Shown here in pieces: positions 1 through 64,000 of a stretch of 64,000 nucleotides of DNA. Both the position numbers and the translations under genes were made by a program. Numbering within the stretch: position 1 is the stretch's first letter; each line of letters begins with the position of its first letter. The DNA lies in the NCBI GenBank assembly GCA_031291675.1, contig JARLIO010000082.1, forward strand, positions 62,001 to 126,000. Reading direction: 5' to 3'. Source of the stretch: Azospirillaceae bacterium (GTDB lineage Bacteria > Pseudomonadota > Alphaproteobacteria > Azospirillales > Azospirillaceae). Below the pieces are notes generated by a model, which was given only the letters and a program-made list of their open reading frames with translations, was not told where the DNA came from and did no database searches.

Positions 1-875
1 CCGCCGCCCAGGACATAGTTCATGATCGTCGCCGCGAACCAGTCGGGATCGCTGCGCTTGATCCCCTGCTGACCCAGCACCAGGACGGTCTGGGCACCGG
101 TGCGCGAGACCTGGACCGTCTGGCCCCCGGCCACCGAGGTGACCTCGGCGACCGGCGTCATCGCACTCGTGGCGGGCAGGCCGCCGAACATCCGGTCCAG
201 CGCCACGGCCAGCCGCGTCGGCGTGATCGCACCGGTCACCGCGACGCGCAACCGGTCGCGGGTAAATTGGCGGGCCACCAGGTCGCGACAATCGCCGTCA
301 TTGAGATGCGCGACCGAACCGATCGAGCCGCGGATCGACCGGCCATAGGGATGATCGGCGAAGGCCTCGCGGAAAAACACCCGCCGCGCCAGCCAGTGCG
401 GATCGGCCTGCTCGCGCCGCAGGCTGCTGACGACGCCCTGGCGGATCCGCTGCACCGCCTCGTCGTCAAAGCGCGGCGCGGTCAGTGCCAGCCGCAGCAG
501 TTCGAACGCCTCATCCTCGGTCTCGACCAGGGTCTTGAAACCGCCGCTGAACGTGTCGGTCTGGGCCAGAAAACCCAGATTGATCGCGTGATCGGCAAGG
601 CGTCGCTGGAATTCGGTGCTGTCATAGGCTCCGGCGCCCTCGTCGAGCAGATCGGCCACGAAGGCCGACAAACCGTCCTTGCCATCCGGATCCTGTTCGG
701 CCCCGCCATCAAAGGCGAATTCGACGGCCACGACCGGGATCTGGTGGTCCTGGACCAACCAGGCTTCGACGCCGCCGGGGCTGACGACCCGTTCGATCGC
801 AACCGACTGCGCCGAGGTTCCGGCCAGCGCGCCCAGACCCGAATCCGGCACCCGCAACAAGGTTGATAACGTCAT
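1..875 (-). CDS. M16 family peptidase-like protein, non-catalytic partner (3' end cut by window)
   Basis: This is the second gene of an M16 (insulinase/pitrilysin-type) pair. The visible part is about 291 residues, starting MTLSTLLRVPDSGLG, and it runs off the left edge, so its C-terminal part is missing. Where an active M16 enzyme carries HxxEH, this one reads LSAFVADLLDEGAG, so the zinc-binding residues are absent. It is therefore likely the non-catalytic half that pairs with the upstream active subunit, as in known alpha/beta M16 heterodimers. The start codon ATG overlaps the TGA of the upstream M16 gene by four bases (ATGA), which indicates translational coupling. Location is probably periplasmic or envelope-associated, but no clear signal peptide is visible. 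The family assignment is firm; substrate is unknown. Confidence 0.85.
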   Translation of the reverse strand, partial: MTLSTLLRVPDSGLGALAGTSAQSVAIERVVSPGGVEAWLVQDHQIPVVAVEFAFDGGAEQDPDGKDGLSAFVADLLDEGAGAYDSTEFQRRLADHAINLGFLAQTDTFSGGFKTLVETEDEAFELLRLALTAPRFDDEAVQRIRQGVVSSLRREQADPHWLARRVFFREAFADHPYGRSIRGSIGSVAHLNDGDCRDLVARQFTRDRLRVAVTGAITPTRLAVALDRMFGGLPATSAMTPVAEVTSVAGGQTVQVSRTGAQTVLVLGQQGIKRSDPDWFAATIMNYVLGG

Positions 876-2266
876 GGCACGACCTCTGACCCGCGCAGCG
901 CCACCGGTTCTTCGGCGGCCGCGCGGGATGCTGTGGTTTCGGGCAACAGCACCCCGGTCACACGACCGGGCTGGCCCAGAATGGCCCGTGCCGCCGCATT
1001 GACCTGGTCGCGGCCCACCGCCGCGATCCGGGCCGGCCAGCTCTCGACATCGGCAACCGTGCGCCCGATCGCCAGCGCCGTGCCCAGGGAGAAGGCGGGG
1101 CCGCGCAGACTGTCGCGGGCAAAAATCGATTCGCGGATCAGGCGCCGTTTGGCGGCGTCGACCTCATCGTCGGTGACGCCGTCGGCGACGACGCGTTCGA
1201 TCTCGCGTGTCAATGCCGCCTCGGCCTGGTCGGGATCACTGTCGGGCGCCGGGCTCAGGCTGGCGCCGATCACCGCGTAATCCAGCGCCGACGGGGCATA
1301 GCCGAAACCGGCGCTGGTCGCGACACGCTGCTCGACGACCAGGCTGCGATAGAGCCGCCCCGTGGCGCCGCCGCCCAGGATCTCGGCCAGCACCTGCAGC
1401 GCGAAGGCCTGCCCGCTGTCGCCGTGGCGATAGGACGGGGCCTGCCACAGCTGGCGCAGACTGGCCTGACGGACCCTGGGGTCCCGCAGCACAACGCGAT
1501 GTTGCACCGCCATCGGCGGATCCTGGGGCCGGCAGCGCGGCGGCACCGGCCGCGCCGGGATCGCGCCAAACCAAGTCTCGGCCAGGGGCCGCACCTGCGC
1601 GGCGTCGACATCGCCGGAAATTACCAGCACCGCATTGTTGGGGGCGTACCAGGTCCGATAGAAATCCTCGGCATCGGCGCGCATCAGGCCGCGGATCTCC
1701 TGCTCCCAGCCGATCACCGGGATGCCGTAGGGATGATGGACGAACAGCGCGGCATAGAGCGCTTCGGTCAGGCGGCCCGCCGGGAGATTGTCGGTGCGCT
1801 GATGCCGCTCTTCCAGCACCACGTCGCGCTCCGGGTCGACCAGGGCGTCCGTCAGACGCAGGCCCGCCATGCGGTCGGCTTCCAACTGCATCACCAGCGG
1901 CAGGCGGTCGACCGCCACATTTTGATAGTAGGCGGTATAATCGTAGGTGGTGAAGGCGTTTTCCTGGCCGCCATTACGGGCGATGATGCGACTGAAGTCG
2001 CCCGGGGGCACCGCCTCCGTGCCTTTGAACATCAGATGTTCCAGGAAATGGGCAATCCCGGATTTGAAGCGCGGTTCGTCAGCGGCGCCGACCTTGTACC
2101 AGACCATATGGGTGACGACGGGCATGCGTCGATTGGTCGCGACGACGACCTCGAGCCCATTGGCCAAGGTGAAAGTTTCCGGAAAGAAGATCCCGGCCGG
2201 CACCGGAAAAGCGGGGTCAGCCGCATGGCGACAAGATGCGTCAGACTCGATCAAGGACAATACCAC
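872..2266 (-). CDS. M16 family zinc metallopeptidase, catalytic subunit
   Basis: This 464-residue protein carries the inverted zinc motif HFLEH (His73, Glu76, His77), typical of M16 peptidases. It is followed by the conserved glycine-rich second half of the family. The start used is GTG at 2266; no better ATG lies upstream in frame, and the N-terminus lacks an obvious signal peptide, so the true start is somewhat uncertain. It sits after the DUF3035 lipoprotein gene (108-nt gap) and overlaps the next M16 gene by four bases. The order ileS-lspA-DUF3035-M16-M16 is common in alphaproteobacteria, where these peptidases are annotated as processing-peptidase-like. The sequence shows the metal site; the substrate cannot be deduced. 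Confidence 0.9.
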   Translation of the reverse strand: MVLSLIESDASCRHAADPAFPVPAGIFFPETFTLANGLEVVVATNRRMPVVTHMVWYKVGAADEPRFKSGIAHFLEHLMFKGTEAVPPGDFSRIIARNGGQENAFTTYDYTAYYQNVAVDRLPLVMQLEADRMAGLRLTDALVDPERDVVLEERHQRTDNLPAGRLTEALYAALFVHHPYGIPVIGWEQEIRGLMRADAEDFYRTWYAPNNAVLVISGDVDAAQVRPLAETWFGAIPARPVPPRCRPQDPPMAVQHRVVLRDPRVRQASLRQLWQAPSYRHGDSGQAFALQVLAEILGGGATGRLYRSLVVEQRVATSAGFGYAPSALDYAVIGASLSPAPDSDPDQAEAALTREIERVVADGVTDDEVDAAKRRLIRESIFARDSLRGPAFSLGTALAIGRTVADVESWPARIAAVGRDQVNAAARAILGQPGRVTGVLLPETTASRAAAEEPVALRGSEVVP

Positions 2267-2374
2267 GGCCAGAAGATTCAGACGGCACCGCGCGCACCAG
2301 CGGTGTCAAGGCAGGATCGGACACCGAAACCGGCGGCAACACCGTCACGGCGCAGCGTTGCGCCGCGCCGGGGC

Positions 2375-3016
2375 TCAGAACAATCCCTCGAGCGGCGCCT
2401 TGCGCTCGCGGGTGATGGTCGGCGTCTCGCCATCGACGACCGGCTTGCCCAGGGCGGCGTTGGCGCGCAGGCGCTGGGCCTCGGCCCCGGCATCGACGAC
2501 GCTGGACGGATCTTCCGGCGTACGCCAGAAGATCAGACGGTCGACGAATTTCCGGTCGGCCGCGATCATCAGGGTCGTTTCCTGATCGACCTTGGCCCGG
2601 ATCGCCGGATCGGGATTGACGGCACCGGCATGGCTGAGGAACACCGACTCGGCCGCGGTCGGCGCCGCGGTTTTGGCGGCGGCCCGCACCGGAGCCGGCG
2701 TGACGCCGGCATCGGGCAATACCGGGCTGGCCGACGCGATGGCGCTATCACCACCGGCCGCACCATTGAACAGGGCTCCCGCCGCCTGATCGCGGGCGTG
2801 CGGTTCCTGGGGCCTGCTGGCGCCGGGCACCGGCGGATGCAGGTCATAGTTGGGCGGCAGCGACAGGGGGGCCCGCGATACCACCGTAAACTCATCGGGA
2901 GCAGCGCGGTCAAGACCGAGGGTCTCACGCGGATTGGAACAGCCGGCAACGGCCAGAGCAGCCACGGCGAGACAGGCAAGACGGCCGGCGAGACAGGCAG
3001 AGAAGGTCGTGGTCAC
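2375..3016 (-). CDS. bamF: DUF3035 lipoprotein, BamF-type outer-membrane assembly subunit
   Basis: This is a 213-residue lipoprotein. From a GTG start the N-terminus reads TTTFSACLAGRLACLAVAALAVAGC, with a hydrophobic stretch and an AVAGC lipobox, so Cys is close to residue 25. The rest is proline/alanine rich with the segment FTVVSRAPLSLPPNYDL, characteristic of DUF3035. Family knowledge: DUF3035 lipoproteins were described in alphaproteobacteria as BamF, an accessory subunit of the beta-barrel assembly machine. The gene lies between lspA, whose product cleaves lipoprotein signal peptides, and the M16 pair. The start was chosen because it gives a complete signal peptide; longer in-frame reading runs back through lspA and is not meaningful. 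Confidence 0.75.
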   Translation of the reverse strand: MTTTFSACLAGRLACLAVAALAVAGCSNPRETLGLDRAAPDEFTVVSRAPLSLPPNYDLHPPVPGASRPQEPHARDQAAGALFNGAAGGDSAIASASPVLPDAGVTPAPVRAAAKTAAPTAAESVFLSHAGAVNPDPAIRAKVDQETTLMIAADRKFVDRLIFWRTPEDPSSVVDAGAEAQRLRANAALGKPVVDGETPTITRERKAPLEGLF

Positions 3017-3147
3017 GGAAACAGGCCTCGATCGAACTGGGCTCAACATCCCGGTCGGACCCCAGCGACTGCCAACCCGCGGGCGCACCGATGAAGGCGA
3101 TACCCGAAAGCCTGACACGTCGATAAGCGCACCGGCCGAAACTCCTT

Positions 3148-3642
3148 TTACGCCGGTCTGGGGCGATGGAACAAGCCATCGATGAGAATCAAGGCCACTC
3201 CGACCGAAATACCGCTGTCGGCGACATTGAAGGCGTACCAGTGCCAGCCGAAAAGATGGAAATCGAGGAAGTCGGTGACGGCACCAAAGCGCAGGCGGTC
3301 GATGACATTGCCGACCGCGCCACCCAGGACCAGCCCGATCGCCGCCGCCAAAAAGACGCGCTCGATGCCGCGCAGCCACACCAGCAGCCCGGCGGCGATC
3401 ACCAGCGCCAGCCCGGACAGCAGATACGGCCCCAGGCCGCCGCCATCGGGCATCAGGCTGAAGCTGATCCCGCGATTCCAGGCCAGGACCAGATTGAAGA
3501 ACGACGTGACCGCGACGGTGTGCGGCGGCGCCATCACATAGGTCAGCAACGCCCATTTGCTGAGCTGATCGAGCGCAACGACCAGGGCGGCGATCCCCAG
3601 GCCCAGAGCGAATCGGGAGCGCCCGCCCTGGCGCCGCCTCAC
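3148..3642 (-). CDS. lspA: lipoprotein signal peptidase (signal peptidase II)
   Basis: This 164-residue inner-membrane aspartyl protease removes signal peptides from prolipoproteins after lipid attachment. Four hydrophobic segments are visible. Family motifs are present: DQLSKW near the N-terminus, NRGISFSL, GGAVGNVIDRL followed by VTDFLDFH, and FNVADSGISVG near the C-terminus. The catalytic aspartates should be those in VTDFLD and NVAD. The start codon overlaps the ileS stop by four bases (ATGA), so it is translationally coupled to ileS, the usual ileS-lspA arrangement. The next gene downstream is a lipoprotein, which fits. Length is normal for the family. Confidence 0.97.
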   Translation of the reverse strand: MRRRQGGRSRFALGLGIAALVVALDQLSKWALLTYVMAPPHTVAVTSFFNLVLAWNRGISFSLMPDGGGLGPYLLSGLALVIAAGLLVWLRGIERVFLAAAIGLVLGGAVGNVIDRLRFGAVTDFLDFHLFGWHWYAFNVADSGISVGVALILIDGLFHRPRPA

Positions 3643-6479
3643 GCCGCTGTTCCCGGCACGGCGTCAACGGCGTCGGCACAGCGCCGGCACAGCGTCGGAT
3701 GATCGGGGTCGGCACCGACCTCGGGCAGCAGCTTCCAGCAGCGTTCGCATTTGTCGCCCACCGCCACCGCGAAAACCACGCCGATCCCGGGAATCTCCGG
3801 CAGGGTGAATGCATCATCCGGCATCGCGGTCGCGACCAGCGTGATGTCCGAGGTGATCGCGATCTCGGCAAAATCGACGCCTTGCAACAGCGCCAGATCC
3901 TCGGCACCGACATGAACCGTCGGTGCCGCCTGCAACGAGGCGCCGATCCGCTTGTCAGCCCGGGCCCGTTCCAAAGCCCCGGTGACGACACGGCGCACGG
4001 TACGGATCCGCTCCCAGCGAACGGCCAGGGCGTCGTCGCGCCAATCCCCGGGAATGGCCGGGAACGGGCGCAGATGCACGCTGTCGCCGCCGTCGGCACC
4101 ATAGCGGGCCAACCAGGCTTCCTCGGCGGTGAAGCACAGCACCGGCGCCAGCCAGGCGGTCAGGCTGGTGAACAGCTGATCCAGCACGGTCCGCAGCGCG
4201 CGGCGCCGCAGACTGTCAGGACGGTCGCAATAAAGCACGTCCTTGCGGACATCGAAATAGAACGCCGACAGCTCAACCGCGCAGAAATTATGCAACGAAC
4301 TGAACAGGGTATGGAAGTCATAGGCGGCGATGCTGTCGCGAACCATCCCGTCCAGTTCGGCCAGCCGGTGCAGCACCCAGCGCTCCAGTTCGGGCATCTC
4401 GGCCACGGGCAGGGTCTCGGCCACGGTAAAACCGTCCAGCGCCCCCAGCAGATAGCGTAGCGTGTTGCGCAGACGGCGATAGAGGTCGGCCTGGAATTTC
4501 AGGATCTCGGGGCCAACCCGCAAATCCTCGGAATAGTCGCAGCTCACGACCCACAGCCGTAGAATGTCCGCGCCGTACTGGTCGACGACCTGCTGCGGGG
4601 CGACCGTGTTGTTGAGCGATTTGGACATTTTGCGGCCCTGCTCGTCGAGAACGAAGCCATGGGTCAGCACCGCATCATAGGGCGCGCGGCCGCGCGTGCC
4701 GCAGCTTTCCAGCAGCGAAGAATGGAACCAGCCGCGATGCTGGTCCGATCCCTCAAGATAGAGCGACGCCGGCCAGGCCAGGTCGGGCCTCTGTTCCAGC
4801 ACGAACGCGTGGGTTGACCCCGACTCGAACCAGACATCGACGATATCGAACACCTGATCATAGTCGGCGGCGTCATAGGCGTTGCCGAGGAAATCCTGGG
4901 GATCGCGCGCGTACCAGGCATCCGAGCCTTCAGCCTCGAACGCCGCGGCGATGCGGTCGAGAATGTCGGGATCGCACAGCGGCTTGCCATCGGCCTTGGC
5001 CACGAACAGGGCGATCGGCACGCCCCAGGCCCGCTGGCGGCTGATGCACCAGTCGGGACGGCTTTCGATCATCGCGGTGATGCGATTCTCGCCCTGGGGG
5101 GGCACCCAGCGCGTCGCCTGGATCGCCGACAAGGCGACGGCGCGCAGGCCGTTAGCCTCCATCGAAATGAACCATTGCGGCGTGGTGCGGAAGATCAGCG
5201 GCGCCTTCGAGCGCCAGCTGTGCGGATAGGAATGGACCAGTTCGGCCTGGGCCAGCACGCCGCCCACGGCTTCGATCGCCGCCGTCACGACGCGGTTGGC
5301 ATCGCCCGCCTTGCCCTTCGGGGTATAGATCGCAGCCCCGGCGAACAGGGGCACATGGGGCAGATACCGGCCCTCATCATCAACCGACGGTTCGACCCCG
5401 ATGCCATGGCGGCGACACAGCTCAAAATCGTCGGCACCATGGCCCGGAGCCAGATGGACAAAGCCGGTGCCGGCATCGGTGGTGACGAACTCACCGGCGA
5501 GCAGCGGTACGGCGAAGTCATAGCCCTGGCCGTGCAGCGGATGGCGGGTCACGGTCCCCGACAGCGTGGCGCCGGGCACGGTCGCGACCTGACGCCACGT
5601 CAATTTCGCCGTGGCGGCAACCTGGTCGGCCAGGGCCACCGCGACCGCGAGCCGCTCACCCGGCCGAGCCAGACTGCCCTCGCCGGCGGTCTCGACCACG
5701 TAAACCCCATAATCGATGTCCGCGCCGAAGCCGATGGCCCGGTTGAACGGCAGCGTCCAGGGCGTCGTGGTCCAGATCACGATCGTGGCGTCCTGCAGCG
5801 CCGCGTGGGACGCGGTTGCCACCGGGAAGCGGACCCACAGCGTCGTCGAGCGATGGTCGTAATATTCGACCTCGGCCTCGGCCAACGCGGTCTTTTCCAC
5901 GGTTGACCACATCACCGGCTTGGCCCCCTTGTACAGGCCGCCATTGAGCAGAAACTTGTGGATCTCCCGGACGATCTGGGCCTCGGCCGGCAAGGTCATC
6001 GTGGTGTAGGGATTCTGCCAGTCGCCGACCACGCCGAGCCGCTGGAATTCGGCGGTCTGGGTTTCGACCCAGCCACGGGCAAATTCCCGGCATTCCGCGC
6101 GAAACTGCAGGATCGGTACCTGATCCTTGTTACGGCCGGCGGCGCGATATTTCTCTTCGATCTTCCATTCGATCGGCAGACCATGGCAATCCCATCCCGG
6201 GACATAGACCGCGTCGTGCCCCAGCATCTGATGCGAGCGGACGATCACATCCTTGAGGATCTTGTTGACGGCATGGCCGACATGGATGTTGCCGTTGGCA
6301 TAGGGCGGGCCGTCGTGCAGAATGAAGCGCGGCCGCCCGCGCGACTGGGCGCGCAGCTGCCCATAAAGGTCGATCCCGGCCCAGCGTGCCAGCAATTCCG
6401 GCTCCTTGGCCGGCAGGCCGCCGCGCATCGGGAAATCGGTTCGGGGCAGAAACACAGTGTTCTTGTAGTCGCGGGTCAT
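3639..6479 (-). CDS. ileS: isoleucyl-tRNA synthetase
   Basis: This 946-residue class I aminoacyl-tRNA synthetase charges tRNA-Ile in the cytoplasm. The HIGH signature appears as HVGH at residues 66-69 and KMSKS at 617-621. The CP1 editing domain lies between, with the family segment IWTTTPWTLPFN near residue 235. The C-terminus carries a zinc knuckle, CERC at 911-914 and CRRC at 931-934, as in the bacterial ileS1 type. It is followed without a gap by lspA (ATGA overlap) and preceded by ribF on the same strand with a 184-nt spacer. The ribF-ileS-lspA order is the standard bacterial arrangement. Confidence 0.98.
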   Translation of the reverse strand: MTRDYKNTVFLPRTDFPMRGGLPAKEPELLARWAGIDLYGQLRAQSRGRPRFILHDGPPYANGNIHVGHAVNKILKDVIVRSHQMLGHDAVYVPGWDCHGLPIEWKIEEKYRAAGRNKDQVPILQFRAECREFARGWVETQTAEFQRLGVVGDWQNPYTTMTLPAEAQIVREIHKFLLNGGLYKGAKPVMWSTVEKTALAEAEVEYYDHRSTTLWVRFPVATASHAALQDATIVIWTTTPWTLPFNRAIGFGADIDYGVYVVETAGEGSLARPGERLAVAVALADQVAATAKLTWRQVATVPGATLSGTVTRHPLHGQGYDFAVPLLAGEFVTTDAGTGFVHLAPGHGADDFELCRRHGIGVEPSVDDEGRYLPHVPLFAGAAIYTPKGKAGDANRVVTAAIEAVGGVLAQAELVHSYPHSWRSKAPLIFRTTPQWFISMEANGLRAVALSAIQATRWVPPQGENRITAMIESRPDWCISRQRAWGVPIALFVAKADGKPLCDPDILDRIAAAFEAEGSDAWYARDPQDFLGNAYDAADYDQVFDIVDVWFESGSTHAFVLEQRPDLAWPASLYLEGSDQHRGWFHSSLLESCGTRGRAPYDAVLTHGFVLDEQGRKMSKSLNNTVAPQQVVDQYGADILRLWVVSCDYSEDLRVGPEILKFQADLYRRLRNTLRYLLGALDGFTVAETLPVAEMPELERWVLHRLAELDGMVRDSIAAYDFHTLFSSLHNFCAVELSAFYFDVRKDVLYCDRPDSLRRRALRTVLDQLFTSLTAWLAPVLCFTAEEAWLARYGADGGDSVHLRPFPAIPGDWRDDALAVRWERIRTVRRVVTGALERARADKRIGASLQAAPTVHVGAEDLALLQGVDFAEIAITSDITLVATAMPDDAFTLPEIPGIGVVFAVAVGDKCERCWKLLPEVGADPDHPTLCRRCADAVDAVPGTAA

Positions 6480-6663
6480 GGCGGGTCTGGTGCGATTCTA
6501 TCAGAGAGTCCATCCGGCAGAGGGTCCATCCGGAAACGGCGACGTTATCAGCCGCGGCCGCACGGTCAAGAGCGGCTTTCAAGAATTTCCGGGCGGCGCG
6601 GTCCCGATCGCGTCGCGGTGCCCCGCTGCGCCTCGCCGTTTCGGGGCCGCACCGCCCGGCCGG

Positions 6664-7596
6664 TCACGGTGCCGCCAGCACCTGCCGGGCCCGGACCACA
6701 TCGGCGGCGATCTGCTCCTTGAGCGCCGCCAGACTGGCAAAACGCTGCTCGGGGCGCAGGAACTCGACCAGTTCGACCCGCAGATGCCGCCCATAGAGAT
6801 CCGGCGACACGTCGAACAAATGGACCTCGAACCACTCGCGGAAACCGTCGACCGTGGGCCGGCGCCCCAGATTGGCGACGCCGTGGTGCCAGACCCCGTT
6901 CTCCGGCAGCGCCCGGACCGCATAGACGCCATAAGCGGGGCGGACATAATCGGCGAGGTCGAGATTGGCGGTCGGAAAACCGATGGTCCGCCCGCGCTGA
7001 TCCCCATGTTCGACCCGGCCATCCACCGTCCAGGGCCGGCCCAGCACCGCGGCGGCCTCGCGCACCGCACCATCCTGGAGCAGCCGGCGGATCCGCGTCG
7101 AGGAATAGGGCTCACCGGCCGGGTCGCAGATCGGCGCGATCACCGTCGCCGCGAAACCGTGCTGCACGGCCAACCGACGCAACAGGGCGCCATCGCCGAC
7201 CCGACCATGACCGAACACGAAATCATAGCCGCAGACGACATGGCAGGCCGCTAGTCCGTCAACCAGCACCGTTTTGACGAAATCCTCGGCGGGGATCAGC
7301 GCGAAGGCCGCGTCGAAATGCAAGGTGAAGCACAGCTCGACGCCCAGCGCCGCCAATTCCCGGGTCTTGACCCGAAACGGCGTCAGCCGGAATGGCGGGG
7401 CATCGGGTTGGAACAGGCTGCGCGGATGCGGTTCGAAGGTCACGACCGCGAGCTTGCGGCCGCTGTCGCGCGCCCGCTGTTGCGCCGCTTCGATCAGAGC
7501 AGCATGCCCGCGATGCACGCCATCGAAATTCCCCAACGCCACGACGGCGCCGCGCGCCTCATCGGCCAGATCGGAATAATGCCGGAACAGGCGCAT
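6664..7596 (-). CDS. ribF: bifunctional riboflavin kinase/FAD synthetase
   Basis: This 310-residue cytoplasmic enzyme phosphorylates riboflavin to FMN and adenylates FMN to FAD. The N-terminal nucleotidyltransferase domain has GNFDGVHRGH at residues 22-31. The CGYDFVFGHGRVGD region and SSTRIRRLL follow. The C-terminal flavokinase domain shows RTIGFPTANLDL and VYAVRAL. The start MRLFRHYSDL was chosen over a longer in-frame reading because it matches the family N-terminus and the extension is unlike protein. It leads the minus-strand group ribF, ileS, lspA. A strong hairpin at 7722-7758 separates it from the upstream MaoC gene. Confidence 0.97.
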   Translation of the reverse strand: MRLFRHYSDLADEARGAVVALGNFDGVHRGHAALIEAAQQRARDSGRKLAVVTFEPHPRSLFQPDAPPFRLTPFRVKTRELAALGVELCFTLHFDAAFALIPAEDFVKTVLVDGLAACHVVCGYDFVFGHGRVGDGALLRRLAVQHGFAATVIAPICDPAGEPYSSTRIRRLLQDGAVREAAAVLGRPWTVDGRVEHGDQRGRTIGFPTANLDLADYVRPAYGVYAVRALPENGVWHHGVANLGRRPTVDGFREWFEVHLFDVSPDLYGRHLRVELVEFLRPEQRFASLAALKEQIAADVVRARQVLAAP

Positions 7597-7721
7597 GGAA
7601 GCCTGCTCTCCGACCAACGTCCCTGCCAAGGTTCTTGAATGTATCACCAATGTCCTGCGCCGCTCCCCGGCCAACAACGTCATCCAAGGCGGTCCGCAAC
7701 CGCCCGCATCCGCCTGTATAT

Positions 7722-7758
7722 AACGAAGCCGGCGCGCTGTCAGCGCGCCGGCTTCGTT
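7722..7758 (-). terminator. hairpin terminator between the MaoC-type gene and ribF
   Basis: A near-perfect inverted repeat, AACGAAGCCGGCGCGCTG and its complement, is separated by a single base. On the minus strand it is followed by TTATATAC. It lies downstream of the MaoC-type gene and upstream of ribF, so it probably ends transcription of the former. The trailing U-tract is weak, so efficiency is uncertain. Confidence 0.65.
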
Positions 7759-7841
7759 GGCTCACAATTGCTTTGAAAGCGGGGGCGAAAGCACCGGGGA
7801 CGCCGCGGCCGGCCGATGCGGCCGCTGCGCCCACGCCCGGT

Positions 7842-8291
7842 TCAGCCGCGGCTGGGCACCATCAGTACGGCCTCACCCTCGATGACGACGGTCTCCCCGA
7901 CCGTGCACACCGTGCGCGCGATGACCCGGCGCTTTTCGGGGATGATTTCGGTAATGACAACCCGGGCCTCAACCGTGGCACCGATATGCACCGGCGCCTT
8001 GAATTTGAGGCTCTGGCTCAAATAAATGCATCCAGGCCCGGGAAGCTTGGTCCCCAACACGGCCGAAATGAGGCCCGCGGTCAGCATGCCATGGGCGATC
8101 CGACCTTTGAACATCGTGGTTCGGGCGTAATCGTCATTGATATGAACCGGATTGGTATCGCCCGACACGCCTGCGAACAACACGACGTCCGCTTCGGTGA
8201 CCGTTTTCGCAAACACGGCGGTCATACCAACGGACAGGTCTTCGAGGACATACCCGGTCAGGCTCTCGGCGGAAAGACGAACATCGTCCAT
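7842..8291 (-). CDS. MaoC-type (R)-specific enoyl-CoA hydratase
   Basis: This 149-residue protein has the single hot-dog fold of the MaoC/PhaJ family. The hydratase-2 motif reads FAGVSGDTNPVH, giving the catalytic pair Asp45 and His50, followed by FKGRIAHGML. Family members hydrate trans-2-enoyl-CoA to (R)-3-hydroxyacyl-CoA, often feeding polyhydroxyalkanoate synthesis; some relatives act on other acyl-CoA substrates. The start MDDVRLSAES was chosen because upstream in-frame sequence does not resemble the family and AGGAG precedes it. It stands alone on the minus strand, with a divergent lysophospholipase gene upstream and a terminator hairpin downstream. Substrate chain length cannot be deduced. 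Confidence 0.85.
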   Translation of the reverse strand: MDDVRLSAESLTGYVLEDLSVGMTAVFAKTVTEADVVLFAGVSGDTNPVHINDDYARTTMFKGRIAHGMLTAGLISAVLGTKLPGPGCIYLSQSLKFKAPVHIGATVEARVVITEIIPEKRRVIARTVCTVGETVVIEGEAVLMVPSRG

Positions 8292-8765
8292 AAGGCGAAC
8301 GCTCCTGATCAATGTGAGCCGCCGCGCCCCGGACCCGGCCCACAGGACCGCGGGGATAACGCGCGCCGTACTGCACCGCAACAATGAGGCAGGGAAATCT
8401 GCCAAGTCAATGTTTTATAAGCACGCATTGTGTCTGATTGGTTAAGGACCCCCAGAATCGATAGGGTTTTTTCGCAGGTGCAACATCTGGCCGAAAAAAG
8501 CATCCGGTTTTCGGGCGACGGCACCGCCGGCACCGCGGCACCGCCAAGCCGATTGCATTCATCGATTGTGGTCTTCAGACTGTTCTTCAGGAAAGATTGT
8601 CCTGTGCCCGGCCGGTCGGGGCCCGGATGCCCGCGGCGCGATTCGCGACCGGCAACCGGCCGGGATCAGCCGTCACGCCCTCCGATCACGCCCGCCTTGA
8701 CAGGGTTCGACCGACAGGCGGACACCCGACCCACCGATCGCAGCTTCAGGACGCGCGCCTTCATC
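8292..8765. other. 474-bp divergent intergenic region without a gene
   Basis: This region separates the minus-strand MaoC gene and the plus-strand lysophospholipase gene. It contains a locally AT-richer patch at about 8395-8480, including a TTGACT element on the minus strand near 8404-8409, which could be part of the MaoC promoter. No convincing protein or RNA gene is visible. Confidence 0.5.
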
Positions 8766-9776
8766 ATGCCGGATCAGCCGTCAATCGCCGATACCAGGCC
8801 CGCCGACGCCCCGAATCCGGTCACGGCGGTGTTCGGCTGGCTCGAGCGCCCCGATGGTGGCCGCATCCGACACGCGAGATGGGAACCCCGAGGCCCGGCG
8901 CGGGCAACGCTGGTGATTCTGCAAGGCCGCAGCGAATTCCTCGAAAAATACCAGGAACAAGCGGAAGACTGGTGTCGGCGCGGCTTTCGCGTGCTGTCGT
9001 TCGATTGGCGCGGCCAGGGCCTGTCGACTCGGCTGCTCGCCGCGCGGCACAAGGGCCATATCCCGGACTATCGCCTGCTGCTCGACGACGCCGTTTCCTA
9101 TCTCGAAACCATCGCCGCACCGCTTCGGACCGGGCCGGCGATTGTGTTCGGCCATTCGATGGGCGGTCATCTGGCCCTGCACCTGCTGGCGCGGTGCGCC
9201 GCGACGGCCGACGGCCGGCCGGGCTTCAGCGCCGCGATCCTGGCGGCACCGATGTTGTCACTATGGTTCACGCCCTATCCGGCATGGCTGGCACGCCGCG
9301 TCATCACCGCCGCCACCGCGGTCGGATGGGGTCGGTGTTACGCCGCGGGTCAGGGCGACTACCAGCCCGCCGTGGCGAACCGGTTCCCGGGCAATCCCCT
9401 GACCCGCGATCCGGAGCGCTACGCCGTTTACCACCGCGGCTTTGCCCGGAACCCCGATCTGGTGTTGGGCGGCGTCACCTTCGGCTGGCTGGCGGCAACC
9501 CTGCGGTCAATCGACCGGCTGACAGCCCGCGGTGTCCTGGAGCGGATCACGGCACCGGTGCTGATCCTGAGCGCACCGCAGGATCGCGTGGTTCGCGGCA
9601 CCGACCATCCGGTGCTGGCGCACCGCCTGCCAAACGCGGTGCTGTGCCGCTATCCCGACGCCGGCCACGAGATCCTGATGGAAGCCGATGCGGTCCGCAA
9701 CCGGGCCTGGGCCGATATCGACGCGTTCCTGGCAGAGCGGTGCGGTTTGCCGCCGTTCAGGCCCGAACCAGGCTGA
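8766..9776 (+). CDS. alpha/beta hydrolase, lysophospholipase/monoacylglycerol lipase type
   Basis: This 336-residue serine hydrolase resembles the PldB/S33 (hydrolase_4) group. The nucleophile elbow is GHSMGG with Ser131. The acid lies in LILSAPQDRVV and the histidine in DAGHEILME near the C-terminus. The early segment LQGRSEFLEKY and FDWRGQGLS are typical of bacterial lysophospholipase L2 and monoglyceride lipases. No signal peptide is visible, so it is likely cytoplasmic or membrane-associated. The start MPDQPSIADT is inferred from family length. Its 3' end overlaps the 3' end of the convergent CBS gene by 20 bp. Confidence 0.85.
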   Translation: MPDQPSIADTRPADAPNPVTAVFGWLERPDGGRIRHARWEPRGPARATLVILQGRSEFLEKYQEQAEDWCRRGFRVLSFDWRGQGLSTRLLAARHKGHIPDYRLLLDDAVSYLETIAAPLRTGPAIVFGHSMGGHLALHLLARCAATADGRPGFSAAILAAPMLSLWFTPYPAWLARRVITAATAVGWGRCYAAGQGDYQPAVANRFPGNPLTRDPERYAVYHRGFARNPDLVLGGVTFGWLAATLRSIDRLTARGVLERITAPVLILSAPQDRVVRGTDHPVLAHRLPNAVLCRYPDAGHEILMEADAVRNRAWADIDAFLAERCGLPPFRPEPG

Positions 9777-10191
9777 TATCGCGAAGCACCGCGACCTCCT
9801 GGCCACGTTCCTCCAACCGGGATTTCAGCACGTCACCGATGCTGATCACCCCGATCAGGGCACCGTTGTCGACCACCGGCAGATGGCGAATCCGGCGCAG
9901 CGTCATGGTCTCCATCACATCCTTGACCGTGTCCTGTGGCGTCCCGGTGGTCACGGCGGTCGTCATCAGGTCCGCAACTTTCAACGTGGTGACCACACCG
10001 CCCTGCAACGCCAGACCGCGAACAATATCGCGTTCCGAGAGAATCCCGACGAGCTTGCCCAGCCGGTCGCGCACCACGATCGCCCCGATGCCCTTTTCCA
10101 GCAACAGCCGTGCCGCGGCGGCAATCGTGTCGCCCGGCGAAATCGAAATCACGATGCGCCCTTTGTCCACCAGCAGATCGGCAATCTTCAT
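9757..10191 (-). CDS. CBS-domain pair protein
   Basis: This 144-residue protein consists of two CBS motifs (about residues 8-60 and 72-128), with GIGAIVVRD..GKLVGILSERDIVRGL and RRIRHLPVVDNGALIGVISIGDVLKSRL. Tandem CBS domains (Bateman modules) bind adenosine nucleotides such as AMP, ATP or NAD and act as energy sensors; stand-alone versions are common in alphaproteobacteria with mostly unknown partners. The ATG at 10191 was preferred because GGAG lies seven bases upstream; an alternative ATG at 10224 would add eleven residues. The stop lies inside the 3' end of the convergent hydrolase gene. Confidence 0.85.
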   Translation of the reverse strand: MKIADLLVDKGRIVISISPGDTIAAAARLLLEKGIGAIVVRDRLGKLVGILSERDIVRGLALQGGVVTTLKVADLMTTAVTTGTPQDTVKDVMETMTLRRIRHLPVVDNGALIGVISIGDVLKSRLEERGQEVAVLRDISLVRA

Positions 10192-10327
10192 CTCGGAACT
10201 CCGCACCTTCGATTGAGGGGTCATCGCGACCCTGTCTCAGGACGTAGGCGCGCTCCCCGGCCCGGGCAAGAATGCCGAGGAACAAAATCAGATCACAGGG
10301 GTCGGAGATTGCCGCCGCATCCCGCGC

Positions 10328-11026
10328 TCAGCCGCCGATTTCTTCGGTGCGGCCGCCATGCGCCGCCGACCAGCCCACCGGATCGTGCAGGAAGCGTTCG
10401 ACCTCGACCAGCGTCTGCGCGTCGAAATAGCCGCCATCGCGAGCCACCCGCAGGACGTCCCACCAGGTCGCCAGCGCATGGAGCTGAACGCCAATCCCCG
10501 CCATCGTGACCAGGCTTTGCGGGAAAATGCCATAATGGAACACGACAAACGCGTGATCGACCGTGGCGCCGGCGGTGCGCAGCGCGGCAACGAAATTGAC
10601 CTTGCTCTTGGCATCCGATGCCAGATCCTCGACCAGGACGACACGCTGCCCCGGCGTCAATGCGCCCTCGATCTGGGCGTTGCGGCCGAAACCTTTGGGC
10701 TTCTTGCGAACATACTGCATCGGCAGGCCCAGGCGATCGGCGATCCAGGCGGCAAAGGGAATGCCCGCGGTCTCACCACCGGCCACGGCATCAAAGGCTT
10801 CGAACCCCGCCTCACGCTGCAGCGTGGCGCAGGCGAAATCGGTGATGGCCTGCCGCGCCCGCGGGAACGAGATGATCTTGCGGCAGTCGATATAGACCGG
10901 GCTGGCCCAGCCCGAGGTGAAGATGAACGGCTCGGCACTGTTGAAATGCACCGCCTTGATGTCGATCAGCACCCGCGCGGTCAGGGTGGCGATGGCCTCG
11001 GGATCAGCGGCGACCGGAAAACTCAT
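10328..11026 (-). CDS. pyrE: orotate phosphoribosyltransferase
   Basis: This 232-residue enzyme transfers ribose-5-phosphate from PRPP to orotate to give orotidine-5'-phosphate in pyrimidine synthesis. The PRPP loop reads [14 protein letters not shown], an alphaproteobacterial variant of the usual VEDV(I/V)TTG. Other family marks are [17 protein letters not shown] and [14 protein letters not shown]. The start [10 protein letters not shown] gives the family length; sixteen or more further in-frame codons upstream look non-coding. The gene is single, divergent from the alpha/beta hydrolase at 11268. Confidence 0.95.
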
Positions 11027-11267
11027 GATGACCTCGGTTATCGGACAGAACGGGGAGCTGAATCGCGCAGGGTTATGAACCCAAGGCGCCACACTGGCAA
11101 GGCGAAGACCGCGCCGGACCGGGACGCCACGGTGCCCCCGGGTCCAAAAGACTGCGAAAATCAGATGACATGGCTGAAATCACGGCAGCGACACGTCATA
11201 TCACGGGACACCGGAAGGTGGGGCTCCGCCCGGCCTTCCCGCTCAGGCCCCTTGGAGGAGACGGCAC

Positions 11268-12092
11268 ATGCCGGTTCAGCATTTGGATTTCGTCGGCGAT
11301 GCCGGGCATCGTCTGGCCGGGCGATTGGATCTTCCCGATGGTGACGCCCGCGGCTACGCGCTGTTTGCGCACTGTTTCACCTGTACCAAGAATTCCCTGG
11401 CCGCGGTTCGGATTGCCCGGGCCTTGACCGCCCTCGGCATCGGCGTGTTCCGCTTCGATTTTACCGGCCTGGGGGAAAGCGGCGGCGATTTTGCTGACGC
11501 GACCTTCAGCGGTGACGTCCGCGACCTGGTCGCTGCGGCCGGCCACATGGCGCAGCAGGGCTACGCGCCGCGCTTGTTGATCGGCCACAGCCTGGGCGGT
11601 GCCGCGGTGCTGGCAGCCGCGGGCAAACTTCCCGACATTGCGGCCGTTGCCGTGGTCGGTGCCCCGTTCGATGCGCGGCACGTCACGGCCATGTTCGAGG
11701 ATGACCTGCCCACGATCCTGGACCACGGCGAAGCCACGGTTGACCTCGGCGGCCGCCCCTTCACGATCCGCCGCTCGTTCGTCGAAGACCTGCGGTCGCA
11801 CGACCAGGGGGCACGGATTGCCGCGTTGCATCGCCCGTTGTTGATCCTGCACTCGCCGATCGATCAAACCGTGGGCGTTGAAAATGCCGGCGCGATTTTT
11901 CAGGCGGCCCGCCACCCCAAGAGTTTCGTTGCGCTCGACGGTGCCGATCACCTGCTGACCCGGCCGGCCGACGCCGAATATGCGGCCACCGTGATTGCGG
12001 CCTGGGTCTCGCGCTATCTGGCATCGGCGCCGGTACCGGTCGAGGACCCGACACCGCCGAGCCCGGACCCGTTCGGCGCCTGCTGCCGCTAA
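11268..12092 (+). CDS. alpha/beta hydrolase of the hydrolase-OsmC type (OsmC domain absent)
   Basis: This 274-residue serine hydrolase has the nucleophile motif GHSLGG with Ser108 and the segment FAHCFTCTKNSLAAVRIARAL. That N-terminal segment matches the hydrolase half of a widespread fusion between an alpha/beta hydrolase and an OsmC peroxiredoxin-like domain. Here the protein ends at about residue 255 plus a short Pro-rich tail finishing CCR, so the OsmC half is missing and no OsmC gene follows. A strong GGAGG lies upstream of the ATG. The specific substrate is unknown. The divergent neighbour is pyrE. Confidence 0.85.
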   Translation: MPVQHLDFVGDAGHRLAGRLDLPDGDARGYALFAHCFTCTKNSLAAVRIARALTALGIGVFRFDFTGLGESGGDFADATFSGDVRDLVAAAGHMAQQGYAPRLLIGHSLGGAAVLAAAGKLPDIAAVAVVGAPFDARHVTAMFEDDLPTILDHGEATVDLGGRPFTIRRSFVEDLRSHDQGARIAALHRPLLILHSPIDQTVGVENAGAIFQAARHPKSFVALDGADHLLTRPADAEYAATVIAAWVSRYLASAPVPVEDPTPPSPDPFGACCR

Positions 12093-12100
12093 GCGCGCCG

Positions 12101-12136
12101 GCCTGTCACCCCAGCCTGTCACCCCAGCCTGTCACC
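12101..12136. repeat. tandem repeat, 13-bp unit, 2.8 copies
   Basis: The unit GCCTGTCACCCCA occurs head-to-tail at 12101, 12114 and 12127, with the last copy truncated to ten bases. It lies a few bases after the stop codon of the hydrolase gene. No function is evident. Confidence 0.9.
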
Positions 12137-12315
12137 GTGGTGTCGCCGTCTGCGTATTTCCAGGCGGGACGCGAATCGGGTTGGCCCGTCGCAGCAATGC
12201 CGAATAATGGGCCGAATAATGGATTTGGCGGCGTTTGGCGGACCCCGGCAGGTGGCTGGTCCGCCCACAGGCGGCAAACCCGGCGCCGAGGCCAGGATGC
12301 GCCCCCCAAAAAGCC

Positions 12316-12348
12316 CTATCGCCCCCCGACAGAGTCGGGAGGCGATAG
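12316..12348 (-). terminator. hairpin terminator, minus strand
   Basis: A 15-bp stem with one mismatch closes over the loop AGA, pairing CTATCGCC...CCCGAC with GTCGGG...GGCGATAG. On the minus strand the stem is followed by GGGCTTTTTGGG, giving a short U-tract. It is on the 3' side of oligoendopeptidase F, about 480 bp downstream of its stop, so it could end that transcript. Confidence 0.6.
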
Positions 12349-12825
12349 CGCCGGACGTTCCTCGCAGTTCCTACAGATCCGCTGACCTTGTTCGGACCTT
12401 GTTTTCGGCCCCGCCTGATCTTCGCCTCTTCGTTCCGCTGAGAGACTTCTTTGGTCGACCGGGCCGAATCAACAATCTGTTGGCCCGCTCGACTGGTAAA
12501 CGATAAACATAATACTTTCGTAATAAAAATACCCAGCCTCAATGGCCAGTTTGACCAATGTCAGCACGAACATGAAAATGTTCGCCCGGCTTCAAACAAG
12601 GGGGAGGCTAGGAGCATTGCCGGAGGAGTTCAATATTGAAACTCCTCTTGCGACATCGCGCCACGTCACTGCGACATCTCGGCAACATCAGGCGCCGGCG
12701 ACTCGCGGGATGCGGCGATTTTAGAAAGATTCGAACCGTGGCGCCGCCGTTCCGTCCCGACGCCAGGCGCCGTCCGGGCCCCGCGACGGCTTGGCAGCCG
12801 CCCGGGACTCGGCCAAAGCGGGCGA

Positions 12826-14631
12826 TCAGGCCGGCATCGCCGCCAACTCGTCGATAAAGCTGCTGACGACTCCGAGCCCCTTGCTCCAGAATTCGGGGTC
12901 GGCGGCATCGAGACCGAACGGCGCCAGCAAGGCACGATGATGCAAAGTCCCGCCGGCGCTCAGCATGGCCAGATAGCGATCGGCGAAGCCCTCCGGCGCC
13001 TCCTGGTACCGGGCATAAAGCGAGTTGACCAGGCAATCACCGAACGCATAGGCGTAGACATAGAAGGGGCTGTGAATGAAGTGGGGGATATAGGACCAGT
13101 AGCCGCGATAGCCATCGTCGAAGCGCAGCGCCGGCCCCAGGCTCTCGGTTTGAACCGCCAGCCAAATCTCGCCCAGGCGTTCGGGCGTCAATTCGCCGCC
13201 GCGCCGTTCGTTATGAATCCGCTGTTCAAAATCAAAAAACGCGATCTGACGGACCACGGTGTTGAGCATATCCTCGACCTTCGAGGCCAGCATGATCCTG
13301 CGTTGCTGCGGCGAGGTCGTGGCGTCCAGCAAGGCGCGGAAGGTCAACATTTCGCCGAACACCGAGGCCGTTTCGGCCAGGGTCAGGGGCGTATCGGACA
13401 TCAGGTGCCCCTGTCGCCCGGCCAGAATCTGATGGACGCCGTGCCCCAGCTCATGGGCCAGGGTCATCACGTCCCGGGTCTTGCCCTGATAGTTGAGCAG
13501 CAGATAGGGGTGAACGCTGGGCACCGTGGAATGGGCGAAGGCGCCGGGCGCCTTGCCCGGCCGCGGGGCGGCATCGATCCAGGACTGGTCAAAGAACCGC
13601 GCCCCGATCTCGGCCAGCCGCGGCGAAAACCGGCGATAGGCCTCCAGCACCAGTTCCCGCGCCGCATCCCAGCGCACCGGGGCGTCGCTATCGGCCGGCA
13701 GGGGGGCATTGCGATCCCAGTAATCAAGACGGTCGCCGCCCAGCCATTGCGCCTTCATCGCGTAATAGCGATGCGACAGACGCGGATAGGCGGCCTTGAC
13801 CGCGCTGACCAGGGCCGCGACCACCTCATCCTCGACATGGTTCGACAGGTTGCGCGATGACGCCGGGGTCGGGTAGTGGCGCCATTTGTCCTCGATCTCC
13901 TTGTCCTTGGCCAGGGTGTTGGTGATCAGGGCGAAGGTCTTGGCGTGATCGCCCAGGACCTGGCCGATCACCGTGGCGGCCTCGCGCCGGCTCTCCGGCT
14001 CGCGCTCGTAAAGCCGATTGAGCGCCTCGGTGCTGGTCAGCGACCGACCGGCGATCGGAAAGCGCAATCCGGCGATGGTCTCGTCAAACAGCCGGCTCCA
14101 GGCGGCGCGGCCCACGACATATTTTTCGTGCAGCAGCTGTTCCAGCTCATCGGACAGTTGATGGGGCCGGAACACCCGGACATCGCGCAGCCAGGACTGG
14201 TAGTGGGCCAGTTCGGGCGCCGCCAGTTTCGCCGCCAGCACGTCGTCCTCGAGTCGATTGAGTTCCAGCGTGAAGAATACCAGGTGGATCGAGATCGCGG
14301 TGACCCGCTCCTGCATCGACTGATAGAACTGTGCGACCACCGGATCCGACACATTGCCGGAATGGGTCAGCTGGGCGAAACTCATGATCCGGCTCAGCGT
14401 CTCATCGATCCGCTCATAGTCGGCGACCGCCGCGCCCAATGCGGCCCCGTCAAGACCGGCCAGGGCGCCGCTATAGCGCTGGTGGAACTGCTGGGCCGCT
14501 GTTTCCATCCGCTCCAGGTCGTCCCGCAGGGCGGGGGCATCCGTCGCGGGGTAAAGGTCGCGAAGGTCCCATGCCGGCAGCGGGCCCAGGTCCGGCGCAT
14601 CGGCCGCTGCGGGACGTGCGAACTGATTCAT
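12826..14631 (-). CDS. pepF: oligoendopeptidase F (M3 family metallopeptidase)
   Basis: This 601-residue cytoplasmic zinc peptidase cleaves medium-length oligopeptides. The M3 zinc motif HELGH occupies residues 393-397, with a downstream Glu in LAETASVFGEM. The C-terminal segment SPFYVYAYAFGDCLVNSLYA is typical of the PepF branch. The start MNQFARPAAA is preceded by CGGAGAAAAGC, a good ribosome binding site. Length matches the family. It is monocistronic, divergent from the histidine phosphatase gene, and followed by a long gap with a terminator hairpin. Confidence 0.95.
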   Translation of the reverse strand: MNQFARPAAADAPDLGPLPAWDLRDLYPATDAPALRDDLERMETAAQQFHQRYSGALAGLDGAALGAAVADYERIDETLSRIMSFAQLTHSGNVSDPVVAQFYQSMQERVTAISIHLVFFTLELNRLEDDVLAAKLAAPELAHYQSWLRDVRVFRPHQLSDELEQLLHEKYVVGRAAWSRLFDETIAGLRFPIAGRSLTSTEALNRLYEREPESRREAATVIGQVLGDHAKTFALITNTLAKDKEIEDKWRHYPTPASSRNLSNHVEDEVVAALVSAVKAAYPRLSHRYYAMKAQWLGGDRLDYWDRNAPLPADSDAPVRWDAARELVLEAYRRFSPRLAEIGARFFDQSWIDAAPRPGKAPGAFAHSTVPSVHPYLLLNYQGKTRDVMTLAHELGHGVHQILAGRQGHLMSDTPLTLAETASVFGEMLTFRALLDATTSPQQRRIMLASKVEDMLNTVVRQIAFFDFEQRIHNERRGGELTPERLGEIWLAVQTESLGPALRFDDGYRGYWSYIPHFIHSPFYVYAYAFGDCLVNSLYARYQEAPEGFADRYLAMLSAGGTLHHRALLAPFGLDAADPEFWSKGLGVVSSFIDELAAMPA

Positions 14632-14796
14632 GCTTTTCTCCGATAACCCCGGCGGCTACGCGTCCTGCGCATCAGCCGGGCGACTGTCCAACCCCGAAAG
14701 GCCTGCTCACGTTCGGATATGGGGCATGGCGGCCATCGTGCCAAGCAATCATCAACCGCTTCTCACGCCACCCCCGGCGGTGCTAAAGCCGTGGAC

Positions 14797-15381
14797 ATGA
14801 TCCTGCTGCCCTGCCCCTTTGTGTTCCTGCGCCATGGTGAGACGGACTGGAACCGCCAACGGCGCGCCATGGGCCAATCGGACCTGCCGCTCAACGCGAC
14901 CGGCCGCGCCCAGGCCGCGGCGGCGCGCGACCTGTTGCGCGGTACGGCGATCGGCGCCGTCTATTCCAGTCCGCTGCAGCGCGCTCGGGACACCGCCGCG
15001 ATCGTCAATGGCGTGCTCCAGCGACCCTTGATCGAAATCCCGGACCTGGCCGAGGTCCGATGGGGGATCGCCCAGGGCCGGGAACGCGGGGACTGGGAAG
15101 CGGCCTGGCGTGCCGGCGCCCCGATTGACGGGGCGGAGAGCTTCGCAGCCTTTCTCGCCCGGGGTCTCGCCGCGATCAATGCGGTTCTGGCCGATGCCCG
15201 GCGTTTCGCGGCGCCGCCGCTGATCGTCGCCCATGGCGGCATCTATTGGGCGATTGACCGCGCCCTGGGCGCAGCGACCCCGGGCGCCGGGGGTGGCGAC
15301 ATCGGCAACGCCCAACCGCTGCGCCATAGCCCGCCACGCACCCCGGACGGTACCTGGACGGTCGCGGCGATCGGATCGTGA
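14797..15381 (+). CDS. histidine phosphatase family protein (phosphoglycerate-mutase-like)
   Basis: This 194-residue protein has the branch-1 histidine phosphatase signature LRHGETDWN close to the N-terminus, with the phospho-accepting His in RHG. VYSSPLQRARDTA and LIVAHGGIYWAI supply the second catalytic His and the conserved Arg. Family members include phosphoglycerate mutases, alpha-ribazole phosphatase and broad-specificity phosphatases; the substrate cannot be chosen from sequence alone. The start ATG at 14797 is set by the family N-terminus; GTG at 14791 is also in frame. No operon partners are evident. Confidence 0.85.
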   Translation: MILLPCPFVFLRHGETDWNRQRRAMGQSDLPLNATGRAQAAAARDLLRGTAIGAVYSSPLQRARDTAAIVNGVLQRPLIEIPDLAEVRWGIAQGRERGDWEAAWRAGAPIDGAESFAAFLARGLAAINAVLADARRFAAPPLIVAHGGIYWAIDRALGAATPGAGGGDIGNAQPLRHSPPRTPDGTWTVAAIGS

Positions 15382-15473
15382 GCCGCGCCTTGGTTCAGAA
15401 GCCAAGTGCCATCGTCAGGGCACCGATGATGCCGGTCCCGGGGCCTCGCAACAACGCGGCCATCAACCGGACA

Positions 15474-16718
15474 TCACCCGCGGGGCAATCCCTCCGCCAA
15501 CACCCGGTCCTCGGCGGCAAGATCGGCGATGACGCCATCGATGAAATATTCGCAACAAGCGAGCTGCGCGGTCGTGACATGTTCATCCGGCCGATGGGCG
15601 TGACGGATGTCGCCGGGTCCACAAACCACCGCGGCAATACCCGCCTCGGAAAACAGCCCGGCCTCGGTGCCAAACGCAACCTTCCGGGTCGTGGTCGCGG
15701 CGCTCCAGCGCCGCACCAGCGTGATCAGCTCAGCGGGATTCTCGTCCTTGAGCGGCGGATAGGCGATGATCTCGTCGAGCTCGACCCGGGCGGTCGAATC
15801 GACCCGGTGCATGGCCGGTTCGATATGGCAACGAATGTAATCCTGGATCTGGGTGAGAATAAGGTCGGGGTCGCTGCCCGGCAGAAAACGGTATTCGAAG
15901 CTGAAATTGCAGTCGGCGGGGATCGTGTTGGTCGCGTTTCCCCCCGCGATTGTCGTCGTCGTCAGCGTGGTGTAGGGAACGTCGAAGCCGTCTTCCTGTG
16001 CGCCCCGTTCCAGGGCGTGGGCCATCGCGCGGAGATGCAGAATCAGATCGGCGGCATGTTCGACGGCGTTGACCCCGATTGGCACCATCGAGGAATGGGC
16101 CGCCTTGCCGCGGACATGGCAGTGATAGCCGCGCTTGCCCTTGTGCGCCGTCACCGGGACCATGGATGTCGGCTCGCCAACAATGCAACCGCGGGTCGGC
16201 AGGTCACGCCCGGTCAGCGAGGCGAGCAGCGAGCGGACGCCCAGGCAGCCGACCTCTTCGTCGTAGGACAGGGCAAAATGGATCGGCGTCCGCAGGTCGG
16301 CGCGCCGGATCGCGCCGACCTTGCCCAGGATCACGGCGATGAACCCCTTCATGTCGCAGGCGCCGCGGCCATACCAGCTGCCGTCGCGTTCCACCAGGGT
16401 GAAGGGATCGCTGGTCCAGTCCTGGCCGTCAACCGGCACGACATCGGTGTGCCCCGACAGGATCAGGCCGGGGCGGGAGCCGGCGCCGATCGTCGCGAAC
16501 AAATTGGCCTTTTTCCGGTCGTGATCGTAAGTGAACTCCGATGTCACGCCCTGGTCGCGCAGCGTCGCGGCGACGAAATCGATCAGCGCCAGATTCGAAT
16601 TGCGGCTGGTGGTGTCGAAACCGACCAGCGTGCGCAGCAGGTCGATCGTGGTCGTCGAGGCGGCGGCCGGGGCCCTGGATGCCGGCCCGCCCATTGAAGG
16701 TTTTGAAGAGGCGGTCAT
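15474..16718 (-). CDS. argE: M20 family acetylornithine deacetylase-like amidohydrolase
   Basis: This 414-residue zinc enzyme resembles ArgE, which removes the acetyl group from N2-acetylornithine. Metal ligands are visible as His90 (LILSGHTDVVPVDG), Asp122 (GRGACDMKG), and Glu154/Glu155 (SYDEEVGCLG). It lies 73 bp downstream of an MHS-type transporter on the same strand, so the pair is probably one operon and the enzyme may act on an imported N-acyl amino acid rather than in arginine synthesis. ArgE assignment is by overall resemblance; the specific substrate is an inference from context. Confidence 0.85.
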   Translation of the reverse strand: MTASSKPSMGGPASRAPAAASTTTIDLLRTLVGFDTTSRNSNLALIDFVAATLRDQGVTSEFTYDHDRKKANLFATIGAGSRPGLILSGHTDVVPVDGQDWTSDPFTLVERDGSWYGRGACDMKGFIAVILGKVGAIRRADLRTPIHFALSYDEEVGCLGVRSLLASLTGRDLPTRGCIVGEPTSMVPVTAHKGKRGYHCHVRGKAAHSSMVPIGVNAVEHAADLILHLRAMAHALERGAQEDGFDVPYTTLTTTTIAGGNATNTIPADCNFSFEYRFLPGSDPDLILTQIQDYIRCHIEPAMHRVDSTARVELDEIIAYPPLKDENPAELITLVRRWSAATTTRKVAFGTEAGLFSEAGIAAVVCGPGDIRHAHRPDEHVTTAQLACCEYFIDGVIADLAAEDRVLAEGLPRG

Positions 16719-16791
16719 TCGGTTCTCACTGAGATCAAGCGACGGTGACGGGTGCGCAACGGCATCCGCAAAATCCGTTCCCGGGACCGGG

Positions 16792-18075
16792 TCATTTCGC
16801 CACCCGCCGTCCCATCAGCAGGATCGGGACCATACTGAAGACCGCCGCGGCGATGAGATAGTAGGCAATCGACAGCTTGTCGCCGGTATATCCCAGCAGC
16901 GCGGTGACCAAGGCCGGGGTGAAGCCGCCGAAAATCGTCACGCCCAGCGCATAGGACAGCGAGACACCGGTGGCGCGGAAGGTCGTCGGGAACAGTTCAC
17001 CCAGCACGGTCGAGGCCGTGCTGGCGTAAATGGCCAGGAACAGGCCGATCGTGGCCTGAACCACGCACAGGCTGATCAGGCTTGGGTTTTGGATCAGAAA
17101 CCAGAAGGACGGAAAGGCGACCACAGCTAGTCCGACCGCGCCGATGATCATGCAGATGCGCCGGCCGATCGCATCGGACAGGTTTCCCGCCAAAGGACAG
17201 ATGATCAGCATCGTGATCCCGTAGGCGATCTGTCCGGCATAGCTTTGCCGCAGGCTGAGATGGATTTCGCGAACCGCGTAGGTGGTAAAGTAATTTGAAA
17301 TATAGGTCGCGACGGTCCACAAGACCATCAGGCCCAGGCCCAGGAGAATCCGGGGATAATGCGTCGCAATCAGCCTCAGCGTGTTTGACTTGTGGGCCGC
17401 TTTCGCGACGGCCAGGAATTCCGGGGTCTCATCAACACTCAAACGAATGAAGAAGCCGATCGGCGCGATCAACAGGCCGATCATGAAGGCGATCCGCCAG
17501 TGTCCGGCCATAATCTCGGCCTGCGAAAAAGACTGGGTCATCGCCACGCCAACGATCCCGACCATCAGGGTCGCGCAGCCTTGTGACATCTGCTGCAAGG
17601 CCGAGTAGAAACCACGGCGCCCGGGCGGCGCGTTCTCGATCAGCGTCGCAACGGCACCCCCGACCTCACCCCCGGCCGAGAAACCCTGGAGAATCCGGCC
17701 CAACGTCACCACAATTGGCGCCGCGACGCCGATGCTGGCGTAAGTCGGACAGAACGCGATCACCGCGGTGCCCGCCGCCATCATCAGGATCGTGACGCTG
17801 AGTGCCGCTTTGCGGCCATAGTGATCAGCATAGGCCCCGATCACAAACGCCCCCAAAGGTCGCGCCAAAAACCCCATGCCGAATGTCACAAAGGTCAAGA
17901 GCAGCGCCGCATCGTCATTGCCCGCCGGGAAAAATGCCATTGAAATGGGCACTGCGAACATTCCATAGGCAATAAAATCATAGATCTCGAGCAGGTTTCC
18001 GACTGTCGCCGCGGCGATGGCTTTGGTACCGGTGGTTGTCGGGCGCGGTCGCCCATCGATTGTTGTTGCGTCCAT
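16792..18075 (-). CDS. MFS transporter, metabolite:H+ symporter (MHS) family
   Basis: This 427-residue inner-membrane protein has about twelve hydrophobic segments and the MHS landmarks. These are VGNLLEIYDFIAYGM at the start, GALADRxGRK-like AYADHYGRKAA after TM2, and LQGFSAGGEVGG in TM4. MHS proteins import organic acids, betaines or amino-acid derivatives with protons. Together with the downstream M20 deacylase it suggests uptake of an acylated amino acid or similar carboxylate. A divergent LysR regulator is 181 bp away and the shared region contains a candidate LysR operator. AGGA precedes the ATG. Confidence 0.9.
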   Translation of the reverse strand: MDATTIDGRPRPTTTGTKAIAAATVGNLLEIYDFIAYGMFAVPISMAFFPAGNDDAALLLTFVTFGMGFLARPLGAFVIGAYADHYGRKAALSVTILMMAAGTAVIAFCPTYASIGVAAPIVVTLGRILQGFSAGGEVGGAVATLIENAPPGRRGFYSALQQMSQGCATLMVGIVGVAMTQSFSQAEIMAGHWRIAFMIGLLIAPIGFFIRLSVDETPEFLAVAKAAHKSNTLRLIATHYPRILLGLGLMVLWTVATYISNYFTTYAVREIHLSLRQSYAGQIAYGITMLIICPLAGNLSDAIGRRICMIIGAVGLAVVAFPSFWFLIQNPSLISLCVVQATIGLFLAIYASTASTVLGELFPTTFRATGVSLSYALGVTIFGGFTPALVTALLGYTGDKLSIAYYLIAAAVFSMVPILLMGRRVAK

Positions 18076-18184
18076 CGTTTCCTCGGCAAGAGACGGCCCG
18101 TGACGGGCCAGCGGTTTCGTGCGGTGTAAGAGCGGAACTGTTGCACCTGTGCAAACGGATTAGGCCCGCAAACTCTACGATGTC

Positions 18185-18202
18185 ATTGGATATCGCACCA
18201 AT
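18185..18202. promoter_or_regulatory. inverted repeat ATTGG-N8-CCAAT in divergent promoter region
   Basis: A 5-bp dyad ATTGG/CCAAT lies between the MHS transporter and LysR genes, 110 bp from the transporter start and 55 bp from the LysR start. It could be a second regulator contact site in addition to the ATAC-N7-GTAT site. The match is short, so chance is possible. Confidence 0.3.
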
Positions 18203-18222
18203 ACTCTGTTAGTTTTCGGCCC

Positions 18223-18237
18223 ATACCTCAAGGGTAT
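18223..18237. promoter_or_regulatory. LysR-type binding site ATAC-N7-GTAT
   Basis: The sequence ATACCTCAAGGGTAT is a perfect dyad fitting both the general LysR box T-N11-A and the ATAC-N7-GTAT site known for BenM, CatM and CbnR. It lies 20 bp before the LysR start codon in the region shared with the divergent transporter. It is a likely recognition site for autoregulation and control of the transporter-deacylase operon. Confidence 0.6.
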
Positions 18238-18256
18238 AGCCTGGAGCGACGCCGTC

Positions 18257-19216
18257 ATGGAGCTGAGGCACCTTCGCTATTTTCGCGCTGTCGCCCATTG
18301 CGGCGGCATCGCCAAGGCGGCGCGCGAATTGCTGGTCGCGCAACCCGCCCTGACCCGCCAATTGCGCGCCCTCGAGGACGAGCTGGGCGTGGCACTGCTG
18401 ATCCGCAGCGCGCGCGGCGTGTCGTTGACCGCGGCCGGGCATCAGTTCATTGCCGATACCGAAAGGCTGTTCGAAGATCTCGATTCCGCCTGCAAACGGG
18501 CGCGCCAGGTGGCACGGGGACAAACCGGCTCGCTGCGCATCGGCATCGCCCCCAACTATACCTGGCATCCGACGATTCTGGCGCTGTTGCGGCATTTCCG
18601 GATCGCCTGCCCCGACGTCTCGGTGATGCTCGATCCCGAATTGTCGGCCCGCCAGGTCGAATCCATCCGCAGCGGACGCATTGATGCCGGCTTCCTGGCG
18701 TGGCGTCCCAAGGACGACAGGGTCTTTGACGGTCTGACCGTGTTCTCGAACCGGCTGCTGCTGGCGGTTCCCGCCACCAGCCCCTATGCCGAAGCCCCGC
18801 CGCAACGCCTGAAGACGCTCCGCGACGAACCCTTCATCTGGTTTCCCCGCGACCGCGCCCCGGGCTACTATGATTTCCTGATCCACCAATGCCATGCCGC
18901 CGGCTTCACCCCCAATCTGGTCCAGAGCGCCGCCGACGTTTCGACCATCCTGGGCCTGGTTGCCGCCGGCATGGGCTATTCCCTGGTTTCCGAGGCGTCC
19001 AAATTCAACGGCCCGGCTCAGGCCATTCTGCACAGCCACCCCGAACTGAGCGCGACCTATGACGTCGAACTGGTGTGGCGCAGCGACAACCGCATGCCCG
19101 CATTGACCAATTTCATCGCGATGCTGCGCCAGCACGGCCCGGGGCCGCCAGAACCGCAGGACTCCGTGAACCCGAGCGTCCCGATCGAAGGTCCCCGCAC
19201 CGAAAGGCAGGCATGA
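18257..19216 (+). CDS. LysR family transcriptional regulator (BenM/CatM-like)
   Basis: This 319-residue regulator has an N-terminal winged helix-turn-helix (MELRHLRYFRAVAHCGGIAKAARELLVAQPALTRQ-type, about residues 1-60) and a C-terminal effector-binding domain. The start MELRHLRYFRAVA is the classical form for the aromatic/organic-acid subgroup. The gene is divergent from the MHS transporter-M20 operon, and an ATAC-N7-GTAT site lies just upstream, so it probably controls that operon and itself. Its stop overlaps the next gene start by four bases (ATGA). The effector is unknown. Confidence 0.9.
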   Translation: MELRHLRYFRAVAHCGGIAKAARELLVAQPALTRQLRALEDELGVALLIRSARGVSLTAAGHQFIADTERLFEDLDSACKRARQVARGQTGSLRIGIAPNYTWHPTILALLRHFRIACPDVSVMLDPELSARQVESIRSGRIDAGFLAWRPKDDRVFDGLTVFSNRLLLAVPATSPYAEAPPQRLKTLRDEPFIWFPRDRAPGYYDFLIHQCHAAGFTPNLVQSAADVSTILGLVAAGMGYSLVSEASKFNGPAQAILHSHPELSATYDVELVWRSDNRMPALTNFIAMLRQHGPGPPEPQDSVNPSVPIEGPRTERQA

Positions 19217-20139
19217 TGTCCCCTCACCAAACCACCGCAAACCCGCCCCGTGTCGCCGTCATCGGCGGCGGCGCGATTGGCGGCGTGGTCGCGGCGGCCG
19301 CGCAGCGCGCCGGTCTCGCGGTCACGTTGTGTGTCCGCACGCCGATTCCGGCGCTGTCCCTGGAGCGGGCGGGCCAGATCCGCACGGTCCCGCTGACCAT
19401 CGCCAGCGACCCCGCGACGCTGCCGGTCGCCGACTGGGTCCTGCTCGCCACCAAAGCCCAGGATAGCGCCGGCGCCGGCCCGTGGCTGTCGCACCTGGTC
19501 GGCCACGGCACCACCGTCGTCGTGCTGCAAAACGGGGTGGAGCACGAGGACCGCGTGCGCCCCCTGGTCGGCGAGGCGCCGATCATCCCGGCCGTGGTCT
19601 ATATCGCGGCGGAACGGGTCGGCCCGGGGCATATCGTCCATCATCTCGGCAACCAGATCATCGTCCCGCGAACAGAAGCGGCGGCGACCTTCGCCACACT
19701 GCTGGCGGGCGGCGAGCTGGACATCACCCTGGTCGATGACTTCGTCACCGCGGCCTGGCGCAAGCTGCTGAGCAATGTTGCCGCCAACCCGCTGACCGCG
19801 CTGACCTTGCGTCGGGTCGAGGTGCTGCACGACCCCGCAATCCATGACCTGGCCCGTGGCCTGTTACAGGAGGCGGTAACGGTGGGCCGCAGCGTCGGGG
19901 CCGATCTGTCGGCGCAGGACATTGACGATGTCCTCGCGCTCTATGCCCGTTACGACGTCGGCGGCACATCGATGTTGTATGACCGCCTGGCCGGCCGCCC
20001 CCTGGAGCATGACCATCTGACCGGAACCATCGTGCGAACCGCGGCCCGCCGGAGCATCCCGGTGCCGCTCAACCAGGCCATGCTGGCGCTGCTGCAAGCG
20101 GTCAACACCGCGCCACCCACCGGGACCCCGGCACGATGA
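19213..20139 (+). CDS. ketopantoate reductase-like NAD(P)-binding protein (PanE/ApbA family)
   Basis: This 308-residue protein begins with a Rossmann fold (VAVIGGGAIGGVVAAAAQ) and carries VLQNGVEHED, typical of the PanE/ApbA family, then the C-terminal helical domain with WRKLLSNVAANPLTAL. True PanE reduces 2-dehydropantoate with NADPH, but many paralogues in catabolic clusters reduce other 2-keto acids. It overlaps LysR upstream and oxyR downstream by four bases on each side, so the three genes are translationally coupled. Because of this unusual setting I would not call it pantothenate biosynthetic. Confidence 0.85.
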   Translation: MMSPHQTTANPPRVAVIGGGAIGGVVAAAAQRAGLAVTLCVRTPIPALSLERAGQIRTVPLTIASDPATLPVADWVLLATKAQDSAGAGPWLSHLVGHGTTVVVLQNGVEHEDRVRPLVGEAPIIPAVVYIAAERVGPGHIVHHLGNQIIVPRTEAAATFATLLAGGELDITLVDDFVTAAWRKLLSNVAANPLTALTLRRVEVLHDPAIHDLARGLLQEAVTVGRSVGADLSAQDIDDVLALYARYDVGGTSMLYDRLAGRPLEHDHLTGTIVRTAARRSIPVPLNQAMLALLQAVNTAPPTGTPAR

Positions 20140-21047
20140 CGCCACTGCCGAGCCTGCGTCAGCTACGCTATCTGCTGGCGCTGCATCAGCATCGCCATTT
20201 CGGCCGCGCGGCCGAGGCCTGTTTCGTGACCCAGTCGAGCCTCAGCGCCGCGATCCAGGAACTGGAACAGATCATCGGCGTTTCCCTGGTCGAGCGATCC
20301 CGCCGCCACGTCCTGTTCACCCCGCTGGGCGAACAGATCGTCGAGCGAACCGGCCGGATCCTGCGCGAGGTTGAAGATCTGGTCGAACACGCCCAGGCCG
20401 GTCGCGAGCCGCTGACCGGCGCCCTGCGCCTGGGCGTGATTCCGACCATCGGCCCCTATGTCCTGCCCGACCTGATGCCGCGCCTGCGCCGCGCCTTTCC
20501 CCGGCTTCAGCTCTATCTGCGCGAGGATCAGACCGCCCCCCTGATCGACCGCCTCAATGCCGGCGAACTGGATTTGGTGCTGCTGGCCCTGCCCTATGAA
20601 ACCGAGGCGCTTGAAACCCTGGACCTGGCCCGCGACGGGCTGGTGGTCGCCTGCCCGGCCGGTCATCCCTTTGCTGCGCAGGACGGCGTCAGCCCCGACC
20701 AGCTCGCCGATCAGCCGCTGCTGCTGCTGGAGGACGGCCATTGCCTGCGCCATCATGCCCTGGAGCTGTGCCACCTCACCGGCCCGGGCCGTAACGAGGT
20801 GTTCCAGGGCACCAGCCTGCGCACCCTGGTGCAGATGGCGGCGGCAGGCGTCGGCATCACGCTGGTGCCCAAGATTGCCGAGACCATCGAACTGCGCAAC
20901 GTCCCCGGCCTGGTGTTCCGCGACCTGGTCACCACGGCGCCCAGCCGGACCATCGCCCTGGCCTGGCGCCGCACCTCGGCCCGCCGCGCCGAGTTCCAGC
21001 AGCTCGGCCAGTTGATCGCCGCCGGCCTGCCGCCCCTGACGCCCTGA
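20136..21047 (+). CDS. oxyR: OxyR-type hydrogen-peroxide-responsive LysR regulator
   Basis: This 303-residue LysR-type activator has a DNA-binding domain at residues 1-65 and a redox domain. The peroxide-sensing pair is intact: GHCLRHHALELC places Cys203 and Cys212 nine residues apart, as Cys199 and Cys208 are in E. coli OxyR. The neighbouring segments LLLLEDGHC and GTSLRTLVQMAAAGVGITLVP also match OxyR. It should activate antioxidant genes after disulfide formation. Its start overlaps the ketopantoate reductase-like gene (ATGA), and an aldehyde dehydrogenase and an FAD oxidase follow. No katG, ahpC or similar is adjacent. Confidence 0.92.
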   Translation: MTPLPSLRQLRYLLALHQHRHFGRAAEACFVTQSSLSAAIQELEQIIGVSLVERSRRHVLFTPLGEQIVERTGRILREVEDLVEHAQAGREPLTGALRLGVIPTIGPYVLPDLMPRLRRAFPRLQLYLREDQTAPLIDRLNAGELDLVLLALPYETEALETLDLARDGLVVACPAGHPFAAQDGVSPDQLADQPLLLLEDGHCLRHHALELCHLTGPGRNEVFQGTSLRTLVQMAAAGVGITLVPKIAETIELRNVPGLVFRDLVTTAPSRTIALAWRRTSARRAEFQQLGQLIAAGLPPLTP

Positions 21048-21174
21048 CGACACCATTCCCGCCAATCAATGACGGACCCCATCGATTTCCGGTCATTCTT
21101 GTCCTATCCTGAGTAACATCCTGTCGGGCGTCGCACTTTCCAACCCCGACATCACCTTTTTTCGGGAAGAAATC

Positions 21175-22707
21175 ATGTCGCATTCGCCGCCCCTGTCCGA
21201 CCTGGCCGCCGAAGTCGTCCCGCTGCTGAGCGAGCTGGGTGTCGATACCGCGGGGCTCCGCGGCGGGACGCTGGCGGTGCGGTCACCGATCACCGGCGCG
21301 CAGATCGCCCAGCTTCACGAGGCCGACGCCGCGACCACCGAAGCCGCCATCGGCCAGGCCCGGCGCGCGTTCGAAACCTGGCGCCAGGTGCCGGCGCCGC
21401 GGCGCGGCGAACTGGTCCGTCTGCTCGGCGTCGAACTGCGCGCCGCCAAGGTGGCGCTGGGCCGCCTAGTCACGCTTGAGGCCGGCAAGATCCGCTCCGA
21501 AGGCCAGGGCGAAGTCCAGGAGATGATCGACATTTGTGATTTCGCGGTTGGCCTGTCACGCCAGCTCCACGGCCTGACCATCGCCACCGAGCGCCCCGAG
21601 CACCGCATGATGGAGAGCTGGCACCCGCTGGGCGTCACCGCCATCATCACGGCCTTCAACTTCCCGGTCGCGGTGTGGGCGTGGAACGCCGCCCTGGCCC
21701 TGGTCGCCGGCAACGCCGTCGTCTGGAAGCCCTCGGAAAAGACCCCCCTGACCGCGCTGGCGGTCCAGGCCCTGTTCGAACGGGCGCAGCGCCGCTTCGG
21801 TGACACCCCGGCCGGCCTGTCGACGGTCCTGATCGGCGGCCGCGCCGTCGGCGAAGCGCTGGTCGACGATCCGCGGGTGCCGCTGGTCTCGGCGACCGGA
21901 TCGACCGCGATGGGCCGGGCGATCGCCCCGCGCCTGGCTCGGCGCTTTGCCCGCACCATCCTGGAACTGGGCGGCAACAATGCCGCGATCGTCACCCCGT
22001 CGGCTGATCTCGATCTGGCCCTGCGCGCCATTGCTTTCGCCGCAATGGGCACCGCGGGACAGCGCTGCACCAGCCTGCGGCGCCTGATCGTCCACAGCTC
22101 GGTTCGTGACCGGCTGTTGCCGCGGCTGATCAAGGCCTTTGCCTCGGTTGCGGTCGGCGATCCACGCGACGAGAGCACGCTGGTCGGGCCGCTGATCGAT
22201 GCCGGCGCGGCGGCCGCGATGGTGCGGGCCCTGGCCGCGGCCCAGGCTGCGGGCGGAACCGTTCATGGCGGCGAGCCGATCGCGGTGGCGGGGAGCGACG
22301 GCTGTTACGTCCGGCCGGCAATCGTCGAAATGCCGGCGCAGACCGGCGTGATGACCGAGGAGACCTTCGCCCCGATCCTCTATGTCGTGACCTATGAGGA
22401 TCTCGCCGAGGCGCTGGCGCTCAACAACGCCGTGCCCCAGGGCCTGTCATCGTCGATCTTCACCACCGACCTGCGCGAGGCCGAACGGTTCCTCGGCGCC
22501 ACCGGCTCCGATTGCGGCATCGCCAATGTCAATATCGGCCCGTCAGGCGCCGAGATCGGCGGCGCCTTCGGCGGCGAAAAGGAAACCGGCGGCGGCCGCG
22601 AGGCCGGATCCGATTCCTGGAAGGCCTATATGCGCCGCGCCACCAACACGATCAATTACGGCCATACCCTGCCGCTGGCCCAGGGCGTCACGTTTGACAT
22701 CGCCTGA
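21175..22707 (+). CDS. amaB: ALDH7-type aldehyde dehydrogenase (AmaB, piperideine-6-carboxylate dehydrogenase-like)
   Basis: This 510-residue NAD-dependent dehydrogenase belongs to the antiquitin (ALDH7) branch. The catalytic Cys298 lies in GTAGQRCTSL and the general base Glu264 in LELGGNNA. The C-terminal GGAFGGEKETGGGREAGSDSWK is characteristic of this branch. AmaB oxidises 2-aminoadipate-6-semialdehyde (in equilibrium with piperideine-6-carboxylate) in lysine and pipecolate degradation. The next gene is an FAD amine oxidase, similar to the amaA-amaB pairing in Pseudomonas, which supports a lysine or pipecolate route. The upstream neighbour is oxyR. Confidence 0.85.
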   Translation: MSHSPPLSDLAAEVVPLLSELGVDTAGLRGGTLAVRSPITGAQIAQLHEADAATTEAAIGQARRAFETWRQVPAPRRGELVRLLGVELRAAKVALGRLVTLEAGKIRSEGQGEVQEMIDICDFAVGLSRQLHGLTIATERPEHRMMESWHPLGVTAIITAFNFPVAVWAWNAALALVAGNAVVWKPSEKTPLTALAVQALFERAQRRFGDTPAGLSTVLIGGRAVGEALVDDPRVPLVSATGSTAMGRAIAPRLARRFARTILELGGNNAAIVTPSADLDLALRAIAFAAMGTAGQRCTSLRRLIVHSSVRDRLLPRLIKAFASVAVGDPRDESTLVGPLIDAGAAAAMVRALAAAQAAGGTVHGGEPIAVAGSDGCYVRPAIVEMPAQTGVMTEETFAPILYVVTYEDLAEALALNNAVPQGLSSSIFTTDLREAERFLGATGSDCGIANVNIGPSGAEIGGAFGGEKETGGGREAGSDSWKAYMRRATNTINYGHTLPLAQGVTFDIA

Positions 22708-22751
22708 CCGCGACCCGGCTTGAAACACCGCTATCCGGAGTTTTGAGGATC

Positions 22752-23945
22752 ATGTCGTTTGCTGCGTCTTATGATGTTGTCATTGTCGGGGGTGCGGTCA
22801 CCGGCAGTTCGGTGGCCTGGCATCTGGCCGCCGATCCAGACTTCAACGGCCGGGTGCTGGTGATCGAAAAGGACCCGAGCTACCAGTGCTGCGCCTCGGC
22901 CCTGTCCGCCGCCTCGATCCGTCAGCAATATTCCAGCGCGATCAATATCGAGATTTCGCTGTTCGGCATCCGCTTCCTGCGCGCGATTGGCGAAACGCTC
23001 GCCGTCGACGGCGAGGCCCCGGCGATCAGCCTGCACGAAGGCGGCTATCTGTTCCTGGCCCGGGATGCGCAACAGCGCGACATCCTGGAGACCAACCACG
23101 CGCTGCAAACCCGGCTGGGCGCCGACATGCTGCTGATGGACGCTGCCGAGCTTGCCCGCCGCTGGCCTTATCTCGCCACCGGCGACGTCATCGCCGCGAG
23201 TTGGGGCCGAACCGGCGAGGGCTGGTTCGACGGCTATGGCCTGATGCAGGCGTTCCGGCGCAAGGCCCGCGCCCTGGGCGTGACCTATCGCGCCGCCGAA
23301 GCCGTCACGATCGAACGCAGCGGGGGCCGCGTCGTCGCGGTGCGGCTCAACGATGGCGAACGCATCGCCTGCGGCGTCGTCGTCAACGCCGCCGGCACCG
23401 GCGCCGCCGATCTGGCCGCCTCGGCCGGGATACCGATCCCGATCCGGCGCAAGAAACGCCTGATCTTCACCTTTGCCGCCGAAGACACGTTGCCCGGCTT
23501 TCCAATGCTGATCGACGCGACCGGGGCCTATGTCCGGCCCGAGGGAAATTTGTATCTGTGCGGCATCCAGCCCCCCGAGGATCAGGACGACGACCCGGCC
23601 CCCGATGATTTCAGCGTCGATTATCCGCTGTTCGAGGATCATCTGTGGCCGATCCTGGCCGAACGGGTGCCCGCCTTCGAACGCATCAAGCCGGGACGCG
23701 CCTGGGCCGGGCATTACGACATGAACATGTTCGATTTCAACGCGATCGTCGGCCCGGTGCCCGATCTGAGCAATTTCTACCTGGCCAATGGCTTCAGCGG
23801 CCACGGCCTGCAGCAATCACCGGCGATCGGCCGCGGCCTCGCCGAGCACATCATTCACGGCCGCTACGTCACGCTCGATCTGTCCCCGTTGGGCTATCAG
23901 CGCATCGTGGCGAAGACCCCGCATGTCGAGCGCAATATCGTATGA
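22752..23945 (+). CDS. FAD-dependent amino-acid/amine oxidase (DAO family)
   Basis: This 397-residue flavoprotein has the dinucleotide-binding motif VIVGGAVTGSSVAWHLA (glycines at residues 13-18) and the C-terminal DAO marks GHYDMNMFDFNAIVG and GFSGHGLQQSPAIG. It resembles FOXRED1-like and sarcosine or pipecolate oxidases, which oxidise secondary amines or amino acids and pass electrons to oxygen (making H2O2) or to the membrane chain. Start MSFAAS at 22752 fits the family, with GAGG nearby. It lies 44 bp after the AmaB-like gene and is probably co-transcribed. L-pipecolate is a plausible substrate by analogy with amaA, but this is inferred. Confidence 0.75.
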   Translation: MSFAASYDVVIVGGAVTGSSVAWHLAADPDFNGRVLVIEKDPSYQCCASALSAASIRQQYSSAINIEISLFGIRFLRAIGETLAVDGEAPAISLHEGGYLFLARDAQQRDILETNHALQTRLGADMLLMDAAELARRWPYLATGDVIAASWGRTGEGWFDGYGLMQAFRRKARALGVTYRAAEAVTIERSGGRVVAVRLNDGERIACGVVVNAAGTGAADLAASAGIPIPIRRKKRLIFTFAAEDTLPGFPMLIDATGAYVRPEGNLYLCGIQPPEDQDDDPAPDDFSVDYPLFEDHLWPILAERVPAFERIKPGRAWAGHYDMNMFDFNAIVGPVPDLSNFYLANGFSGHGLQQSPAIGRGLAEHIIHGRYVTLDLSPLGYQRIVAKTPHVERNIV

Positions 23946-24504
23946 GCTTGGCGGCCGTGCGTTGAGCCGATGACGGGGATCGATAGGCCGGCCGGTGTTT
24001 GCCGGCCTCTGCGGGTGACGCCGGCGGCATCGATACGGTCCGGCCCTCTGGGACAGTGACCAGGTCGTGCGGTGGCGCGATCGTACGAGCCCCGCCGTGG
24101 CCCGAACGGGTCACTGATTGCCGCAGAATGACCAGAAAGCACGATCGGCGATGGTCTTCGATTCGGTCCCATCCGAAAACGGTGACTCGCGTATGTCAAT
24201 CCACATGCAAGCTTTGTCACAATTTTTATCAACAGCGCTGCATTATTTTCTCTCTTTGCGGGTGATGTTCCCGCTTTCTGTGGAACATTTCTCAAAATCG
24301 TGACATATTCAACCCGATTGAAGGTTGGTACGTTGAGTGCGCGCCCGCTTGGCTCGCACCCGCGGCCGTCAGGTAGCGGCTGCGGATGGTCGGCAGCGGA
24401 CTGTGACCATCAATCCGTCATTCCCGGCGCGGAGAAGCCGCGCGGTGATGACGTTGGCAAGCAGAACTATTCCCCCACCAACAATGGGATAAGGGAGTAT
24501 TTTG
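23946..24504. other. 559-bp intergenic region, AT-rich in part
   Basis: This region precedes the unknown gene at 24505. It includes an AT-rich patch at about 24180-24320 that is a plausible promoter zone. No protein or structured RNA is recognisable. The downstream ribosome binding site AAGGGAG lies seven bases before the ATG at 24505. Confidence 0.5.
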
Positions 24505-25767
24505 ATGAGCAGCACCATCGGCCAGACCGGGTTCGCCACCCTGCAATCCCTGGCCACCAGCTATCTGGCACAGGCTTCGAGCAGTGGCGCGGCAGCGGTG
24601 GCGTCGACGGCCCCCAACCCCTACGGCACGCTGTCGGAGAAATACCAGCTTGAACTCGCCCAGGACAGCGTCGTTCGAACCTCGATCGATCTCAATAAGC
24701 TCAGCACAACTGGTGATGTCTCCGCCCAAGCGGTCGCGCATACCGGCGCCGCGGTGGCGGTGGCCCAGGCCTTCAAGAATGCGACCCAGGTCGATCCAGC
24801 CACCGGTCTGCTGGAGCTGCAACAAAGCGGGATCGGTGCGCTGACGCAGGCCCTTTATACCTTGGCCAGTGGCGATACCGGGTCGATCGATCAGGCAAGT
24901 TCCGCCGACAAATACAGTGAACTTTCCTACGAGAACTCAACCCCAAGAACCGAAGCGAGTGGAGCGCTTTCAAACGCCGACATCGCGGCCGCCGTCAAGT
25001 CGGCCGTGGCGGCGGCCATGACGGGATCCGCGGAGCACGGGTTGTCACTGTCGTTGACGACAGTCACCGAGTGGGGAGGCGCTGGGCAAGATACAAGTGG
25101 CGGTCAAAACGCTGGTGCATGCGAAGAGTCGGAGACACTAGATCTTTCGATCACGGCGACAGGGCAGTTCGTCGAGACTGCCGAAGGAAAGTATCATGGC
25201 GTCTCCGAACGAGACGATACCATCCAGGGAACTGCGAAATCCCCCCTGTTGGATCCGACCTTGTCATTCCTGGGAACACCGATAGAAACCGATTTATACA
25301 GTTATCGTGGCAATGATTATAATTATTCCACCCAACCCGGCGTCGAGCAGACAGAGTTTGGATTAGAATCTGAAAGCATAAAATACACCAACACCTACAC
25401 GGCGCCCGTCACCGGTACCCAGAGCGTCTTTTCGGCGACATTGTCTGGCTTCAGCCATTCGGTGCTTCAGGAAAATCAAAATGGCGCCAGGGATCTCACG
25501 CCAAAAAGCCAGAACCAATCCAGCGCCTATGACAGCGCGATGGCCGCTTTGCAAATGATCAAGGCGGCGCAATTATCCGATGCCGAGATGAACAAAGATA
25601 TCGCCGCACTGTCGAAAAACAGGACGGCATCACAATCGACGGCGGCCGCCAGCTTGTCGCTGCCGGCGCGCGTGACCGATCACAACGGCCAGACCTCGAT
25701 GCTGTATCGCCGGCCCGACGGCAGCCTGGGCCGTTTTGTCGCCCCGGCCGTCAATACCACGGCCTGA
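24505..25767 (+). CDS. hypothetical protein, Ser/Thr/Ala-rich
   Basis: This 420-residue protein is not recognised. It has no signal peptide, a single cysteine, and a composition rich in Ala, Ser and Thr; the N-terminus (SSTIGQTGFATLQSLATSYL) is amphipathic and recalls flagellar or other self-exported proteins, which is speculation. Its middle (about 25080-25480) is visibly lower in GC than the flanks, which may indicate transfer. A conserved-looking C-terminal tail, RRPDGSLGRFVAPAVNTTA, is duplicated at 27939-27998. A clear AAGGGAG ribosome binding site precedes the ATG. The gene is convergent with a chemoreceptor gene. Confidence 0.7.
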   Translation: MSSTIGQTGFATLQSLATSYLAQASSSGAAAVASTAPNPYGTLSEKYQLELAQDSVVRTSIDLNKLSTTGDVSAQAVAHTGAAVAVAQAFKNATQVDPATGLLELQQSGIGALTQALYTLASGDTGSIDQASSADKYSELSYENSTPRTEASGALSNADIAAAVKSAVAAAMTGSAEHGLSLSLTTVTEWGGAGQDTSGGQNAGACEESETLDLSITATGQFVETAEGKYHGVSERDDTIQGTAKSPLLDPTLSFLGTPIETDLYSYRGNDYNYSTQPGVEQTEFGLESESIKYTNTYTAPVTGTQSVFSATLSGFSHSVLQENQNGARDLTPKSQNQSSAYDSAMAALQMIKAAQLSDAEMNKDIAALSKNRTASQSTAAASLSLPARVTDHNGQTSMLYRRPDGSLGRFVAPAVNTTA

Positions 25768-25863
25768 CACCCTTTTTTTTTCAGGACCGGCAAGGCGCCC
25801 GGCGACCGGGGCCCACAACACCTGGTCCAGGGTGTCGGCGCCGGCACACAGCATGACCAGCCG
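25708..25863. repeat. direct duplication, copy A (gene-end junction)
   Basis: This 156-bp segment is about 90 percent identical, by hand alignment, to 27939-28093 in the same orientation. It spans the last 19 codons and stop of the gene at 24505 and a 22-codon remnant of the epmA 3' end on the other strand. The last 44 bp are identical between copies. The two copies bracket the chemoreceptor gene at 25943-27634. Confidence 0.9.
25798..25863 (-). pseudogene. epmA 3'-end remnant
   Basis: On the minus strand this reads RLVMLCAGADTLDQVLWAPVAG, identical to the C-terminal end of the intact epmA at 28010 apart from its last few residues. It has no start and no upstream domain. It is part of the duplicated segment, copy A, and marks where the ancestral junction between the unknown gene and epmA was copied. 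Confidence 0.85.
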
Positions 25864-25942
25864 AACTCTCGATCCAATCGAACAGGCCGTCTCGAAACAG
25901 GAGCCTCTCGTCGCGAAGCCAGCGCCGGCACCCGGTATCGGC

Positions 25943-27634
25943 TCAGCTGGCGTTCAGCGATACCAGGAAATTGTCGACCTCACCGCGGAGTTGCCGGGCC
26001 TTCTCCGACAAGGCCGCGGCCGCATCGAGCACCGAGACCGAGGATCCGGCGGTTTCCTGAGCCGCCTGGGTGACGCCGCCGATATTGGCGGAAATCTCAC
26101 CGGTACCACGCGCTGCCCGTTGAATACTTGCGGCGATTTCCTGCGTTGCCGCGGATTGCTCATGCACGGCTGCGGCGATTGCCGCGGCAACCTCGCTGAT
26201 CTCGGAGATCGTCGCACCGATACCCTGGATCGCGGCAACGGTCCGCGCCGTCGTCGTTTGGATTTCGGTGATATGACTGGCGATGTCCTCGGTCGCACCG
26301 GCAGTCTGGTTGGCCAGGGCTTTGACCTCGTTGGCGACGACGGCGAAGCCCTTGCCAGAATCCCCGGCCCGGGCCGCCTCAATCGTCGCATTGAGGGCCA
26401 GCAGATTGGTTTGGCTCGCGATGCCCTGGATCAGCTTGACAACCTCGCCGATGCGCTGCGCCGACTGAGCAAGCTGGTCGACGGTTCCACCGGTCTCCGC
26501 CGCCTGGCCGACGGCCTGACGGGCCATCATGGTCGAACGTTCAACCTGGCGACCAATTTCAGAGATCGAGGCGGCAAGCTCCTCCGTCGCACTCGCGACC
26601 GTCTGGACATTCTGTGAGGCCTCCTCGGTCGATGCCGCGACCACCGAGCACTGGCGGTTGGTCTGTTCCGCGGTCGCCCCCAGCGACTGGGCGGCCAAAT
26701 GCATGTCGTGTGACGTCGAGGTGACCACATCCACGATGCCGCCAACGCTTCGATTGAACTCCCCGGCGAGCTTGACCAACGTCTGCCGGCGCTCGCTTTC
26801 AGCCTGCCCCTTGGCCACGATCTGTTGACGCTCCAACTCCTGCGCATGCAATCCGTTATTGCGGAACACGCGAACCGCCGCTGCCATGTCGCCGATCTCG
26901 TCGCGGCGTTGGTCGTCGACGACCTCAGCCGAAAAATCGCCCTGGGAAAGGCGCGTCATCGTGGATCTCAGGCGCCCCAGCGAGACGGTAATACTACGGG
27001 TCACAATATAGAAAAGCCCGCCACTGATCATAACGATTGCCAGCGCAAACAACCCAAGGCGCACCATCAATCTATCGTAATCCGACTCCAGATCATCGAC
27101 ATAGAGACCGGATGTCACAATCACATTCCACGGATGGAATGCTTTGACAAAAGTGATCTTGGGCTGAGGCACGGCCTCGCCCGGCTTGGCAAACAAATAT
27201 TTTACGACCCCGTCTCCATTTCGGCCGGCAGCGAGCATGTCTTGGACCATCAACTTTCCGCTGGCATCCTTCGACCCGCTGCGATCCGTACCTTCCTGCG
27301 CTGGATTGATGCCATTGGCGACCGCCCGGCCATCCATCGTGAAAACCACGACATATCCGGCGCCGTCGTCAAATCGTATCGCGTGAACCACACTGCGGAA
27401 GCGCGCCAACGCCTCATCGTGGCTCAGGTTGCCCGCGGCAATGTCTCTCTCAAACGCGGCGGCGACGCCGACGGTGCTGTCAACGACAGAACGCAACTTG
27501 TCGATACGATCCTGCAACATTCTCCTATGTTGCATTGACGCTGCCCCGCCAAGGCTTACAACCAAGGCGACTGTAGACAAAATCAGTAAAGAGATCAGCT
27601 TCGTACGAATTTTGAAACGGTTCAACAGGTTCAT
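25943..27634 (-). CDS. methyl-accepting chemotaxis protein with single-cache domain
   Basis: This 563-residue chemoreceptor has TM1 at about residues 12-34, a periplasmic ligand region of about 155 residues with single-cache-type features ([34 protein letters not shown]), TM2 at about 191-211, a HAMP linker, and the cytoplasmic signalling coiled coil. The tip segment [19 protein letters not shown] and following [12 protein letters not shown] are conserved for CheA/CheW contact. No C-terminal CheR pentapeptide is present. The ligand is unknown. The gene is bracketed by the 155-bp direct duplication, so it looks like an insertion between the unknown gene and epmA. Confidence 0.95.
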
Positions 27635-27938
27635 TTCTTAATTCCCCGGCATGTCAATCGAGAAGAACCCTCAATCCAGCGGATACTATTATGCGATTCG
27701 AGCGTCATATCCTGCTTCGATCGAAATCGTTCTTTATACGAAATTACCGACAATGGCGAAAATGATCAATATAATTTCAACTTGCTATACTTCTGTATGC
27801 CAATCAGCCCAACACGGATTTCCGCTCTTCAATTTTTTGGCACGAGTTCTGACGCCATTATAGACGAGAGCCCGCCCCGGCGTTGAATCGGTCTGTTGAT
27901 GATAGGGTCGACCGATGGGCGCATTGCCAGATTTTACG
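27635..27938. other. 304-bp AT-rich upstream region of the chemoreceptor
   Basis: This is the region upstream of the minus-strand chemoreceptor, up to repeat copy B. It is clearly more AT-rich than the surroundings and must hold the receptor promoter. I see no convincing sigma-28 type element and no gene. Confidence 0.5.
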
Positions 27939-27998
27939 CGCCGGCCCGACGGCAGCCGGGGCCGCTTCGTCGCCCCGGCCGTCGATATCACGGCCTGA
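27939..27998 (+). pseudogene. orphan 3' end of the unknown gene
   Basis: In the frame of the gene at 24505 this reads RRPDGSRGRFVAPAVDITA and a stop, matching its C-terminal tail with three changes. There is no start codon or upstream domain. It is the counterpart, in copy B, of the epmA remnant in copy A. Confidence 0.8.
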
Positions 27999-28093
27999 CG
28001 CCCTTTCTTTCAGCCCCGATAAGGCGACCCGGCGACCGGGGCCCACAAGACCTGGTCCAGGGTGTCGGCGCCGGCACACAGCATGACCAGCCG
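27939..28093. repeat. direct duplication, copy B (gene-end junction)
   Basis: This 155-bp segment corresponds to copy A at 25708-25863, about 90 percent identical. It contains an orphan copy of the last 19 codons of the unknown gene and the authentic 3' end of epmA. Differences are mostly silent or conservative in the coding parts, concentrated in the short stretch between the two stop codons. Confidence 0.9.
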
Positions 28094-29071
28094 GTCGAAG
28101 CCGAGCGCGATCCCGGCGCAGGCCGGCAGGCCGAAGGTCAGGGCCGCCAAAAAATCCTCGTCGATCGGGAAGCGTTCGCCATAGATCTGCTGTTTCAAAT
28201 TCATATCGAATTCGAAACGACTTCGTTGCGCCTGGGGATCGGTCAGTTCGCCGAAGGCGTTGGCCAGTTCGACGGCGCAACAATACAGCTCGAACCGTTC
28301 GGCCAGCCGCGGGTCTTCCGGCTTGGGCCGGGCCAGGGCCGCCAGGGACAGCGGATAGTCGATCAGGACCGTCGGCCGCCCGATGCCGAGATGGGGTTCG
28401 ATCCGCTCCAGCGCGATGCGGAAGAACAGATCCTCCCAGCGGTCCCCGGGATGGGCCGGAATCCCGATCCGCGCGCCCTCGACCGCCAGCAGGTCCAGGT
28501 CTGGCGCGGCCGGATCGGGGGCGGTGGCCAGGACATCGATACCAGTATGGCGGTGAAAGGCTTCGGCGACCGGCAGGATCTCCCAATCGGCGAAAGGATC
28601 GCAACTGTGGCCGGCGAATTGGAACCGCGACCGGCCGGCGACCCCGGCGGCGGCGCGGACCAGGCCGATGCAATCATCGATCAGATCGCGATAGCCGGCA
28701 CCGGCGCGATACCATTCCAGCATGGTGAATTCGGGCTGGTGAGTTGCGGAACGCTCGCCGTTGCGATAGGCGCGGGCCAGTTGAAAGATCCGCGGCAGCC
28801 CGCCCGCCAGCAGCTTCTTCATCGCGAATTCCGGGCTGGTCTGCAGATAACGCACGGCCCGATCGTCGGGATGGGGGCCGCGCAGTTCGGTCGCGAAGGC
28901 CTGAAGATGAACCTCCATCCCCGGTGACACCTGGAGCGTCGGGGTCTCGACCTCCTCAAAACCGATCGCGGTGAAGAAGCGCCGGGTCGCGGCGGTGATG
29001 CGGCGTCGATCGGCGAGAAACGGTTGCTTGGCCCGCAGAATGTCGGGGTGCCACCACGGAATCACAGTCAT
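28010..29071 (-). CDS. epmA: EF-P--(R)-beta-lysine ligase (EpmA/GenX/PoxA), lysyl-tRNA synthetase-like
   Basis: This 353-residue class II synthetase paralogue lacks a tRNA anticodon-binding domain. Family landmarks include VETPTLQVSPGMEVHLQAF, YLQTSPEFAMKKLLAGG, FELYCCAVELANAFGELTD and the motif-3 end GIALGFDRLVML. EpmA attaches beta-lysine (or lysine) to a conserved lysine of elongation factor P. The efp gene is divergent and starts 143 bp away, which supports the assignment. No epmB (lysine 2,3-aminomutase) is in the window. The start MTVIPWWHPDIL matches the family. Its 3' end carries repeat copy B. Confidence 0.95.
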   Translation of the reverse strand: MTVIPWWHPDILRAKQPFLADRRRITAATRRFFTAIGFEEVETPTLQVSPGMEVHLQAFATELRGPHPDDRAVRYLQTSPEFAMKKLLAGGLPRIFQLARAYRNGERSATHQPEFTMLEWYRAGAGYRDLIDDCIGLVRAAAGVAGRSRFQFAGHSCDPFADWEILPVAEAFHRHTGIDVLATAPDPAAPDLDLLAVEGARIGIPAHPGDRWEDLFFRIALERIEPHLGIGRPTVLIDYPLSLAALARPKPEDPRLAERFELYCCAVELANAFGELTDPQAQRSRFEFDMNLKQQIYGERFPIDEDFLAALTFGLPACAGIALGFDRLVMLCAGADTLDQVLWAPVAGSPYRG

Positions 29072-29214
29072 TGGCCGGCAAATCCTTTGGCATTGGCCGG
29101 GCATTTGGCCCAGAATGACGTTTGACGGGCGCCGCTGGAGCAGCCCGATTGCTTGGCTGCGGGCAACCTGATAGGGTCCGCGGCCGCATTTCAGTCGATA
29201 GAGACGGTTTTCCC

Positions 29215-29781
29215 ATGAAGGTCAATGCCAACACCACGCGCCCCGGCCACGTGCTGGAACATAACGGCAAACTTTGGGTCGTTGCCAAGATCCAGATCGT
29301 GCAGCCCGGAAAGGGCGGCGCCTTCATCCAGATCGAAATGAGAGACGCGCGGACCGGAACCAAAACCATTGAGCGGTTCCGTACGCAAGAGTCGGTCGAA
29401 CGCGTTCGCCTGGACGATCAGGAGATGCAGTTTTTGTTCTCCGAGGGTGACGCCTTCACCTTCATGGACGAAACGACCTTCGAGCAGATCACGATCCCGC
29501 GCGACATCATCGGCGACCCGGCGGTCTTCCTTCAGGAGGGCATGAAGGTGTCGGTGCAGCTTTACGAAGGCGCGCCGCTGTCGGTCGAACTGCCGCAGAC
29601 CGTGACCCTGCTGATCGTCGAAGCCGACCCGGTCGTCAAAGGCCAGACCGCATCGTCCTCCTACAAGCCGGCCAAGCTTGAGAATGGCGTTCGCGTCCTG
29701 GTGCCACCCCATATCGAATCCGGTACGCGTATCGTCGTCGACACCGGCGACGGCAGCTATCTGGAACGTGCCAAGGATTAA
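29215..29781 (+). CDS. efp: elongation factor P
   Basis: This 188-residue translation factor relieves ribosome stalling at polyproline. Three domains are recognised from length and from PGKGGAF, which contains the modifiable Lys33 at the tip of domain I. The start MKVNANTTRPGHVLEH is typical of the family; longer in-frame reading is not meaningful. Divergent epmA supplies its modification. It is followed after nine bases by an inositol monophosphatase gene, the usual alphaproteobacterial arrangement. Confidence 0.97.
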   Translation: MKVNANTTRPGHVLEHNGKLWVVAKIQIVQPGKGGAFIQIEMRDARTGTKTIERFRTQESVERVRLDDQEMQFLFSEGDAFTFMDETTFEQITIPRDIIGDPAVFLQEGMKVSVQLYEGAPLSVELPQTVTLLIVEADPVVKGQTASSSYKPAKLENGVRVLVPPHIESGTRIVVDTGDGSYLERAKD

Positions 29782-29790
29782 TCGCGTATT

Positions 29791-30615
29791 ATGGCAACCC
29801 GCTCCGCCGTCATTAATGTGATGGCCAAAGCCGCCGAAAAAGCCGCCAGGGGACTGGTGCGCGATTTCGGCGAGGTCGAACAGCTTCAGGTTTCGCGCAA
29901 GGGTCCGGCGGATTTCGTGTCGACGGCCGATACCAATGCCGAAAAACTGTTGTGCGCGGAACTGGCCAAGGCCCGTCCTGACTATGGTTTCTTGCTTGAA
30001 GAGGGCGGAACCATCGAAGGACGGGACAAGAGCAATCGGTGGATCATCGATCCGCTCGACGGCACGACCAATTTCCTGCACGGCCTGCCGCACTGGGCGA
30101 TTTCGATCGCCCTGGAGCGCGAGGGCGAAATCATCGCCGGCATCGTCTACGAACCGCTGCGGGACGAGATGTTCTGGGCGGAAAAGGGACAAGGCGCCTT
30201 CAACAACCATCAAAGGCTGCGGGTTTCGGCCCGTCGTCGGCTTGATGAGGCGGTCCTGGCCACGGGCATCCCGTTCAAGGGCCGCGGCGATCATCCGTTG
30301 TTCCTGGCACAGTTGCAGACGCTGATGGCCGAATGCGCCGGGATCCGTCGTTTCGGGTCGGCCGCTCTCGATCTGGCTTATGTCGCGGCGGGTCGCTTCG
30401 ACGCCTATTGGGAGACCGGACTGAAGCCGTGGGACGCCGCCGCGGGGGCGTTGATCGTCGTCGAAGCCGGCGGTTTCGTCACCGAAATCGATGGCGGTCG
30501 CAATCCGGTCCACGGCAACAGCATCCTGGCCGCCAATGGTCAGCTGCATGCCCCGGTCGGCAAGATCCTGCGCGAGATCGGCAAAACCAAGCCGGCCGTC
30601 GCGACCGGAGCCTGA
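29791..30615 (+). CDS. suhB: inositol-1-monophosphatase family protein (SuhB)
   Basis: This 274-residue Mg-dependent phosphatase has LLEEGG (Glu70), DPLDGTTNF (Asp87, Asp90) and WDAAAGALIVVEAGG (Asp near 214), the metal-binding and catalytic signatures. SuhB hydrolyses inositol-1-phosphate and related sugar phosphates and has further RNA-associated roles in enterobacteria. It is 9 bp behind efp and probably co-transcribed. A 13-bp stem hairpin follows, likely ending the efp-suhB transcript. Confidence 0.93.
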   Translation: MATRSAVINVMAKAAEKAARGLVRDFGEVEQLQVSRKGPADFVSTADTNAEKLLCAELAKARPDYGFLLEEGGTIEGRDKSNRWIIDPLDGTTNFLHGLPHWAISIALEREGEIIAGIVYEPLRDEMFWAEKGQGAFNNHQRLRVSARRRLDEAVLATGIPFKGRGDHPLFLAQLQTLMAECAGIRRFGSAALDLAYVAAGRFDAYWETGLKPWDAAAGALIVVEAGGFVTEIDGGRNPVHGNSILAANGQLHAPVGKILREIGKTKPAVATGA

Positions 30616-30626
30616 AGATCCGCGAC

Positions 30627-30657
30627 CAGGCACGGCCCGATCACCGGGCCGTGCCTG
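30627..30657 (+). terminator. hairpin downstream of efp-suhB
   Basis: A perfect 13-bp stem, CAGGCACGGCCCG with its complement, closes over ATCAC. No clear T-run follows (CCAAAGTCG), so termination strength is uncertain. It lies right after suhB and before the OmpA-like gene. Confidence 0.6.
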
Positions 30658-30808
30658 CCAAAGTCGTTGTTGGCTCAGCCGCCATCGGCTAAGGTCGATG
30701 GCGCTGCAATCCAGGGGTTGGTCCTTGCGCGTAAAATCCCTTTGTTGCCGGTTGCTGCGGATTTCGATACCCCGCCCGGGAGCCGGCCGGAGAACGGGGT
30801 TGGCGGCG

Positions 30809-31702
30809 ATGCTGACCCGAAACGGCCGTTGCTGTGTTGTGGTGGTGGCGGCTTTGCTGATACCGATCACCGCTGTCGCGGCCAACAGCGCGCCGCCGCC
30901 CGCTTTTCCGCTTCCCGCCCACAAACCAAAACCGCCGGCTTCGTTCGTGCATAACGGCGCCGACTCGATCGCGCCCCCGGCCCCCGTCATCCCGCCGATG
31001 AAGACACCCGCCTTGACCATGGATGCCGGCGTGCCGCCGCCGGCCGGGCCCAAGCCGCGTCCACCGGCCCTCGTTGCGACGGTGCCCCCGACCTCTGCGC
31101 CCGCCGCCCCGCCGCTGGCGCCGCTCACCGGGCCGCATGCCCCCGTGGCGCCCCGGGTGCCGACCGTCGCAGCTCCCTCGATTGCCCGCCCAACAGTCCC
31201 GAGCGTCGTCGTGGCGCCACCATCCTCGGGAACGGCCGCCGGCAACACGGCCTCGGCGCCACAATCGCCGGCACCTGGCGCGGGTTCGGGTTCGGCTGCG
31301 ACCAGCCTCGCCGCCCTGCTGCCTTCGGTGCTTCATCCGGAAACCGCGCCGACCGCAACGACGCCGGCCAAGGCGTCGCCGGACCAGCCGCTGCCGCGCC
31401 GCAACATCGTGATCACCTTTGACACGAAATCGACCACGGTCGCCCCGACCAGCACCACGACGGTGGACCGGCTGATCGCGATGATGCGCCAGTCTGCCAC
31501 GATGCGACTCGAGATCCGTGGCTTTGCCGCCGGCACCCCCGACACGGTTCGCGATGCCCGGCTGCTGGCCCTGAAGCGCGCGATTTCGGTTCGTCAGGCC
31601 TTTGTCAATCAGGGCGTCCCGTCAACACGGATCAATGTGCGCGCGCTGGGAATTCCCGCCGACGGCCCGGCCGACCGGGTCGAAATCGATACGACGGAAT
31701 GA
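30809..31702 (+). CDS. OmpA-like peptidoglycan-binding periplasmic protein with proline/alanine-rich linker
   Basis: This 297-residue protein starts MLTRNGRCCVVVVAALLIPITAVAA, a plausible signal peptide. About 160 residues of Pro/Ala/Thr-rich linker follow, then a C-terminal OmpA-like domain (NIVITFDTKSTTVAP, then RLEIRGFAAGTPDTVRDARLLALKRAISVRQAF). The domain lacks the strictest NxxLSxxRA form, so peptidoglycan binding is likely but less certain. One base separates its stop from the MotA/ExbB-like gene, and the coiled-coil OmpA protein follows, so the three form one unit. Long Pro/Ala linkers are typical of cell-wall-spanning tethers. Confidence 0.75.
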   Translation: MLTRNGRCCVVVVAALLIPITAVAANSAPPPAFPLPAHKPKPPASFVHNGADSIAPPAPVIPPMKTPALTMDAGVPPPAGPKPRPPALVATVPPTSAPAAPPLAPLTGPHAPVAPRVPTVAAPSIARPTVPSVVVAPPSSGTAAGNTASAPQSPAPGAGSGSAATSLAALLPSVLHPETAPTATTPAKASPDQPLPRRNIVITFDTKSTTVAPTSTTTVDRLIAMMRQSATMRLEIRGFAAGTPDTVRDARLLALKRAISVRQAFVNQGVPSTRINVRALGIPADGPADRVEIDTTE

Positions 31703-31703
31703 C

Positions 31704-32840
31704 ATGACCCGGTCCCAAGGCACCCTTTACGCAATGGCCGCCTTCATCGTGGCGATTGTCGCCGTCGTGATCGTGCTGCTGCCCACGCTGATGCTCGGCT
31801 TTCGCGCCAACCCCGCCCTGAATGGCGTGATCGGGCTGGTGTTGGTCGCAGGAACGCTTCACTGCATCCGCCAGGTGCAGATCCTGAAGCCCGAGATCGA
31901 CTGGTTGCAGCAGTATCAGGCAACCGGCGTGCCACCCGGTGACGATCGCCAGCTGGTATTGCTGGCACCGATGGTGCGCCTGCTGGTGGCGCGCCGCGGG
32001 CAGATGACCCTGTCGCCGGCCGCATCGCGTTCGATCCTCGACGGGATCATCGCGCGGCTCGATGAGAACCGCGAACTGTCGCGCTATCTGGTGGGCCTGC
32101 TGATCTTCCTCGGCCTGCTGGGGACCTTCTGGGGCCTGCTGCAAACGGTCGAGACCGTTGGCGGCGTCATCAACAATCTCTCGGTCCAGGGAACGGATCT
32201 CGGCGCCATGTTCACCGAGATGCAGAAGGGGTTGTCGGCGCCCCTGGGCGGCATGTCCAAGGCCTTCAGCTCGTCGCTGTTCGGCCTGGCCGGCAGCCTG
32301 GTCCTGGGCTTCCTGGAGATGCTGGCCGCCCGGGCGCAGGATCGCTTCTGCAACGAGCTTGAGGACTGGCTGTCGGCCACGGCCCGGCCGGCGCCCGCCG
32401 CCGGCGTCAGCGAGGGCGAAGCCTCGGTTCCCGCCTATCTCCAGGCGCTCCTTGAACAAACCGCCGAGAATATCGACGCCCTGCAGCGCACCGTCGCCCA
32501 GTCCGAGGATGGCCGCCGCGCCGCCAACAACAATATGGCGGCCCTGATCGATCGGTTGAGCACACTGACCGACCAGATGCGGACCGAACAGCAATTGATG
32601 ATCCGGCTCGCGGAAAGCAATTTGGAATTGCGTCCGCTGCTGGCCCGGGTCGGCAACGCCCTCGACAGCCTGAGCGGCCTTGACGACATCAGTCGCCAGC
32701 ACATTCGCAACATCGATGCCCATCTGAGCCGCCTGATCGAGGACGGAGCCACGGGCCGGGTGCAGGCCGTTCAGGAAGTCCGGAGCGAGATCAAACTGCT
32801 GGCGCGCACGATTGCCGCGCTGGCTGACGAACCCCGGTAG
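31704..32840 (+). CDS. MotA/TolQ/ExbB-type proton-channel-like membrane protein
   Basis: This 378-residue protein has four predicted membrane segments (about residues 8-31, 38-57, 128-149, 188-208). The MotA/ExbB signature GLLGTFWGLLQTV sits in TM3, and the MQKGLSAPLGGMSKAFSSSLFGLAGSLV region precedes and forms TM4. The C-terminal 150 residues are a predicted cytoplasmic coiled coil. Such proteins pair with a MotB/ExbD-like partner to form ion-driven motors; here that partner is the next gene, after 8 bp. It is not the flagellar motor pair by context. The operon also includes the upstream OmpA-like protein. Confidence 0.8.
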   Translation: MTRSQGTLYAMAAFIVAIVAVVIVLLPTLMLGFRANPALNGVIGLVLVAGTLHCIRQVQILKPEIDWLQQYQATGVPPGDDRQLVLLAPMVRLLVARRGQMTLSPAASRSILDGIIARLDENRELSRYLVGLLIFLGLLGTFWGLLQTVETVGGVINNLSVQGTDLGAMFTEMQKGLSAPLGGMSKAFSSSLFGLAGSLVLGFLEMLAARAQDRFCNELEDWLSATARPAPAAGVSEGEASVPAYLQALLEQTAENIDALQRTVAQSEDGRRAANNNMAALIDRLSTLTDQMRTEQQLMIRLAESNLELRPLLARVGNALDSLSGLDDISRQHIRNIDAHLSRLIEDGATGRVQAVQEVRSEIKLLARTIAALADEPR

Positions 32841-32848
32841 GCGGGGCG

Positions 32849-34255
32849 ATGCCGTCGCCAAGAGGGCGCCGCCGCGCGCATCGCGCCATCAATGCCTGGC
32901 CCGGCTGGGTCGACGGTCTGTCGTCGCTGCTGATGGTCGTGATCTTCCTGCTGATGGTCTTCGTGGTTGCCCAGTTCTATCTGTCGGGAACCCTGACCGG
33001 CCGGGATGAGGCGTTGTCGCGCCTCAACCGACAGATCGCGCAACTGGCCGACATGCTCGCGATGGAACGCGAATCGGCCAGCGACATGAAATCAACGATC
33101 ACCCAGCTTTCGGCGGATTTGCAAAATGCCGCCGCGGAGCGCGCCCGCTTGACCGCGACCCTGGCCCAGACGCGCACCGAGCGCGACGCGCTGAGCGCGA
33201 GGTTGGCCGAGACCAGCGCCCGGCTCGGCGATGCCGGAACCCAGTCCCGGCAGACTGAACAGCAATTGGCAGACGCCGAAAAGCAGATCGAGGTCGGGCG
33301 CGAGACCATCACCCTGCATCTGCGCGAGATCGCCAGCCTGGAGGCCGATCTCGAAGCGCTGCGCAGCGCCCGTGACCAGTTGGAACAGCGCCTGGCCGCC
33401 GTGACGGCGCAACAGCTGGCGCCGGCGGAACGACAATCGCTGTTGCAGGCGCTGGGCGCGGAACGCGACCGCAGCAAGCAATTGAGCGACAGCCTCGCCA
33501 GCGCCCAGGAAAAAACGATGTTGGCGCAAAAGGAGATCGATCAGCGCGATATCCGCTTTCGTGACCTGATGGTCGCGCTCGATAACGAACAAACGGTCCT
33601 GGCGGGCGAAAAAAAACTGACCACCGAAAGCCAGGCCCAGGTCGCGCTGCTCAACCAGCAGGTCGCCGCCTTGCGTGACCAGTTGCAACAGCTCAACCAC
33701 GCACTGGAAGCCTCGGAGGCCAAGACGGCGCTGCAACAGAACCAGATCACCGACCTGGGTCAACGGCTCAACCTGGCCCTGGCCAACAAGGTCGAGGAGT
33801 TGGCGCGCTATCGCTCGGAGTTCTTTGGCCGGCTGCGCGAAACTCTGGGCGATCGACCCGATATCCGGATCGTCGGCGACCGCTTCGTGTTCCAGTCCGA
33901 GGTGCTGTTCCCGACCGGTTCGGCGGAAATCGAGGACAGCGGCAAGGTCCAACTGGCGGCGCTGGCCAAGACCCTGATCGAGATCGCCGGCCATATTCCG
34001 AGCGACGTCAACTGGATCCTGCGGGTCGATGGCCATACCGATGCCCGCCCGATCAAGAGCCCGGCCTTCCCGTCAAATTGGGAGTTGTCGGCGGCCCGCG
34101 CGATTTCCGTGGTCAAGTTTCTGACCGATCAGGGCATCGCCCCGGAACGCCTGGCCGCCGCCGGTTTCGGCGAGTTCCAGCCGATCGACTCCGGAACCAG
34201 CGATGCCGCCCTGGCCCGCAACCGGCGCATCGAACTGAAGCTCGACCAGCGGTGA
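32849..34255 (+). CDS. MotB/OmpA-like protein with long periplasmic coiled coil
   Basis: This 468-residue protein has a short basic N-terminus, then Asp22 followed by one membrane segment (about residues 23-46). This matches the MotB arrangement, in which an Asp at the start of the segment carries protons. About 280 residues of heptad-rich coiled coil follow (about 50-330), then an OmpA peptidoglycan-binding domain with VDGHTDARPI, NWELSAARAISVVKFL and RNRRIEL. It partners the MotA/ExbB-like gene upstream. The coiled coil is several times longer than in MotB or ExbD, so the motor would reach far from the membrane. Function is unknown. Confidence 0.85.
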   Translation: MPSPRGRRRAHRAINAWPGWVDGLSSLLMVVIFLLMVFVVAQFYLSGTLTGRDEALSRLNRQIAQLADMLAMERESASDMKSTITQLSADLQNAAAERARLTATLAQTRTERDALSARLAETSARLGDAGTQSRQTEQQLADAEKQIEVGRETITLHLREIASLEADLEALRSARDQLEQRLAAVTAQQLAPAERQSLLQALGAERDRSKQLSDSLASAQEKTMLAQKEIDQRDIRFRDLMVALDNEQTVLAGEKKLTTESQAQVALLNQQVAALRDQLQQLNHALEASEAKTALQQNQITDLGQRLNLALANKVEELARYRSEFFGRLRETLGDRPDIRIVGDRFVFQSEVLFPTGSAEIEDSGKVQLAALAKTLIEIAGHIPSDVNWILRVDGHTDARPIKSPAFPSNWELSAARAISVVKFLTDQGIAPERLAAAGFGEFQPIDSGTSDAALARNRRIELKLDQR

Positions 34256-34302
34256 TCCGCGAAACTTCGCCCGCGCCAAGCCCGACCCGCGGCGCGTGGC
34301 GG

Positions 34303-34524
34303 TCAGACGAACATGTCGAGGAACATGCCGCGTCGATAATGATCGGGCAGCGTCAGGACGCCATCAACCAGCAACGCCGCCAGTTCCCGCAAGGTCGGGA
34401 TGCGCTGACGAAAACCACGGCCGCGCCCGGTGCCGATGGCGCGGGGCAACAGGATCCGGCCGCCACCATCGTCGGGCCGAATCAGACCGCTGCCAGATCC
34501 TTCAATAATGCGCGGCGCCGCCAT
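34303..34524 (-). CDS. small hypothetical protein
   Basis: This 73-residue reading frame starts MAAPRIIEGSGSGLIRPDDG and ends DHYRRGMFLDMFV. It lies antisense to nothing else, just downstream of the convergent coiled-coil gene. It has no membrane segment or motif I recognise. Composition looks protein-like (LRELAALLVDGVLTLPDHY), so I keep it as a weak candidate, without an assigned function. Confidence 0.4.
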   Translation of the reverse strand: MAAPRIIEGSGSGLIRPDDGGGRILLPRAIGTGRGRGFRQRIPTLRELAALLVDGVLTLPDHYRRGMFLDMFV

Positions 34525-34769
34525 GGCCAATCCACCCTGTTCGCGATTTCACCCAGGCAGAACCGTATTGCCGCCTGTGATCCCGTCAGACTATCACGAA
34601 ACCGGGATCCACGGCGATGGGCAAATACTCATCCTGCAGCCACCGTCGGCCGCATCGCACCCCGTCCGCCGGCCCCCGGTGATGCCTGCCGATCGCCCCG
34701 CAACATCACCCTCTTGCATCGAGGTAAAAACTTCTGTATAAGCGCCGCTCGCTTAGAGGGATCTCGGCC

Positions 34770-34991
34770 ATGAAGAAAGACATTCACCCGGAATATCACG
34801 AGATCAATATCGTGATGACCGATGGCTCCCAGTTTACGACGCGGAGCACCTGGGGCAAGGCCGGAGACACCTTGCGCCTTGATATCGACCCCAAGTCCCA
34901 CCCGGCATGGACTGGCGTCCAGAAGCTGATCGATACCGGGGGGCAGATCGCCAAGTTCAACCGGCGTTTTGCCAATTTCGGCATAAAGTAA
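34770..34991 (+). CDS. rpmE: 50S ribosomal protein bL31
   Basis: This 73-residue protein starts [22 protein letters not shown], the family signature. It lacks the CxxC zinc motifs of the zinc-bound form, so it is the C-minus type. It is a component of the large ribosomal subunit. It is convergent with an RcdA-like gene, a neighbour pair seen in several alphaproteobacteria. Confidence 0.95.
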
Positions 34992-35097
34992 CAACTCGTC
35001 GGAAGCTTTTGGCCTGGCCGCACTTCGGTGCCGCCAGGTTTCCGTCGTTTGCGGGACGAACAAGAATAACGCCGCAATCCCCCCGAAAGAGTCCGGG

Positions 35098-35499
35098 TCA
35101 CGCCGCGTTGCGCCGCACCTGCTCATCCAATCGTGCGACCCGCATATAGAGCCGGTGGCTGCGGTCGAGCAAACCCCGCAGCCCGGCCGGCAGTTGCTCA
35201 TTATCCGGCCCCGACGGATCGGAGCAGATTTCACCGCCTGACAGTGCAAATTCGTCGGAAATCACCTGCTCGATCGTCAGTTCGTTGGCATGCAACGCCT
35301 TTTGCGCCAACAGCCAGGCCATGACCTGGGTCAGGCGACTGGTCACCCGCAACGACTCATAACTGACCTGCAAGCGCACATGCGGCGGCAGGTTTCTTTG
35401 ATCGTTCGCTTCGTTGTAGGCGATGTAATTTCGCGCTTCGATCAGCAGCGCCATCGTGTCATCGTATGTACGATTGAAGAACGCCGTCGGGCCACTCAT
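35098..35499 (-). CDS. DUF1465 protein, RcdA-like (regulator of CtrA degradation)
   Basis: This 133-residue helical protein resembles the DUF1465 family, whose Caulobacter member RcdA assists ClpXP-mediated degradation of CtrA. Marks visible are FFNRTYDDTMALLIEARNYIAY at the N-terminus and LRVTSRLTQVMAWLLAQKALHANELT in the middle. The start MSGPTAFFNRT follows GGGGAAG. It sits beside rpmE in a tail-to-tail arrangement. Family membership is by pattern; a true cell-cycle role in this organism is inferred. Confidence 0.75.
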   Translation of the reverse strand: MSGPTAFFNRTYDDTMALLIEARNYIAYNEANDQRNLPPHVRLQVSYESLRVTSRLTQVMAWLLAQKALHANELTIEQVISDEFALSGGEICSDPSGPDNEQLPAGLRGLLDRSHRLYMRVARLDEQVRRNAA

Positions 35500-35734
35500 G
35501 GTTCTTCCCCCATCCGGGTTCGCCACACCCGTCGCCGCCGTTGCAAGGCGTAGTCTAACAGCGCCTGACGTTTTCTGTAAGACAATAGTACCGGGCGCTG
35601 ACGCCCGCTGACGTCGAATTCCGCGGCCCTCGATCAGCGGGACCGCCGGCGGCCTCGACACGACCGTGCCCGAGAATAATCCGGGCCACTCCCCTTGACC
35701 CCCGGCCGCCCCCATCCCAAGTCAAATAACAGCA

Positions 35735-35826
35735 AAGGACGCCAGGTTTGGGTCCTTTGTTCCTGAACCGGGGAGCCGACCAAGACGGTGGTTCCCCAAC
35801 CGATATCGCTCCGTGGAGGATATACG
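35735..35826 (+). promoter_or_regulatory. ROSE-like RNA thermometer in the hsp20 5' leader
   Basis: Directly before the ATG the leader contains ATATCGCTCC (35803-35812), a two-base turn and GGAGGATAT (35815-35823). The strand opposite the ribosome binding site carries TCGCT, which fits the ROSE consensus U(U/C)GCU with one bulged G, exactly the element that hides the SD sequence until heating. Farther upstream, GGGGAGCC and GGTTCCCC (35770-35798) form another helix, as expected for the multi-stem ROSE leader. ROSE controls alphaproteobacterial small heat-shock genes. Confidence 0.75.
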
Positions 35827-36339
35827 ATGCGTACCTATGACTTGACTCCCCTGTTCCGCTCGACTGTTGGCTTTGACCGGATGACTCGCCTTGTCGATGC
35901 TGCGTTGAAGGCTGATGAAGCGACCCTGTCGTACCCGCCCTATAACATCGAGAAGCTTGGCGAGGACAACTATCGCATTTCGATGGCAATTGCCGGGTTC
36001 GCGCCTGAAAACGTCGAAATCGTGACCCAGGAGCAGACACTGATCGTGAGCGGCAAGGCCAAACAGGATCCCGACACGGCGGAATATCTGCATCGCGGAA
36101 TCGCCGGGCGCGCGTTCGAGCGCCGCTTCCAGTTGGCCGATCATATCAAGGTGACGACGGCCAGCCTGGTCAATGGCCTGCTCCATATCGATCTGGTCCA
36201 CGAAATCCCCGAGGCCAAGAAGCCGCGGACCATTAAGATCGAAACTGGCAAGATCGAAACTGGCAAGATCGAAACCGGAACGGTTGAGGCCGGCCGGATC
36301 GAGGCAACGACACCGGCGACGCACCAGGTTGCCGCCTGA
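35827..36339 (+). CDS. small heat-shock protein, Hsp20/IbpA type
   Basis: This 170-residue chaperone has an N-terminus MRTYDLTPLFRSTVGFDR and an alpha-crystallin domain at about residues 38-135, starting PPYNIEKLGEDNYRISMAIAGF and ending with FERRFQLADHIK. The usual C-terminal IxI motif is not obvious; instead there is a repeated tail KIETG-KIETG-KIETG. Hsp20 proteins hold unfolding proteins at heat shock. The ATG was fixed by GGAGG and by the ROSE-like leader. A strong terminator follows. Confidence 0.9.
   Translation: MRTYDLTPLFRSTVGFDRMTRLVDAALKADEATLSYPPYNIEKLGEDNYRISMAIAGFAPENVEIVTQEQTLIVSGKAKQDPDTAEYLHRGIAGRAFERRFQLADHIKVTTASLVNGLLHIDLVHEIPEAKKPRTIKIETGKIETGKIETGTVEAGRIEATTPATHQVAA
36235..36279 (+). 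repeat. 15-bp tandem repeat in the hsp20 3' end
   Basis: The unit AAGATCGAAACTGGC occurs three times in a row (third copy with two changes) and encodes KIETG three times. It keeps frame, so gain or loss of units by slippage would only change the tail length of Hsp20. Confidence 0.9.
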
Positions 36340-36412
36340 CCAGAGCTCATGGGTGATCGGGTGGTTCGCCAAAGGGTGAGCCACCCGTGACAACAACGCG
36401 CTCTTGACAACC

Positions 36413-36448
36413 ACGCCCTGCGCCCCCTCCCGGGCGCAGGGCGTTTTG
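36413..36448 (+). terminator. rho-independent terminator of hsp20
   Basis: A perfect 13-bp stem, ACGCCCTGCGCCC with its complement, encloses a six-base loop and runs straight into TTTTGCTATT. This is a standard intrinsic terminator following the Hsp20 gene. Confidence 0.85.
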
Positions 36449-36721
36449 CTATTGTCCCGGGGGCAATCGCCCCGGAGACAGGAGTGATCCGGGTGCCGGC
36501 AATAACGGCTCCGGCGTCATGCTCGTTTTGATCAGTGCTGGAAATCGTTTATGCCGCTTGACGACAGACAGTTCTTTCAAACGCCGCAATGAAAGCCGAA
36601 TTCTGTCCGATCTGAACATGCGTTGAAATGGCTTTTGCCTGCTGCTGCGACAAATGCTCCACCTGCGTCTTCAAGGGATGATCTGTTAGGGTGCCGACGG
36701 CATTGCACGGCAGGAAAATCC

Positions 36722-36922
36722 ATGGTCATGCTCGACAACCGGCTCGCACAGACAATCGTTGACCAGATTCCTGCTCTGTGCCGCGCTGCAGATTCTCGGC
36801 TCCATCCCGGCCGGGGTCACGAACGCCGCGATACCGATCCCGACGGCACCGCGTCAACGTGCAACGCGTTACCCCGAGCCGATCCGCAAGGCCGGCTGAC
36901 GCGATCGACCGGCATGCCCTGA
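36722..36922 (+). pseudogene. possible remnant of a CdaR-type sugar-diacid regulator
   Basis: The first codons read MVMLDNRLAQTIVDQIPALCRA, similar to the N-terminus of CdaR/PucR-type activators (pattern LAxxIVDxI). The remaining 40 or so residues do not match. The usual position of CdaR, upstream of glycerate kinase, fits. The evidence is a short local resemblance, so confidence is low. Confidence 0.25.
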
Positions 36923-37505
36923 GACACCGTCGCGACACGCTCCCTATCGTGCAGCCCATCACCCTCCGCGCCCCCGATATGCCATTGCTGCACAACAAAA
37001 AGCCTAAGTCGGTCTCCGTTGGCGGCGCTTCGTCGGAGAGACGGGATCGCCCTGCAGCTTTCAACCGAAAATTCGTCAATATCACCAAAAAATACGGTGC
37101 CACCACGTCGAAATTTGAGAGGTCGCCCGCTGCATCCGGTCCCACCTTGCACTACCTAGTGGGCATTGTCAGACCGACGGTGGCTCCGCAACTCCCGCCA
37201 GGCCGACACCAACGCCCGGCGCCGGCCCCGGCAGGCGCCGCCGCGGCACGGTCGGCCGGTTCGTTGGCATGTCGTCATCGGGCCCTTCGGAACGATCGGG
37301 ACAACCCGCCAACCGTTGCGATCGGTCGCGTCGAAACAACAAGAGAGATTGCGCTCCCGGGTAACGCCCTTTCAAGCGCGTCAGCCTTGACCGGGTGTTG
37401 CAAGGCGAGGCGTCCGATCCGCCGCGGGTCGGGTGCGTACCGGATCGGCGTTGCGGCCTGTGGTGAGGGACCCTGGTGAGGATTTTCCGTGGGGGACGAC
37501 CTGTT

Positions 37506-38312
37506 ATGAAATTTGTCATCGCGCCAGAGCCCTTCCCGGAGCCCTTTAAGGAAAGCGTGACCGCCTTAGAGGTTGCTCGGCCGACCAGCATCGCGGTTCA
37601 CGAGGTTTTTCCCCAGGCCGACGGTGTCGTGGTTGCTGATGGCGGTGACGGGACGGTTGACGCCATGGTCGCGACGACCGCCGGCACGCTGCGGCCGGTG
37701 GCCGTGACCAGCCCGCGGGCCCAGCCGGTCGATGCGGTCTGTGGTGTGCTGGGGGATGGCAGGACTGTCATCATTGAAATGGTGGCGGCCAGCGGCTTGG
37801 TGCATGTTGCGCCACAGGACAGGAACCCGATATTGACCCGCAGCTGCGGTACGGGGGAACCGATCCTGGCCGCTCTCGACCAGGGCGTCCGTCACATCAT
37901 TCTGGGGATTGGCGGCCGTGCGACAGTCGATGGTGGTCTGGGCATGATGACGACGCTGGGTGTCCGGTTTTTGGATGTCGCGGGGCAAGCCGTCGCCGAG
38001 GGTGGCGGTGCAGGGGGCCGGGTCGCACGCGTCGACCACCCGCTGACCGGTCCCCGGGGTGCGGCCGCGATCCTCGACCCCCGGAACGGCGCCACGCCCA
38101 CCATGGTTGCCGAACGGAGCCGCAATCTGGACCCTTATGCCGATATCCGGGCCCGTGACCGGTCGATCCGCCTGACGGAACGCCCCGGCGCGGCAGCCCC
38201 TGTTCGACGAGCGGCGCGCAATGTCGCGGCGACGTTCGAACGGGGAATGCATTTTCGTTCCCGCGCGCGCGTCGCCGACGGCGTCCCGAAATCGGGAGGT
38301 CCGCCGTCTTGA
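37506..38312 (+). pseudogene. glycerate kinase (GlxK/GarK type), degenerate
   Basis: Similarity to type-1 glycerate kinases is clear: VADGGDGTVDAMV, LGDGRTVIIEMVAASGL, RNPILTRSCGTGEPILAALDQGVRHIILGIGG and GATPTMVAE. Defects are visible. A PEPF duplication sits in APEPFPEPFKES, and several residues are lost between ALEVA and EVFPQ. About 18 residues are missing before HPLTGPRGA, and the C-terminal 100 or more residues are replaced by unrelated low-complexity sequence. The full family protein is about 380 residues; this stops at 268. I call it a pseudogene that no longer makes glycerate kinase. Confidence 0.8.
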
Positions 38313-38394
38313 CCCGCAATCCGCCACCAACAGCCGCCGGTCGTCAATGCCGGCACAACTTGATTTCCCATCCCTCATTTGGACGAGTCTCGCC

Positions 38395-39900
38395 ATGAAT
38401 CATCCGGTTAGTATCATTCGCCGCTTTCGCCAGACCAAGGTCGTCGCCACTCTGGGGCCGGCCTCGTCGTCGCCGGAAATGATCCGCAGCCTTTTCGAGG
38501 CCGGGGTCGATGTGTTCCGGCTCAATTTCAGCCATGGCAGCCACGAGGACCACGCGGCGCGCCTGGCCGCGATCCGTGCCATCGAGGCCGAAACCGGCCG
38601 CCCGATCGCGGTGATGGCTGATCTGCAGGGACCGAAGCTGCGCCTCGGCGTCTTCGCCGAAGGGTCGATTTCCCTGACCCCGGGTCAGACCTTCCGGCTC
38701 GACCTGTCGAAGGAGCCCGGTGACACGACCCGCGCCTGCCTGCCGCATCCCGAGATCTTCGCGGCGCTGAAACCCGACACCAACCTGTTGCTCGACGACG
38801 GCAAGGTCCGGCTGCGCGTCGTCGCCTGCTCGCCCGAGCACGCGGAAACCGTCGTGATCGCCGGCACCAAGCTGTCCGACCGCAAGGGCGTCAATGTCCC
38901 GGATGTCGTCCTGCCTTTGTCGCCCCTGACCGCCAAAGATCGCATCGATCTGGCGTATGCGCTCGATCTGGGCGTCGACTGGATCGCGTTGTCGTTCGTC
39001 CAGCGTCCCGAGGATGTCACGGAAGCCCGCCGCCTGGTCGGTGGCCGCGCCGCCATTTTGAGCAAGCTGGAGAAACCCCAGGCCATCCATCATCTCGATG
39101 AGATCGTCGAGCTGTCGGACGGCGTCATGGTCGCGCGCGGTGATCTGGGTGTTGAAATGCCGCCCGAGGACGTGCCGGTTCTGCAAAAGCGGATCATCCG
39201 CGAAGCGCGTCTGGCCGGCAAGCCGGTGATCGTGGCGACGCAGATGCTGGAATCGATGATCACGGCACCGGCACCGACCCGCGCCGAAGCCTCGGATGTC
39301 GCGACGGCGATCTTCGACGGTGCCGATGCCGTGATGCTGTCCGCCGAAACCGCCGCCGGCGCCTATCCGGTCGAGGCGGTCTCGATGATGGATCGGATCG
39401 CCCGCCGCGTCGAACACGACCCGCTGTATCGCCGCATCATGGATGCCCAGCACCTCGACCCCCAGGAAACGGCGGCGGACGCCATCACCGCGGCGGCGCG
39501 GCAGATCGCCCACACCATCAAGGCGGCGGCCATCGTCACCTTCACCTCCTCGGGTTCGACGACGTTGCGCGCGGCCCGCGAACGACCGGAAATGCCGATC
39601 CTGTGCCTGACCGCCAGCCTCACCGCGTCGCGCCGCCTGGTCCTGGCCTATGGCGTGCACAGCGTCCACGCGCCGGACATCGCAAACTTCTCCGAAATGG
39701 TTCAACAGGCGTCGCAAATCGCCTTCCGTGACGGTCTTGCCCAGGAAGGCCAGCGTCTGGTGATCACCGCCGGCGTTCCGTTCGGCGTCCCGGGCAGCAC
39801 CAATGTGCTGCGGATCGCCTGGGTCGAACAACCCGGCCAGGCGGCGCCCTATTCGCATTGGCATGGCCAAGAAAACCAGACCCCCGCGGCCGGCAAGTAA
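38395..39900 (+). CDS. pyk: pyruvate kinase
   Basis: This 501-residue glycolytic enzyme transfers phosphate from phosphoenolpyruvate to ADP. The N-terminus RRFRQTKVVATLGPASSS, the segment VFRLNFSHGSHEDH, and the active-site region ILSKLEKPQAI with GVMVARGDLGVEMP are all present, as is the cation/substrate segment MLESMI. Start ATG at 38395 was chosen because the family N-terminus begins close by; an ATG at 38347 is also in frame. It lies immediately after the glycerate kinase pseudogene. Hairpins follow the stop. Confidence 0.97.
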   Translation: MNHPVSIIRRFRQTKVVATLGPASSSPEMIRSLFEAGVDVFRLNFSHGSHEDHAARLAAIRAIEAETGRPIAVMADLQGPKLRLGVFAEGSISLTPGQTFRLDLSKEPGDTTRACLPHPEIFAALKPDTNLLLDDGKVRLRVVACSPEHAETVVIAGTKLSDRKGVNVPDVVLPLSPLTAKDRIDLAYALDLGVDWIALSFVQRPEDVTEARRLVGGRAAILSKLEKPQAIHHLDEIVELSDGVMVARGDLGVEMPPEDVPVLQKRIIREARLAGKPVIVATQMLESMITAPAPTRAEASDVATAIFDGADAVMLSAETAAGAYPVEAVSMMDRIARRVEHDPLYRRIMDAQHLDPQETAADAITAAARQIAHTIKAAAIVTFTSSGSTTLRAARERPEMPILCLTASLTASRRLVLAYGVHSVHAPDIANFSEMVQQASQIAFRDGLAQEGQRLVITAGVPFGVPGSTNVLRIAWVEQPGQAAPYSHWHGQENQTPAAGK

Positions 39901-39904
39901 GCCC

Positions 39905-39927
39905 AACGGTCATTTCCAATGACCGTT
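39905..39927 (+). terminator. hairpin after pyk
   Basis: A perfect 10-bp stem AACGGTCATT/AATGACCGTT closes over TCC directly after the pyk stop. It is followed by GCGTTCAAAC, without a clear T-run. It is one of three hairpins before 40100. Confidence 0.5.
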
Positions 39928-40051
39928 GCGTTCAAACGCCATGCAGGCTTCGGCCCTTACGGGCCGCGGCGGCGGTCGCCGCCGATCCCCAACCCACGAT
40001 GAGTGAAGATCATCGCGGGTTGGTATAAAGCCCAGCCGATCAAACGCCCGC

Positions 40052-40097
40052 AAGGGCCGCTTCCGACCCGGTCCGGTCGGAAGCGGCCCTTTTTTTG
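40052..40097 (+). terminator. strong rho-independent terminator
   Basis: A 17-bp stem AAGGGCCGCTTCCGACC with its complement, a six-base loop and a T-run of seven give a textbook intrinsic terminator on the plus strand. It stands about 150 bp after pyk, just before the convergent LysR gene. It may terminate pyk read-through or a small RNA from 39930-40050. Confidence 0.85.
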
Positions 40098-40107
40098 CCG
40101 CCGCGGA

Positions 40108-41058
40108 TCAGGGCTTTCGGGACGCCGGTTCGGGGCCGTCCTGGATCAGGCTCCACGGTGCGGTGCCAGCGCGGAACCGGTTCACCAGAAACTCCCAAAG
40201 CACCGCAATCCGGATCGCCCGCGGACCGCCAGCCGGCGCAATCAGAGTCAGCGCCAGCGGCGGCGGCGCCCAATCCGGAAGGACCGCGATCAGGCGACGG
40301 TCGCGGATCGCCTCCCACACCAGGAAATCCGGTTGCAGGGCAATGCCGATTCCGGCCTCGAGCGCAGCGGTAAGCGCCTCGGCATTGGTCGCGCACAAGG
40401 GCCCGGTGACGGTGACCGCTTCCTCGGTTCCCTCCGAATCGGTGAAATACCAGGTCTCCCCCGTCGCCAGATAGCTGTATGCCAGACAGGCATGGTCCCT
40501 GAGATCACGCGGCCGCTGGGGTGTCCCGTGCCGGGCAAAGTAATCCGGTGATCCGACCACCCAGCGCCGCACCGGACAGAGCCGGCGCGCCAAAAGGCTT
40601 GAGTCCGCCAGCGCGGCGATCCGCACCGCGATGTCGATACCGCCAGCCACCAGGTCGATCCGCCGATCGTCGAGCCGCAAATCGACGGACATCGCGGGAT
40701 AGCGCGCGAGAAAATCGGGGAGCGCCGGCGCGAGATGACGGACCCCGAACGACATTGGCGCCGCCAGCCGCACCCGCCCCCGCGGCGTCGCCGATTTGGC
40801 CTGGGCCTCGGCCTCGACCGCCTCGCCTTCCGCCAGGATCTGGGCCGCCCGCACGGCCAGGACGCGGCCGGTCTCGGTCAGGGAGAAACGGCGCGACGTC
40901 CGATGGATCAGGCGCTCGCCGAGCCGGGTCTCGAGCCGCTTCAAGGCCTTGGATACCGTGGCCCCGGAAAGGCCGAGCTCGACCGCGGCTCCGGCGAAGG
41001 AGCCGGTTTCGGCCACCTTCGCGAAGATCGCCCAGGCCTCAAGATCGGGAAGCGCCAT
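40108..41058 (-). CDS. LysR family transcriptional regulator
   Basis: This 316-residue protein has the DNA-binding domain at residues 1-62 (AWAIFAKVAETGSFAGAAVELGLSGATVSKAL) and a type-2 effector-binding domain. The pattern RTSRRFSLTETG and RVRLAAPMSFGVRHLAPALPDFLARYP is typical of the CrgA/AphB-type subgroup. The start MALPDLEAWA is the only sensible one. It is divergent from the pirin gene and shares a 12-bp perfect inverted repeat, a probable operator. This LysR/pirin pairing is seen widely; LysR probably represses or activates pirin. Confidence 0.9.
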   Translation of the reverse strand: MALPDLEAWAIFAKVAETGSFAGAAVELGLSGATVSKALKRLETRLGERLIHRTSRRFSLTETGRVLAVRAAQILAEGEAVEAEAQAKSATPRGRVRLAAPMSFGVRHLAPALPDFLARYPAMSVDLRLDDRRIDLVAGGIDIAVRIAALADSSLLARRLCPVRRWVVGSPDYFARHGTPQRPRDLRDHACLAYSYLATGETWYFTDSEGTEEAVTVTGPLCATNAEALTAALEAGIGIALQPDFLVWEAIRDRRLIAVLPDWAPPPLALTLIAPAGGPRAIRIAVLWEFLVNRFRAGTAPWSLIQDGPEPASRKP

Positions 41059-41068
41059 GGCAATGCCT

Positions 41069-41108
41069 CGAAAATAGAAACGATGACATTCTATCCTTTC
41101 TATTTTCG
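41069..41108. promoter_or_regulatory. 12-bp inverted repeat, candidate operator for LysR/pirin
   Basis: CGAAAATAGAAA (41069-41080) and TTTCTATTTTCG (41097-41108) are perfect complements separated by 16 bp. A third half-site TTCTAT lies inside the spacer (41089-41094). The element sits 10 bp from the LysR start and 71 bp from the pirin start, right between the two divergent genes, so regulation of both is likely. The half-site T-N11-A form is also present. Confidence 0.7.
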
Positions 41109-41179
41109 CCGATCCTGTCGAGTGCCATCTTGTGGTGAAGGACGGGGCGAGACCCCGATGACACAGAGGAGCAACGGTC

Positions 41180-41878
41180 ATGATCGAACGCAGACCCTTC
41201 GCCGCGCTGGGCAGTGCCAATCACGGCTGGCTCAACGCCAGGCATCATTTCTCCTTCGCCCACTACTACGATCCGGAGCGTATGAGCTGGGGCGCCCTGC
41301 GGGTCTGGAATGACGATGAGATTGCGCCGCAATCCGGCTTTCCGCCGCATCCCCATGCCGACATGGAGATCATCACCTATGTCCGCGACGGTGCCATCAC
41401 CCATCGGGATTCGATGGGCAATGTCGGCCGCACCGCGGCGGGCGACGTCCAGGTGATGTCGGCGGGATCGGGGATCCGTCACAGCGAGTACAATCTGGAG
41501 AGCGTAACAACCCGGATTTTCCAGATCTGGATCGAACCGACCGGCCACGGCGGTGAACCCGCGTGGGGCGCCAAGCCTTTCCCCAAGACCGATCGGTCCG
41601 GCCGCTTCGTCACGCTGGCCAGCGGCTTTGCCGGCGATGACGACGCGTTGCCGATCCGCGCCGAGGCCCGGGTGATGGGCGCCACCATCACCGAAGGGCA
41701 GCGGACCACGCTGTCGCTCGACCCCACCCGCCACATCTACCTGGTCGCGGCGACCGGGGCCATCACCGTCAATGGCGTCCGCATCGATGCCCGTGACGGT
41801 GCCGCAATCACCGACGTCGCCGCGCTGGAAATCGTCGGGGTCGAGGACGCCGAGATCGTCCTGGTGGACGCAGTCTGA
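41180..41878 (+). CDS. pirin family protein (YhaK/YhhW-type)
   Basis: This 232-residue bicupin carries the pirin metal site His57, His59 (FPPHPHADMEIITYV) and His101, Glu103 (IRHSEYNLE). Bacterial pirins of this type include quercetin 2,3-dioxygenases and proteins that affect redox metabolism. The segment SHGWLNARHHFSFAHYYDPERMSWG-like start is typical. AGGAG lies eleven bases before the ATG. It is monocistronic and divergent from the LysR gene. Confidence 0.9.
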   Translation: MIERRPFAALGSANHGWLNARHHFSFAHYYDPERMSWGALRVWNDDEIAPQSGFPPHPHADMEIITYVRDGAITHRDSMGNVGRTAAGDVQVMSAGSGIRHSEYNLESVTTRIFQIWIEPTGHGGEPAWGAKPFPKTDRSGRFVTLASGFAGDDDALPIRAEARVMGATITEGQRTTLSLDPTRHIYLVAATGAITVNGVRIDARDGAAITDVAALEIVGVEDAEIVLVDAV

Positions 41879-42304
41879 TCCGCGATGCGGGCTCCGGCCC
41901 TTGCGGGCCGCGGGGTGGGGACCCAGCCGGGCCCCGCCCCGTTGCCGCGAACCAAAAGGCCGCGCCTGGATCGCGGCTGTGTCACGCTAGCGTCGAAAAA
42001 ATATCGCCGAGTATTCTCTTGGCCGAGGGCCGGGGCCTGCTACGTTGTACGAACGTGTCACGTTTCGCGTCATTATCGGTCGGGCGTCAGTCGATCCTGA
42101 CAAGGGGAGAGACGTTTCAACACGGTCTTCGGCGCGTATCGCCTTGCGCGGCGTTGCGGCCGAGGAGGGTCGATCGAGGACGCGTCACGTGCGAAACGCA
42201 TCTGCGTGCGTCGGCGTCGGCGTCGGCAGCGACATCGGCGCCGATAACCGACGAGACAACCGACGGATAGTCGGATCCCCCTCCCCGTCGCCCTGGAGGT
42301 AACG
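41879..42304. other. 426-bp intergenic region before a chemoreceptor
   Basis: It contains the probable promoter of the chemoreceptor gene at 42305 and a run of GTCGGC triplet repeats near 42210-42235. A small CCGAC/GTCGG hairpin lies near 42258-42272. No gene is evident. Confidence 0.5.
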
Positions 42305-43981
42305 TTGAAGGCCCTTTCGTCCGTCGCCATCCGGATCTTCGCCGTACCCATCGTGCTGATCATTCTTGGCCTGGGCGGTGGGGCCGCCATCGACATGCGC
42401 GGTGAATACGCCTTGTCGCAGATCGTTGCCGCCAAGGACCTGACCGCCCGGCATCAGAGTGCCGTCGAAACCATCATCTCGGCCGTCGCGTCCACCGATG
42501 CCAACGCCACAGGGTTTCTGGCAATGAGCGGCGCGGACAACGAGGACGCCAAATCAGCGACGCTGCGCTATCAGCTGGCCGTGACCCAGGGCCTCGGCCA
42601 TGCCCTCGACCAGGCCAAAAGCCTCGCCGACGACACCGGCGTGGCCCTCGGGGCCAAGACGCTTGACGGGTTGGCCGCCTACGACAAGGCGGTTCGCGCG
42701 ATGATTGACAAGGCTCAGACCGACCACGGTGGCGCCATAGCGCTGATGGACGCCGTGGATGACAGCTTCCAGGATCTGGTGAGCGCCCTCAATGACTGGC
42801 GCATCGAGATTGAACGGGTCGAAATCGCCGCGGTGACCCAGACCCTATCCGCCAATACCGCGCGGCGGCGTCTGTTCGGCGCCGCTGCGCTTGTCACCGC
42901 TCTGATCGCGCTGACGGTTGTGCTGCGCGTCGCCCGGGGCATCAGCCGGCCGCTGCTGCGCCTGCAACGCAGCATGGTCGACCTGTCCGCCGGCAAAATC
43001 GACACCGAGATCCCCGCCCAGGACCTGCGCAATGAAATCGGCGACATGGCCAAAGCGGTCGCGGTGTTCAAGCAAAACGCGATTGAATCGGAGCAATTGC
43101 GAAGCGCCCGGGAAGGGGAGCGGCAGCTCTCCGAGCGCCGCCAGGCGCTGGAGGGCGTTGCAAGTAACTTCGAAGGCGCGTTCGGCAAAGTCCTGGACAC
43201 GGTCGCCACGGCCGGTGAGCGCATTCGCGACGGATCCCACGTTCTGCGCGACACCGCGGAAAAGATGCGCACCCAGGCGCTGTCGACCGCGGCGCAATCG
43301 GACAAGACCGAGGCGGTGGTGACGCTGGTTCGAACGGTATCGGAGAAACTGGCGACCTCAATCGGCGAGATCGGCGGGCGGGTCCGAACCTCCGGCGAGG
43401 CGGTTCAGCGCGCCGTGGGCGATGCGGTGCGCAGCGATGAGGCGGTGCGCGCCCTGGCCGAGAGTTCCCAGCGGATCGGTGAGATTGTCGTTCTGATCGA
43501 GGCGATTGCCGGCCAGACCAACCTGCTGGCCCTGAACGCCACGATCGAGGCGGCGCGCGCCGGCGCCGCGGGCAAGGGCTTCGTCATTGTCGCCAGCGAG
43601 GTCAAGAACCTGTCCAACCAGACCGCCCAGGCGACCCGTGAGATTTCCGGCCAGGTCGCGGCGATTCAAAGCGCAACCGAGGACGTCGTGGCGGCGACGC
43701 AATCGATCCGGCGCACCATCGGCGAGATCGAGGCCCTATCGGACGAGGTCTCCGTCGCGGTCACCGATCAGCTTGCGGCGACAGAGACGGTCCAGTCGGC
43801 CGTCGGCGACGCCACCGCCAATTCGCAGGAGGTCGGCGACAGCGTCAGCGAGATGGCCGTAACCGCCGCGGAAACCGGCAAGTCGGCGGTCGAGATGATC
43901 TATTCGGTGGGCCATCTCCAAAGCGAATTGACCCAGCTTCAGGCCGATGCCCGGCGCTTCGTCGAATCACTGCGGGCGTGA
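42305..43981 (+). CDS. methyl-accepting chemotaxis protein
   Basis: This 558-residue receptor starts at TTG (preceded by GGAGG) and reads [14 protein letters not shown]1 is at about residues 9-31 and TM2 at about 190-208. The periplasmic part is helical, without recognised ligand domain. HAMP follows ([21 protein letters not shown]), then the signalling domain with [19 protein letters not shown]. There is no C-terminal CheR pentapeptide. It is the second of three chemoreceptors in the window and lies 182 bp before the FkbM gene. Confidence 0.93.
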
Positions 43982-44163
43982 TCCCGCACCGCTAACGGCC
44001 GCGCGCGGTCCCCCAAATGACTCACGCCGCGGTGCATAAGTTTTCTGATTGCGGCGTTGTCGCCGATTGCGGATACTCGTCCCCGGTTGGTTCTTCCCGG
44101 AAGACAATCCCGGTTCTTTTTTCGCCCAGACAAAACGAAAGAGTTTCGTAAAGGAACGATCGC

Positions 44164-45303
44164 GTGATCGACGAGCCATTCTCCGTTCTCGAACAGGAAT
44201 TGATCCGTTTTGTTGGCCAGCGCCCGCCGGAACGGATTTCGGAATCGCTGGCCTGCGGTTGCTATATCTATGGTGCGGGCCATTATGGGCGTCGGATCGC
44301 GGCGTTGCTGACGGCCAAAGGCTTTCCCTGCCTGGCCTTTCTCGATCAAAGAGCCGACGAAACGCTGTCCGAGCAAGATGGCTTGCCGGTTATCCATCCC
44401 GCCCGGCTGCTGGCGACCCAGGCACAGGGGCATTGCTTTGTCCTTGGTCTGCACAATCCGCATGTTGATGTCGCCGCGGTGCTGGCGTATGCACACCGCC
44501 TGCCATTCCAACACAGGGTGTGGAATACCGACCTTCCTGATGCGTTGGGCGAAGGTGCCGATAATTTCTGGATGACGAAGCGGCAGTTTCTTCTGGATAA
44601 TTTCGATCGGGTCCGCCGTGTCGGTCTTCGGTTTGCGTCCGCCGCCTCCGTCGAAACCCTGTGTGCGCTGATCCGGTTCCGCATCACCGGTGACTACGCC
44701 ATTCATCCCGCGAACGACTTTGCCACCCAATATCTTCCCCCGGACCTGCCCGGCTTTGATCGGCCGATCACGCTGGTCGATGGCGGCGCCTATACCGGGG
44801 ATACGCTCAAAAGCCTCTCTGGCCTGGGTGTAACGATCGGCCATTGGATTGCCTTTGAGCCCGATCAGGCAAATTTCAATCATTTGGCAGCACACGCCCG
44901 CCAGGCGCGCGTTCGCGCCGACCTGTATCCTTGTGGTCTGTCCGACCATTCTCACCAGGTCCACTTCCGTGCCGAGCAGGGTGCGGGATCCAGCATCGTC
45001 GAAGACGTCGAACAGGCAACGACAACGATCAACTGTGTCGCCTTGGATGACGCGATCCACGGCGTGGCCCCGGATTACATCAAGCTCGACATCGAAGGGG
45101 CGGAAAGCGCGGCGTTGGAGGGCATGCGGCGGGTCATCGCCGACGCCCGTCCGCGGATGGCGGTCAGCGCCTATCATCGCCCGGGTGATCTCTGGCTTAT
45201 CGCGGAACGCTTGTCGACCTTGCTTCCCGATGCGTCATTGCATCTGTGCCAGCACGGCAACAGCGCTTTCGATACCGTGGTCTACGCCATTCCGCCGGCA
45301 TGA
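44164..45303 (+). CDS. FkbM family methyltransferase
   Basis: This 379-residue protein has an N-terminal Rossmann-like segment (CGCYIYGAGHYGRRIAALLTAKG, near residues 32-54) and a C-terminal FkbM domain at about residues 195-375. SAM-site marks are VDGGAYTGDTLKSL and FEPDQANF, and LDIEGAESAALEGM is the conserved acid. FkbM proteins O-methylate sugars or polyketides; several sit in glycan or flagellin-modification loci. Neither neighbour is a glycan gene, so the substrate is unknown. Translation starts at GTG after AAGGA. Flanked by chemoreceptor genes. Confidence 0.85.
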   Translation: MIDEPFSVLEQELIRFVGQRPPERISESLACGCYIYGAGHYGRRIAALLTAKGFPCLAFLDQRADETLSEQDGLPVIHPARLLATQAQGHCFVLGLHNPHVDVAAVLAYAHRLPFQHRVWNTDLPDALGEGADNFWMTKRQFLLDNFDRVRRVGLRFASAASVETLCALIRFRITGDYAIHPANDFATQYLPPDLPGFDRPITLVDGGAYTGDTLKSLSGLGVTIGHWIAFEPDQANFNHLAAHARQARVRADLYPCGLSDHSHQVHFRAEQGAGSSIVEDVEQATTTINCVALDDAIHGVAPDYIKLDIEGAESAALEGMRRVIADARPRMAVSAYHRPGDLWLIAERLSTLLPDASLHLCQHGNSAFDTVVYAIPPA

Positions 45304-45484
45304 AGCGCCGAAATCAGGAATGGCGGTGGCGGTAGCAATGTCGCTACCGCCCGCGGGCTCATGCCAACGGTCCTGAGGCATAACCGCCATGTTCAGCGGC
45401 CACACAGGTTTCTGCCCCCACCGGCCACGGTGGCCGTTGCCGGAGCGCCAACCACCCCAGAGCCAGGCTTACCGGCGGTCGGGA

Positions 45485-47449
45485 TCAGGCCTGGCGAACC
45501 CTCGTGATGAACAACTCGACCTCGCGCGAGAGGGTGCTCGACTGGGTTCCGAGATTGCCAGCTGCCGACAGGGTCTCGTGAGCGCCCCGCCCCGTCTCCT
45601 GGGCCGCCAGGGCCACGCTCGAAATGTTGGATGAGGCCTCCTGGGTCACCGTTGCAACCTCACTGGCATTGCGGGCGATCTCGCGGGTCGCGACACCTTG
45701 CTCTTCGACCGCAGACGCAATCGCTGTGGAAATCTCACTCATGCGACCGATGGTTTCGGTGATGTCCGCGATCGCTTCGACGGTCGCACGGGTCACACCC
45801 TGCATCTGCGCGACCTGGGTCTCGATCTCCCCGGTCGCCTGCGCCGTCTGACTGGCAAGGTGCTTGACCTCGTTGGCGACAACGGCAAAGCCCTTGCCCG
45901 CCTCCCCGGCCCGCGCCGCTTCGATCGTCGCGTTGAGGGCGAGAAGGTTGGTCTGGTTGGCAATACTGTTGATCAGACGAACCACCTCGCCGATTTTCTG
46001 CGCCGCCTCGGTCAGGCCGGCGACGGTAGCGTTGGCCCGACCGGCCTGTTCGACTGCGGTCGATCCGATTTTGCTGGATTCCAAAACCTGGCGTGAGATT
46101 TCTTCGATCGAACTCGTCAGCTCCTCGGTGGTGCTGGCGACCGTTTGCACATTGTCCGAGGCGTGCTCCGCGGCAGCGGCAACGACCGCGCATTGGCGGT
46201 TGGTCTGGTCGGCCGTGCTGGCAAGGCTCTGGGCATCAGCGTGCAATTGCGTCGCGACCGACGCGACATTCTGAACCACCGATGAAATGGCCCGATCGAA
46301 CGCCATGACCAGACCATCGAGCTTTTCGGCACGCTGCAGGTTTGCTTGCTGCTGAATCCGTTCCTGTTCCGCCAACTGCGCGGCGCGGACCATGTTGTCC
46401 TTGAACACCAACACCGCCTGCGCCATCTGGCCAAGTTCGTCGGTTCGTGCCGTTCCGGGAATCTCGACCGTTTTGTTGCCCCCGGCCAATCGCGACATGG
46501 TTCCGGTCAGGGCCGCGACGGGCCGGATCACGCCATACAACACCTGAAACCGGCCAAACGCGAAGATCAGCAGAACCATCGCCCCGGTGACGCCGAGTTT
46601 GATCCGGCGGTCGCGCAGGAACCCGTCGATGCGATTGTTCAGCAGACGCTCCAGCGCGTTGGCGGCGGCGACATTGAGGTCATGCAGGGCAGCCAGCGTG
46701 TCACGGGCGAGCGCCAGCATCGCCGCAGGGTCGCTTTTCCCGGTCTTCATCAGCGCGGCGGCATCGGTCGCCGCCAACATCCCGGGGATCAAGGCATTCA
46801 GCCGGCTATAGGGGCCATCAAGCTGCGCCTTGACACTGCCATCCGCGCTACCCTTGTAGGCATGGGTGAAATCCGAACCGAGATTCGACGCGGTGGTCTC
46901 GAGCCCACCCTTTTCGATCAGATAGGCGGTACGGTCGTCAACGGTGAGGCCCTCCCTGCCAGCGATCGCCGCGGCCAGCCGCGACAGCGCAAAGACGCGA
47001 TCGGTCAGGTCGGGAAGGTTCACGACCGTCGCATCCATCACGTAAAAGCTGTCGAGATCGGGGTCGAGGATCAGGCCGCTGGTATCGCCAATCTTCGAGA
47101 TCAGCGCGCGCAAGGCGCTGCGGGTATCCTCATCCTGCTCCGGGCGAGCCGCCTCAAAAAGGGCAACGACCGCGCGGGCTTCCGAAGCACTATCCAGATT
47201 GGCACCGAAATCCGCTTCGGCCTTGCGCAACATCTCGGCACGAACCGTGCCGCGCGGCGCCACACCGACCAGCGAGGCCTGGGCTTCGCGCAACAGCTGG
47301 ATATAATCATTGCCCTGCCGTTCCAGACGGGCACTGTCGATCGCGATGCTCTGGGTCGCGATCAGGCTGTAGATCAGATAGGCGATCGGCACCAGGAACA
47401 AGGCGTAGACAACATAGAGCCTGGGCCCGATTGTGAGCATTCTCATCAT
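45485..47449 (-). CDS. methyl-accepting chemotaxis protein with long helical sensor region
   Basis: This 654-residue receptor has TM1 at about residues 8-30, an unusually long all-helical periplasmic region (about 30-280), TM2 at about 285-305, HAMP, and a signalling coiled coil with [19 protein letters not shown]. The ATG at 47449 was preferred over one further upstream because AAGGA lies five bases before it. Ligand is unknown. The signalling part closely resembles the other two receptors, so they likely feed the same Che pathway. Confidence 0.93.
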
Positions 47450-47948
47450 GGAGTCCTTTGGCCAACCCTGAACGTACGGGCTGGAAATGACCATTTTTGC
47501 GCGTTATCAACGTCAGCCCTAACAAAACACACCCTTACGTTCAAGCGAAATAGCTATCATACATTCTTGTAAACGACAACCTTCGCTTTAATTTTTTGTG
47601 ACATCAGATTTCCATAACATTCATTAGTACAGCCATAGAATATTCTGAATACTAACGTTGCGATTCTTTTGTCGTTTTGACCAGAACTTCCTGATCACTG
47701 TCGCCATCACGTGACTGACGCGGACATTCTATGCCTATTCACATTGATCAGGTCGACAGCGAATGATCCAGAATGGTGGTTTTCTTTTGAGATAACCGGC
47801 GGCGCACCGTTACGCCGCTGAAGACAGCGACCGGAGCGTGGCTCAATCACGCGGCACCCGAGCCCCTGACCGGTTGAACACCTCGAATGATACCGGCGAA
47901 CCCATGAAATGACCTTCTGGATCCCGGGGTCGGAGCCAAAGCTTTTGA
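47450..47948. other. about 500-bp AT-rich upstream region of the chemoreceptor
   Basis: This region contains the promoter of the chemoreceptor gene and a pronounced AT-rich stretch at 47520-47720. A 10-bp palindrome AGAATATTCT occurs at 47637-47646. No gene is visible. Confidence 0.5.
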
Positions 47949-48170
47949 TTCTGCCGTGGATGGACCGGCCGGGCCAAGTTCGAGTGGCTGGTTGCCACCA
48001 ATCCCGAGACCTTGACCAATCTCGAACGCTCGGTGTGGTTCCTGTATCGGCAACGCGCCGCCTTCAGCGGGAAGATCGCCAGCCGAACCCTCGGCGTTTC
48101 ACCGTTGCGGTCCGCTCGCTTCGACGTCACCAAGCCCGTGGCTCGCGTCATCGAATTCGCGACCGTCACC
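47949..48170 (+). pseudogene. remnant of a phage D12-class DNA adenine methylase
   Basis: The frame reads KFEWLVATNPETLTNLERSV, then WFLYRQRAAFSGKIAS, and RSARFDVTK. This follows the central conserved block of D12-class N6-adenine methylases of phages (LxRAxRFxYLQRxAFGGKV...RFDVTK). The catalytic DPPY and the N-terminal SAM motif are missing, and similarity ends within about 70 codons. It lies 330 bp from tRNA-Arg and looks like a decayed prophage or island fragment. Confidence 0.65.
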
Positions 48171-48496
48171 CTTCGCAAACCCGGGGTCCAGGACCACAAG
48201 CTCCGAACCATTGGGGCTGCTCCGCTGGATGCGCGCGGCCGCAGGCATGACGCTGGTGAGAGGGCTTGTCTGAGCGCCTGTGGGCTTCTGCCGGGGTGGC
48301 GGCGGTATGAGCTTTTGAGCCGTCTCGCGGCACGGAAAAGGTCTTTTGGGTTGACGATTGTCAGTCCAGAAGCGCCTGCCGATCCGTCCAAAATCGGCCG
48401 CCACGCGATCGATACGCCGAACCGCGACTTTGATCCCGGGGATACCCCAAACAAAAAAGGGCCAGGCGCTGATGCAACCTAACCCCTTGAAAAGAT
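48171..48496. other. 326-bp region, no intact gene
   Basis: After the methylase remnant the sequence remains in open frames but shows no recognisable domain. It may be further phage debris, followed by the 3' side of tRNA-Arg. Confidence 0.4.
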
Positions 48497-48572
48497 GGCG
48501 CGCCCGGAGAGACTCGAACTCCCAGCCTTCTGATTCGTAGTCAGATGCTCTATCCAATTGAGCTACGGGCGC
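48497..48572 (-). tRNA. tRNA-Arg (anticodon ACG)
   Basis: On the minus strand the 76-nt sequence begins GCGCCCGTAGCTCAATTGGA and ends with CGGGCGC, discriminator G and encoded CCA. Acceptor stem pairs GCGCCCG with CGGGCGC. The anticodon loop CTACGAA has anticodon ACG, and the T loop GTTCGAGTC is standard. It reads Arg CGN codons. The neighbouring phage-type remnant suggests it has been used as an integration site. Confidence 0.97.
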
Positions 48573-48742
48573 TTCGCGGTACCGGGCGTACCCGGCGGCG
48601 AGGTGGCGGAACTTACTCGAAGCTTTTGGGGGACGCAAGCCCCTTTTCGAATTTTTTTTTCGTCGCTCCAAACCGCGGAAATGCCACAGACCCCGGCGCA
48701 TCAGCCAATTGAAGCCGTCGGTCGGTTCGCGCTATAAGCCAG

Positions 48743-48784
48743 CCCTGCCCTTTGCCCGGCCCTGCCCTTTGCCCAGCCCTTTGC
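48743..48784 (+). repeat. 17-bp tandem repeat just before gpt
   Basis: CCCTGCCCTTTGCCCGG is followed by CCCTGCCCTTTGCCCAG and a truncated third copy CCCTTTGC. It lies in the leader, 15 bp before the gpt start, and may affect translation initiation or be neutral slippage. Confidence 0.85.
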
Positions 48785-48798
48785 AACGAGTACCCGTG

Positions 48799-49284
48799 AT
48801 GTCCGATGCCGCCCCCGCCAAACATTTCCCGGTTACCTGGGAAGAACTTCACCGTCATGCCAAGGCGTTGGCCTGGCGGTTGATCGAGAAAGGCCCCTGG
48901 ACCGGGATCGTTGCCGTCACCCGCGGCGGTCTGGTGCCGGCCGCGATCATCGCCCGCGAACTCGAGATCAGGCTGATTGATACCGTTTGCATCTCGACCT
49001 ACGACCATATGAGCCAGCACGGCGCCAATGTGCTCAAAGCTTTCGACGGCGACGGTGAGGGCTGGCTGATCATTGACGACCTCGTCGATACCGGCAGAAC
49101 CGCCATCGTGCTGCGCAAGATGATCCCCAAGGCCCACTTCGCGACAATCTACGCCAAGCCAAGCGGGCGCCCCCTCGTCGACACCTTCGTCACCGAGGTC
49201 AGCCAGGATACCTGGATCGATTTCCCCTGGGACATCGAACCTCAGTTCAGCCAACCCATCGCCACGCTGCACCGCAATCGCTGA
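48799..49284 (+). CDS. gpt: xanthine-guanine phosphoribosyltransferase
   Basis: This 161-residue purine-salvage enzyme converts guanine or xanthine and PRPP to GMP or XMP. The PRPP loop reads [13 protein letters not shown] and the N-terminal part has [12 protein letters not shown]. The length is normal for Gpt. Start is ATG at 48799, right after GTG; both are in frame. It converges with fnr and has no operon partners. Confidence 0.93.
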
Positions 49285-49293
49285 ATTGCCCGC

Positions 49294-50034
49294 TCACAGA
49301 CCTTCAGCCATATCGACAATCTGCGCGTGATCGACCAGCAAAATCCGGTTGCCATCCTGCAAGGAGATGGCACCCGAGATCTTCAGCTGTGTGAATGTCC
49401 GGCTGACCGTCTCGGTGGTCAGCCCCAGATAATCGGCGATGTCAGCCCGGCTCATCGGAACATGGACCGGGTTGTCCTTGTGGCCGCGCCGCGCCGCCCA
49501 CCGGGCCAACATCAGCAGAAACGAACAGATTTTCTCGCGGGCCGTCTTGCGACCCAACAACAGCATCTGATCCTGCGCCGCCGCCAACTCGTTGGACGCC
49601 ATCGAAAACAAGCGTCGTTGCAGGCGGGGAAACTCGTCGAGCAGGCTCTCCAGCTTGCGACGCGGAAACCGGCACAACGACGTCACCGTCACGGACTCGG
49701 CCGAATAGGCATAACTCTCATTCATCGCCAGACCGAGGAAATCGCCAACCACCAGGAATCCGGTGATTTGACGGCGCCCATCCGGCAACAATTTATAGAG
49801 TTTGACAGTCCCAGCGGTAACATTGAACAGGTTTTCTGCGAGCTCACCTTCCGAAAAAATCGTCTGACTCGACTGAATTCGACTCGTTTGCACGATATCG
49901 ACCAGACGACGCAGCTCTTCCGGCTCCAACGCGGCGCACACGCTCAAGGGGCGAACCGGGCACGCCCCACACGGGTTCGCATCCCCCGTCGCGACGCCCT
50001 TGTCCCGGACACGCGCCATATCGATTGGAGGCAT
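49294..50034 (-). CDS. fnr: Fnr/FixK-type regulator with an iron-sulfur cysteine set
   Basis: This 246-residue CRP-family protein has Cys22, Cys25, Cys33 (CGACPVRPLSVC) and Cys121 (SLCRFPRRKL), the four cysteines that hold the oxygen-labile [4Fe-4S] cluster in Fnr. The cyclic-nucleotide-binding-like domain spans about residues 40-155 and the helix-turn-helix is ETVSRTFTQLK near residue 205-216. It should activate anaerobic and microaerobic genes at TTGAT-N4-ATCAA sites, such as the one between ccoN and the GNAT-like gene. It follows ccoS on the same strand, 213 bp away, and converges with gpt. Confidence 0.93.
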   Translation of the reverse strand: MPPIDMARVRDKGVATGDANPCGACPVRPLSVCAALEPEELRRLVDIVQTSRIQSSQTIFSEGELAENLFNVTAGTVKLYKLLPDGRRQITGFLVVGDFLGLAMNESYAYSAESVTVTSLCRFPRRKLESLLDEFPRLQRRLFSMASNELAAAQDQMLLLGRKTAREKICSFLLMLARWAARRGHKDNPVHVPMSRADIADYLGLTTETVSRTFTQLKISGAISLQDGNRILLVDHAQIVDMAEGL

Positions 50035-50247
50035 TCGCCCTCCCCGCCCTTGCTTGTTCAGGCCATTGTGAAAAGAAATCTCTAGCCTCGCAATGGTCGT
50101 CTCTGCGGTGTTTCGTCCCGCTTGCCAGACGCCGCATCATGCCCCTATTCGGCGGCGAAAGCGACCTCTGAAACCACGCCGCGCCGGCCTCAGCGCGGCG
50201 CCGCCAATGGCGGCTCAACCGGCGGGGAGTCGACCCGGGGATGGGGA

Positions 50248-50418
50248 TCACTCACGGTCTGTGGCATCGCTGCTGTTGTCGTCGTCGTCAAACAGGATGC
50301 GGTGGGCCGCTCCCTCCAGATCATCATATTGGCCGCTCTTAAGGGTCCACAGGAACATGGCCAGCCCCAGCAGGCCCAAGCCCAAGGCGGCCGGGATCAG
50401 GAACAGCAACGCGGACAT
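50248..50418 (-). CDS. ccoS: cbb3 oxidase maturation protein CcoS
   Basis: This 56-residue membrane protein starts MSALLFLIPAALGLGLLGLAMFLW, one membrane segment, then LKSGQYDDLEGAAHRILFDDDD, the family signature. CcoS is required for cofactor insertion in the cbb3 oxidase. Its start lies inside the end of ccoI, overlapping by 80 bp in another frame. Length is standard. Confidence 0.93.
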   Translation of the reverse strand: MSALLFLIPAALGLGLLGLAMFLWTLKSGQYDDLEGAAHRILFDDDDNSSDATDRE

Positions 50419-52783
50419 CAGCAAGCTCCGATGGTGCAGGCGGGGACTGTCGACGGGGCGACAGGCGCAGCGCATTCAGGATAACCACAAGGGACGATGT
50501 CGACATCGCCAGCGCGGCAAACAGGGGGGTCACGAAGCCACAGACCGCCGCCGGCACCATCAGGAAATTGTAGACCAGCGCCAACGTGAAGTTCTCGCGC
50601 ACCCGTCGCCGGGCTCGACTCGCCAGCGCCAACGCCTCCCGCACCGGCGACAGCCGCGTCCCCTGGAACACCAGGTCGGCGGCGGTCTGGCTGACATCGG
50701 CGGCCGTCGATGGCGACACCGACACCGCGGCCGCCGCCAGCGCCGGCGCATCGTTCAGTCCGTCACCCACCATCAGCACGGTCCGCCCCGACTGGCGTAA
50801 TGCCTCCAGAAACGCGACCTTGTCAGCCGGCGATTGCTCGGCGCGCCAAACTGCGATTCCCAGTTGCGCGGCGACCTGCGCCACGGCGACGCTCCGGTCG
50901 CCGGACAGCAGCGCGATTTGATAACCGCGTCGTTGCAGATCGGCGATCGTTGCGCCGGCGTCCGCGCGCAACCGGTCGACAAACCCCAAGCGCAGCGCCG
51001 CGACACCGGGGCGCGCCAGCCACATTTCGGGTCCGGCCGCATCGGCGGGACCATCGGTTGCCGTCACCCCGACCAGGCGGCGATTGCCCAGCCGCACCTC
51101 ACCGCCCGGGGTTGCCAGCACCAGCCCGAGCCCCGCCCGTTCCTCGACACCGCGGGCCACCGGAATGCCGGGGACGGCGCGGCACAACGCCCGGGCCAGG
51201 GGATGGCGGCTGGTCCCGGCCAGCGCCGCGGCGAGACGCAGCGCTTCGGGATCGATCCCCGGCGTCACCAGATCCAGCCGGCCCTCGGTCAGCGTTCCGG
51301 TCTTGTCGAAAACCACGGTATCGACCCGAGCCAGGCGTTCCAAGGCCGTGGCCGATTTCAGCAGCACGCCGTGGCGCATCAGCCAGCCGCCGGCAACGAT
51401 CTGGACCGCGGGCACCGCCAGCGCCAGTGCGCAGGGGCAGGTGATGATCAGCACCGCGACCGCGTTGAGCAGAGCCACCGGCCAGGGTGCGTGGAGGATC
51501 AACAGCCAGCCGAGGAAGGTCAGCAGTGCGGCGACATGGACCACGGGGGCGTAAAGTCGCGAGACCCGATCGGCAATCGCGACGTATCGGCCACGTCCCT
51601 GTTCGGCGATTTCCATCAGACGGGCGATTTCGGCCAGCAGGGTGGCATCACCCACCGCCGTAACCCGCAGCCGCAGCGCACCGGTCAGATTGAGCGTTCC
51701 GGCAAACACCGTGTCGCCCGGCGCCACCCGCCCGGGCAGCGTTTCACCGGTGATCAGACCGGTATCGATGTCCGAGATGCCATCCTCGATCCGTCCATCG
51801 ATCGGAACGCGCTGTCCCGGCGCCACCAGAACCAAGTCTCCGGGTTCGACGCGATCGGGCGCAACCAGCCGGGTCTTACCGCCGGCATCGAGCACCGTCG
51901 CATCGACGCCACCCAGCGCCAACAGTTGTTCCGCCGCCGACCGCGCCTTGCTCCGGGCCCGGCGCTCCAGGAAACGGCCGATCAGCAGAAAAAACAGCAG
52001 CATCAACGCGCTGTCGTAGTAGGCGTAGACACCGTTCCAGATCGTCTCGAACAGGCTCATGCCGGAACACAGGGTGATGCCAATTGAAATCGGCACATCC
52101 ATGTTGGTGCGCCGATGCGCCAGCGCTGACACGGCCGAGCGGAAGAAAGGCCGCGCCGCGAAAATGATTGCCGGCAGGCCGATCAACGCCGACAGCCAGT
52201 GCATCAACGACCGGGTCGCCTCACCCATACTGCCGTCATAGCCGGCCCAGACCGACACCGACAACAGCATCACATTGCTGGCGCCGAAACCGGCGACCGC
52301 CAGACAGCGCAGCAGCTCGCGCTCCGCCGCGGCATCCTGGCTCGACAGCCGTTCCGGATCGAACGGAACCGCGCGATAGCCAAGGCGGGAGATGACAGCC
52401 AGCAATTCGGCGCCACGCTCCGGCACGCCGCGCCATGCCAGGGTCAGGCGCCGCGTCGTCATGTTAAGCCGTGCCTGGACGATGTCGGGCTGGCGCGACA
52501 GCACATTTTCAATCAGCCAGACACAGGCCGCGCATTGCAGCCCGTCGATCATCAGATGCACGCGCAAGATCCCGTCGCGATCCGCGCGGATATGCCGGGT
52601 CAGGTCGACAAGCGGCGCCTCCTGATCCGGCTGGATCGCGCGGATTTCGGGATCGATGCGCCGGCGCCGGTAATACTGGTCCAGACCCAGCCCCGCGATC
52701 AGATCGAAAGCGGCCTGACATCCCGGGCAACAAAACCGGGCGCCGGGTTGAACCGCTTGCCCGCAATGCAGGCAGGCTTCCAT
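50339..52783 (-). CDS. ccoI: copper-translocating P-type ATPase of cbb3 oxidase assembly (CcoI/FixI)
   Basis: This 814-residue P1B-type ATPase starts with a cysteine-rich zinc-type region (CLHCGQAVQPGARFCCPGC), then an HMA metal-binding domain with GLQCAACVWLIENVL. Further on are the CPC membrane motif (ITCPCALALAVPAV), the phosphorylation site DKTGTLTEG and the hinge GDGLNDAPALAAA. It delivers copper for the oxidase. The ATG at 52783 follows ccoH directly (TGATG); GTG at 52786 is also possible. The C-terminus has an extra proline-rich tail of about 40 residues that overlaps ccoS. Confidence 0.95.
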   Translation of the reverse strand: MEACLHCGQAVQPGARFCCPGCQAAFDLIAGLGLDQYYRRRRIDPEIRAIQPDQEAPLVDLTRHIRADRDGILRVHLMIDGLQCAACVWLIENVLSRQPDIVQARLNMTTRRLTLAWRGVPERGAELLAVISRLGYRAVPFDPERLSSQDAAAERELLRCLAVAGFGASNVMLLSVSVWAGYDGSMGEATRSLMHWLSALIGLPAIIFAARPFFRSAVSALAHRRTNMDVPISIGITLCSGMSLFETIWNGVYAYYDSALMLLFFLLIGRFLERRARSKARSAAEQLLALGGVDATVLDAGGKTRLVAPDRVEPGDLVLVAPGQRVPIDGRIEDGISDIDTGLITGETLPGRVAPGDTVFAGTLNLTGALRLRVTAVGDATLLAEIARLMEIAEQGRGRYVAIADRVSRLYAPVVHVAALLTFLGWLLILHAPWPVALLNAVAVLIITCPCALALAVPAVQIVAGGWLMRHGVLLKSATALERLARVDTVVFDKTGTLTEGRLDLVTPGIDPEALRLAAALAGTSRHPLARALCRAVPGIPVARGVEERAGLGLVLATPGGEVRLGNRRLVGVTATDGPADAAGPEMWLARPGVAALRLGFVDRLRADAGATIADLQRRGYQIALLSGDRSVAVAQVAAQLGIAVWRAEQSPADKVAFLEALRQSGRTVLMVGDGLNDAPALAAAAVSVSPSTAADVSQTAADLVFQGTRLSPVREALALASRARRRVRENFTLALVYNFLMVPAAVCGFVTPLFAALAMSTSSLVVILNALRLSPRRQSPPAPSELADVRVAVPDPGRLGLGPAGAGHVPVDP

Positions 52784-53307
52784 CACGGCACCCAGATGCG
52801 CTTCGACCCCTGATAATCCCCGGCGGGGTGCTGCGCCGCGACATGGACATCGTAAACGCCGGCCAAGGGCAGCGTGACGTCGCTGCTATAGCGACCGCTG
52901 CCGTCACTATCGTCGAGCGTCACGGTGACATCATGCCCCTCGCTGGTCGGGCGCAGGAACGTGGCCGACACCGTGGCACCGGTCAGCGGCGCCCCCTGGC
53001 GGTCCTTGAGACTGACGACCAGTTGCCCGGTTTGCCCGGTGCCCGCCGTGAAGCCGATCGTGACCTGCCAGCCGCGCGCCGCCACCGCCTCCGCGCCCTC
53101 CAGAGCCTTGTTGTAATTGTTGCCTTCATCATAGGCGTGCTGGCTGGTCAGCCCCGTCCAGGTTCCCAGCGACAGATAAGCCAGCATAAAATTGGCGAAG
53201 AACGTCACCAGAAAAAACACCCCGACCACGGCGCCCCAAAACCGGGCCTGCTGACGGTTGCGGGCGCGCTCCTCCGGCGTCTGCGGGGCACCATATTGGA
53301 CAGCCAT
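52783..53307 (-). CDS. ccoH: cbb3 oxidase assembly protein CcoH/FixH
   Basis: This 174-residue membrane protein has one N-terminal membrane segment (FWGAVVGVFFLVTFFANFMLAYL, near residue 23-45) and a periplasmic FixH domain with LVVSLKDRQGAPLTGATV and GVYDVHVAAQHPAGDY. It helps assemble the cbb3 oxidase. The ATG at 53307 has GGAG eight bases upstream and was preferred over TTG at 53331. It lies after ccoG (108-bp gap) and before ccoI. Confidence 0.92.
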   Translation of the reverse strand: MAVQYGAPQTPEERARNRQQARFWGAVVGVFFLVTFFANFMLAYLSLGTWTGLTSQHAYDEGNNYNKALEGAEAVAARGWQVTIGFTAGTGQTGQLVVSLKDRQGAPLTGATVSATFLRPTSEGHDVTVTLDDSDGSGRYSSDVTLPLAGVYDVHVAAQHPAGDYQGSKRIWVP

Positions 53308-53415
53308 CAAGCGGTCTCCATCCTCGAGCAAATTCCGGGTCTCAACAAATTCCGGGTCTCAGCAAAACCCGGGACAACACCATCCCGCGACCTTTGGCGT
53401 GACCGGCCTGGCCGG

Positions 53416-54873
53416 TCAATGCTCGGGCCCCAGGAACACGGTATCGCGATGAGCGGTCTCGCCACCTGAGGCCTCGGTGAGCACGAAATCCAGCGGCGTC
53501 GACGCCCCGTGAAGCACGCTGATATTGGCGCGCACATAGACCCGATAGGTGTTGACACTGTCACGCCGCGCCGCCAGAGGCACCGCCTTGGCCGGCGTTT
53601 CATCGGGTCCAACCACGGTGATTTCGCCCTGTGGCAGGTCCGGCAGGGTCAGAATGAAATTCCGATCCTGGCGCGTCATGTTGGAGATCTTGACGGTAAA
53701 GCCGTTGCGAATTTCGCCACCGGACAAGCTCACGAACAACGGGGCCCGATCGCGCAACACGGAAATATCGAGACGGGGGCGGAACACCAGCGTCGTGACC
53801 ATCACCGCGCCAATGACGATCAGGATCAGCGAATAGATCAAGGTTCGCGGCCGCACCGCGCGATAACGCGGGGCCAGGCCCAACGGGCGCGCCTGGTGAT
53901 TACGCTCGGTGTCAAATGCAATCAAATTGCCCGGCCGGTCGATCTTGCTCATCATGTCGTTGCAGGCATCGATGCACAGGCCACAGCCAATGCATTCCAT
54001 CTGCGGGCCATTGCGGATGTCGATGCCGGTGGGACAGACCTGGACGCATTGATGGCAATCGATGCAATCGCCGCCGCCCGTTGCGACCCGCTCGTCCCAG
54101 CTTTCGGACTTGCGCAACGGCCGGCGGCCTTCGCCCCGCCAATCGCGATAGGTGACGGTCAGGCTGTCCTCATCCAGCATCGCAGACTGGAACCGCGGCC
54201 AGGGACACATATAGGTACATACCTGTTCGCGAGAGTACCCCGCCAGCAGATAGGTCGTCGTGGTAAACAGGCCGATGAAGAACAGCACCGGACCCGAGAC
54301 GCTCGCGTGCCATAGCTGGCCCATGAATGTCGGGGCATCAACAAAATACAAAATCCAGGCGCCGCCGGTGATCACACTGATCGCCAGCCAGATCGCGTGC
54401 TTCAGGACCTTTTTCTTGAGCTTTTCGAGGCTGAAGCCGGTCCTGTCGAGTTGCATCCGCGCGGGCCGGTCGCCCTCGACCCAACGTTCGACCAGCATGA
54501 ACAGGTCGGTCCACACCGTCTGCGGGCAGGCATAGCCACACCACAGCCGGCCCGCCACCGCGGTCACCAGGAACAGCCCGACCGCGGCCAGGATCAGGAC
54601 ACCCGTGAGATAATAGATTTCCTGGGGCCAGATCTCGATCCAGAAGAAGTACAAACGACGCCCGCTCACGTCAAGCAACACCGCCTGTGCGGGAGCATCA
54701 AGACCACGATCCCACCGAATCCAGGGAAGACTGTAGTAAATAGCAAGAAGAACGGTCAGGACAATCCATTTAAGCCGCCGAAATACCCCGCGAACCTGCC
54801 GTGGATAAACCTTCTTGTGGTCGGCATAAAGTGGAGGCTTTTCCTTACTCACAGCAACCGAAACTGTACTCAT
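53416..54873 (-). CDS. ccoG: cbb3 oxidase accessory protein CcoG/FixG/RdxA
   Basis: This 485-residue membrane protein has about five membrane segments and a cytoplasmic ferredoxin-type part. The iron-sulfur ligands are CIDCHQCVQVCPTG and CIGCGLCIDACND. The early segment GRRLYFFWIEIWPQEIYYLTG and CGYACPQTVWTDLF are typical. FixG/CcoG acts as a copper reductase for cbb3 assembly. ATG at 54873 gives the family N-terminus (MSTVSVAVSKEKPPLYADHKK). A candidate FNR box lies about 130 bp upstream, so it may be an independent transcript from ccoNOQP. Confidence 0.95.
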   Translation of the reverse strand: MSTVSVAVSKEKPPLYADHKKVYPRQVRGVFRRLKWIVLTVLLAIYYSLPWIRWDRGLDAPAQAVLLDVSGRRLYFFWIEIWPQEIYYLTGVLILAAVGLFLVTAVAGRLWCGYACPQTVWTDLFMLVERWVEGDRPARMQLDRTGFSLEKLKKKVLKHAIWLAISVITGGAWILYFVDAPTFMGQLWHASVSGPVLFFIGLFTTTTYLLAGYSREQVCTYMCPWPRFQSAMLDEDSLTVTYRDWRGEGRRPLRKSESWDERVATGGGDCIDCHQCVQVCPTGIDIRNGPQMECIGCGLCIDACNDMMSKIDRPGNLIAFDTERNHQARPLGLAPRYRAVRPRTLIYSLILIVIGAVMVTTLVFRPRLDISVLRDRAPLFVSLSGGEIRNGFTVKISNMTRQDRNFILTLPDLPQGEITVVGPDETPAKAVPLAARRDSVNTYRVYVRANISVLHGASTPLDFVLTEASGGETAHRDTVFLGPEH

Positions 54874-55002
54874 GTCGCGATCCCCTGACCCCAATCCCCT
54901 GGGCTGTGCGATGAACCCGTGTCGGCGGCCATTCGGCCTTGCCACCCGCCCGATGCCAGGGCTAAGCCACCCCTTCGAGCACGCCACCCGGCACTGCCGG
55001 AC

Positions 55003-55016
55003 TTGCGCTAGATCAA
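55003..55016. promoter_or_regulatory. candidate FNR box upstream of ccoG
   Basis: TTGCGCTAGATCAA has the perfect ATCAA half-site and TTG plus two mismatches in the other half (consensus TTGAT-N4-ATCAA). It lies 130 bp before ccoG, just past the ccoP terminator, in the right place for oxygen-controlled ccoGHIS transcription. Confidence 0.5.
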
Positions 55017-55029
55017 ACGCTTTTGCAAC

Positions 55030-55056
55030 AAAAAAGGCCGGGGCTCTCGCCCCGGC
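55030..55056 (-). terminator. rho-independent terminator of ccoNOQP
   Basis: On the minus strand GCCGGGGC-GAGA-GCCCCGGC is followed by CTTTTTTG. This is an excellent intrinsic terminator just after ccoP, separating ccoNOQP from ccoGHIS. Confidence 0.85.
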
Positions 55057-55075
55057 ACATCGCGTCTTTACGGTG

Positions 55076-55954
55076 CTATTTGCCGCCGCCCAACTCATGA
55101 ACATAAAGGGCGACGGACTTGATCGTGGCCGCATCGAGACGGGCGCCCCAATTGGGCATCACGCCACCACGGCCACGGCTGATGGTCGTCACCAGGGTCG
55201 CCTTGTCACCGCCATAGAGCCAGTTGTTATCATTGAGCGCCGGGGCTCCCATGTCCTGGTTGCCTTCGGCGTTGCTCCCATGACAGGCGACGCAGTTGTC
55301 GGCGAAGATCTGTTGCCCCCGGGTCGCCGCCGCGGCGTCGGTCGAGCGCTTGTTGATCGACAGAACATACTCCGCGACGTCGCCGACCTGGGCCATGGTC
55401 AGCTTGGTCGGCGCCGAATCCTCGATCCAGGCCGGCATGAACAGGCTATGGCCGTCGGGATCGGAATTGTGGGCACCATGGGTCACGGTATTGAGAATAT
55501 CCTCGTATTTCCCGCCGAAGATCCACTTGTCGTCTGTCAGGTTCGGAAAGCCCCGCGCCCCCTGACCGCCGGCACCATGGCAGGCGGCGCAATTCTGGGC
55601 GAAGGCGATCTTGCCCCCAGCCAGGGCGAAATTGAGCAGATCCGGGCTGGCCTTGATCTGATCATAGCTGGCCGCCACGAGTTGGGTCCGCAACCCGGCC
55701 TGCTGTTGACTGGCCGCTTCAAGGTCCCGCGCGCTCTCGGCCCGCATCGACCATCCCAGCAAACCGTGCCAATAGGTCTTGCCCAGGGGAACCCCCGGAT
55801 ACAGGACCAGATAAACGACGGCCCACGCGATACAGGCATAAAACACATACAACCACCACCGCGGCAGTGGGTTGTTGAGTTCCGAGATGCCGTCCCACTC
55901 GTGACCTGTCGTATAGACGCCCGAGAGGGCATCCTTTTCATTCTTGGTCGGCAT
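55076..55954 (-). CDS. ccoP: cbb3-type cytochrome c oxidase subunit III, diheme
   Basis: This 292-residue subunit has one membrane segment at about residues 33-52 and two c-type heme sites, CAACH (122-126) and CVACH (222-226). The N-terminus HEWDGISELNNPLPRWW is the family signature. It carries electrons to the catalytic subunit. It follows ccoQ directly (TAATAAATG). Methionine axial ligands are likely in SLFMPAW and GVMPNWG. Confidence 0.97.
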   Translation of the reverse strand: MPTKNEKDALSGVYTTGHEWDGISELNNPLPRWWLYVFYACIAWAVVYLVLYPGVPLGKTYWHGLLGWSMRAESARDLEAASQQQAGLRTQLVAASYDQIKASPDLLNFALAGGKIAFAQNCAACHGAGGQGARGFPNLTDDKWIFGGKYEDILNTVTHGAHNSDPDGHSLFMPAWIEDSAPTKLTMAQVGDVAEYVLSINKRSTDAAAATRGQQIFADNCVACHGSNAEGNQDMGAPALNDNNWLYGGDKATLVTTISRGRGGVMPNWGARLDAATIKSVALYVHELGGGK

Positions 55955-55957
55955 TTA

Positions 55958-56119
55958 TTATTTCTCCTGACCTTCATCCTGAAACGGAATAAGTGCGGCC
56001 CGTTCAAACCCGGCCCGATTGCGGGGCCAGTAGGCAAAGGCCAGGATTCCGCCAAAAATCGCCAACATCCAGACGACCCAGAGAGACTGCATCACTTCCA
56101 TGACCGAGTCCGCGTCCAT
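55958..56119 (-). CDS. ccoQ: cbb3-type oxidase subunit CcoQ
   Basis: This small protein of 53 residues starts MDADSVMEVMQSLWVVWMLA and has one membrane segment (about residues 11-30) followed by YWPRNRAGFERAALIPF, the CcoQ signature. It stabilises the complex. It sits between ccoO (11 bp gap) and ccoP, sharing the usual order. Confidence 0.93.
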   Translation of the reverse strand: MDADSVMEVMQSLWVVWMLAIFGGILAFAYWPRNRAGFERAALIPFQDEGQEK

Positions 56120-56130
56120 GATCGTCCCCT

Positions 56131-56850
56131 TTATTGTTGCAGATCGGCAGGCTTGTAGTCGGTGAAGTCGACCAGCGTCCCGAGCATCTGAAGATAGGCG
56201 ACCAGCGCGTCCATCTCCGTCACCTCTTTTGACGAGTCATCGAACTTCGCCACCACAGCCTTCGGATAGCGTTTCAGCAGGGCCGTGCTGTCGGCACTGG
56301 GGTCGACCTGCGCCCGGACGTCATTGACGGCCTGCGTGATATCATCATCGGTATAAGGCACCCCGACGATGCGCAGCGTCTTGAGATGTGCGGCGATATC
56401 GTCGAATTTCAGCGGCCGCTTCAGGAAGGCGTATTTCGGCATGATCGACTCGGGCACCACCGACTGCGGGTTGGTCAGGTGCTGCACATGCCAGTCATTG
56501 GAATATTTCCCGCCGACCCGGGCCAGGTCGGGACCGGTCCGCTTCGACCCCCATTGGAACGGATGGTCGTACATGCTTTCGGCCGCCAGCGAGTAGTGGC
56601 CATAGCGTTCCGCCTCATCGCGGAAGGGACGGATTTGCTGGCTGTGGCACAGATAGCAACCCTCGCGCAGGTAGATGTCGCGGCCCAGTTGCTCCAGCGG
56701 AGTATAGGGGCGGATACCGTTGACCTTCTCGATCGTCGACTCGATCGTGAACAGCGGGACAATTTCGACCAGGCCGCCGATCGATACGGTCAGCACGGTC
56801 AGGAGCAACATCAGAACGACGTTTTTTTCAATTGTTGCGTGATTGATCAT
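56131..56850 (-). CDS. ccoO: cbb3-type cytochrome c oxidase subunit II, monoheme
   Basis: This 239-residue subunit has one N-terminal membrane segment and the heme site CYLCH (65-69), followed by [17 protein letters not shown]. It passes electrons to CcoN. Length and order are standard. It follows ccoN after 15 bp. Confidence 0.97.
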
Positions 56851-56865
56851 GGCCTGGGCCCTCTC

Positions 56866-58356
56866 TCAACGAGCTGCCTGGGCCGAACCGCCCAGCGTGT
56901 AGGGCTGCTCTTCGCGGAGATCGCCCCTGGCGGTCCTATAGAGATTGTAGCCCATGACCAGCGCACCCACGAGGAACAGCGCACCGCCGAGGGCACGGAT
57001 GACATAGAACGGGTGCATGGCGACAACGGTCTCGACGAACGAGTATTGCAGGAAGCCGAGATTGTCATAAGCGCGCCACATCAGGCCCTGCATGATGCCC
57101 GACACCCACATCGAGGTGATGTAAAGCACGATGCCCAGGGTTGCGATCCAGAAATGGTAGCTGACCAGCCGGATCGAATAGAGGCGATTGCGGTTCCACA
57201 ATTTCGGAACCAGGAAATAAAGCGCACCGAAACTGACCTCCGCGACCCAGCCCAGGGCGCCGGAATGGACGTGACCGATGGTCCAGTCGGTGTAATGCGA
57301 TAGGGCGTTGACCGGTTTGATCGACATCATCGGGCCTTCGAACGTGCTCATGCCGTAGAATGCGATCGATGACACCAGGAAGCGCAACACCGGATCGGTA
57401 CGCAACTTGTCCCAGGCACCCGACAGCGTCATGATGCCGTTGATCATGCCACCCCAGGACGGCATCCACAGCATCACGGAGAAGGTCATACCCAGGGTCT
57501 GGGCCCAATCCGGCAGCGCCGTATAATGGAGGTGATGGGGACCGGCCCAGATGTAGAGGAAGATCAGCGCCCAGAAGTGGACAATGGACAGACGGTAGGA
57601 ATAGATCGGTCGCTGGGCCTGTTTGGGAACAAAATAATACATGATGCCGAGGAAGCCCGCGGTCAGGAAGAAGCCCACCGCGTTATGGCCGTACCACCAC
57701 TGCACCATGGCACCCTGGACGCCCGGGAAAACGGGGTAGCTCTTGGTGCCGAAGAACGAGACCGGGACGTCGAGATTGTTGACGATATGCAGCATCGCAA
57801 TCGTCACGATGAACGCCATGAAGAACCAGTTGGCGACGTAGATATGCGGTTCCTTGCGGATCGCGACCGTGCCGATAAAGGCCACCGCGTAGGCGACCCA
57901 GACGACCGTCAGCAGGTAATCGGCGTACCATTCCGGCTCGGCATATTCCTTGCCCTGGGTGATGCCCAGAACATAGCCCAGAGCGGCCACGACGATGAAC
58001 AGCTGGTAACCATAGAAGATGAACTTGGCCAGCGCGTCGCCACCGAACAAGGCAACGCGCGAGGTCCGTTGAACGCAGTACAGTGATGATGCCATCAGCA
58101 CGTTGCCGCCGAAGGCGAAAATCACGGCAGAGGTATGGACGGGACGCAACCGGCCGAACTGAATGTACTCGATACCGAAATTGAGTTGCGGAAAGGCAAG
58201 CTGCAGAGCGATCACGACGCCCACCAGCATGCCAACAATCCCCCAGATCATCGCCGCGGCCGCGAACAGCCGAAGTACCGCTTCGTTATATTTGACGGCC
58301 TCTCCGGTTGTCCGCTGGCCGCCCACGGCAGAACCGTGAAGGGTCGCTATTGTCAT
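56866..58356 (-). CDS. ccoN: cbb3-type cytochrome c oxidase subunit I
   Basis: This 496-residue, twelve-segment heme-copper oxidase subunit carries the binuclear centre. Visible marks are [18 protein letters not shown] (copper ligand region), [10 protein letters not shown], and [13 protein letters not shown] near residue 355. It reduces oxygen at the high-affinity site. ATG at 58356 follows AGGGAGA. A perfect FNR box lies 190 bp upstream, with a CATAGT -10-like element on the minus strand at 58519-58524. Confidence 0.97.
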
Positions 58357-58518
58357 TATAGAGATCTCCCTTGAGGCATGGGCCGGCACAACGCCGAACA
58401 CCTGCTCGCTACCGAACCATCGTCGCGGTGTCTTCTTAGTCTATTCGAATTCTAATCAAGGACGCAAACCACGACAGGATATCGATCCCGGTCGCGGCCG
58501 GCCCAACGCGATCCCCAG

Positions 58519-58560
58519 ACTATGGGTAGCCGCAGAAAAGGCAACATTGATTTACATCAA
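58519..58560. promoter_or_regulatory. perfect FNR/FixK box and -10 element upstream of ccoN
   Basis: TTGATTTACATCAA (58547-58560) matches TTGAT-N4-ATCAA exactly. On the minus strand CATAGT (58519-58524) lies about 32 bp from the centre of the box, which fits an activator bound near -42 of the ccoN promoter. The box is shared with the divergent gene at 58618. Fnr encoded at 49294 is the natural candidate to bind it. Confidence 0.75.
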
Positions 58561-58617
58561 AGACCGGGAAGGCCACCGCTGCCAAGGTCCTACCGGTCCC
58601 GGTCACCCGTGAACCCG

Positions 58618-59181
58618 ATGAACGCCAGCTACATCGCCAAGCCATTGGGCAGGCACCAGATTGACCAAGCCTTCCCGGTCGTACAGACCCTTGTGCCTGA
58701 ACTCGACATTGATCGTTGGCGTGCCTACGCCCTGTTGATGCTCGGGAATGAAGCCGCGGCACCCGCGCCTGACATCGAATTATTCCAATGTTCAATCCTG
58801 CCGACTCGCGGAATCGTCACAGTCCAGAACGACCACGACTATATTCACGGGCTGTTTTCCTATCGCAGGATCGAGAGTCTTCGACATGGCACCTTGCTGT
58901 TCGTCGAGAATTTTATTGTCGTCGACCTGTTCCGACAGCGGGAGTCGGCCGACACTTTGTTGCAGGCCATCGACCACGTTGCCGGAGTGCTGAAATGCGG
59001 GGCCATCCATACCGGCCTTCCCGACAACTATGACAACCTTCCGGCTTATTGCAGTTGGGTGCTCGACTGCTTTCGCGCCGCCGGGCACAGCGTCGAAACC
59101 CTGGTGCTGTGCAAGCAGAATAGGCCGGCGGCCGGGGCGCCAACCAGCAACACACCAAAGGTGGTGATACCAATTTCTTGA
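58618..59181 (+). CDS. hypothetical protein, GNAT-like
   Basis: This 187-residue protein reads MNASYIAKPLGRHQIDQAFP... and contains DHDYIHGLFSYRRIESLRHG followed by LLFVENFIVVDLFRQRESADTLL, a pattern like the core of GNAT acyltransferases. No clear acetyl-CoA loop is present. It has no membrane segment. GTG at 58609 is an alternative start. It is divergent from ccoN across a perfect FNR box, so its expression is probably oxygen-regulated. Function is not known. Confidence 0.7.
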   Translation: MNASYIAKPLGRHQIDQAFPVVQTLVPELDIDRWRAYALLMLGNEAAAPAPDIELFQCSILPTRGIVTVQNDHDYIHGLFSYRRIESLRHGTLLFVENFIVVDLFRQRESADTLLQAIDHVAGVLKCGAIHTGLPDNYDNLPAYCSWVLDCFRAAGHSVETLVLCKQNRPAAGAPTSNTPKVVIPIS

Positions 59182-59311
59182 TCGGTCATTGTGCCGATGC
59201 GGCACCGTGTCGCAGCCTTCAGCATGACTGACCTGTCAATAATACAACCTTTAGGTTTATTCCAGAGGTTGATCTTGCCACGCGCACCAGGACCGGTATG
59301 CTGGCGCGATC

Positions 59312-60517
59312 ATGACCAGCTATCCTCCCCTCCGACTCCTGCCGAGCCGCCACAAGCGGGTCGCCCATGGCCATCCGTGGATCTTTTCCAACGAAATCCA
59401 GATGGATGCCCCGACCAAGGCCCTGCCGGCCGGTGCCCTGGTTCGCGTGCTGACCCATGACGGGGTGGCGCTGGGTGTCGCCAGTTTCAATCCCCACAGC
59501 CTGATCGCCGGCCGCCTGTTCAGCCGCGACGGCACCGCCGTGATCGACCAGGGCTTCGTCGAAGCCCGGTTGCGGGCGGCGCTGGCGCTGCGCGACCGAC
59601 TCTATAATCGCCCGTTCTACCGCCTGATCCATGCCGAGGCCGATGGCCTGCCCGGTCTGATCGTCGATCGCTATGGCGACGTCCTGGTGGTCCAGGCCAA
59701 CTCCGCGGGGGTCGACCGCTTGCTGCCCACGCTGCAGGCCGCCTGGAACACCGTCCTGGACCCGCAGGCGACCGTGTTGAAATTGGACAGCCCGGCCCGG
59801 GCGCTGGAAGGCCTGCCCGACGGCGATACCACGCTGACCCCCGACAGCCGCAATCCCGCGCGGGTCCAGGACGGCCTGAGCCTGGAGGAAAACGGCGGCA
59901 TTTTCTTCGCCGATCCGCTGGGGGGACAGAAGACCGGCTGGTTCTATGACCAGCGCGACAATCGGGCTTTCATCGCCGCGCTGTCATCGGGTGCCCGCGT
60001 CATCGACCTCTACACCTATCATGGCGGATTCGCGGTCCAGTGCGCCCGCGCCGGGGCGGCGACGGTCGTCGCGGTCGACCGGTCCGAGGCCGCGCTGCAT
60101 CAGGCCGCGCGCGCGGCGTCGGCCAATGGCGTCGGCGATCGGGTCAGCGTCCGGCGCGCCGAGGTCTTTGCCGAGCTGGAACGGCTGGTCGCGGTGCGCG
60201 AGCGTTACGAGGTCGTGATTGCCGACCCGCCGGCCTTCGTCAAGTCGCGCAAGGATCTGCAGGCAGGGCTGCGCGGTTATCGCAAACTGGCCAAGCTGGC
60301 GGCAACGATCACCGCGCCGGGCGGCTTCCTGCTGATGGGGTCGTGCAGTCACAATGTCGAACCGGCGGTTTTCGCCGAAACCGTCGCGGCGGGCCTGGGC
60401 GATGCCGGGCGCAGCGGCCGGATCCTGCGTAGCGCCGGGGCCGGTCCCGACCATCCGGTCCATCCGCTGCTGCCCGAATCCGCCTATCTCAAGGCCCTGG
60501 TCTATCAGCTCGATTAG
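59312..60517 (+). CDS. class I SAM-dependent rRNA methyltransferase, RlmI type
   Basis: This 401-residue protein has an N-terminal PUA domain (RVAHGHPWIFSNEI, about residues 1-80) and a Rossmann methyltransferase domain. Motifs are VIDLYTYHGGFAVQCARAGA for SAM binding, VIADPPAFVKSRKD for catalysis, and GGFLLMGSCSHNV. RlmI methylates C1962 of 23S rRNA (m5C) in E. coli. Start is ATG at 59312. The next gene, convergent, is another rRNA methyltransferase. Confidence 0.9.
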   Translation: MTSYPPLRLLPSRHKRVAHGHPWIFSNEIQMDAPTKALPAGALVRVLTHDGVALGVASFNPHSLIAGRLFSRDGTAVIDQGFVEARLRAALALRDRLYNRPFYRLIHAEADGLPGLIVDRYGDVLVVQANSAGVDRLLPTLQAAWNTVLDPQATVLKLDSPARALEGLPDGDTTLTPDSRNPARVQDGLSLEENGGIFFADPLGGQKTGWFYDQRDNRAFIAALSSGARVIDLYTYHGGFAVQCARAGAATVVAVDRSEAALHQAARAASANGVGDRVSVRRAEVFAELERLVAVRERYEVVIADPPAFVKSRKDLQAGLRGYRKLAKLAATITAPGGFLLMGSCSHNVEPAVFAETVAAGLGDAGRSGRILRSAGAGPDHPVHPLLPESAYLKALVYQLD

Positions 60518-60523
60518 GGGTTC

Positions 60524-61873
60524 CTACCGCCGGCGCCGGAACACGCCGACCAGTTCGATATGCGGCGACCAGACGAACTGATCCACCGGCTGCACCGAGA
60601 CCAGCTCATAGGATGCCGCGAGGATCCGCGCGTCCCGGGCGAAAGTTGCCGGATTGCACGAGACGCTGGCGATCGTCGGCACGGCGGACTCCGCCAGGAT
60701 CGCGACCTGGGCGGCGGCACCGGCGCGGGGCGGATCTAAAATCACGGCCTCGAACCGGGCCAGTTCGGCCGTGCTCAACGGGGTCGTATCGAGATCGCGA
60801 CACTGCGCGGTCACCCGCGGCCCGGCAGCGCCCGGTGCCGCCGCGTTGACGGCGGCCACCGCCGCGGGATCCTGTTCCACCGCCAGCACCGTGGCCCCCG
60901 GCGCCTGACGGAAACTGAAGCTGCCGCAGCCGGCAAACAGATCGGCGATCCGCCCCGCCCCCGCGGTCGCGGCCCCGACCGCCGCGGCGAGCGCAGCCTC
61001 GCCGGCCCGGCTGGCCTGCAGGAAGCCGCCCGGTGGCGGCGACACCAGAACTTCGCCAAATCGCACCAAAGCCGGCCGGCGATGGGCCAACGGTTCGATC
61101 GCGGCGGTGATCCCGCGGCGCCACGACAGCCGGACCAGATCGGCGGCGTTCGCGAAGTCGGCCAGCGCTTCACGCGCCGCCAGCCCGGGTCCGCCGCCGT
61201 CCCCTGAACCGACATGGTCGGCGAGGCCACCGGTCAGGACCAGATCAAGCCCGGTGTCCAGCAAGGTTACGGTGATGTCGACCTGGCGGCGCGGCGCCAG
61301 CACCTGGCGCAACACCGCGCGCAACGCCGGCAGCAACCCGACGATGGCAGGATCAAGGACCGGGCAGCGGTCAAGATCGACCAGCCGGTGGCTCAACCGC
61401 TCGTTAAAGCCCAGGCTGACATCATCGCCGCCCCGCACCGCGGCCAGGGTGGCACGGCGGCGGGTTCCCGCCTGGGTCCTTGTCACCGGCGCGACCGCAA
61501 CCGCGGCCAGGCCAACCCGCGCCAGGGCAATCGCGACCTGATCGCGCTTCCAGTCGCCATAGCGGGCATCTTCGAGATGTTGAAGCGCACAACCGCCGCA
61601 ACGGCCGAACCAGGGACAGGGCGGCGCGGCGCGGTCGGGGCCGGGGCTCAGCACTGTCTCGACCACCGCCGCGATGCCGTCGCCGCGACGCCCCATCGGG
61701 CGGACGCGGACGCGGTCACCGGGAACCGTGAAGGGGACGAAATAGCGCTCGCCCGCGTGCTGCGCCTGACCGTCGCCGCGCGCGCCGATCGCATCGATGA
61801 CCAGTTCGATGCTCGCGGCCCGACCCGCGTCGTCGCGGTGCCGTCCAGCCTTGGCGCGGCGGTGCTCAACCAT
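60524..61873 (-). CDS. RlmD/TrmA-family RNA uracil-C5 methyltransferase
   Basis: This 449-residue protein has an N-terminal TRAM-like segment, an iron-sulfur set (Cys86, Cys92, Cys95 in CPWFGRCGGC, with a further Cys later), and a Rossmann domain with IADLFAGCGSFSF. The catalytic Cys lies in SVSCNPATFARD near the C-terminus. RlmD makes m5U1939 in 23S rRNA and RumB/TrmA relatives target others; which applies here is not decided. Stop lies 6 bp beyond the stop of the convergent gene. Start ATG at 61873. Confidence 0.88.
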   Translation of the reverse strand: MVEHRRAKAGRHRDDAGRAASIELVIDAIGARGDGQAQHAGERYFVPFTVPGDRVRVRPMGRRGDGIAAVVETVLSPGPDRAAPPCPWFGRCGGCALQHLEDARYGDWKRDQVAIALARVGLAAVAVAPVTRTQAGTRRRATLAAVRGGDDVSLGFNERLSHRLVDLDRCPVLDPAIVGLLPALRAVLRQVLAPRRQVDITVTLLDTGLDLVLTGGLADHVGSGDGGGPGLAAREALADFANAADLVRLSWRRGITAAIEPLAHRRPALVRFGEVLVSPPPGGFLQASRAGEAALAAAVGAATAGAGRIADLFAGCGSFSFRQAPGATVLAVEQDPAAVAAVNAAAPGAAGPRVTAQCRDLDTTPLSTAELARFEAVILDPPRAGAAAQVAILAESAVPTIASVSCNPATFARDARILAASYELVSVQPVDQFVWSPHIELVGVFRRRR

Positions 61874-62120
61874 GGGCCCTCAATCCCGCAGCGGAGAAGA
61901 CGAACGTGGCATGCATCGCAGGGAATCCTTTCACGTGGCGTCAGCGAACCCGCACCACCGCCGCGCATGGGTCGCTCGAGGGCGCCGATTCAACCAAAAA
62001 CGGCGTCAAATTCTTGTCTGCCACCGGGTTTTCGTCGATCTACGCTCATTTTGGCGGCGCCTCGGCCAAGGGGAAATGCTATAGCTGCCAAATCCCACGA
62101 TGGCCAACAGGATTGTGTTT

Positions 62121-62378
62121 ATGAACGACAGCTTTCAGGACAGCCCAGCCGAAGCCTTGTTTGAAAAGGCGCTGGAAATCGCCGAAAAGCATCTGGAACA
62201 GGCGATGAAGGAAGGCGGTTCGCTGTCGGCCTACGTCGCCGTAGCCATGATCGAGGCCGCCGTCAATCAGGCGGTTGAAGAGACCAGCCATGACGACATC
62301 GTCGATATGTTGCGCGATCTCGCCGCGCAGATTGAGGCCGATGCCGAAGCCGGCGACGAGGCCGGCGACGAGGACTGA
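62121..62378 (+). CDS. small acidic hypothetical protein
   Basis: This 85-residue protein reads MNDSFQDSPAEALFEKALEI and ends in the acidic tail EADAEAGDEAGDED. It is helical, without membrane segment. Start ATG at 62121 was preferred because AGGA precedes it; ATG at 62100 would add seven residues. Similar small proteins occur in alphaproteobacteria, without known function. It is convergent with htpG. Confidence 0.7.
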   Translation: MNDSFQDSPAEALFEKALEIAEKHLEQAMKEGGSLSAYVAVAMIEAAVNQAVEETSHDDIVDMLRDLAAQIEADAEAGDEAGDED

Positions 62379-62465
62379 AGCCGACGGGATCCGCCCTTTC
62401 GGGCTGGCCCCGCGGCGATGGTTTGGGCTGACCGGGTTGCCCGGCACCCTGGCAAAATGACCGGT

Positions 62466-62502
62466 ACCGCGTCCCGGCTCCCCACGGGGGCCGGGACGCG
62501 GT
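62466..62502. terminator. bidirectional hairpin between the small acidic protein gene and htpG
   Basis: A perfect 13-bp stem ACCGCGTCCCGGC/GCCGGGACGCGGT closes over 11 bases. It lies between convergent genes and may terminate both. T-runs are short on each side. Confidence 0.6.
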
Positions 62503-62527
62503 CTTGCGGTCCTTGGCGTCCCGCGGC

Positions 62528-64000
62528 TCAGGCCGCGGTCGCCAATCCCTTTTGCAACAGCAACGCCAGACGGCGTGAGAATGCGGTCGGATCCGGGATC
62601 GCTTCACCCTCGACGATCCGGGCCTGATCCAGCAACAGCCAGGCGATATCCTTCAGATCATCCGAAGCACCCTGGGCGCCCGACATCTCGGCCAGACGAC
62701 GGATCAGCGGATGCGTCGGGTTGATCTCGAGAATGCGCGACGGCGTCGTACCAAGCTGCTTGTGCTGCTTGAGCAACCGCTGCAGGTGAATGTCCATATC
62801 GCCCTCATCGGCGATCAGACACACCGGGCTGTCGGTCAAACGATCGGAGGGGCGGACATCCTTGACGGCGTCGGCCAGGGTCAGCTTGAACAGGGCAACC
62901 AGGCTCGACAGATCGCCTTCCGTCGCCTTTTCCGCCGGCGTCTCGGTTTCGTCCTTGGGTTTGATCTTCGACAGATCGGTGCCGCCGCGGGTCACGGATT
63001 TGAGCGGCTTGTCGTTATAGCTGCCGACCGAGGAAATCCAGAACTCGTCGACCGGATCGGTCAGCAGCAGCACCTCGATCCCCCGCGACCGGAAGCCTTC
63101 CAGATGCGGGCTGCGCCGCACGGCATCCAGATCGTCGCCGGTGATGTAATAGATTTCGTCCTGGCCTTCCTTCATCCGCCCGACGACTTGTTCCAGACTG
63201 ACCAGCGCCTCGCCTTCAGTCGAATTGAACCGCGCCAGTTTCAACAAGGTCTCGCGCTGTTCGAAATCTTCGTACAGTCCTTCCTTGAGGACGGCGCCGA
63301 AATTTTCCCAGAACGTCGCGTAGCTCTCGACATCCTCGGCCTTCTTGGCCAGATCCGAGAGCACGCGGCGGACCAGCCCCTGGCGGATCTTGGCCAGCAG
63401 CGGATTATTCTGCAACATCTCACGACTGAGATTGAGCGGCAGATCCTCGCTGTCGACGACACCCTTGAGAAAACGCAGATAGGGCGGCAGCAGGCTCTGG
63501 ACATCGTCAGCGATGAACACGCGCTTGACGTAGAGCTTGACCTGGCTCTTGCGTTCCGGCGCGAACAGATCGAACGGCTTCATCGTCGGGACGAACAGCA
63601 ACGCGGTATATTCGATCTTGCCTTCCGCGCGCCAATGGCTGATCAGCCAGGGATCGTCGAACGCGTGAGCGACATGGTGATAGAATTCCTTGTACTGCTC
63701 CGGTGTGATGTCGTTGCGCGATTGGGTCCATAAGGCCGAGGCGCTGTTGAGCACCGCGGCATCCTCGGCCTCGCCAAAGCGAACCGGGATCGCGATATGG
63801 TCGGAATATTTGCGCACGACTGTCCGCAGCCGGCTTTCCTCGAGATAATCGAGATCGTCAGGACGAAGGTGCAGGACGATCCGGGTCCCGCGGCGCACCG
63901 CCTCGGCCTCACCGATCGTGAAACTGCCCTTGCCATCGCTAACCCAATGCCAACCTTCGGTCTCACCGGCCTTGCGCGTCGACACCTCGACCTGTTCAGC
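62528..64000 (-). CDS. htpG: molecular chaperone HtpG (Hsp90), 5' part cut by window
   Basis: About 490 C-terminal residues are in the window: the end of the N-terminal domain (SDGKGSFTIGEAE), the middle domain (YVKRVFIADDVQSLLP-type) with LPLNLSREMLQNNPLL, and the C-terminal dimerisation domain (HPLIRRLAEM). The ATP-binding N-terminus lies beyond the right edge; the reading frame continues to base 64000 without a stop. Expected full length is about 625 residues. HtpG refolds and stabilises client proteins under stress. Confidence 0.93.
   Translation of the reverse strand, partial: AEQVEVSTRKAGETEGWHWVSDGKGSFTIGEAEAVRRGTRIVLHLRPDDLDYLEESRLRTVVRKYSDHIAIPVRFGEAEDAAVLNSASALWTQSRNDITPEQYKEFYHHVAHAFDDPWLISHWRAEGKIEYTALLFVPTMKPFDLFAPERKSQVKLYVKRVFIADDVQSLLPPYLRFLKGVVDSEDLPLNLSREMLQNNPLLAKIRQGLVRRVLSDLAKKAEDVESYATFWENFGAVLKEGLYEDFEQRETLLKLARFNSTEGEALVSLEQVVGRMKEGQDEIYYITGDDLDAVRRSPHLEGFRSRGIEVLLLTDPVDEFWISSVGSYNDKPLKSVTRGGTDLSKIKPKDETETPAEKATEGDLSSLVALFKLTLADAVKDVRPSDRLTDSPVCLIADEGDMDIHLQRLLKQHKQLGTTPSRILEINPTHPLIRRLAEMSGAQGASDDLKDIAWLLLDQARIVEGEAIPDPTAFSRRLALLLQKGLATAA

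Follow-up and report, generated by a model that had tools for sequence, protein, structure and literature searches.

The locus lies in a window of 64,000 nucleotides, the whole stretch of DNA analysed here, which corresponds to bases 62001-126000 of contig 50 in the 5.87-Mb draft genome (99 contigs, 97.7% complete) of an Azospirillaceae bacterium. Two intact genes face each other at the locus, an orphan gene on the left and epmA on the right, and a chemoreceptor gene is found between them (Table 1). Searches for relatives of the orphan gene covered 81 other genomes from its family/order, 72,556 plasmids and viral contigs and found none; its GC3 is in the lowest 9% of the genes sampled. Among the relatives searched, the nearest EpmA is 67% identical to the product of this epmA, and the gene encoding elongation factor P (29215-29781) adjoins it.

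Table 1. Features of the epmA locus, in window coordinates, and of similar loci elsewhere in the same genome.
Feature	Position	Strand	Description	Basis
Orphan gene	24502..25767	+	about 420 aa, intact, left partner of the junction	ORF; no Pfam match
Junction copy A	25708..25863		final 19 codons of the orphan gene with their stop codon; on the minus strand, 22 codons left over from epmA	direct repeat, 90.4% to copy B
Inserted segment	25864..27938		2075 bp; sole DNA that the putative ancestral junction would not explain	lies between the copies
Chemoreceptor	25943..27634	-	563 aa, cargo	Pfam sCache_2 3.8e-34, MCPsignal 6.8e-34, HAMP 1.3e-8
Chemoreceptor leader	27635..27938	-	304 bp, 46% GC	composition; unique in genome
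27-codon ORF	27915..27998	+	runs by chance into the orphan-gene tail in copy B; unlikely to be a gene	translation
Junction copy B	27939..28093		19-codon tail of the orphan gene without its gene, native epmA 3' end	direct repeat
epmA	28010..29104	-	EF-P lysine ligase-like, class II tRNA-synthetase fold, intact, right partner of the junction	Pfam tRNA-synt_2 1.6e-43
L155	contig 88, 120001-140000 : 8080-12136		panC / facing-gene junction; cargo of two ferritin/rubrerythrin-like genes	repeat of 310 bp, 97.7%
L198	contig 21, 1-11000 : 303-1907		last 293 bp of lepA; cargo of a ribbon-helix-helix/ParE toxin-antitoxin pair	repeat, 86%
L205	contig 88, 371001-391000 : 4095-9161		methyltransferase 3' part; cargo of an efflux operon	repeat of 446 bp, 94%
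L224	13500-18261		ABC ATPase gene 5' end and upstream region; cargo of several genes including an acyltransferase	repeat, 84%
L211	7634-9049		small gene group	unique two-copy direct repeat
L231	7953-13506		small gene group	unique two-copy direct repeat
L233	4141-8412		small gene group	unique two-copy direct repeat

Comparison of the window with itself shows that the junction of the two genes is present as a direct repeat on the same strand, whose copies align with 142 identities in 157 columns, including three gap columns (90.4% identity, blastn E=1.8e-54). The preliminary description had reported a repeat of about 90% identity in this orientation, and its coordinates proved exact. It had also assigned the 19-codon tail and the 22-codon epmA remnant to copy A, and the orphan tail and the complete epmA to copy B, which was borne out. 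The repeat covers the 3' ends of both genes, which are convergent. Left of the chemoreceptor only the orphan gene is complete, and right of it only epmA, each gene having one native copy of its end. In copy A, a 1-bp deletion shifts the reading frame of the final epmA codons ahead of the stop. The 155-bp repeat has exactly two copies in the 5.87-Mb genome; beyond these, the best DNA match has an E value of 0.04, and a genome search with the tail peptide of the orphan gene found two places, which are both repeat copies. A third match of this peptide (E=0.39), inside an efflux pump gene, was discarded as chance. No Rfam match was found at the locus.

The chemoreceptor is the only gene found in the inserted segment. 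Its leader had been described as AT-rich, which holds against the GC content of the window (64%), but it is ordinary among the chemoreceptor leaders of this genome, at the 14th percentile of 66. No integrase or transposase was seen in the insert, and no terminal inverted repeat at its edges. A transposon insertion was rejected because inverted repeats and a transposase are missing and the 155-bp repeat far exceeds transposon target duplications in length. The insert edges show no similarity above shuffles to the flanking genes beyond the repeat. Three tyrosine-integrase matches are present in the genome, on contigs 88, 7, and 92, and none on the contig of the locus.

About 70 chemoreceptor matches were found in this genome. 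The nearest relative of the inserted receptor, among all sequences searched, is a paralog on contig 32 with 67% protein identity, and the DNA similarity between both genes ends at the reading-frame ends, without common flanks. Their dS is 1.26, which is near saturation, while the Jukes-Cantor (JC) distance between the repeat copies is 0.08; therefore, the receptor would have been a separate gene before the junction became duplicated, provided that the repeat copies were not homogenised. An origin as a fresh copy of the contig 32 paralog is ruled out by this dS and by the unlike flanks. In several Azospirillum genomes, a receptor is encoded on the epmA strand about 5.8 kb downstream of that gene. 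In the phylogenetic tree, however, the window receptor and its paralog are placed beside receptors of another family and apart from the epmA-linked receptors of Azospirillum (support 91/89), and an ancestral receptor neighbourhood near epmA was therefore discarded. Codon usage of the receptor is in the 2nd-3rd percentile among the chemoreceptors of this genome and the 12th-14th among all its genes, which is a weak hint of foreign origin.

Divergence between the two copies is unevenly distributed. The left part, made up of the tail, the spacer and the final codons of epmA, has differences at 11 of its 88 ungapped columns and contains all three gap columns; in the epmA core only one of 66 columns differs, with a synonymous change (Fisher p=0.013). 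This unevenness is not predicted by uniform drift after copying and needs constraint, conversion or pre-existing divergence. It would be explained by separate divergence in two lineages under EpmA selection before the copies were brought together, by gene conversion at a later time, or by chance given the few sites, and it speaks slightly for a donor that brought its own junction. A divergence of 8% indicates that the copies have persisted for long. Mechanistically, a 2.2-kb circle could in principle be excised, the longest identical block shared by the copies being 44 bp.

To place the locus in its genome, 2.26 Mb (39%) were scanned, in stretches picked around chemoreceptors and in long contigs, for unique two-copy direct repeats of 100-900 bp with copies 300-6000 bp apart. 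Tandem paralog genes (e.g. L147, L181), which are of another nature, were not counted, nor was one dispersed element. The scan yielded eight loci including the epmA junction: five are clear (epmA junction, L155, L198, L205, and L224) and three are possible. Each bracket is its own unrelated unique sequence of 155-446 bp, with two copies in the sampled genome, and no attachment sequence is reused. The cargo includes a receptor, a ferritin-like pair, a toxin-antitoxin pair and an efflux operon, and the latter contains HlyD-type, MFS and, judged by sequence, outer-membrane-factor efflux genes. Among 69 sampled chemoreceptor regions, only the epmA locus is bracketed by short, high-identity, unique repeats. 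The dispersed element that was set aside is an imperfect palindrome of about 165 bp (e.g. L245, 9860-11114), with a predicted fold of -97 kcal/mol and 40 matches in the 2.26 Mb; it was absent from the sampled relatives and unmatched in Rfam, and is perhaps REP- or MITE-like.

The arrangement of L155 is exactly that of the epmA locus. At copy A, panC is complete and 19 codons of the facing gene (12076-14166) are left; at copy B, the facing gene is complete and panC is reduced to an orphan tail. Besides 9283-9592, copy B retains pieces of panB equivalent to 8080-8182 (97%) and 8399-8435 (100%), which indicates a copied length of at least 1.5 kb that two deletions have since shortened. As a control, 1.50 Mb from relatives was scanned, of which 1.10 Mb were their epmA loci and 0.40 Mb came from the genomes of two relatives. 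The single pair found, L059, was rejected as a scar because it looks like a tandem repeat-rich paralog. Counting this pair nevertheless, eight loci in 2.26 Mb against one in 1.50 Mb gives p=0.07, and five against one gives p=0.23; enrichment of this genome in such scars over its relatives is suggestive but not firm, most of the control being one region.

The orphan gene and epmA are each intact on one side only, which indicates that the junction was once contiguous and that the insert is the added part. The ancestral order would have been orphan gene, junction and epmA, with the receptor inserted later, this direction (insertion and not loss) being read from one genome. The preliminary description had proposed this contiguous ancestor, the later insertion of the receptor and the copying of the junction; the one-sided intactness of the genes and the equal scar at the independent panC junction support the three points. 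The circle that it invoked is not singled out, as other one-sided recombination or replication routes give an equal structure.

The form of the scar, the absence of a recombinase, the unrelated targets and the complete cargo genes fit an insertion with long target duplication, a class in which direct copies of the host target, tens to hundreds of bp long, flank an insert without transposase or integrase. We consider this the best reading of the locus, with a probability of about 0.78. In the ancestor, the orphan gene and epmA would have faced each other across a single junction, which a segment of about 2.08 kb with a pre-existing, diverged chemoreceptor gene then entered. During this process 155 bp of the junction would have been copied to the other side of the insert, and both host genes would have kept intact 3' ends. 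Since neither gene has lost its native end, EpmA and the orphan gene product should be unaffected. RecA-dependent recombination anchored on the junction is the favoured route, at about even odds against the alternatives, and could have taken two forms: the fragment may have been circularised and have entered by a single crossover, or it may have stayed linear and entered by homology-facilitated illegitimate recombination. This route would imply homology anchoring and a donor from elsewhere than this chromosome; searches of plasmid and viral sequences and of the family/order turned up no such sequence.

Insertion with long target duplication was described by Nobusato, Uchiyama, Ohashi and Kobayashi (2000, Gene 259:99-108) from two Helicobacter pylori strains, as reported in articles that cite it, according to which these insertions were found near restriction-modification genes and point to a novel mode of gene mobility (PMC1643837, PMC4978471). 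There, as here, accessory genes lie between long direct copies of host sequence. Our locus differs in its chemoreceptor cargo, its Azospirillaceae genome and its convergent-gene target that keeps both ends, and its empty site is deduced rather than compared between strains. A similar scar is left by prophage e14 in icd of Escherichia coli K-12, where a 165-bp duplication of the gene 3' end with 12 exchanges leaves a remnant beyond the insert (PMC11148124). Both cases have a duplicated gene 3' end with a remnant on the far side; however, e14 is an integrase-bearing prophage, whereas the insert described here has 2.08 kb, one receptor gene and no integrase. Linear incoming DNA can form a circle that a RecA-dependent single crossover integrates; alternatively, one of its ends recombines by homology and the second is joined illegitimately (PMC3240628). 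Homology-facilitated illegitimate recombination or single-crossover insertion has been proposed for Vibrio effector arrays (PMC5361080). In these cases too, one homologous anchor and one joined end add foreign genes and leave orphan remnants, although the mechanism was demonstrated in laboratory strains and is known here from the scar alone. In Arabidopsis, transposed genes are flanked by direct repeats that are not of transposon origin, as is the receptor, and circle excision with ectopic integration was proposed (PMC2869330), but in a plant genome with other recombination biology.

Among the specific routes, a Campbell-type integration, in which one crossover brings in a circle that derives from a related strain and bears the receptor together with a diverged junction, is a special and reversible case of the insertion proposed here. 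It yields exactly the observed structure, with copies of the homologous segment on both sides of the insert; E. coli performs both steps on incoming linear DNA, circularisation and RecA-dependent single crossover (PMC3240628), and the uneven divergence fits copies that diverged in different lineages. Against it, no circle, donor or close plasmid match appeared in the 72,556 plasmids, although an absent record does not exclude one, and a donor that already had the receptor beside the junction is needed, which defers the question. In addition, the panC target of at least 1.5 kb has decayed by deletion, and the repeat length at epmA may be only a residue. We regard this route as a serious candidate, somewhat short of even odds. 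Replicative template switching is another route to such a structure: a fork copies the junction, jumps to a receptor elsewhere in the genome and returns to a point upstream of the junction, the repeat being the re-copied stretch. It needs neither a donor strain nor a homologous anchor and accounts for each bracket being unique local sequence. Furthermore, Ku was not found in this 97.7%-complete genome, which makes the filling-in of a staggered break by end joining less likely. However, a copied receptor should match its template about as well as the repeats match each other, and with the closest relative at a dS of 1.26 the template must have been lost. Junction-anchored recombination is preferred to template switching, which we consider rather unlikely, because the receptor is no fresh copy from this genome and the copies diverge unevenly; neither argument is strong.

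The structure could also be what is left of a larger tandem duplication after deletions and loss of redundant parts, with the receptor remaining between junction remnants. Duplicates in this genome do decay in this way, since copy B of panC lost two internal blocks; but beyond the repeat nothing of the flanking genes is seen at the insert edges, the Azospirillum receptor near epmA is not an ortholog, and no nearby source is known, which leaves this explanation with a small share of the probability. Smaller still is that of a site-specific integration at an attachment site with a gene-end copy, as for e14 in icd, followed by deletion of the integrase gene. The icd/icdC scar does have the same form (165 bp with 12 exchanges, PMC11148124), but the search for tyrosine integrases found none in the insert or on the contig of the locus, and the other brackets, being unrelated sequences of 155-446 bp, do not provide a single attachment site. 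Finally, a recurrent protein-tail or terminator motif, an alternative named in the preliminary description, failed when it was checked and is hardly credible. Convergent gene ends are often terminator-like and copy A folds better than its shuffles (z -3.1); however, the fold of copy B is not unusual (z -0.6), the match runs through epmA coding sequence, and both the DNA and the tail peptide are found at two places only.

The insert is best seen as a further instance of an already described phenomenon, insertion with long target duplication, whose recurrence within a single genome is of most interest. The proposal came from two H. pylori strains, and the parts of the literature consulted give no settled mechanism for it. 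The scars of this genome, apparently of different age (84-98% identity) and with varied cargo, form a series from which the order of steps may be read, copying and then decay by deletion. They tentatively suggest, and we hold it as doubtful, a lineage with recurrent transposase-free insertion of whole genes or operons that duplicates from 0.15 to at least 1.5 kb of target and lets the neighbours survive. A lineage with several scars is one in which the process could be tested, and it would offer one way for a genome with about 70 chemoreceptor genes to gain another while its neighbours remain unbroken.

Follow-up and report, generated by a model that had tools for sequence, protein, structure and literature searches.

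Few types of 5:2 ion-driven motors are known, and a further one would be an overlooked class-wide component of the cell envelope. According to a published comparison, the B subunits of non-flagellar motors lack an OmpA-type domain (PMC12505986). For types I and II of the anti-phage system Zorya, another report describes Asp24 of ZorB as crucial for defence (PMC11890865). Experimental data are available for two adjacent genes of Komagataeibacter hansenii, which were called motA and motB and which encode a MotA-like protein of 348 aa with four predicted membrane helices and a MotB-like protein of the OmpA type (321 aa; 46% identity, over 98%, with an OmpA/MotB protein of Rhizobium) (PMC6570709, PMC6315621). 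When this pair was overexpressed in the non-flagellated K. hansenii, the cells were longer and chained and the colonies spread faster, GFP fusions were located at one or both poles, and the cell shape of E. coli was unaffected by these genes (PMC6570709). Judged from the text and the table of that paper, motA and motB are probably orthologs of the A and B genes analyzed here; the loci that we compared did not include any under the title Komagataeibacter. Overexpression phenotypes need not reveal the normal role of the pair. None of the papers found treats the pair as a system, and the papers listed for PRK09039 appear unrelated by title and abstract.

The window is a stretch of 64,000 nucleotides from an Azospirillaceae bacterium (contig JARLIO010000082.1). 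It carries a compact unit of three genes, in which A starts 1 bp past the first gene (P0001) and B starts 8 bp past A. These ORF coordinates agree with the layout described in the initial annotation, and the pair of A (31704-32840) and B (32849-34255) is the core of the unit. The features are as follows:

30809..31702, + strand: P0001, first gene and optional third member of the unit; secreted, with a Pro/Ala linker and a diverged OmpA-like domain (ORF, 297 aa)
31415..31651, + strand: OmpA-like domain of P0001, residues 203-281 (Pfam PF00691; Arg kept, Asp lost)
31704..32840, + strand: P0002, A subunit of the MotA/ExbB/TolQ/ZorA type, 378 aa, with a cytoplasmic C-terminal coil
32124..32126, + strand: Thr141 codon of A, GT motif, pore position in transmembrane helix 3 (invariant; alignment)
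32274..32276, + strand: codon for Ser191 in transmembrane helix 4 of A, where TolQ/ExbB have Thr (invariant; alignment)
32849..34255, + strand: P0003, B subunit, 468 aa, with a single membrane helix, a long coiled coil and a MotB-type OmpA domain
32912..32914, + strand: codon for Asp22, where the membrane helix of B begins (invariant in aligned rows)
32984..33847, + strand: coiled coil of B, residues 46-333, with LAPA at 188-191 between two helices (AlphaFold2)
33866..34246, + strand: predicted wall-binding domain of B, OmpA/MotB type, with Asp398, Asn410 and Arg417 invariant

The B subunit is already catalogued as a member of NCBIfam NF006543 (PRK09039.1-2; 490 bits, E 5.9e-147, cut-off 305), a family that bears a name ('peptidoglycan-binding protein') and no assigned function. 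Its AlphaFold2 model (mean pLDDT 83, pTM 0.40) involves a helix from residue 20 to 187, a break at 188-191, a second helix from 192 to 333 and an OmpA fold at 340-466; each of the two coil helices has about 142 residues. B has a single membrane helix, which begins at residue 20 and carries the conserved Asp at its start. We found Asp22 to be invariant in all 42 rows of alignment A2 and in all 54 rows of alignment A4, where it lies in the signature WPGFVDAL (WPGWVDGL in P0003). A lack of conservation of this residue had been named beforehand as an observation that would speak against a motor, and the residue passed this test. The OmpA residues Asp398, Asn410 and Arg417 are invariant in the same two alignments, and the best NCBIfam matches of B beyond PRK09039 are MotD and MotS. 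The Asp, the coiled coil and the OmpA domain assigned to B at the outset are therefore all present. For the idea that the coil makes B a stator spanning the periplasm the situation is less favorable. Among B proteins, which were collected with a pattern containing the Asp and hence provide no test of Asp22, coil length varies from 123 to 691 residues with a median of 252, which corresponds to about 37 nm if straight. Since these lengths vary and are often too long, a straight periplasmic strut is doubtful.

In the AlphaFold2 model of the A subunit (mean pLDDT 81.6), four long helices at the N-terminus precede a long coil at the C-terminus. Over residues about 27-237, which leaves the coil outside, structure comparison by VIA matched A to ExbB (Z 11.8), TolQ (11.7) and ZorA (11.4) with rmsd values of 3.6-4.0 over 187-191 residues, and to MotA with Z 10.0; Z-values below 13 are modest for helical bundles, and the assignment of the fold is backed by the alignment of the pore motif. 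Over the same region, Foldseek likewise supported this type of fold (E 5.1e-4). Thr141 and Ser191 are invariant in alignments A1 (40 rows) and A3 (74 rows), and Thr141 is aligned with the GT of TolQ, ExbB and ZorA. A thus has the membrane and pore fold of the ExbB/TolQ/MotA type, and the initially proposed pairing of such a protein with a MotB-like B subunit is borne out.

These data suggest, with about even confidence on our side, that A and B form a chromosomal, mostly vertically inherited, two-gene, proton-driven envelope motor of the 5:2 class, which probably does housekeeping work at the pole or the division site. The original reading as an uncharacterized ion-driven envelope motor remains the best one, with a weakened role for the coil and with its third element, P0001 as an additional wall anchor, lacking support. 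P0001 has a hydrophobic N-terminus, a linker of 174 residues (46 Pro, 37 Ala) and a PF00691 match at residues 203-281 (45.4 bits, cut-off 27.2). Asp and Arg of the OmpA domain are residues that we take to form the diaminopimelate (peptidoglycan) site. In the P0001 family all 90 rows retain the Arg, but the Asp is missing in 82 of them (D in 8/90; Ala in P0001 itself) and the Asn is mostly Ala, so that the family does not look like an OmpA-type peptidoglycan binder. A gene of this family lies directly upstream of A in 89/139 loci, and its product is probably a secreted accessory protein whose OmpA-like domain has diverged; some lineages lack the gene.

To describe the distribution of the pair, we searched 289 alphaproteobacterial genomes and found A in 198, B in 195 and both in 192. 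About two thirds of the class genomes sampled, flagellated or not, thus carry the pair; it is not universal, as neither gene was detected in 88 of them. A is mostly single-copy. The usual gene order is efp-suhB-(ompA-like)-A-B, and the survey of this neighborhood suggested with the initial annotation showed it to be conserved: at 60 loci we found EF-P in 48, a SuhB-like protein in 54 (one of them a distant antisense match), the OmpA-like protein in 44 and B in 58. Since both gene content and gene order recur in dozens of genomes, the arrangement is far beyond chance. Besides the translation and metabolism neighbors efp and suhB no conserved partner gene was found; DUF1465 was considered as partner and rejected, being close to B in just 13/98 loci. 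Eight reduced genomes of 0.7-1.1 Mb, chosen for being A carriers, contain A in 8/8 cases (six without internal stops) and B in 8/8; in several reduced genomes the two genes are not adjacent.

An accessory or spare flagellar stator would fit the MotB-type domain of B, the MotD and MotS matches and the two MotA1 genes in the window genome. A has four membrane helices like MotA and PomA, and B shares with their partners the Asp, the membrane helix and the OmpA wall domain. However, FliG, which occurs in 176 of the 289 genomes, is statistically unlinked to A (Fisher p 0.60): 71 of the 192 pair-bearing genomes give no FliG match, 51 genomes carry FliG without A or B, and none of the eight small genomes is on the FliG list. 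Moreover, the pore motif of A is GT vs AA in MotA/PomA, A matches no NCBIfam MotA model at E 0.1, and it falls outside the MotA1 clade. We therefore rejected the stator reading on FliG independence and tree position, and consider it very improbable. FliG and FlhA were not found in the window genome either, but because of its two MotA1 genes we do not claim that the organism is non-flagellated.

The closest relationship of A is to Zorya. All 40 A1 members match a ZorA model at E <1e-6, the closest sequence of solved structure is a ZorA (2.7e-6), and in a tree in which ZorA3 was the ZorA type represented, the A core clusters with 12 ZorA3 rows in a single clade (support 99/92) apart from TolQ/ExbB and MotA1. 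By these sequence comparisons A and ZorA are of common ancestry. The likeness is above all to Zorya III (ZorA3 with DUF802) and extends to B, since an OmpA domain is also found in ZorB (a ZorB3-like protein) and Asp22 parallels ZorB D24 of types I and II. The pair might accordingly serve in anti-phage defence, as a motor that detects disturbance of the envelope and passes a signal to an effector whose gene lies elsewhere. Yet a shared clade does not carry function, and Zorya loci place ZorA/ZorB next to ZorC-ZorD, ZorE or ZorF-ZorG, none of which combinations occurs among the scanned neighbors; these also contained no ZorC/D/E or DUF2894/DUF3348 protein. A lacks the long ZorA tail (its cytoplasmic tail has about 135 residues), B has a long coil, and the pair is class-wide, mostly single-copy, kept in reduced genomes and set in a recurring housekeeping neighborhood. 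A defence function thus appears improbable. The reverse direction, in which an early alphaproteobacterial housekeeping envelope motor, combining an A subunit of the Tol/Exb kind with a MotB-like B of the OmpA type, was the source of the Zorya III motor, is a possibility that we put forward tentatively and regard as rather doubtful. If this were true, bacterial ion-driven motors would include one more basic type, and the rule that OmpA-type anchors are absent from non-flagellar motors would have an exception. The pair bears on the origin of Zorya motors and also on the split drawn in PMC12505986, since B has an OmpA-type domain and yet occurs without a flagellum.

The families of the scanned neighbors were EpmA, EF-P, SuhB-like, DUF1465 and HSP20, so that for these genes the initial statement that no flagellar, Ton, Tol or Zorya genes are adjacent is correct; the family scan covered the neighboring genes and the remaining window was covered as ORF list. 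No RNA families were detected in 28800-34600, and scans for promoters and terminators gave no excess over shuffled sequence.

A second energizer of the Tol/Ton kind, acting on the outer membrane via B or the secreted first protein, also has to be weighed. A resembles TolQ and ExbB in its fold and its GT pore motif, B carries a proton-type Asp, and the cell elongation seen upon overexpression resembles the effect reported for tolQ/tolR overexpression (PMC6570709). Where tolQ and the unit lie on one contig, they are 12-31 kb apart in 26/29 genomes; both positions were listed for 57 genomes, and 28 of these, like the window genome, have them on different contigs. However, ruv, glycolysis and other housekeeping genes separate the two. 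In Sinorhizobium meliloti about 35 kb with ruvAB, zapA, tkt-gap-pgk-fba and rpmE lie between ybgC and A, and in L205 the ORFs after tolQ look, on inspection by eye, like ybgC, ruvB, ruvA, ruvC and yebC. We treated this linkage as old gene order and as weak functional evidence. In addition, A has four membrane helices vs three and gives no match to the NCBIfam TolQ model, B has a wall-binding-type OmpA domain where TolR and ExbD have their own domain, and the unit lacks a TolA/TonB-like arm. The window genome retains a separate TolQ (278 bits, cut-off 221) along with ExbB and MotA genes, and TolQ was found in 111/114 class genomes. We consider such an energizer possible but unlikely.

Coming back to the preferred reading, a proton-driven housekeeping motor, the analogy to 5:2 motors suggests that two B subunits would be ringed by five A subunits and that protons would move past Asp22 in B and a ring of Thr141/Ser191 in A, turning A against B. 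The MotB-type domain, with its conserved residues, would hold B in the peptidoglycan via a coil of variable length. Output would probably run through the coil that A has in the cytoplasm (residues about 244-375), turned against a cytoplasmic partner encoded outside the unit; a periplasmic TolA/TonB-like arm is less likely, as it is absent from the unit. The most likely job would be housekeeping of the envelope at the pole or the site of division, in addition to that of Tol-Pal, as suggested by the class-wide retention, the retention in the 0.7-1.1 Mb genomes and the overexpression and localization data from Komagataeibacter. Instead of a motor, the pair might be a proton channel under regulation or a passive tether between wall and membrane. 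The unconstrained coil length would suit a tether, and work output is a predicted property of the pair. A tether, however, would not need invariant Asp22, Thr141 and Ser191 or a whole pore motif, and we consider the channel or tether reading improbable. Because Asp22 is conserved, the motor claim is directly testable in tractable strains.

A search of plasmids returned five records, all of them replicons from Rhizobiaceae that measure 3.5-4.6 Mb and are classed as plasmids. In S. meliloti, the B-family gene is annotated beside a 'MotA/TolQ/ExbB proton channel family protein'.

In the window, the three open reading frames described by the initial annotation were confirmed, with a spacing of 1 bp and then of 8 bp. 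They are embedded in the following neighbourhood:

28010-29104, minus strand: EpmA, upstream of the unit and divergent from EF-P
29215-29781, plus strand: EF-P, upstream of the unit
29791-30615: SuhB-like phosphatase, upstream of the unit
30809-31702: first gene of the unit (product P0001)
31704-32840: A subunit (P0002)
32849-34255: B subunit (P0003)
35098-35505, minus strand: DUF1465 protein (101.5 bits), downstream of the unit
Downstream of the unit: HSP20 protein

DUF1465, which we take to be the family of the cell-cycle adaptor RcdA, was found near the B gene in 13/98 loci and an EpmA match near the unit in 11/60. The window genome has a size of 5.9 Mb, and the best named matches of its A gene were Azospirillum loci (61-62%).

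When P0002 was compared with the Pfam model MotA_ExbB, only a weak match under the cut-off was obtained (E 0.012), and none of the NCBIfam models for TolQ, ExbB and MotA was matched at E 0.1. ZorA models matched P0002 (best 1.6e-13) as well as 40/40 members of an A alignment. The predicted structure (mean pLDDT 81.6) aligned with ExbB, TolQ, ZorA and MotA at Z values of 11.8, 11.7, 11.4 and 10.0, which for helical folds count as modest. The pore motifs nevertheless agree. Thr141 (GT motif, transmembrane helix 3) and the hydroxyl of Ser191 (helix 4) align with TolQ, ExbB and ZorA, and both residues are invariant in alignments of 40 and 74 rows. In contrast, MotA1 lacks the GT motif.

A tree of the A core was calculated from 59 rows (21 unit rows, 12 ZorA3-like rows, TolQ, ExbB, MotA1 and one odd row, L199). 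Here, the unit and ZorA3-like rows formed one side of a branch (99/92), with TolQ, ExbB, MotA1 and L199 on the other. The ZorA3-like rows, which originate from Pseudomonadota genomes outside Alphaproteobacteria, were nested among the unit rows on a long branch with weak support (88/44). The two that were scanned (loci L231 and L232) matched ZorA3 models at >800 bits. At L231, the A gene is followed by a gene for a ZorB3-like OmpA protein, with DUF2894 and DUF3348 proteins flanking, and this locus is Zorya III. At L241:2021-3807 (minus strand), a 333-aa MotA_ExbB protein with a long tree branch adjoins a 263-aa membrane/coiled-coil protein, in which no OmpA domain was detected; this two-gene set may be a further motor pair that is not yet catalogued.

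P0003 is a member of the NCBIfam family NF006543 ('peptidoglycan -binding protein'), which it matches at 490 bits vs a cut-off of 305. Since this family is already catalogued, albeit without function, and public genomes carry annotations for these proteins, the parts are already known. For the pair as its own system across Alphaproteobacteria, we found no description among the open-licence papers listed in our searches (preprints excluded). Asp22, which sits within the signature WPGFVDAL, is invariant in 42/42 and 54/54 aligned B rows, and three residues of its OmpA domain, Asp398, Asn410 and Arg417, are likewise invariant in these two alignments. The available text on Zorya I and II describes ZorB D24 as crucial for defence (PMC11890865), which supports our reading of Asp22 by analogy. 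Non-flagellar B subunits are described as lacking an OmpA-type domain (PMC12505986), and the A-B pair, like Zorya, departs from this split.

An AlphaFold2 model of P0003 (54 rows, mean pLDDT 83, pTM 0.40) involved a helix (20-187), a LAPA break (188-191), a second helix (192-333) and then the OmpA fold. The near-equal coil helices would suit a hairpin, but the pTM leaves this choice unsettled. Among 127 B proteins, the coil comprised 123-691 residues (median 252), and as a single straight helix it would measure about 18 to 103 nm; the B protein of S. meliloti has 342 aa. Such spans often exceed the width of the periplasm, so that many species must either have the coil folded back on itself or place it alongside the wall.

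The P0001 family is encoded directly upstream of A in 89/139 loci, and its members combine a signal-like N-terminus with a linker rich in Pro and Ala and a diverged OmpA-like domain. Pfam assigned the general OmpA domain only, and NCBIfam yielded only OmpA-domain matches under the cut-offs. In OmpA, Asp and Arg have diaminopimelate binding roles. When the family was set against the OmpA site of B, Arg was present in 90/90 rows, Asp in 8/90, and the Asn position was Ala in 80/90. These losses render it doubtful that the first protein is a second wall anchor, as originally proposed. The S. meliloti pair has no P0001-type gene annotated next to it, which places the first gene outside the core. 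This widespread secreted family (the window gene and 89 related loci) carries the motif ARRLSLSRALAVRSYLIEQGVRSTRIDVRALG.

Among 289 alphaproteobacterial genomes searched, 198 carried A, 195 B and 192 both. FliG was found in 176 and its occurrence was independent of A (Fisher p 0.60): 71 genomes had the pair without FliG and 51 FliG with neither A nor B. Around 60 units (one locus per genome, some cut by contig ends), we found B in 58, a SuhB-like gene in 54 (one a distant antisense match), EF-P in 48 and an OmpA-like gene in 44. A second set (79 loci on titled contigs) gave B in 78, SuhB in 58 and EF-P in 56. At L036 (genome G005), EF-P, SuhB-like and A genes follow in order, but B was not detected in this genome. 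A genes with 47-51% identity occur on contigs titled Gammaproteobacteria, Rhodanobacteraceae and Mesoflavibacter (L118, L130, L166), titles that may be wrong.

In reduced genomes, picked because they matched, A was present in 12/12, free of internal stops in 10/12 and adjoined by B in 5/12 (open reading frames read by eye). B was found in 8/8 of those with 0.7-1.1 Mb and without a FliG match; a ninth (G268, 1.1 Mb) had one. Across the phylum, 92/299 genomes matched at E 1e-10. Outside the class, strong matches (E <1e-99) came from five genomes (G501, G423, G357, G412, G436), and the others (1e-11 to 1e-17) lay nearly all in long reading frames of ~700 to 1100 codons. The full-strength relatives of the pair in G501, G423 and G357 (L242, L243, L244) have different neighbours and were perhaps acquired by horizontal transfer.

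The only experimental evidence we found on such a pair comes from Komagataeibacter hansenii ATCC 23769. According to two reports (PMC6570709, PMC6315621), motA (348 aa) and motB (321 aa) lie side by side in this strain and are the sole Mot homologues in a genus lacking flagella. Overexpression of either gene gave longer cells, frequent septate chains, more colony spreading and looser cellulose, and E. coli expressing them appeared normal. GFP fusions were located at one pole of short cells and at both poles of long ones, and the authors describe the partner as unknown. Their MotB shares 46% identity over 98% of its length with a Rhizobium OmpA/MotB protein, which fits the short B members, and thus, judging from the published description, these genes are likely orthologs of the A-B pair. 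In Azospirillum, FlcA is reported to up-regulate a MotA/TolQ/ExbB family member, which the cited passage leaves unnamed (PMC4264754).

Conserved residues, domains, gene order, distribution and clade were directly seen for the A-B pair. Mechanistically, the subunits would assemble as A5B2, with B anchored in the wall and protons driving a rotation of A. The output would pass through the cytoplasmic coil of A, and pole or septum would be the likely workplace.

The pair shares its cell with other motor types. The window genome also encodes a separate TolQ (278 bits, cut-off 221), a separate ExbB (288.6 bits) and two flagellar-type MotA1 genes on contig C88:

C88:141204-142052, minus strand: MotA1 in locus L248 (348 bits)
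C88:260773-261621, plus strand: MotA1 in locus L249 (332 bits)

FliG and FlhA were not found in this genome, which may reflect either a gap in the assembly or the loss of the flagellum, with the stators left as relics. A MinD-like reading frame (read by eye) lies near the first MotA1 gene. TolQ was present in 111/114 alphaproteobacterial genomes. The distance from the unit to tolQ was 12-31 kb in 26/29 same-contig genomes across the class (e.g. L204, L205), and in S. meliloti the unit lies ~35 kb from ybgC.
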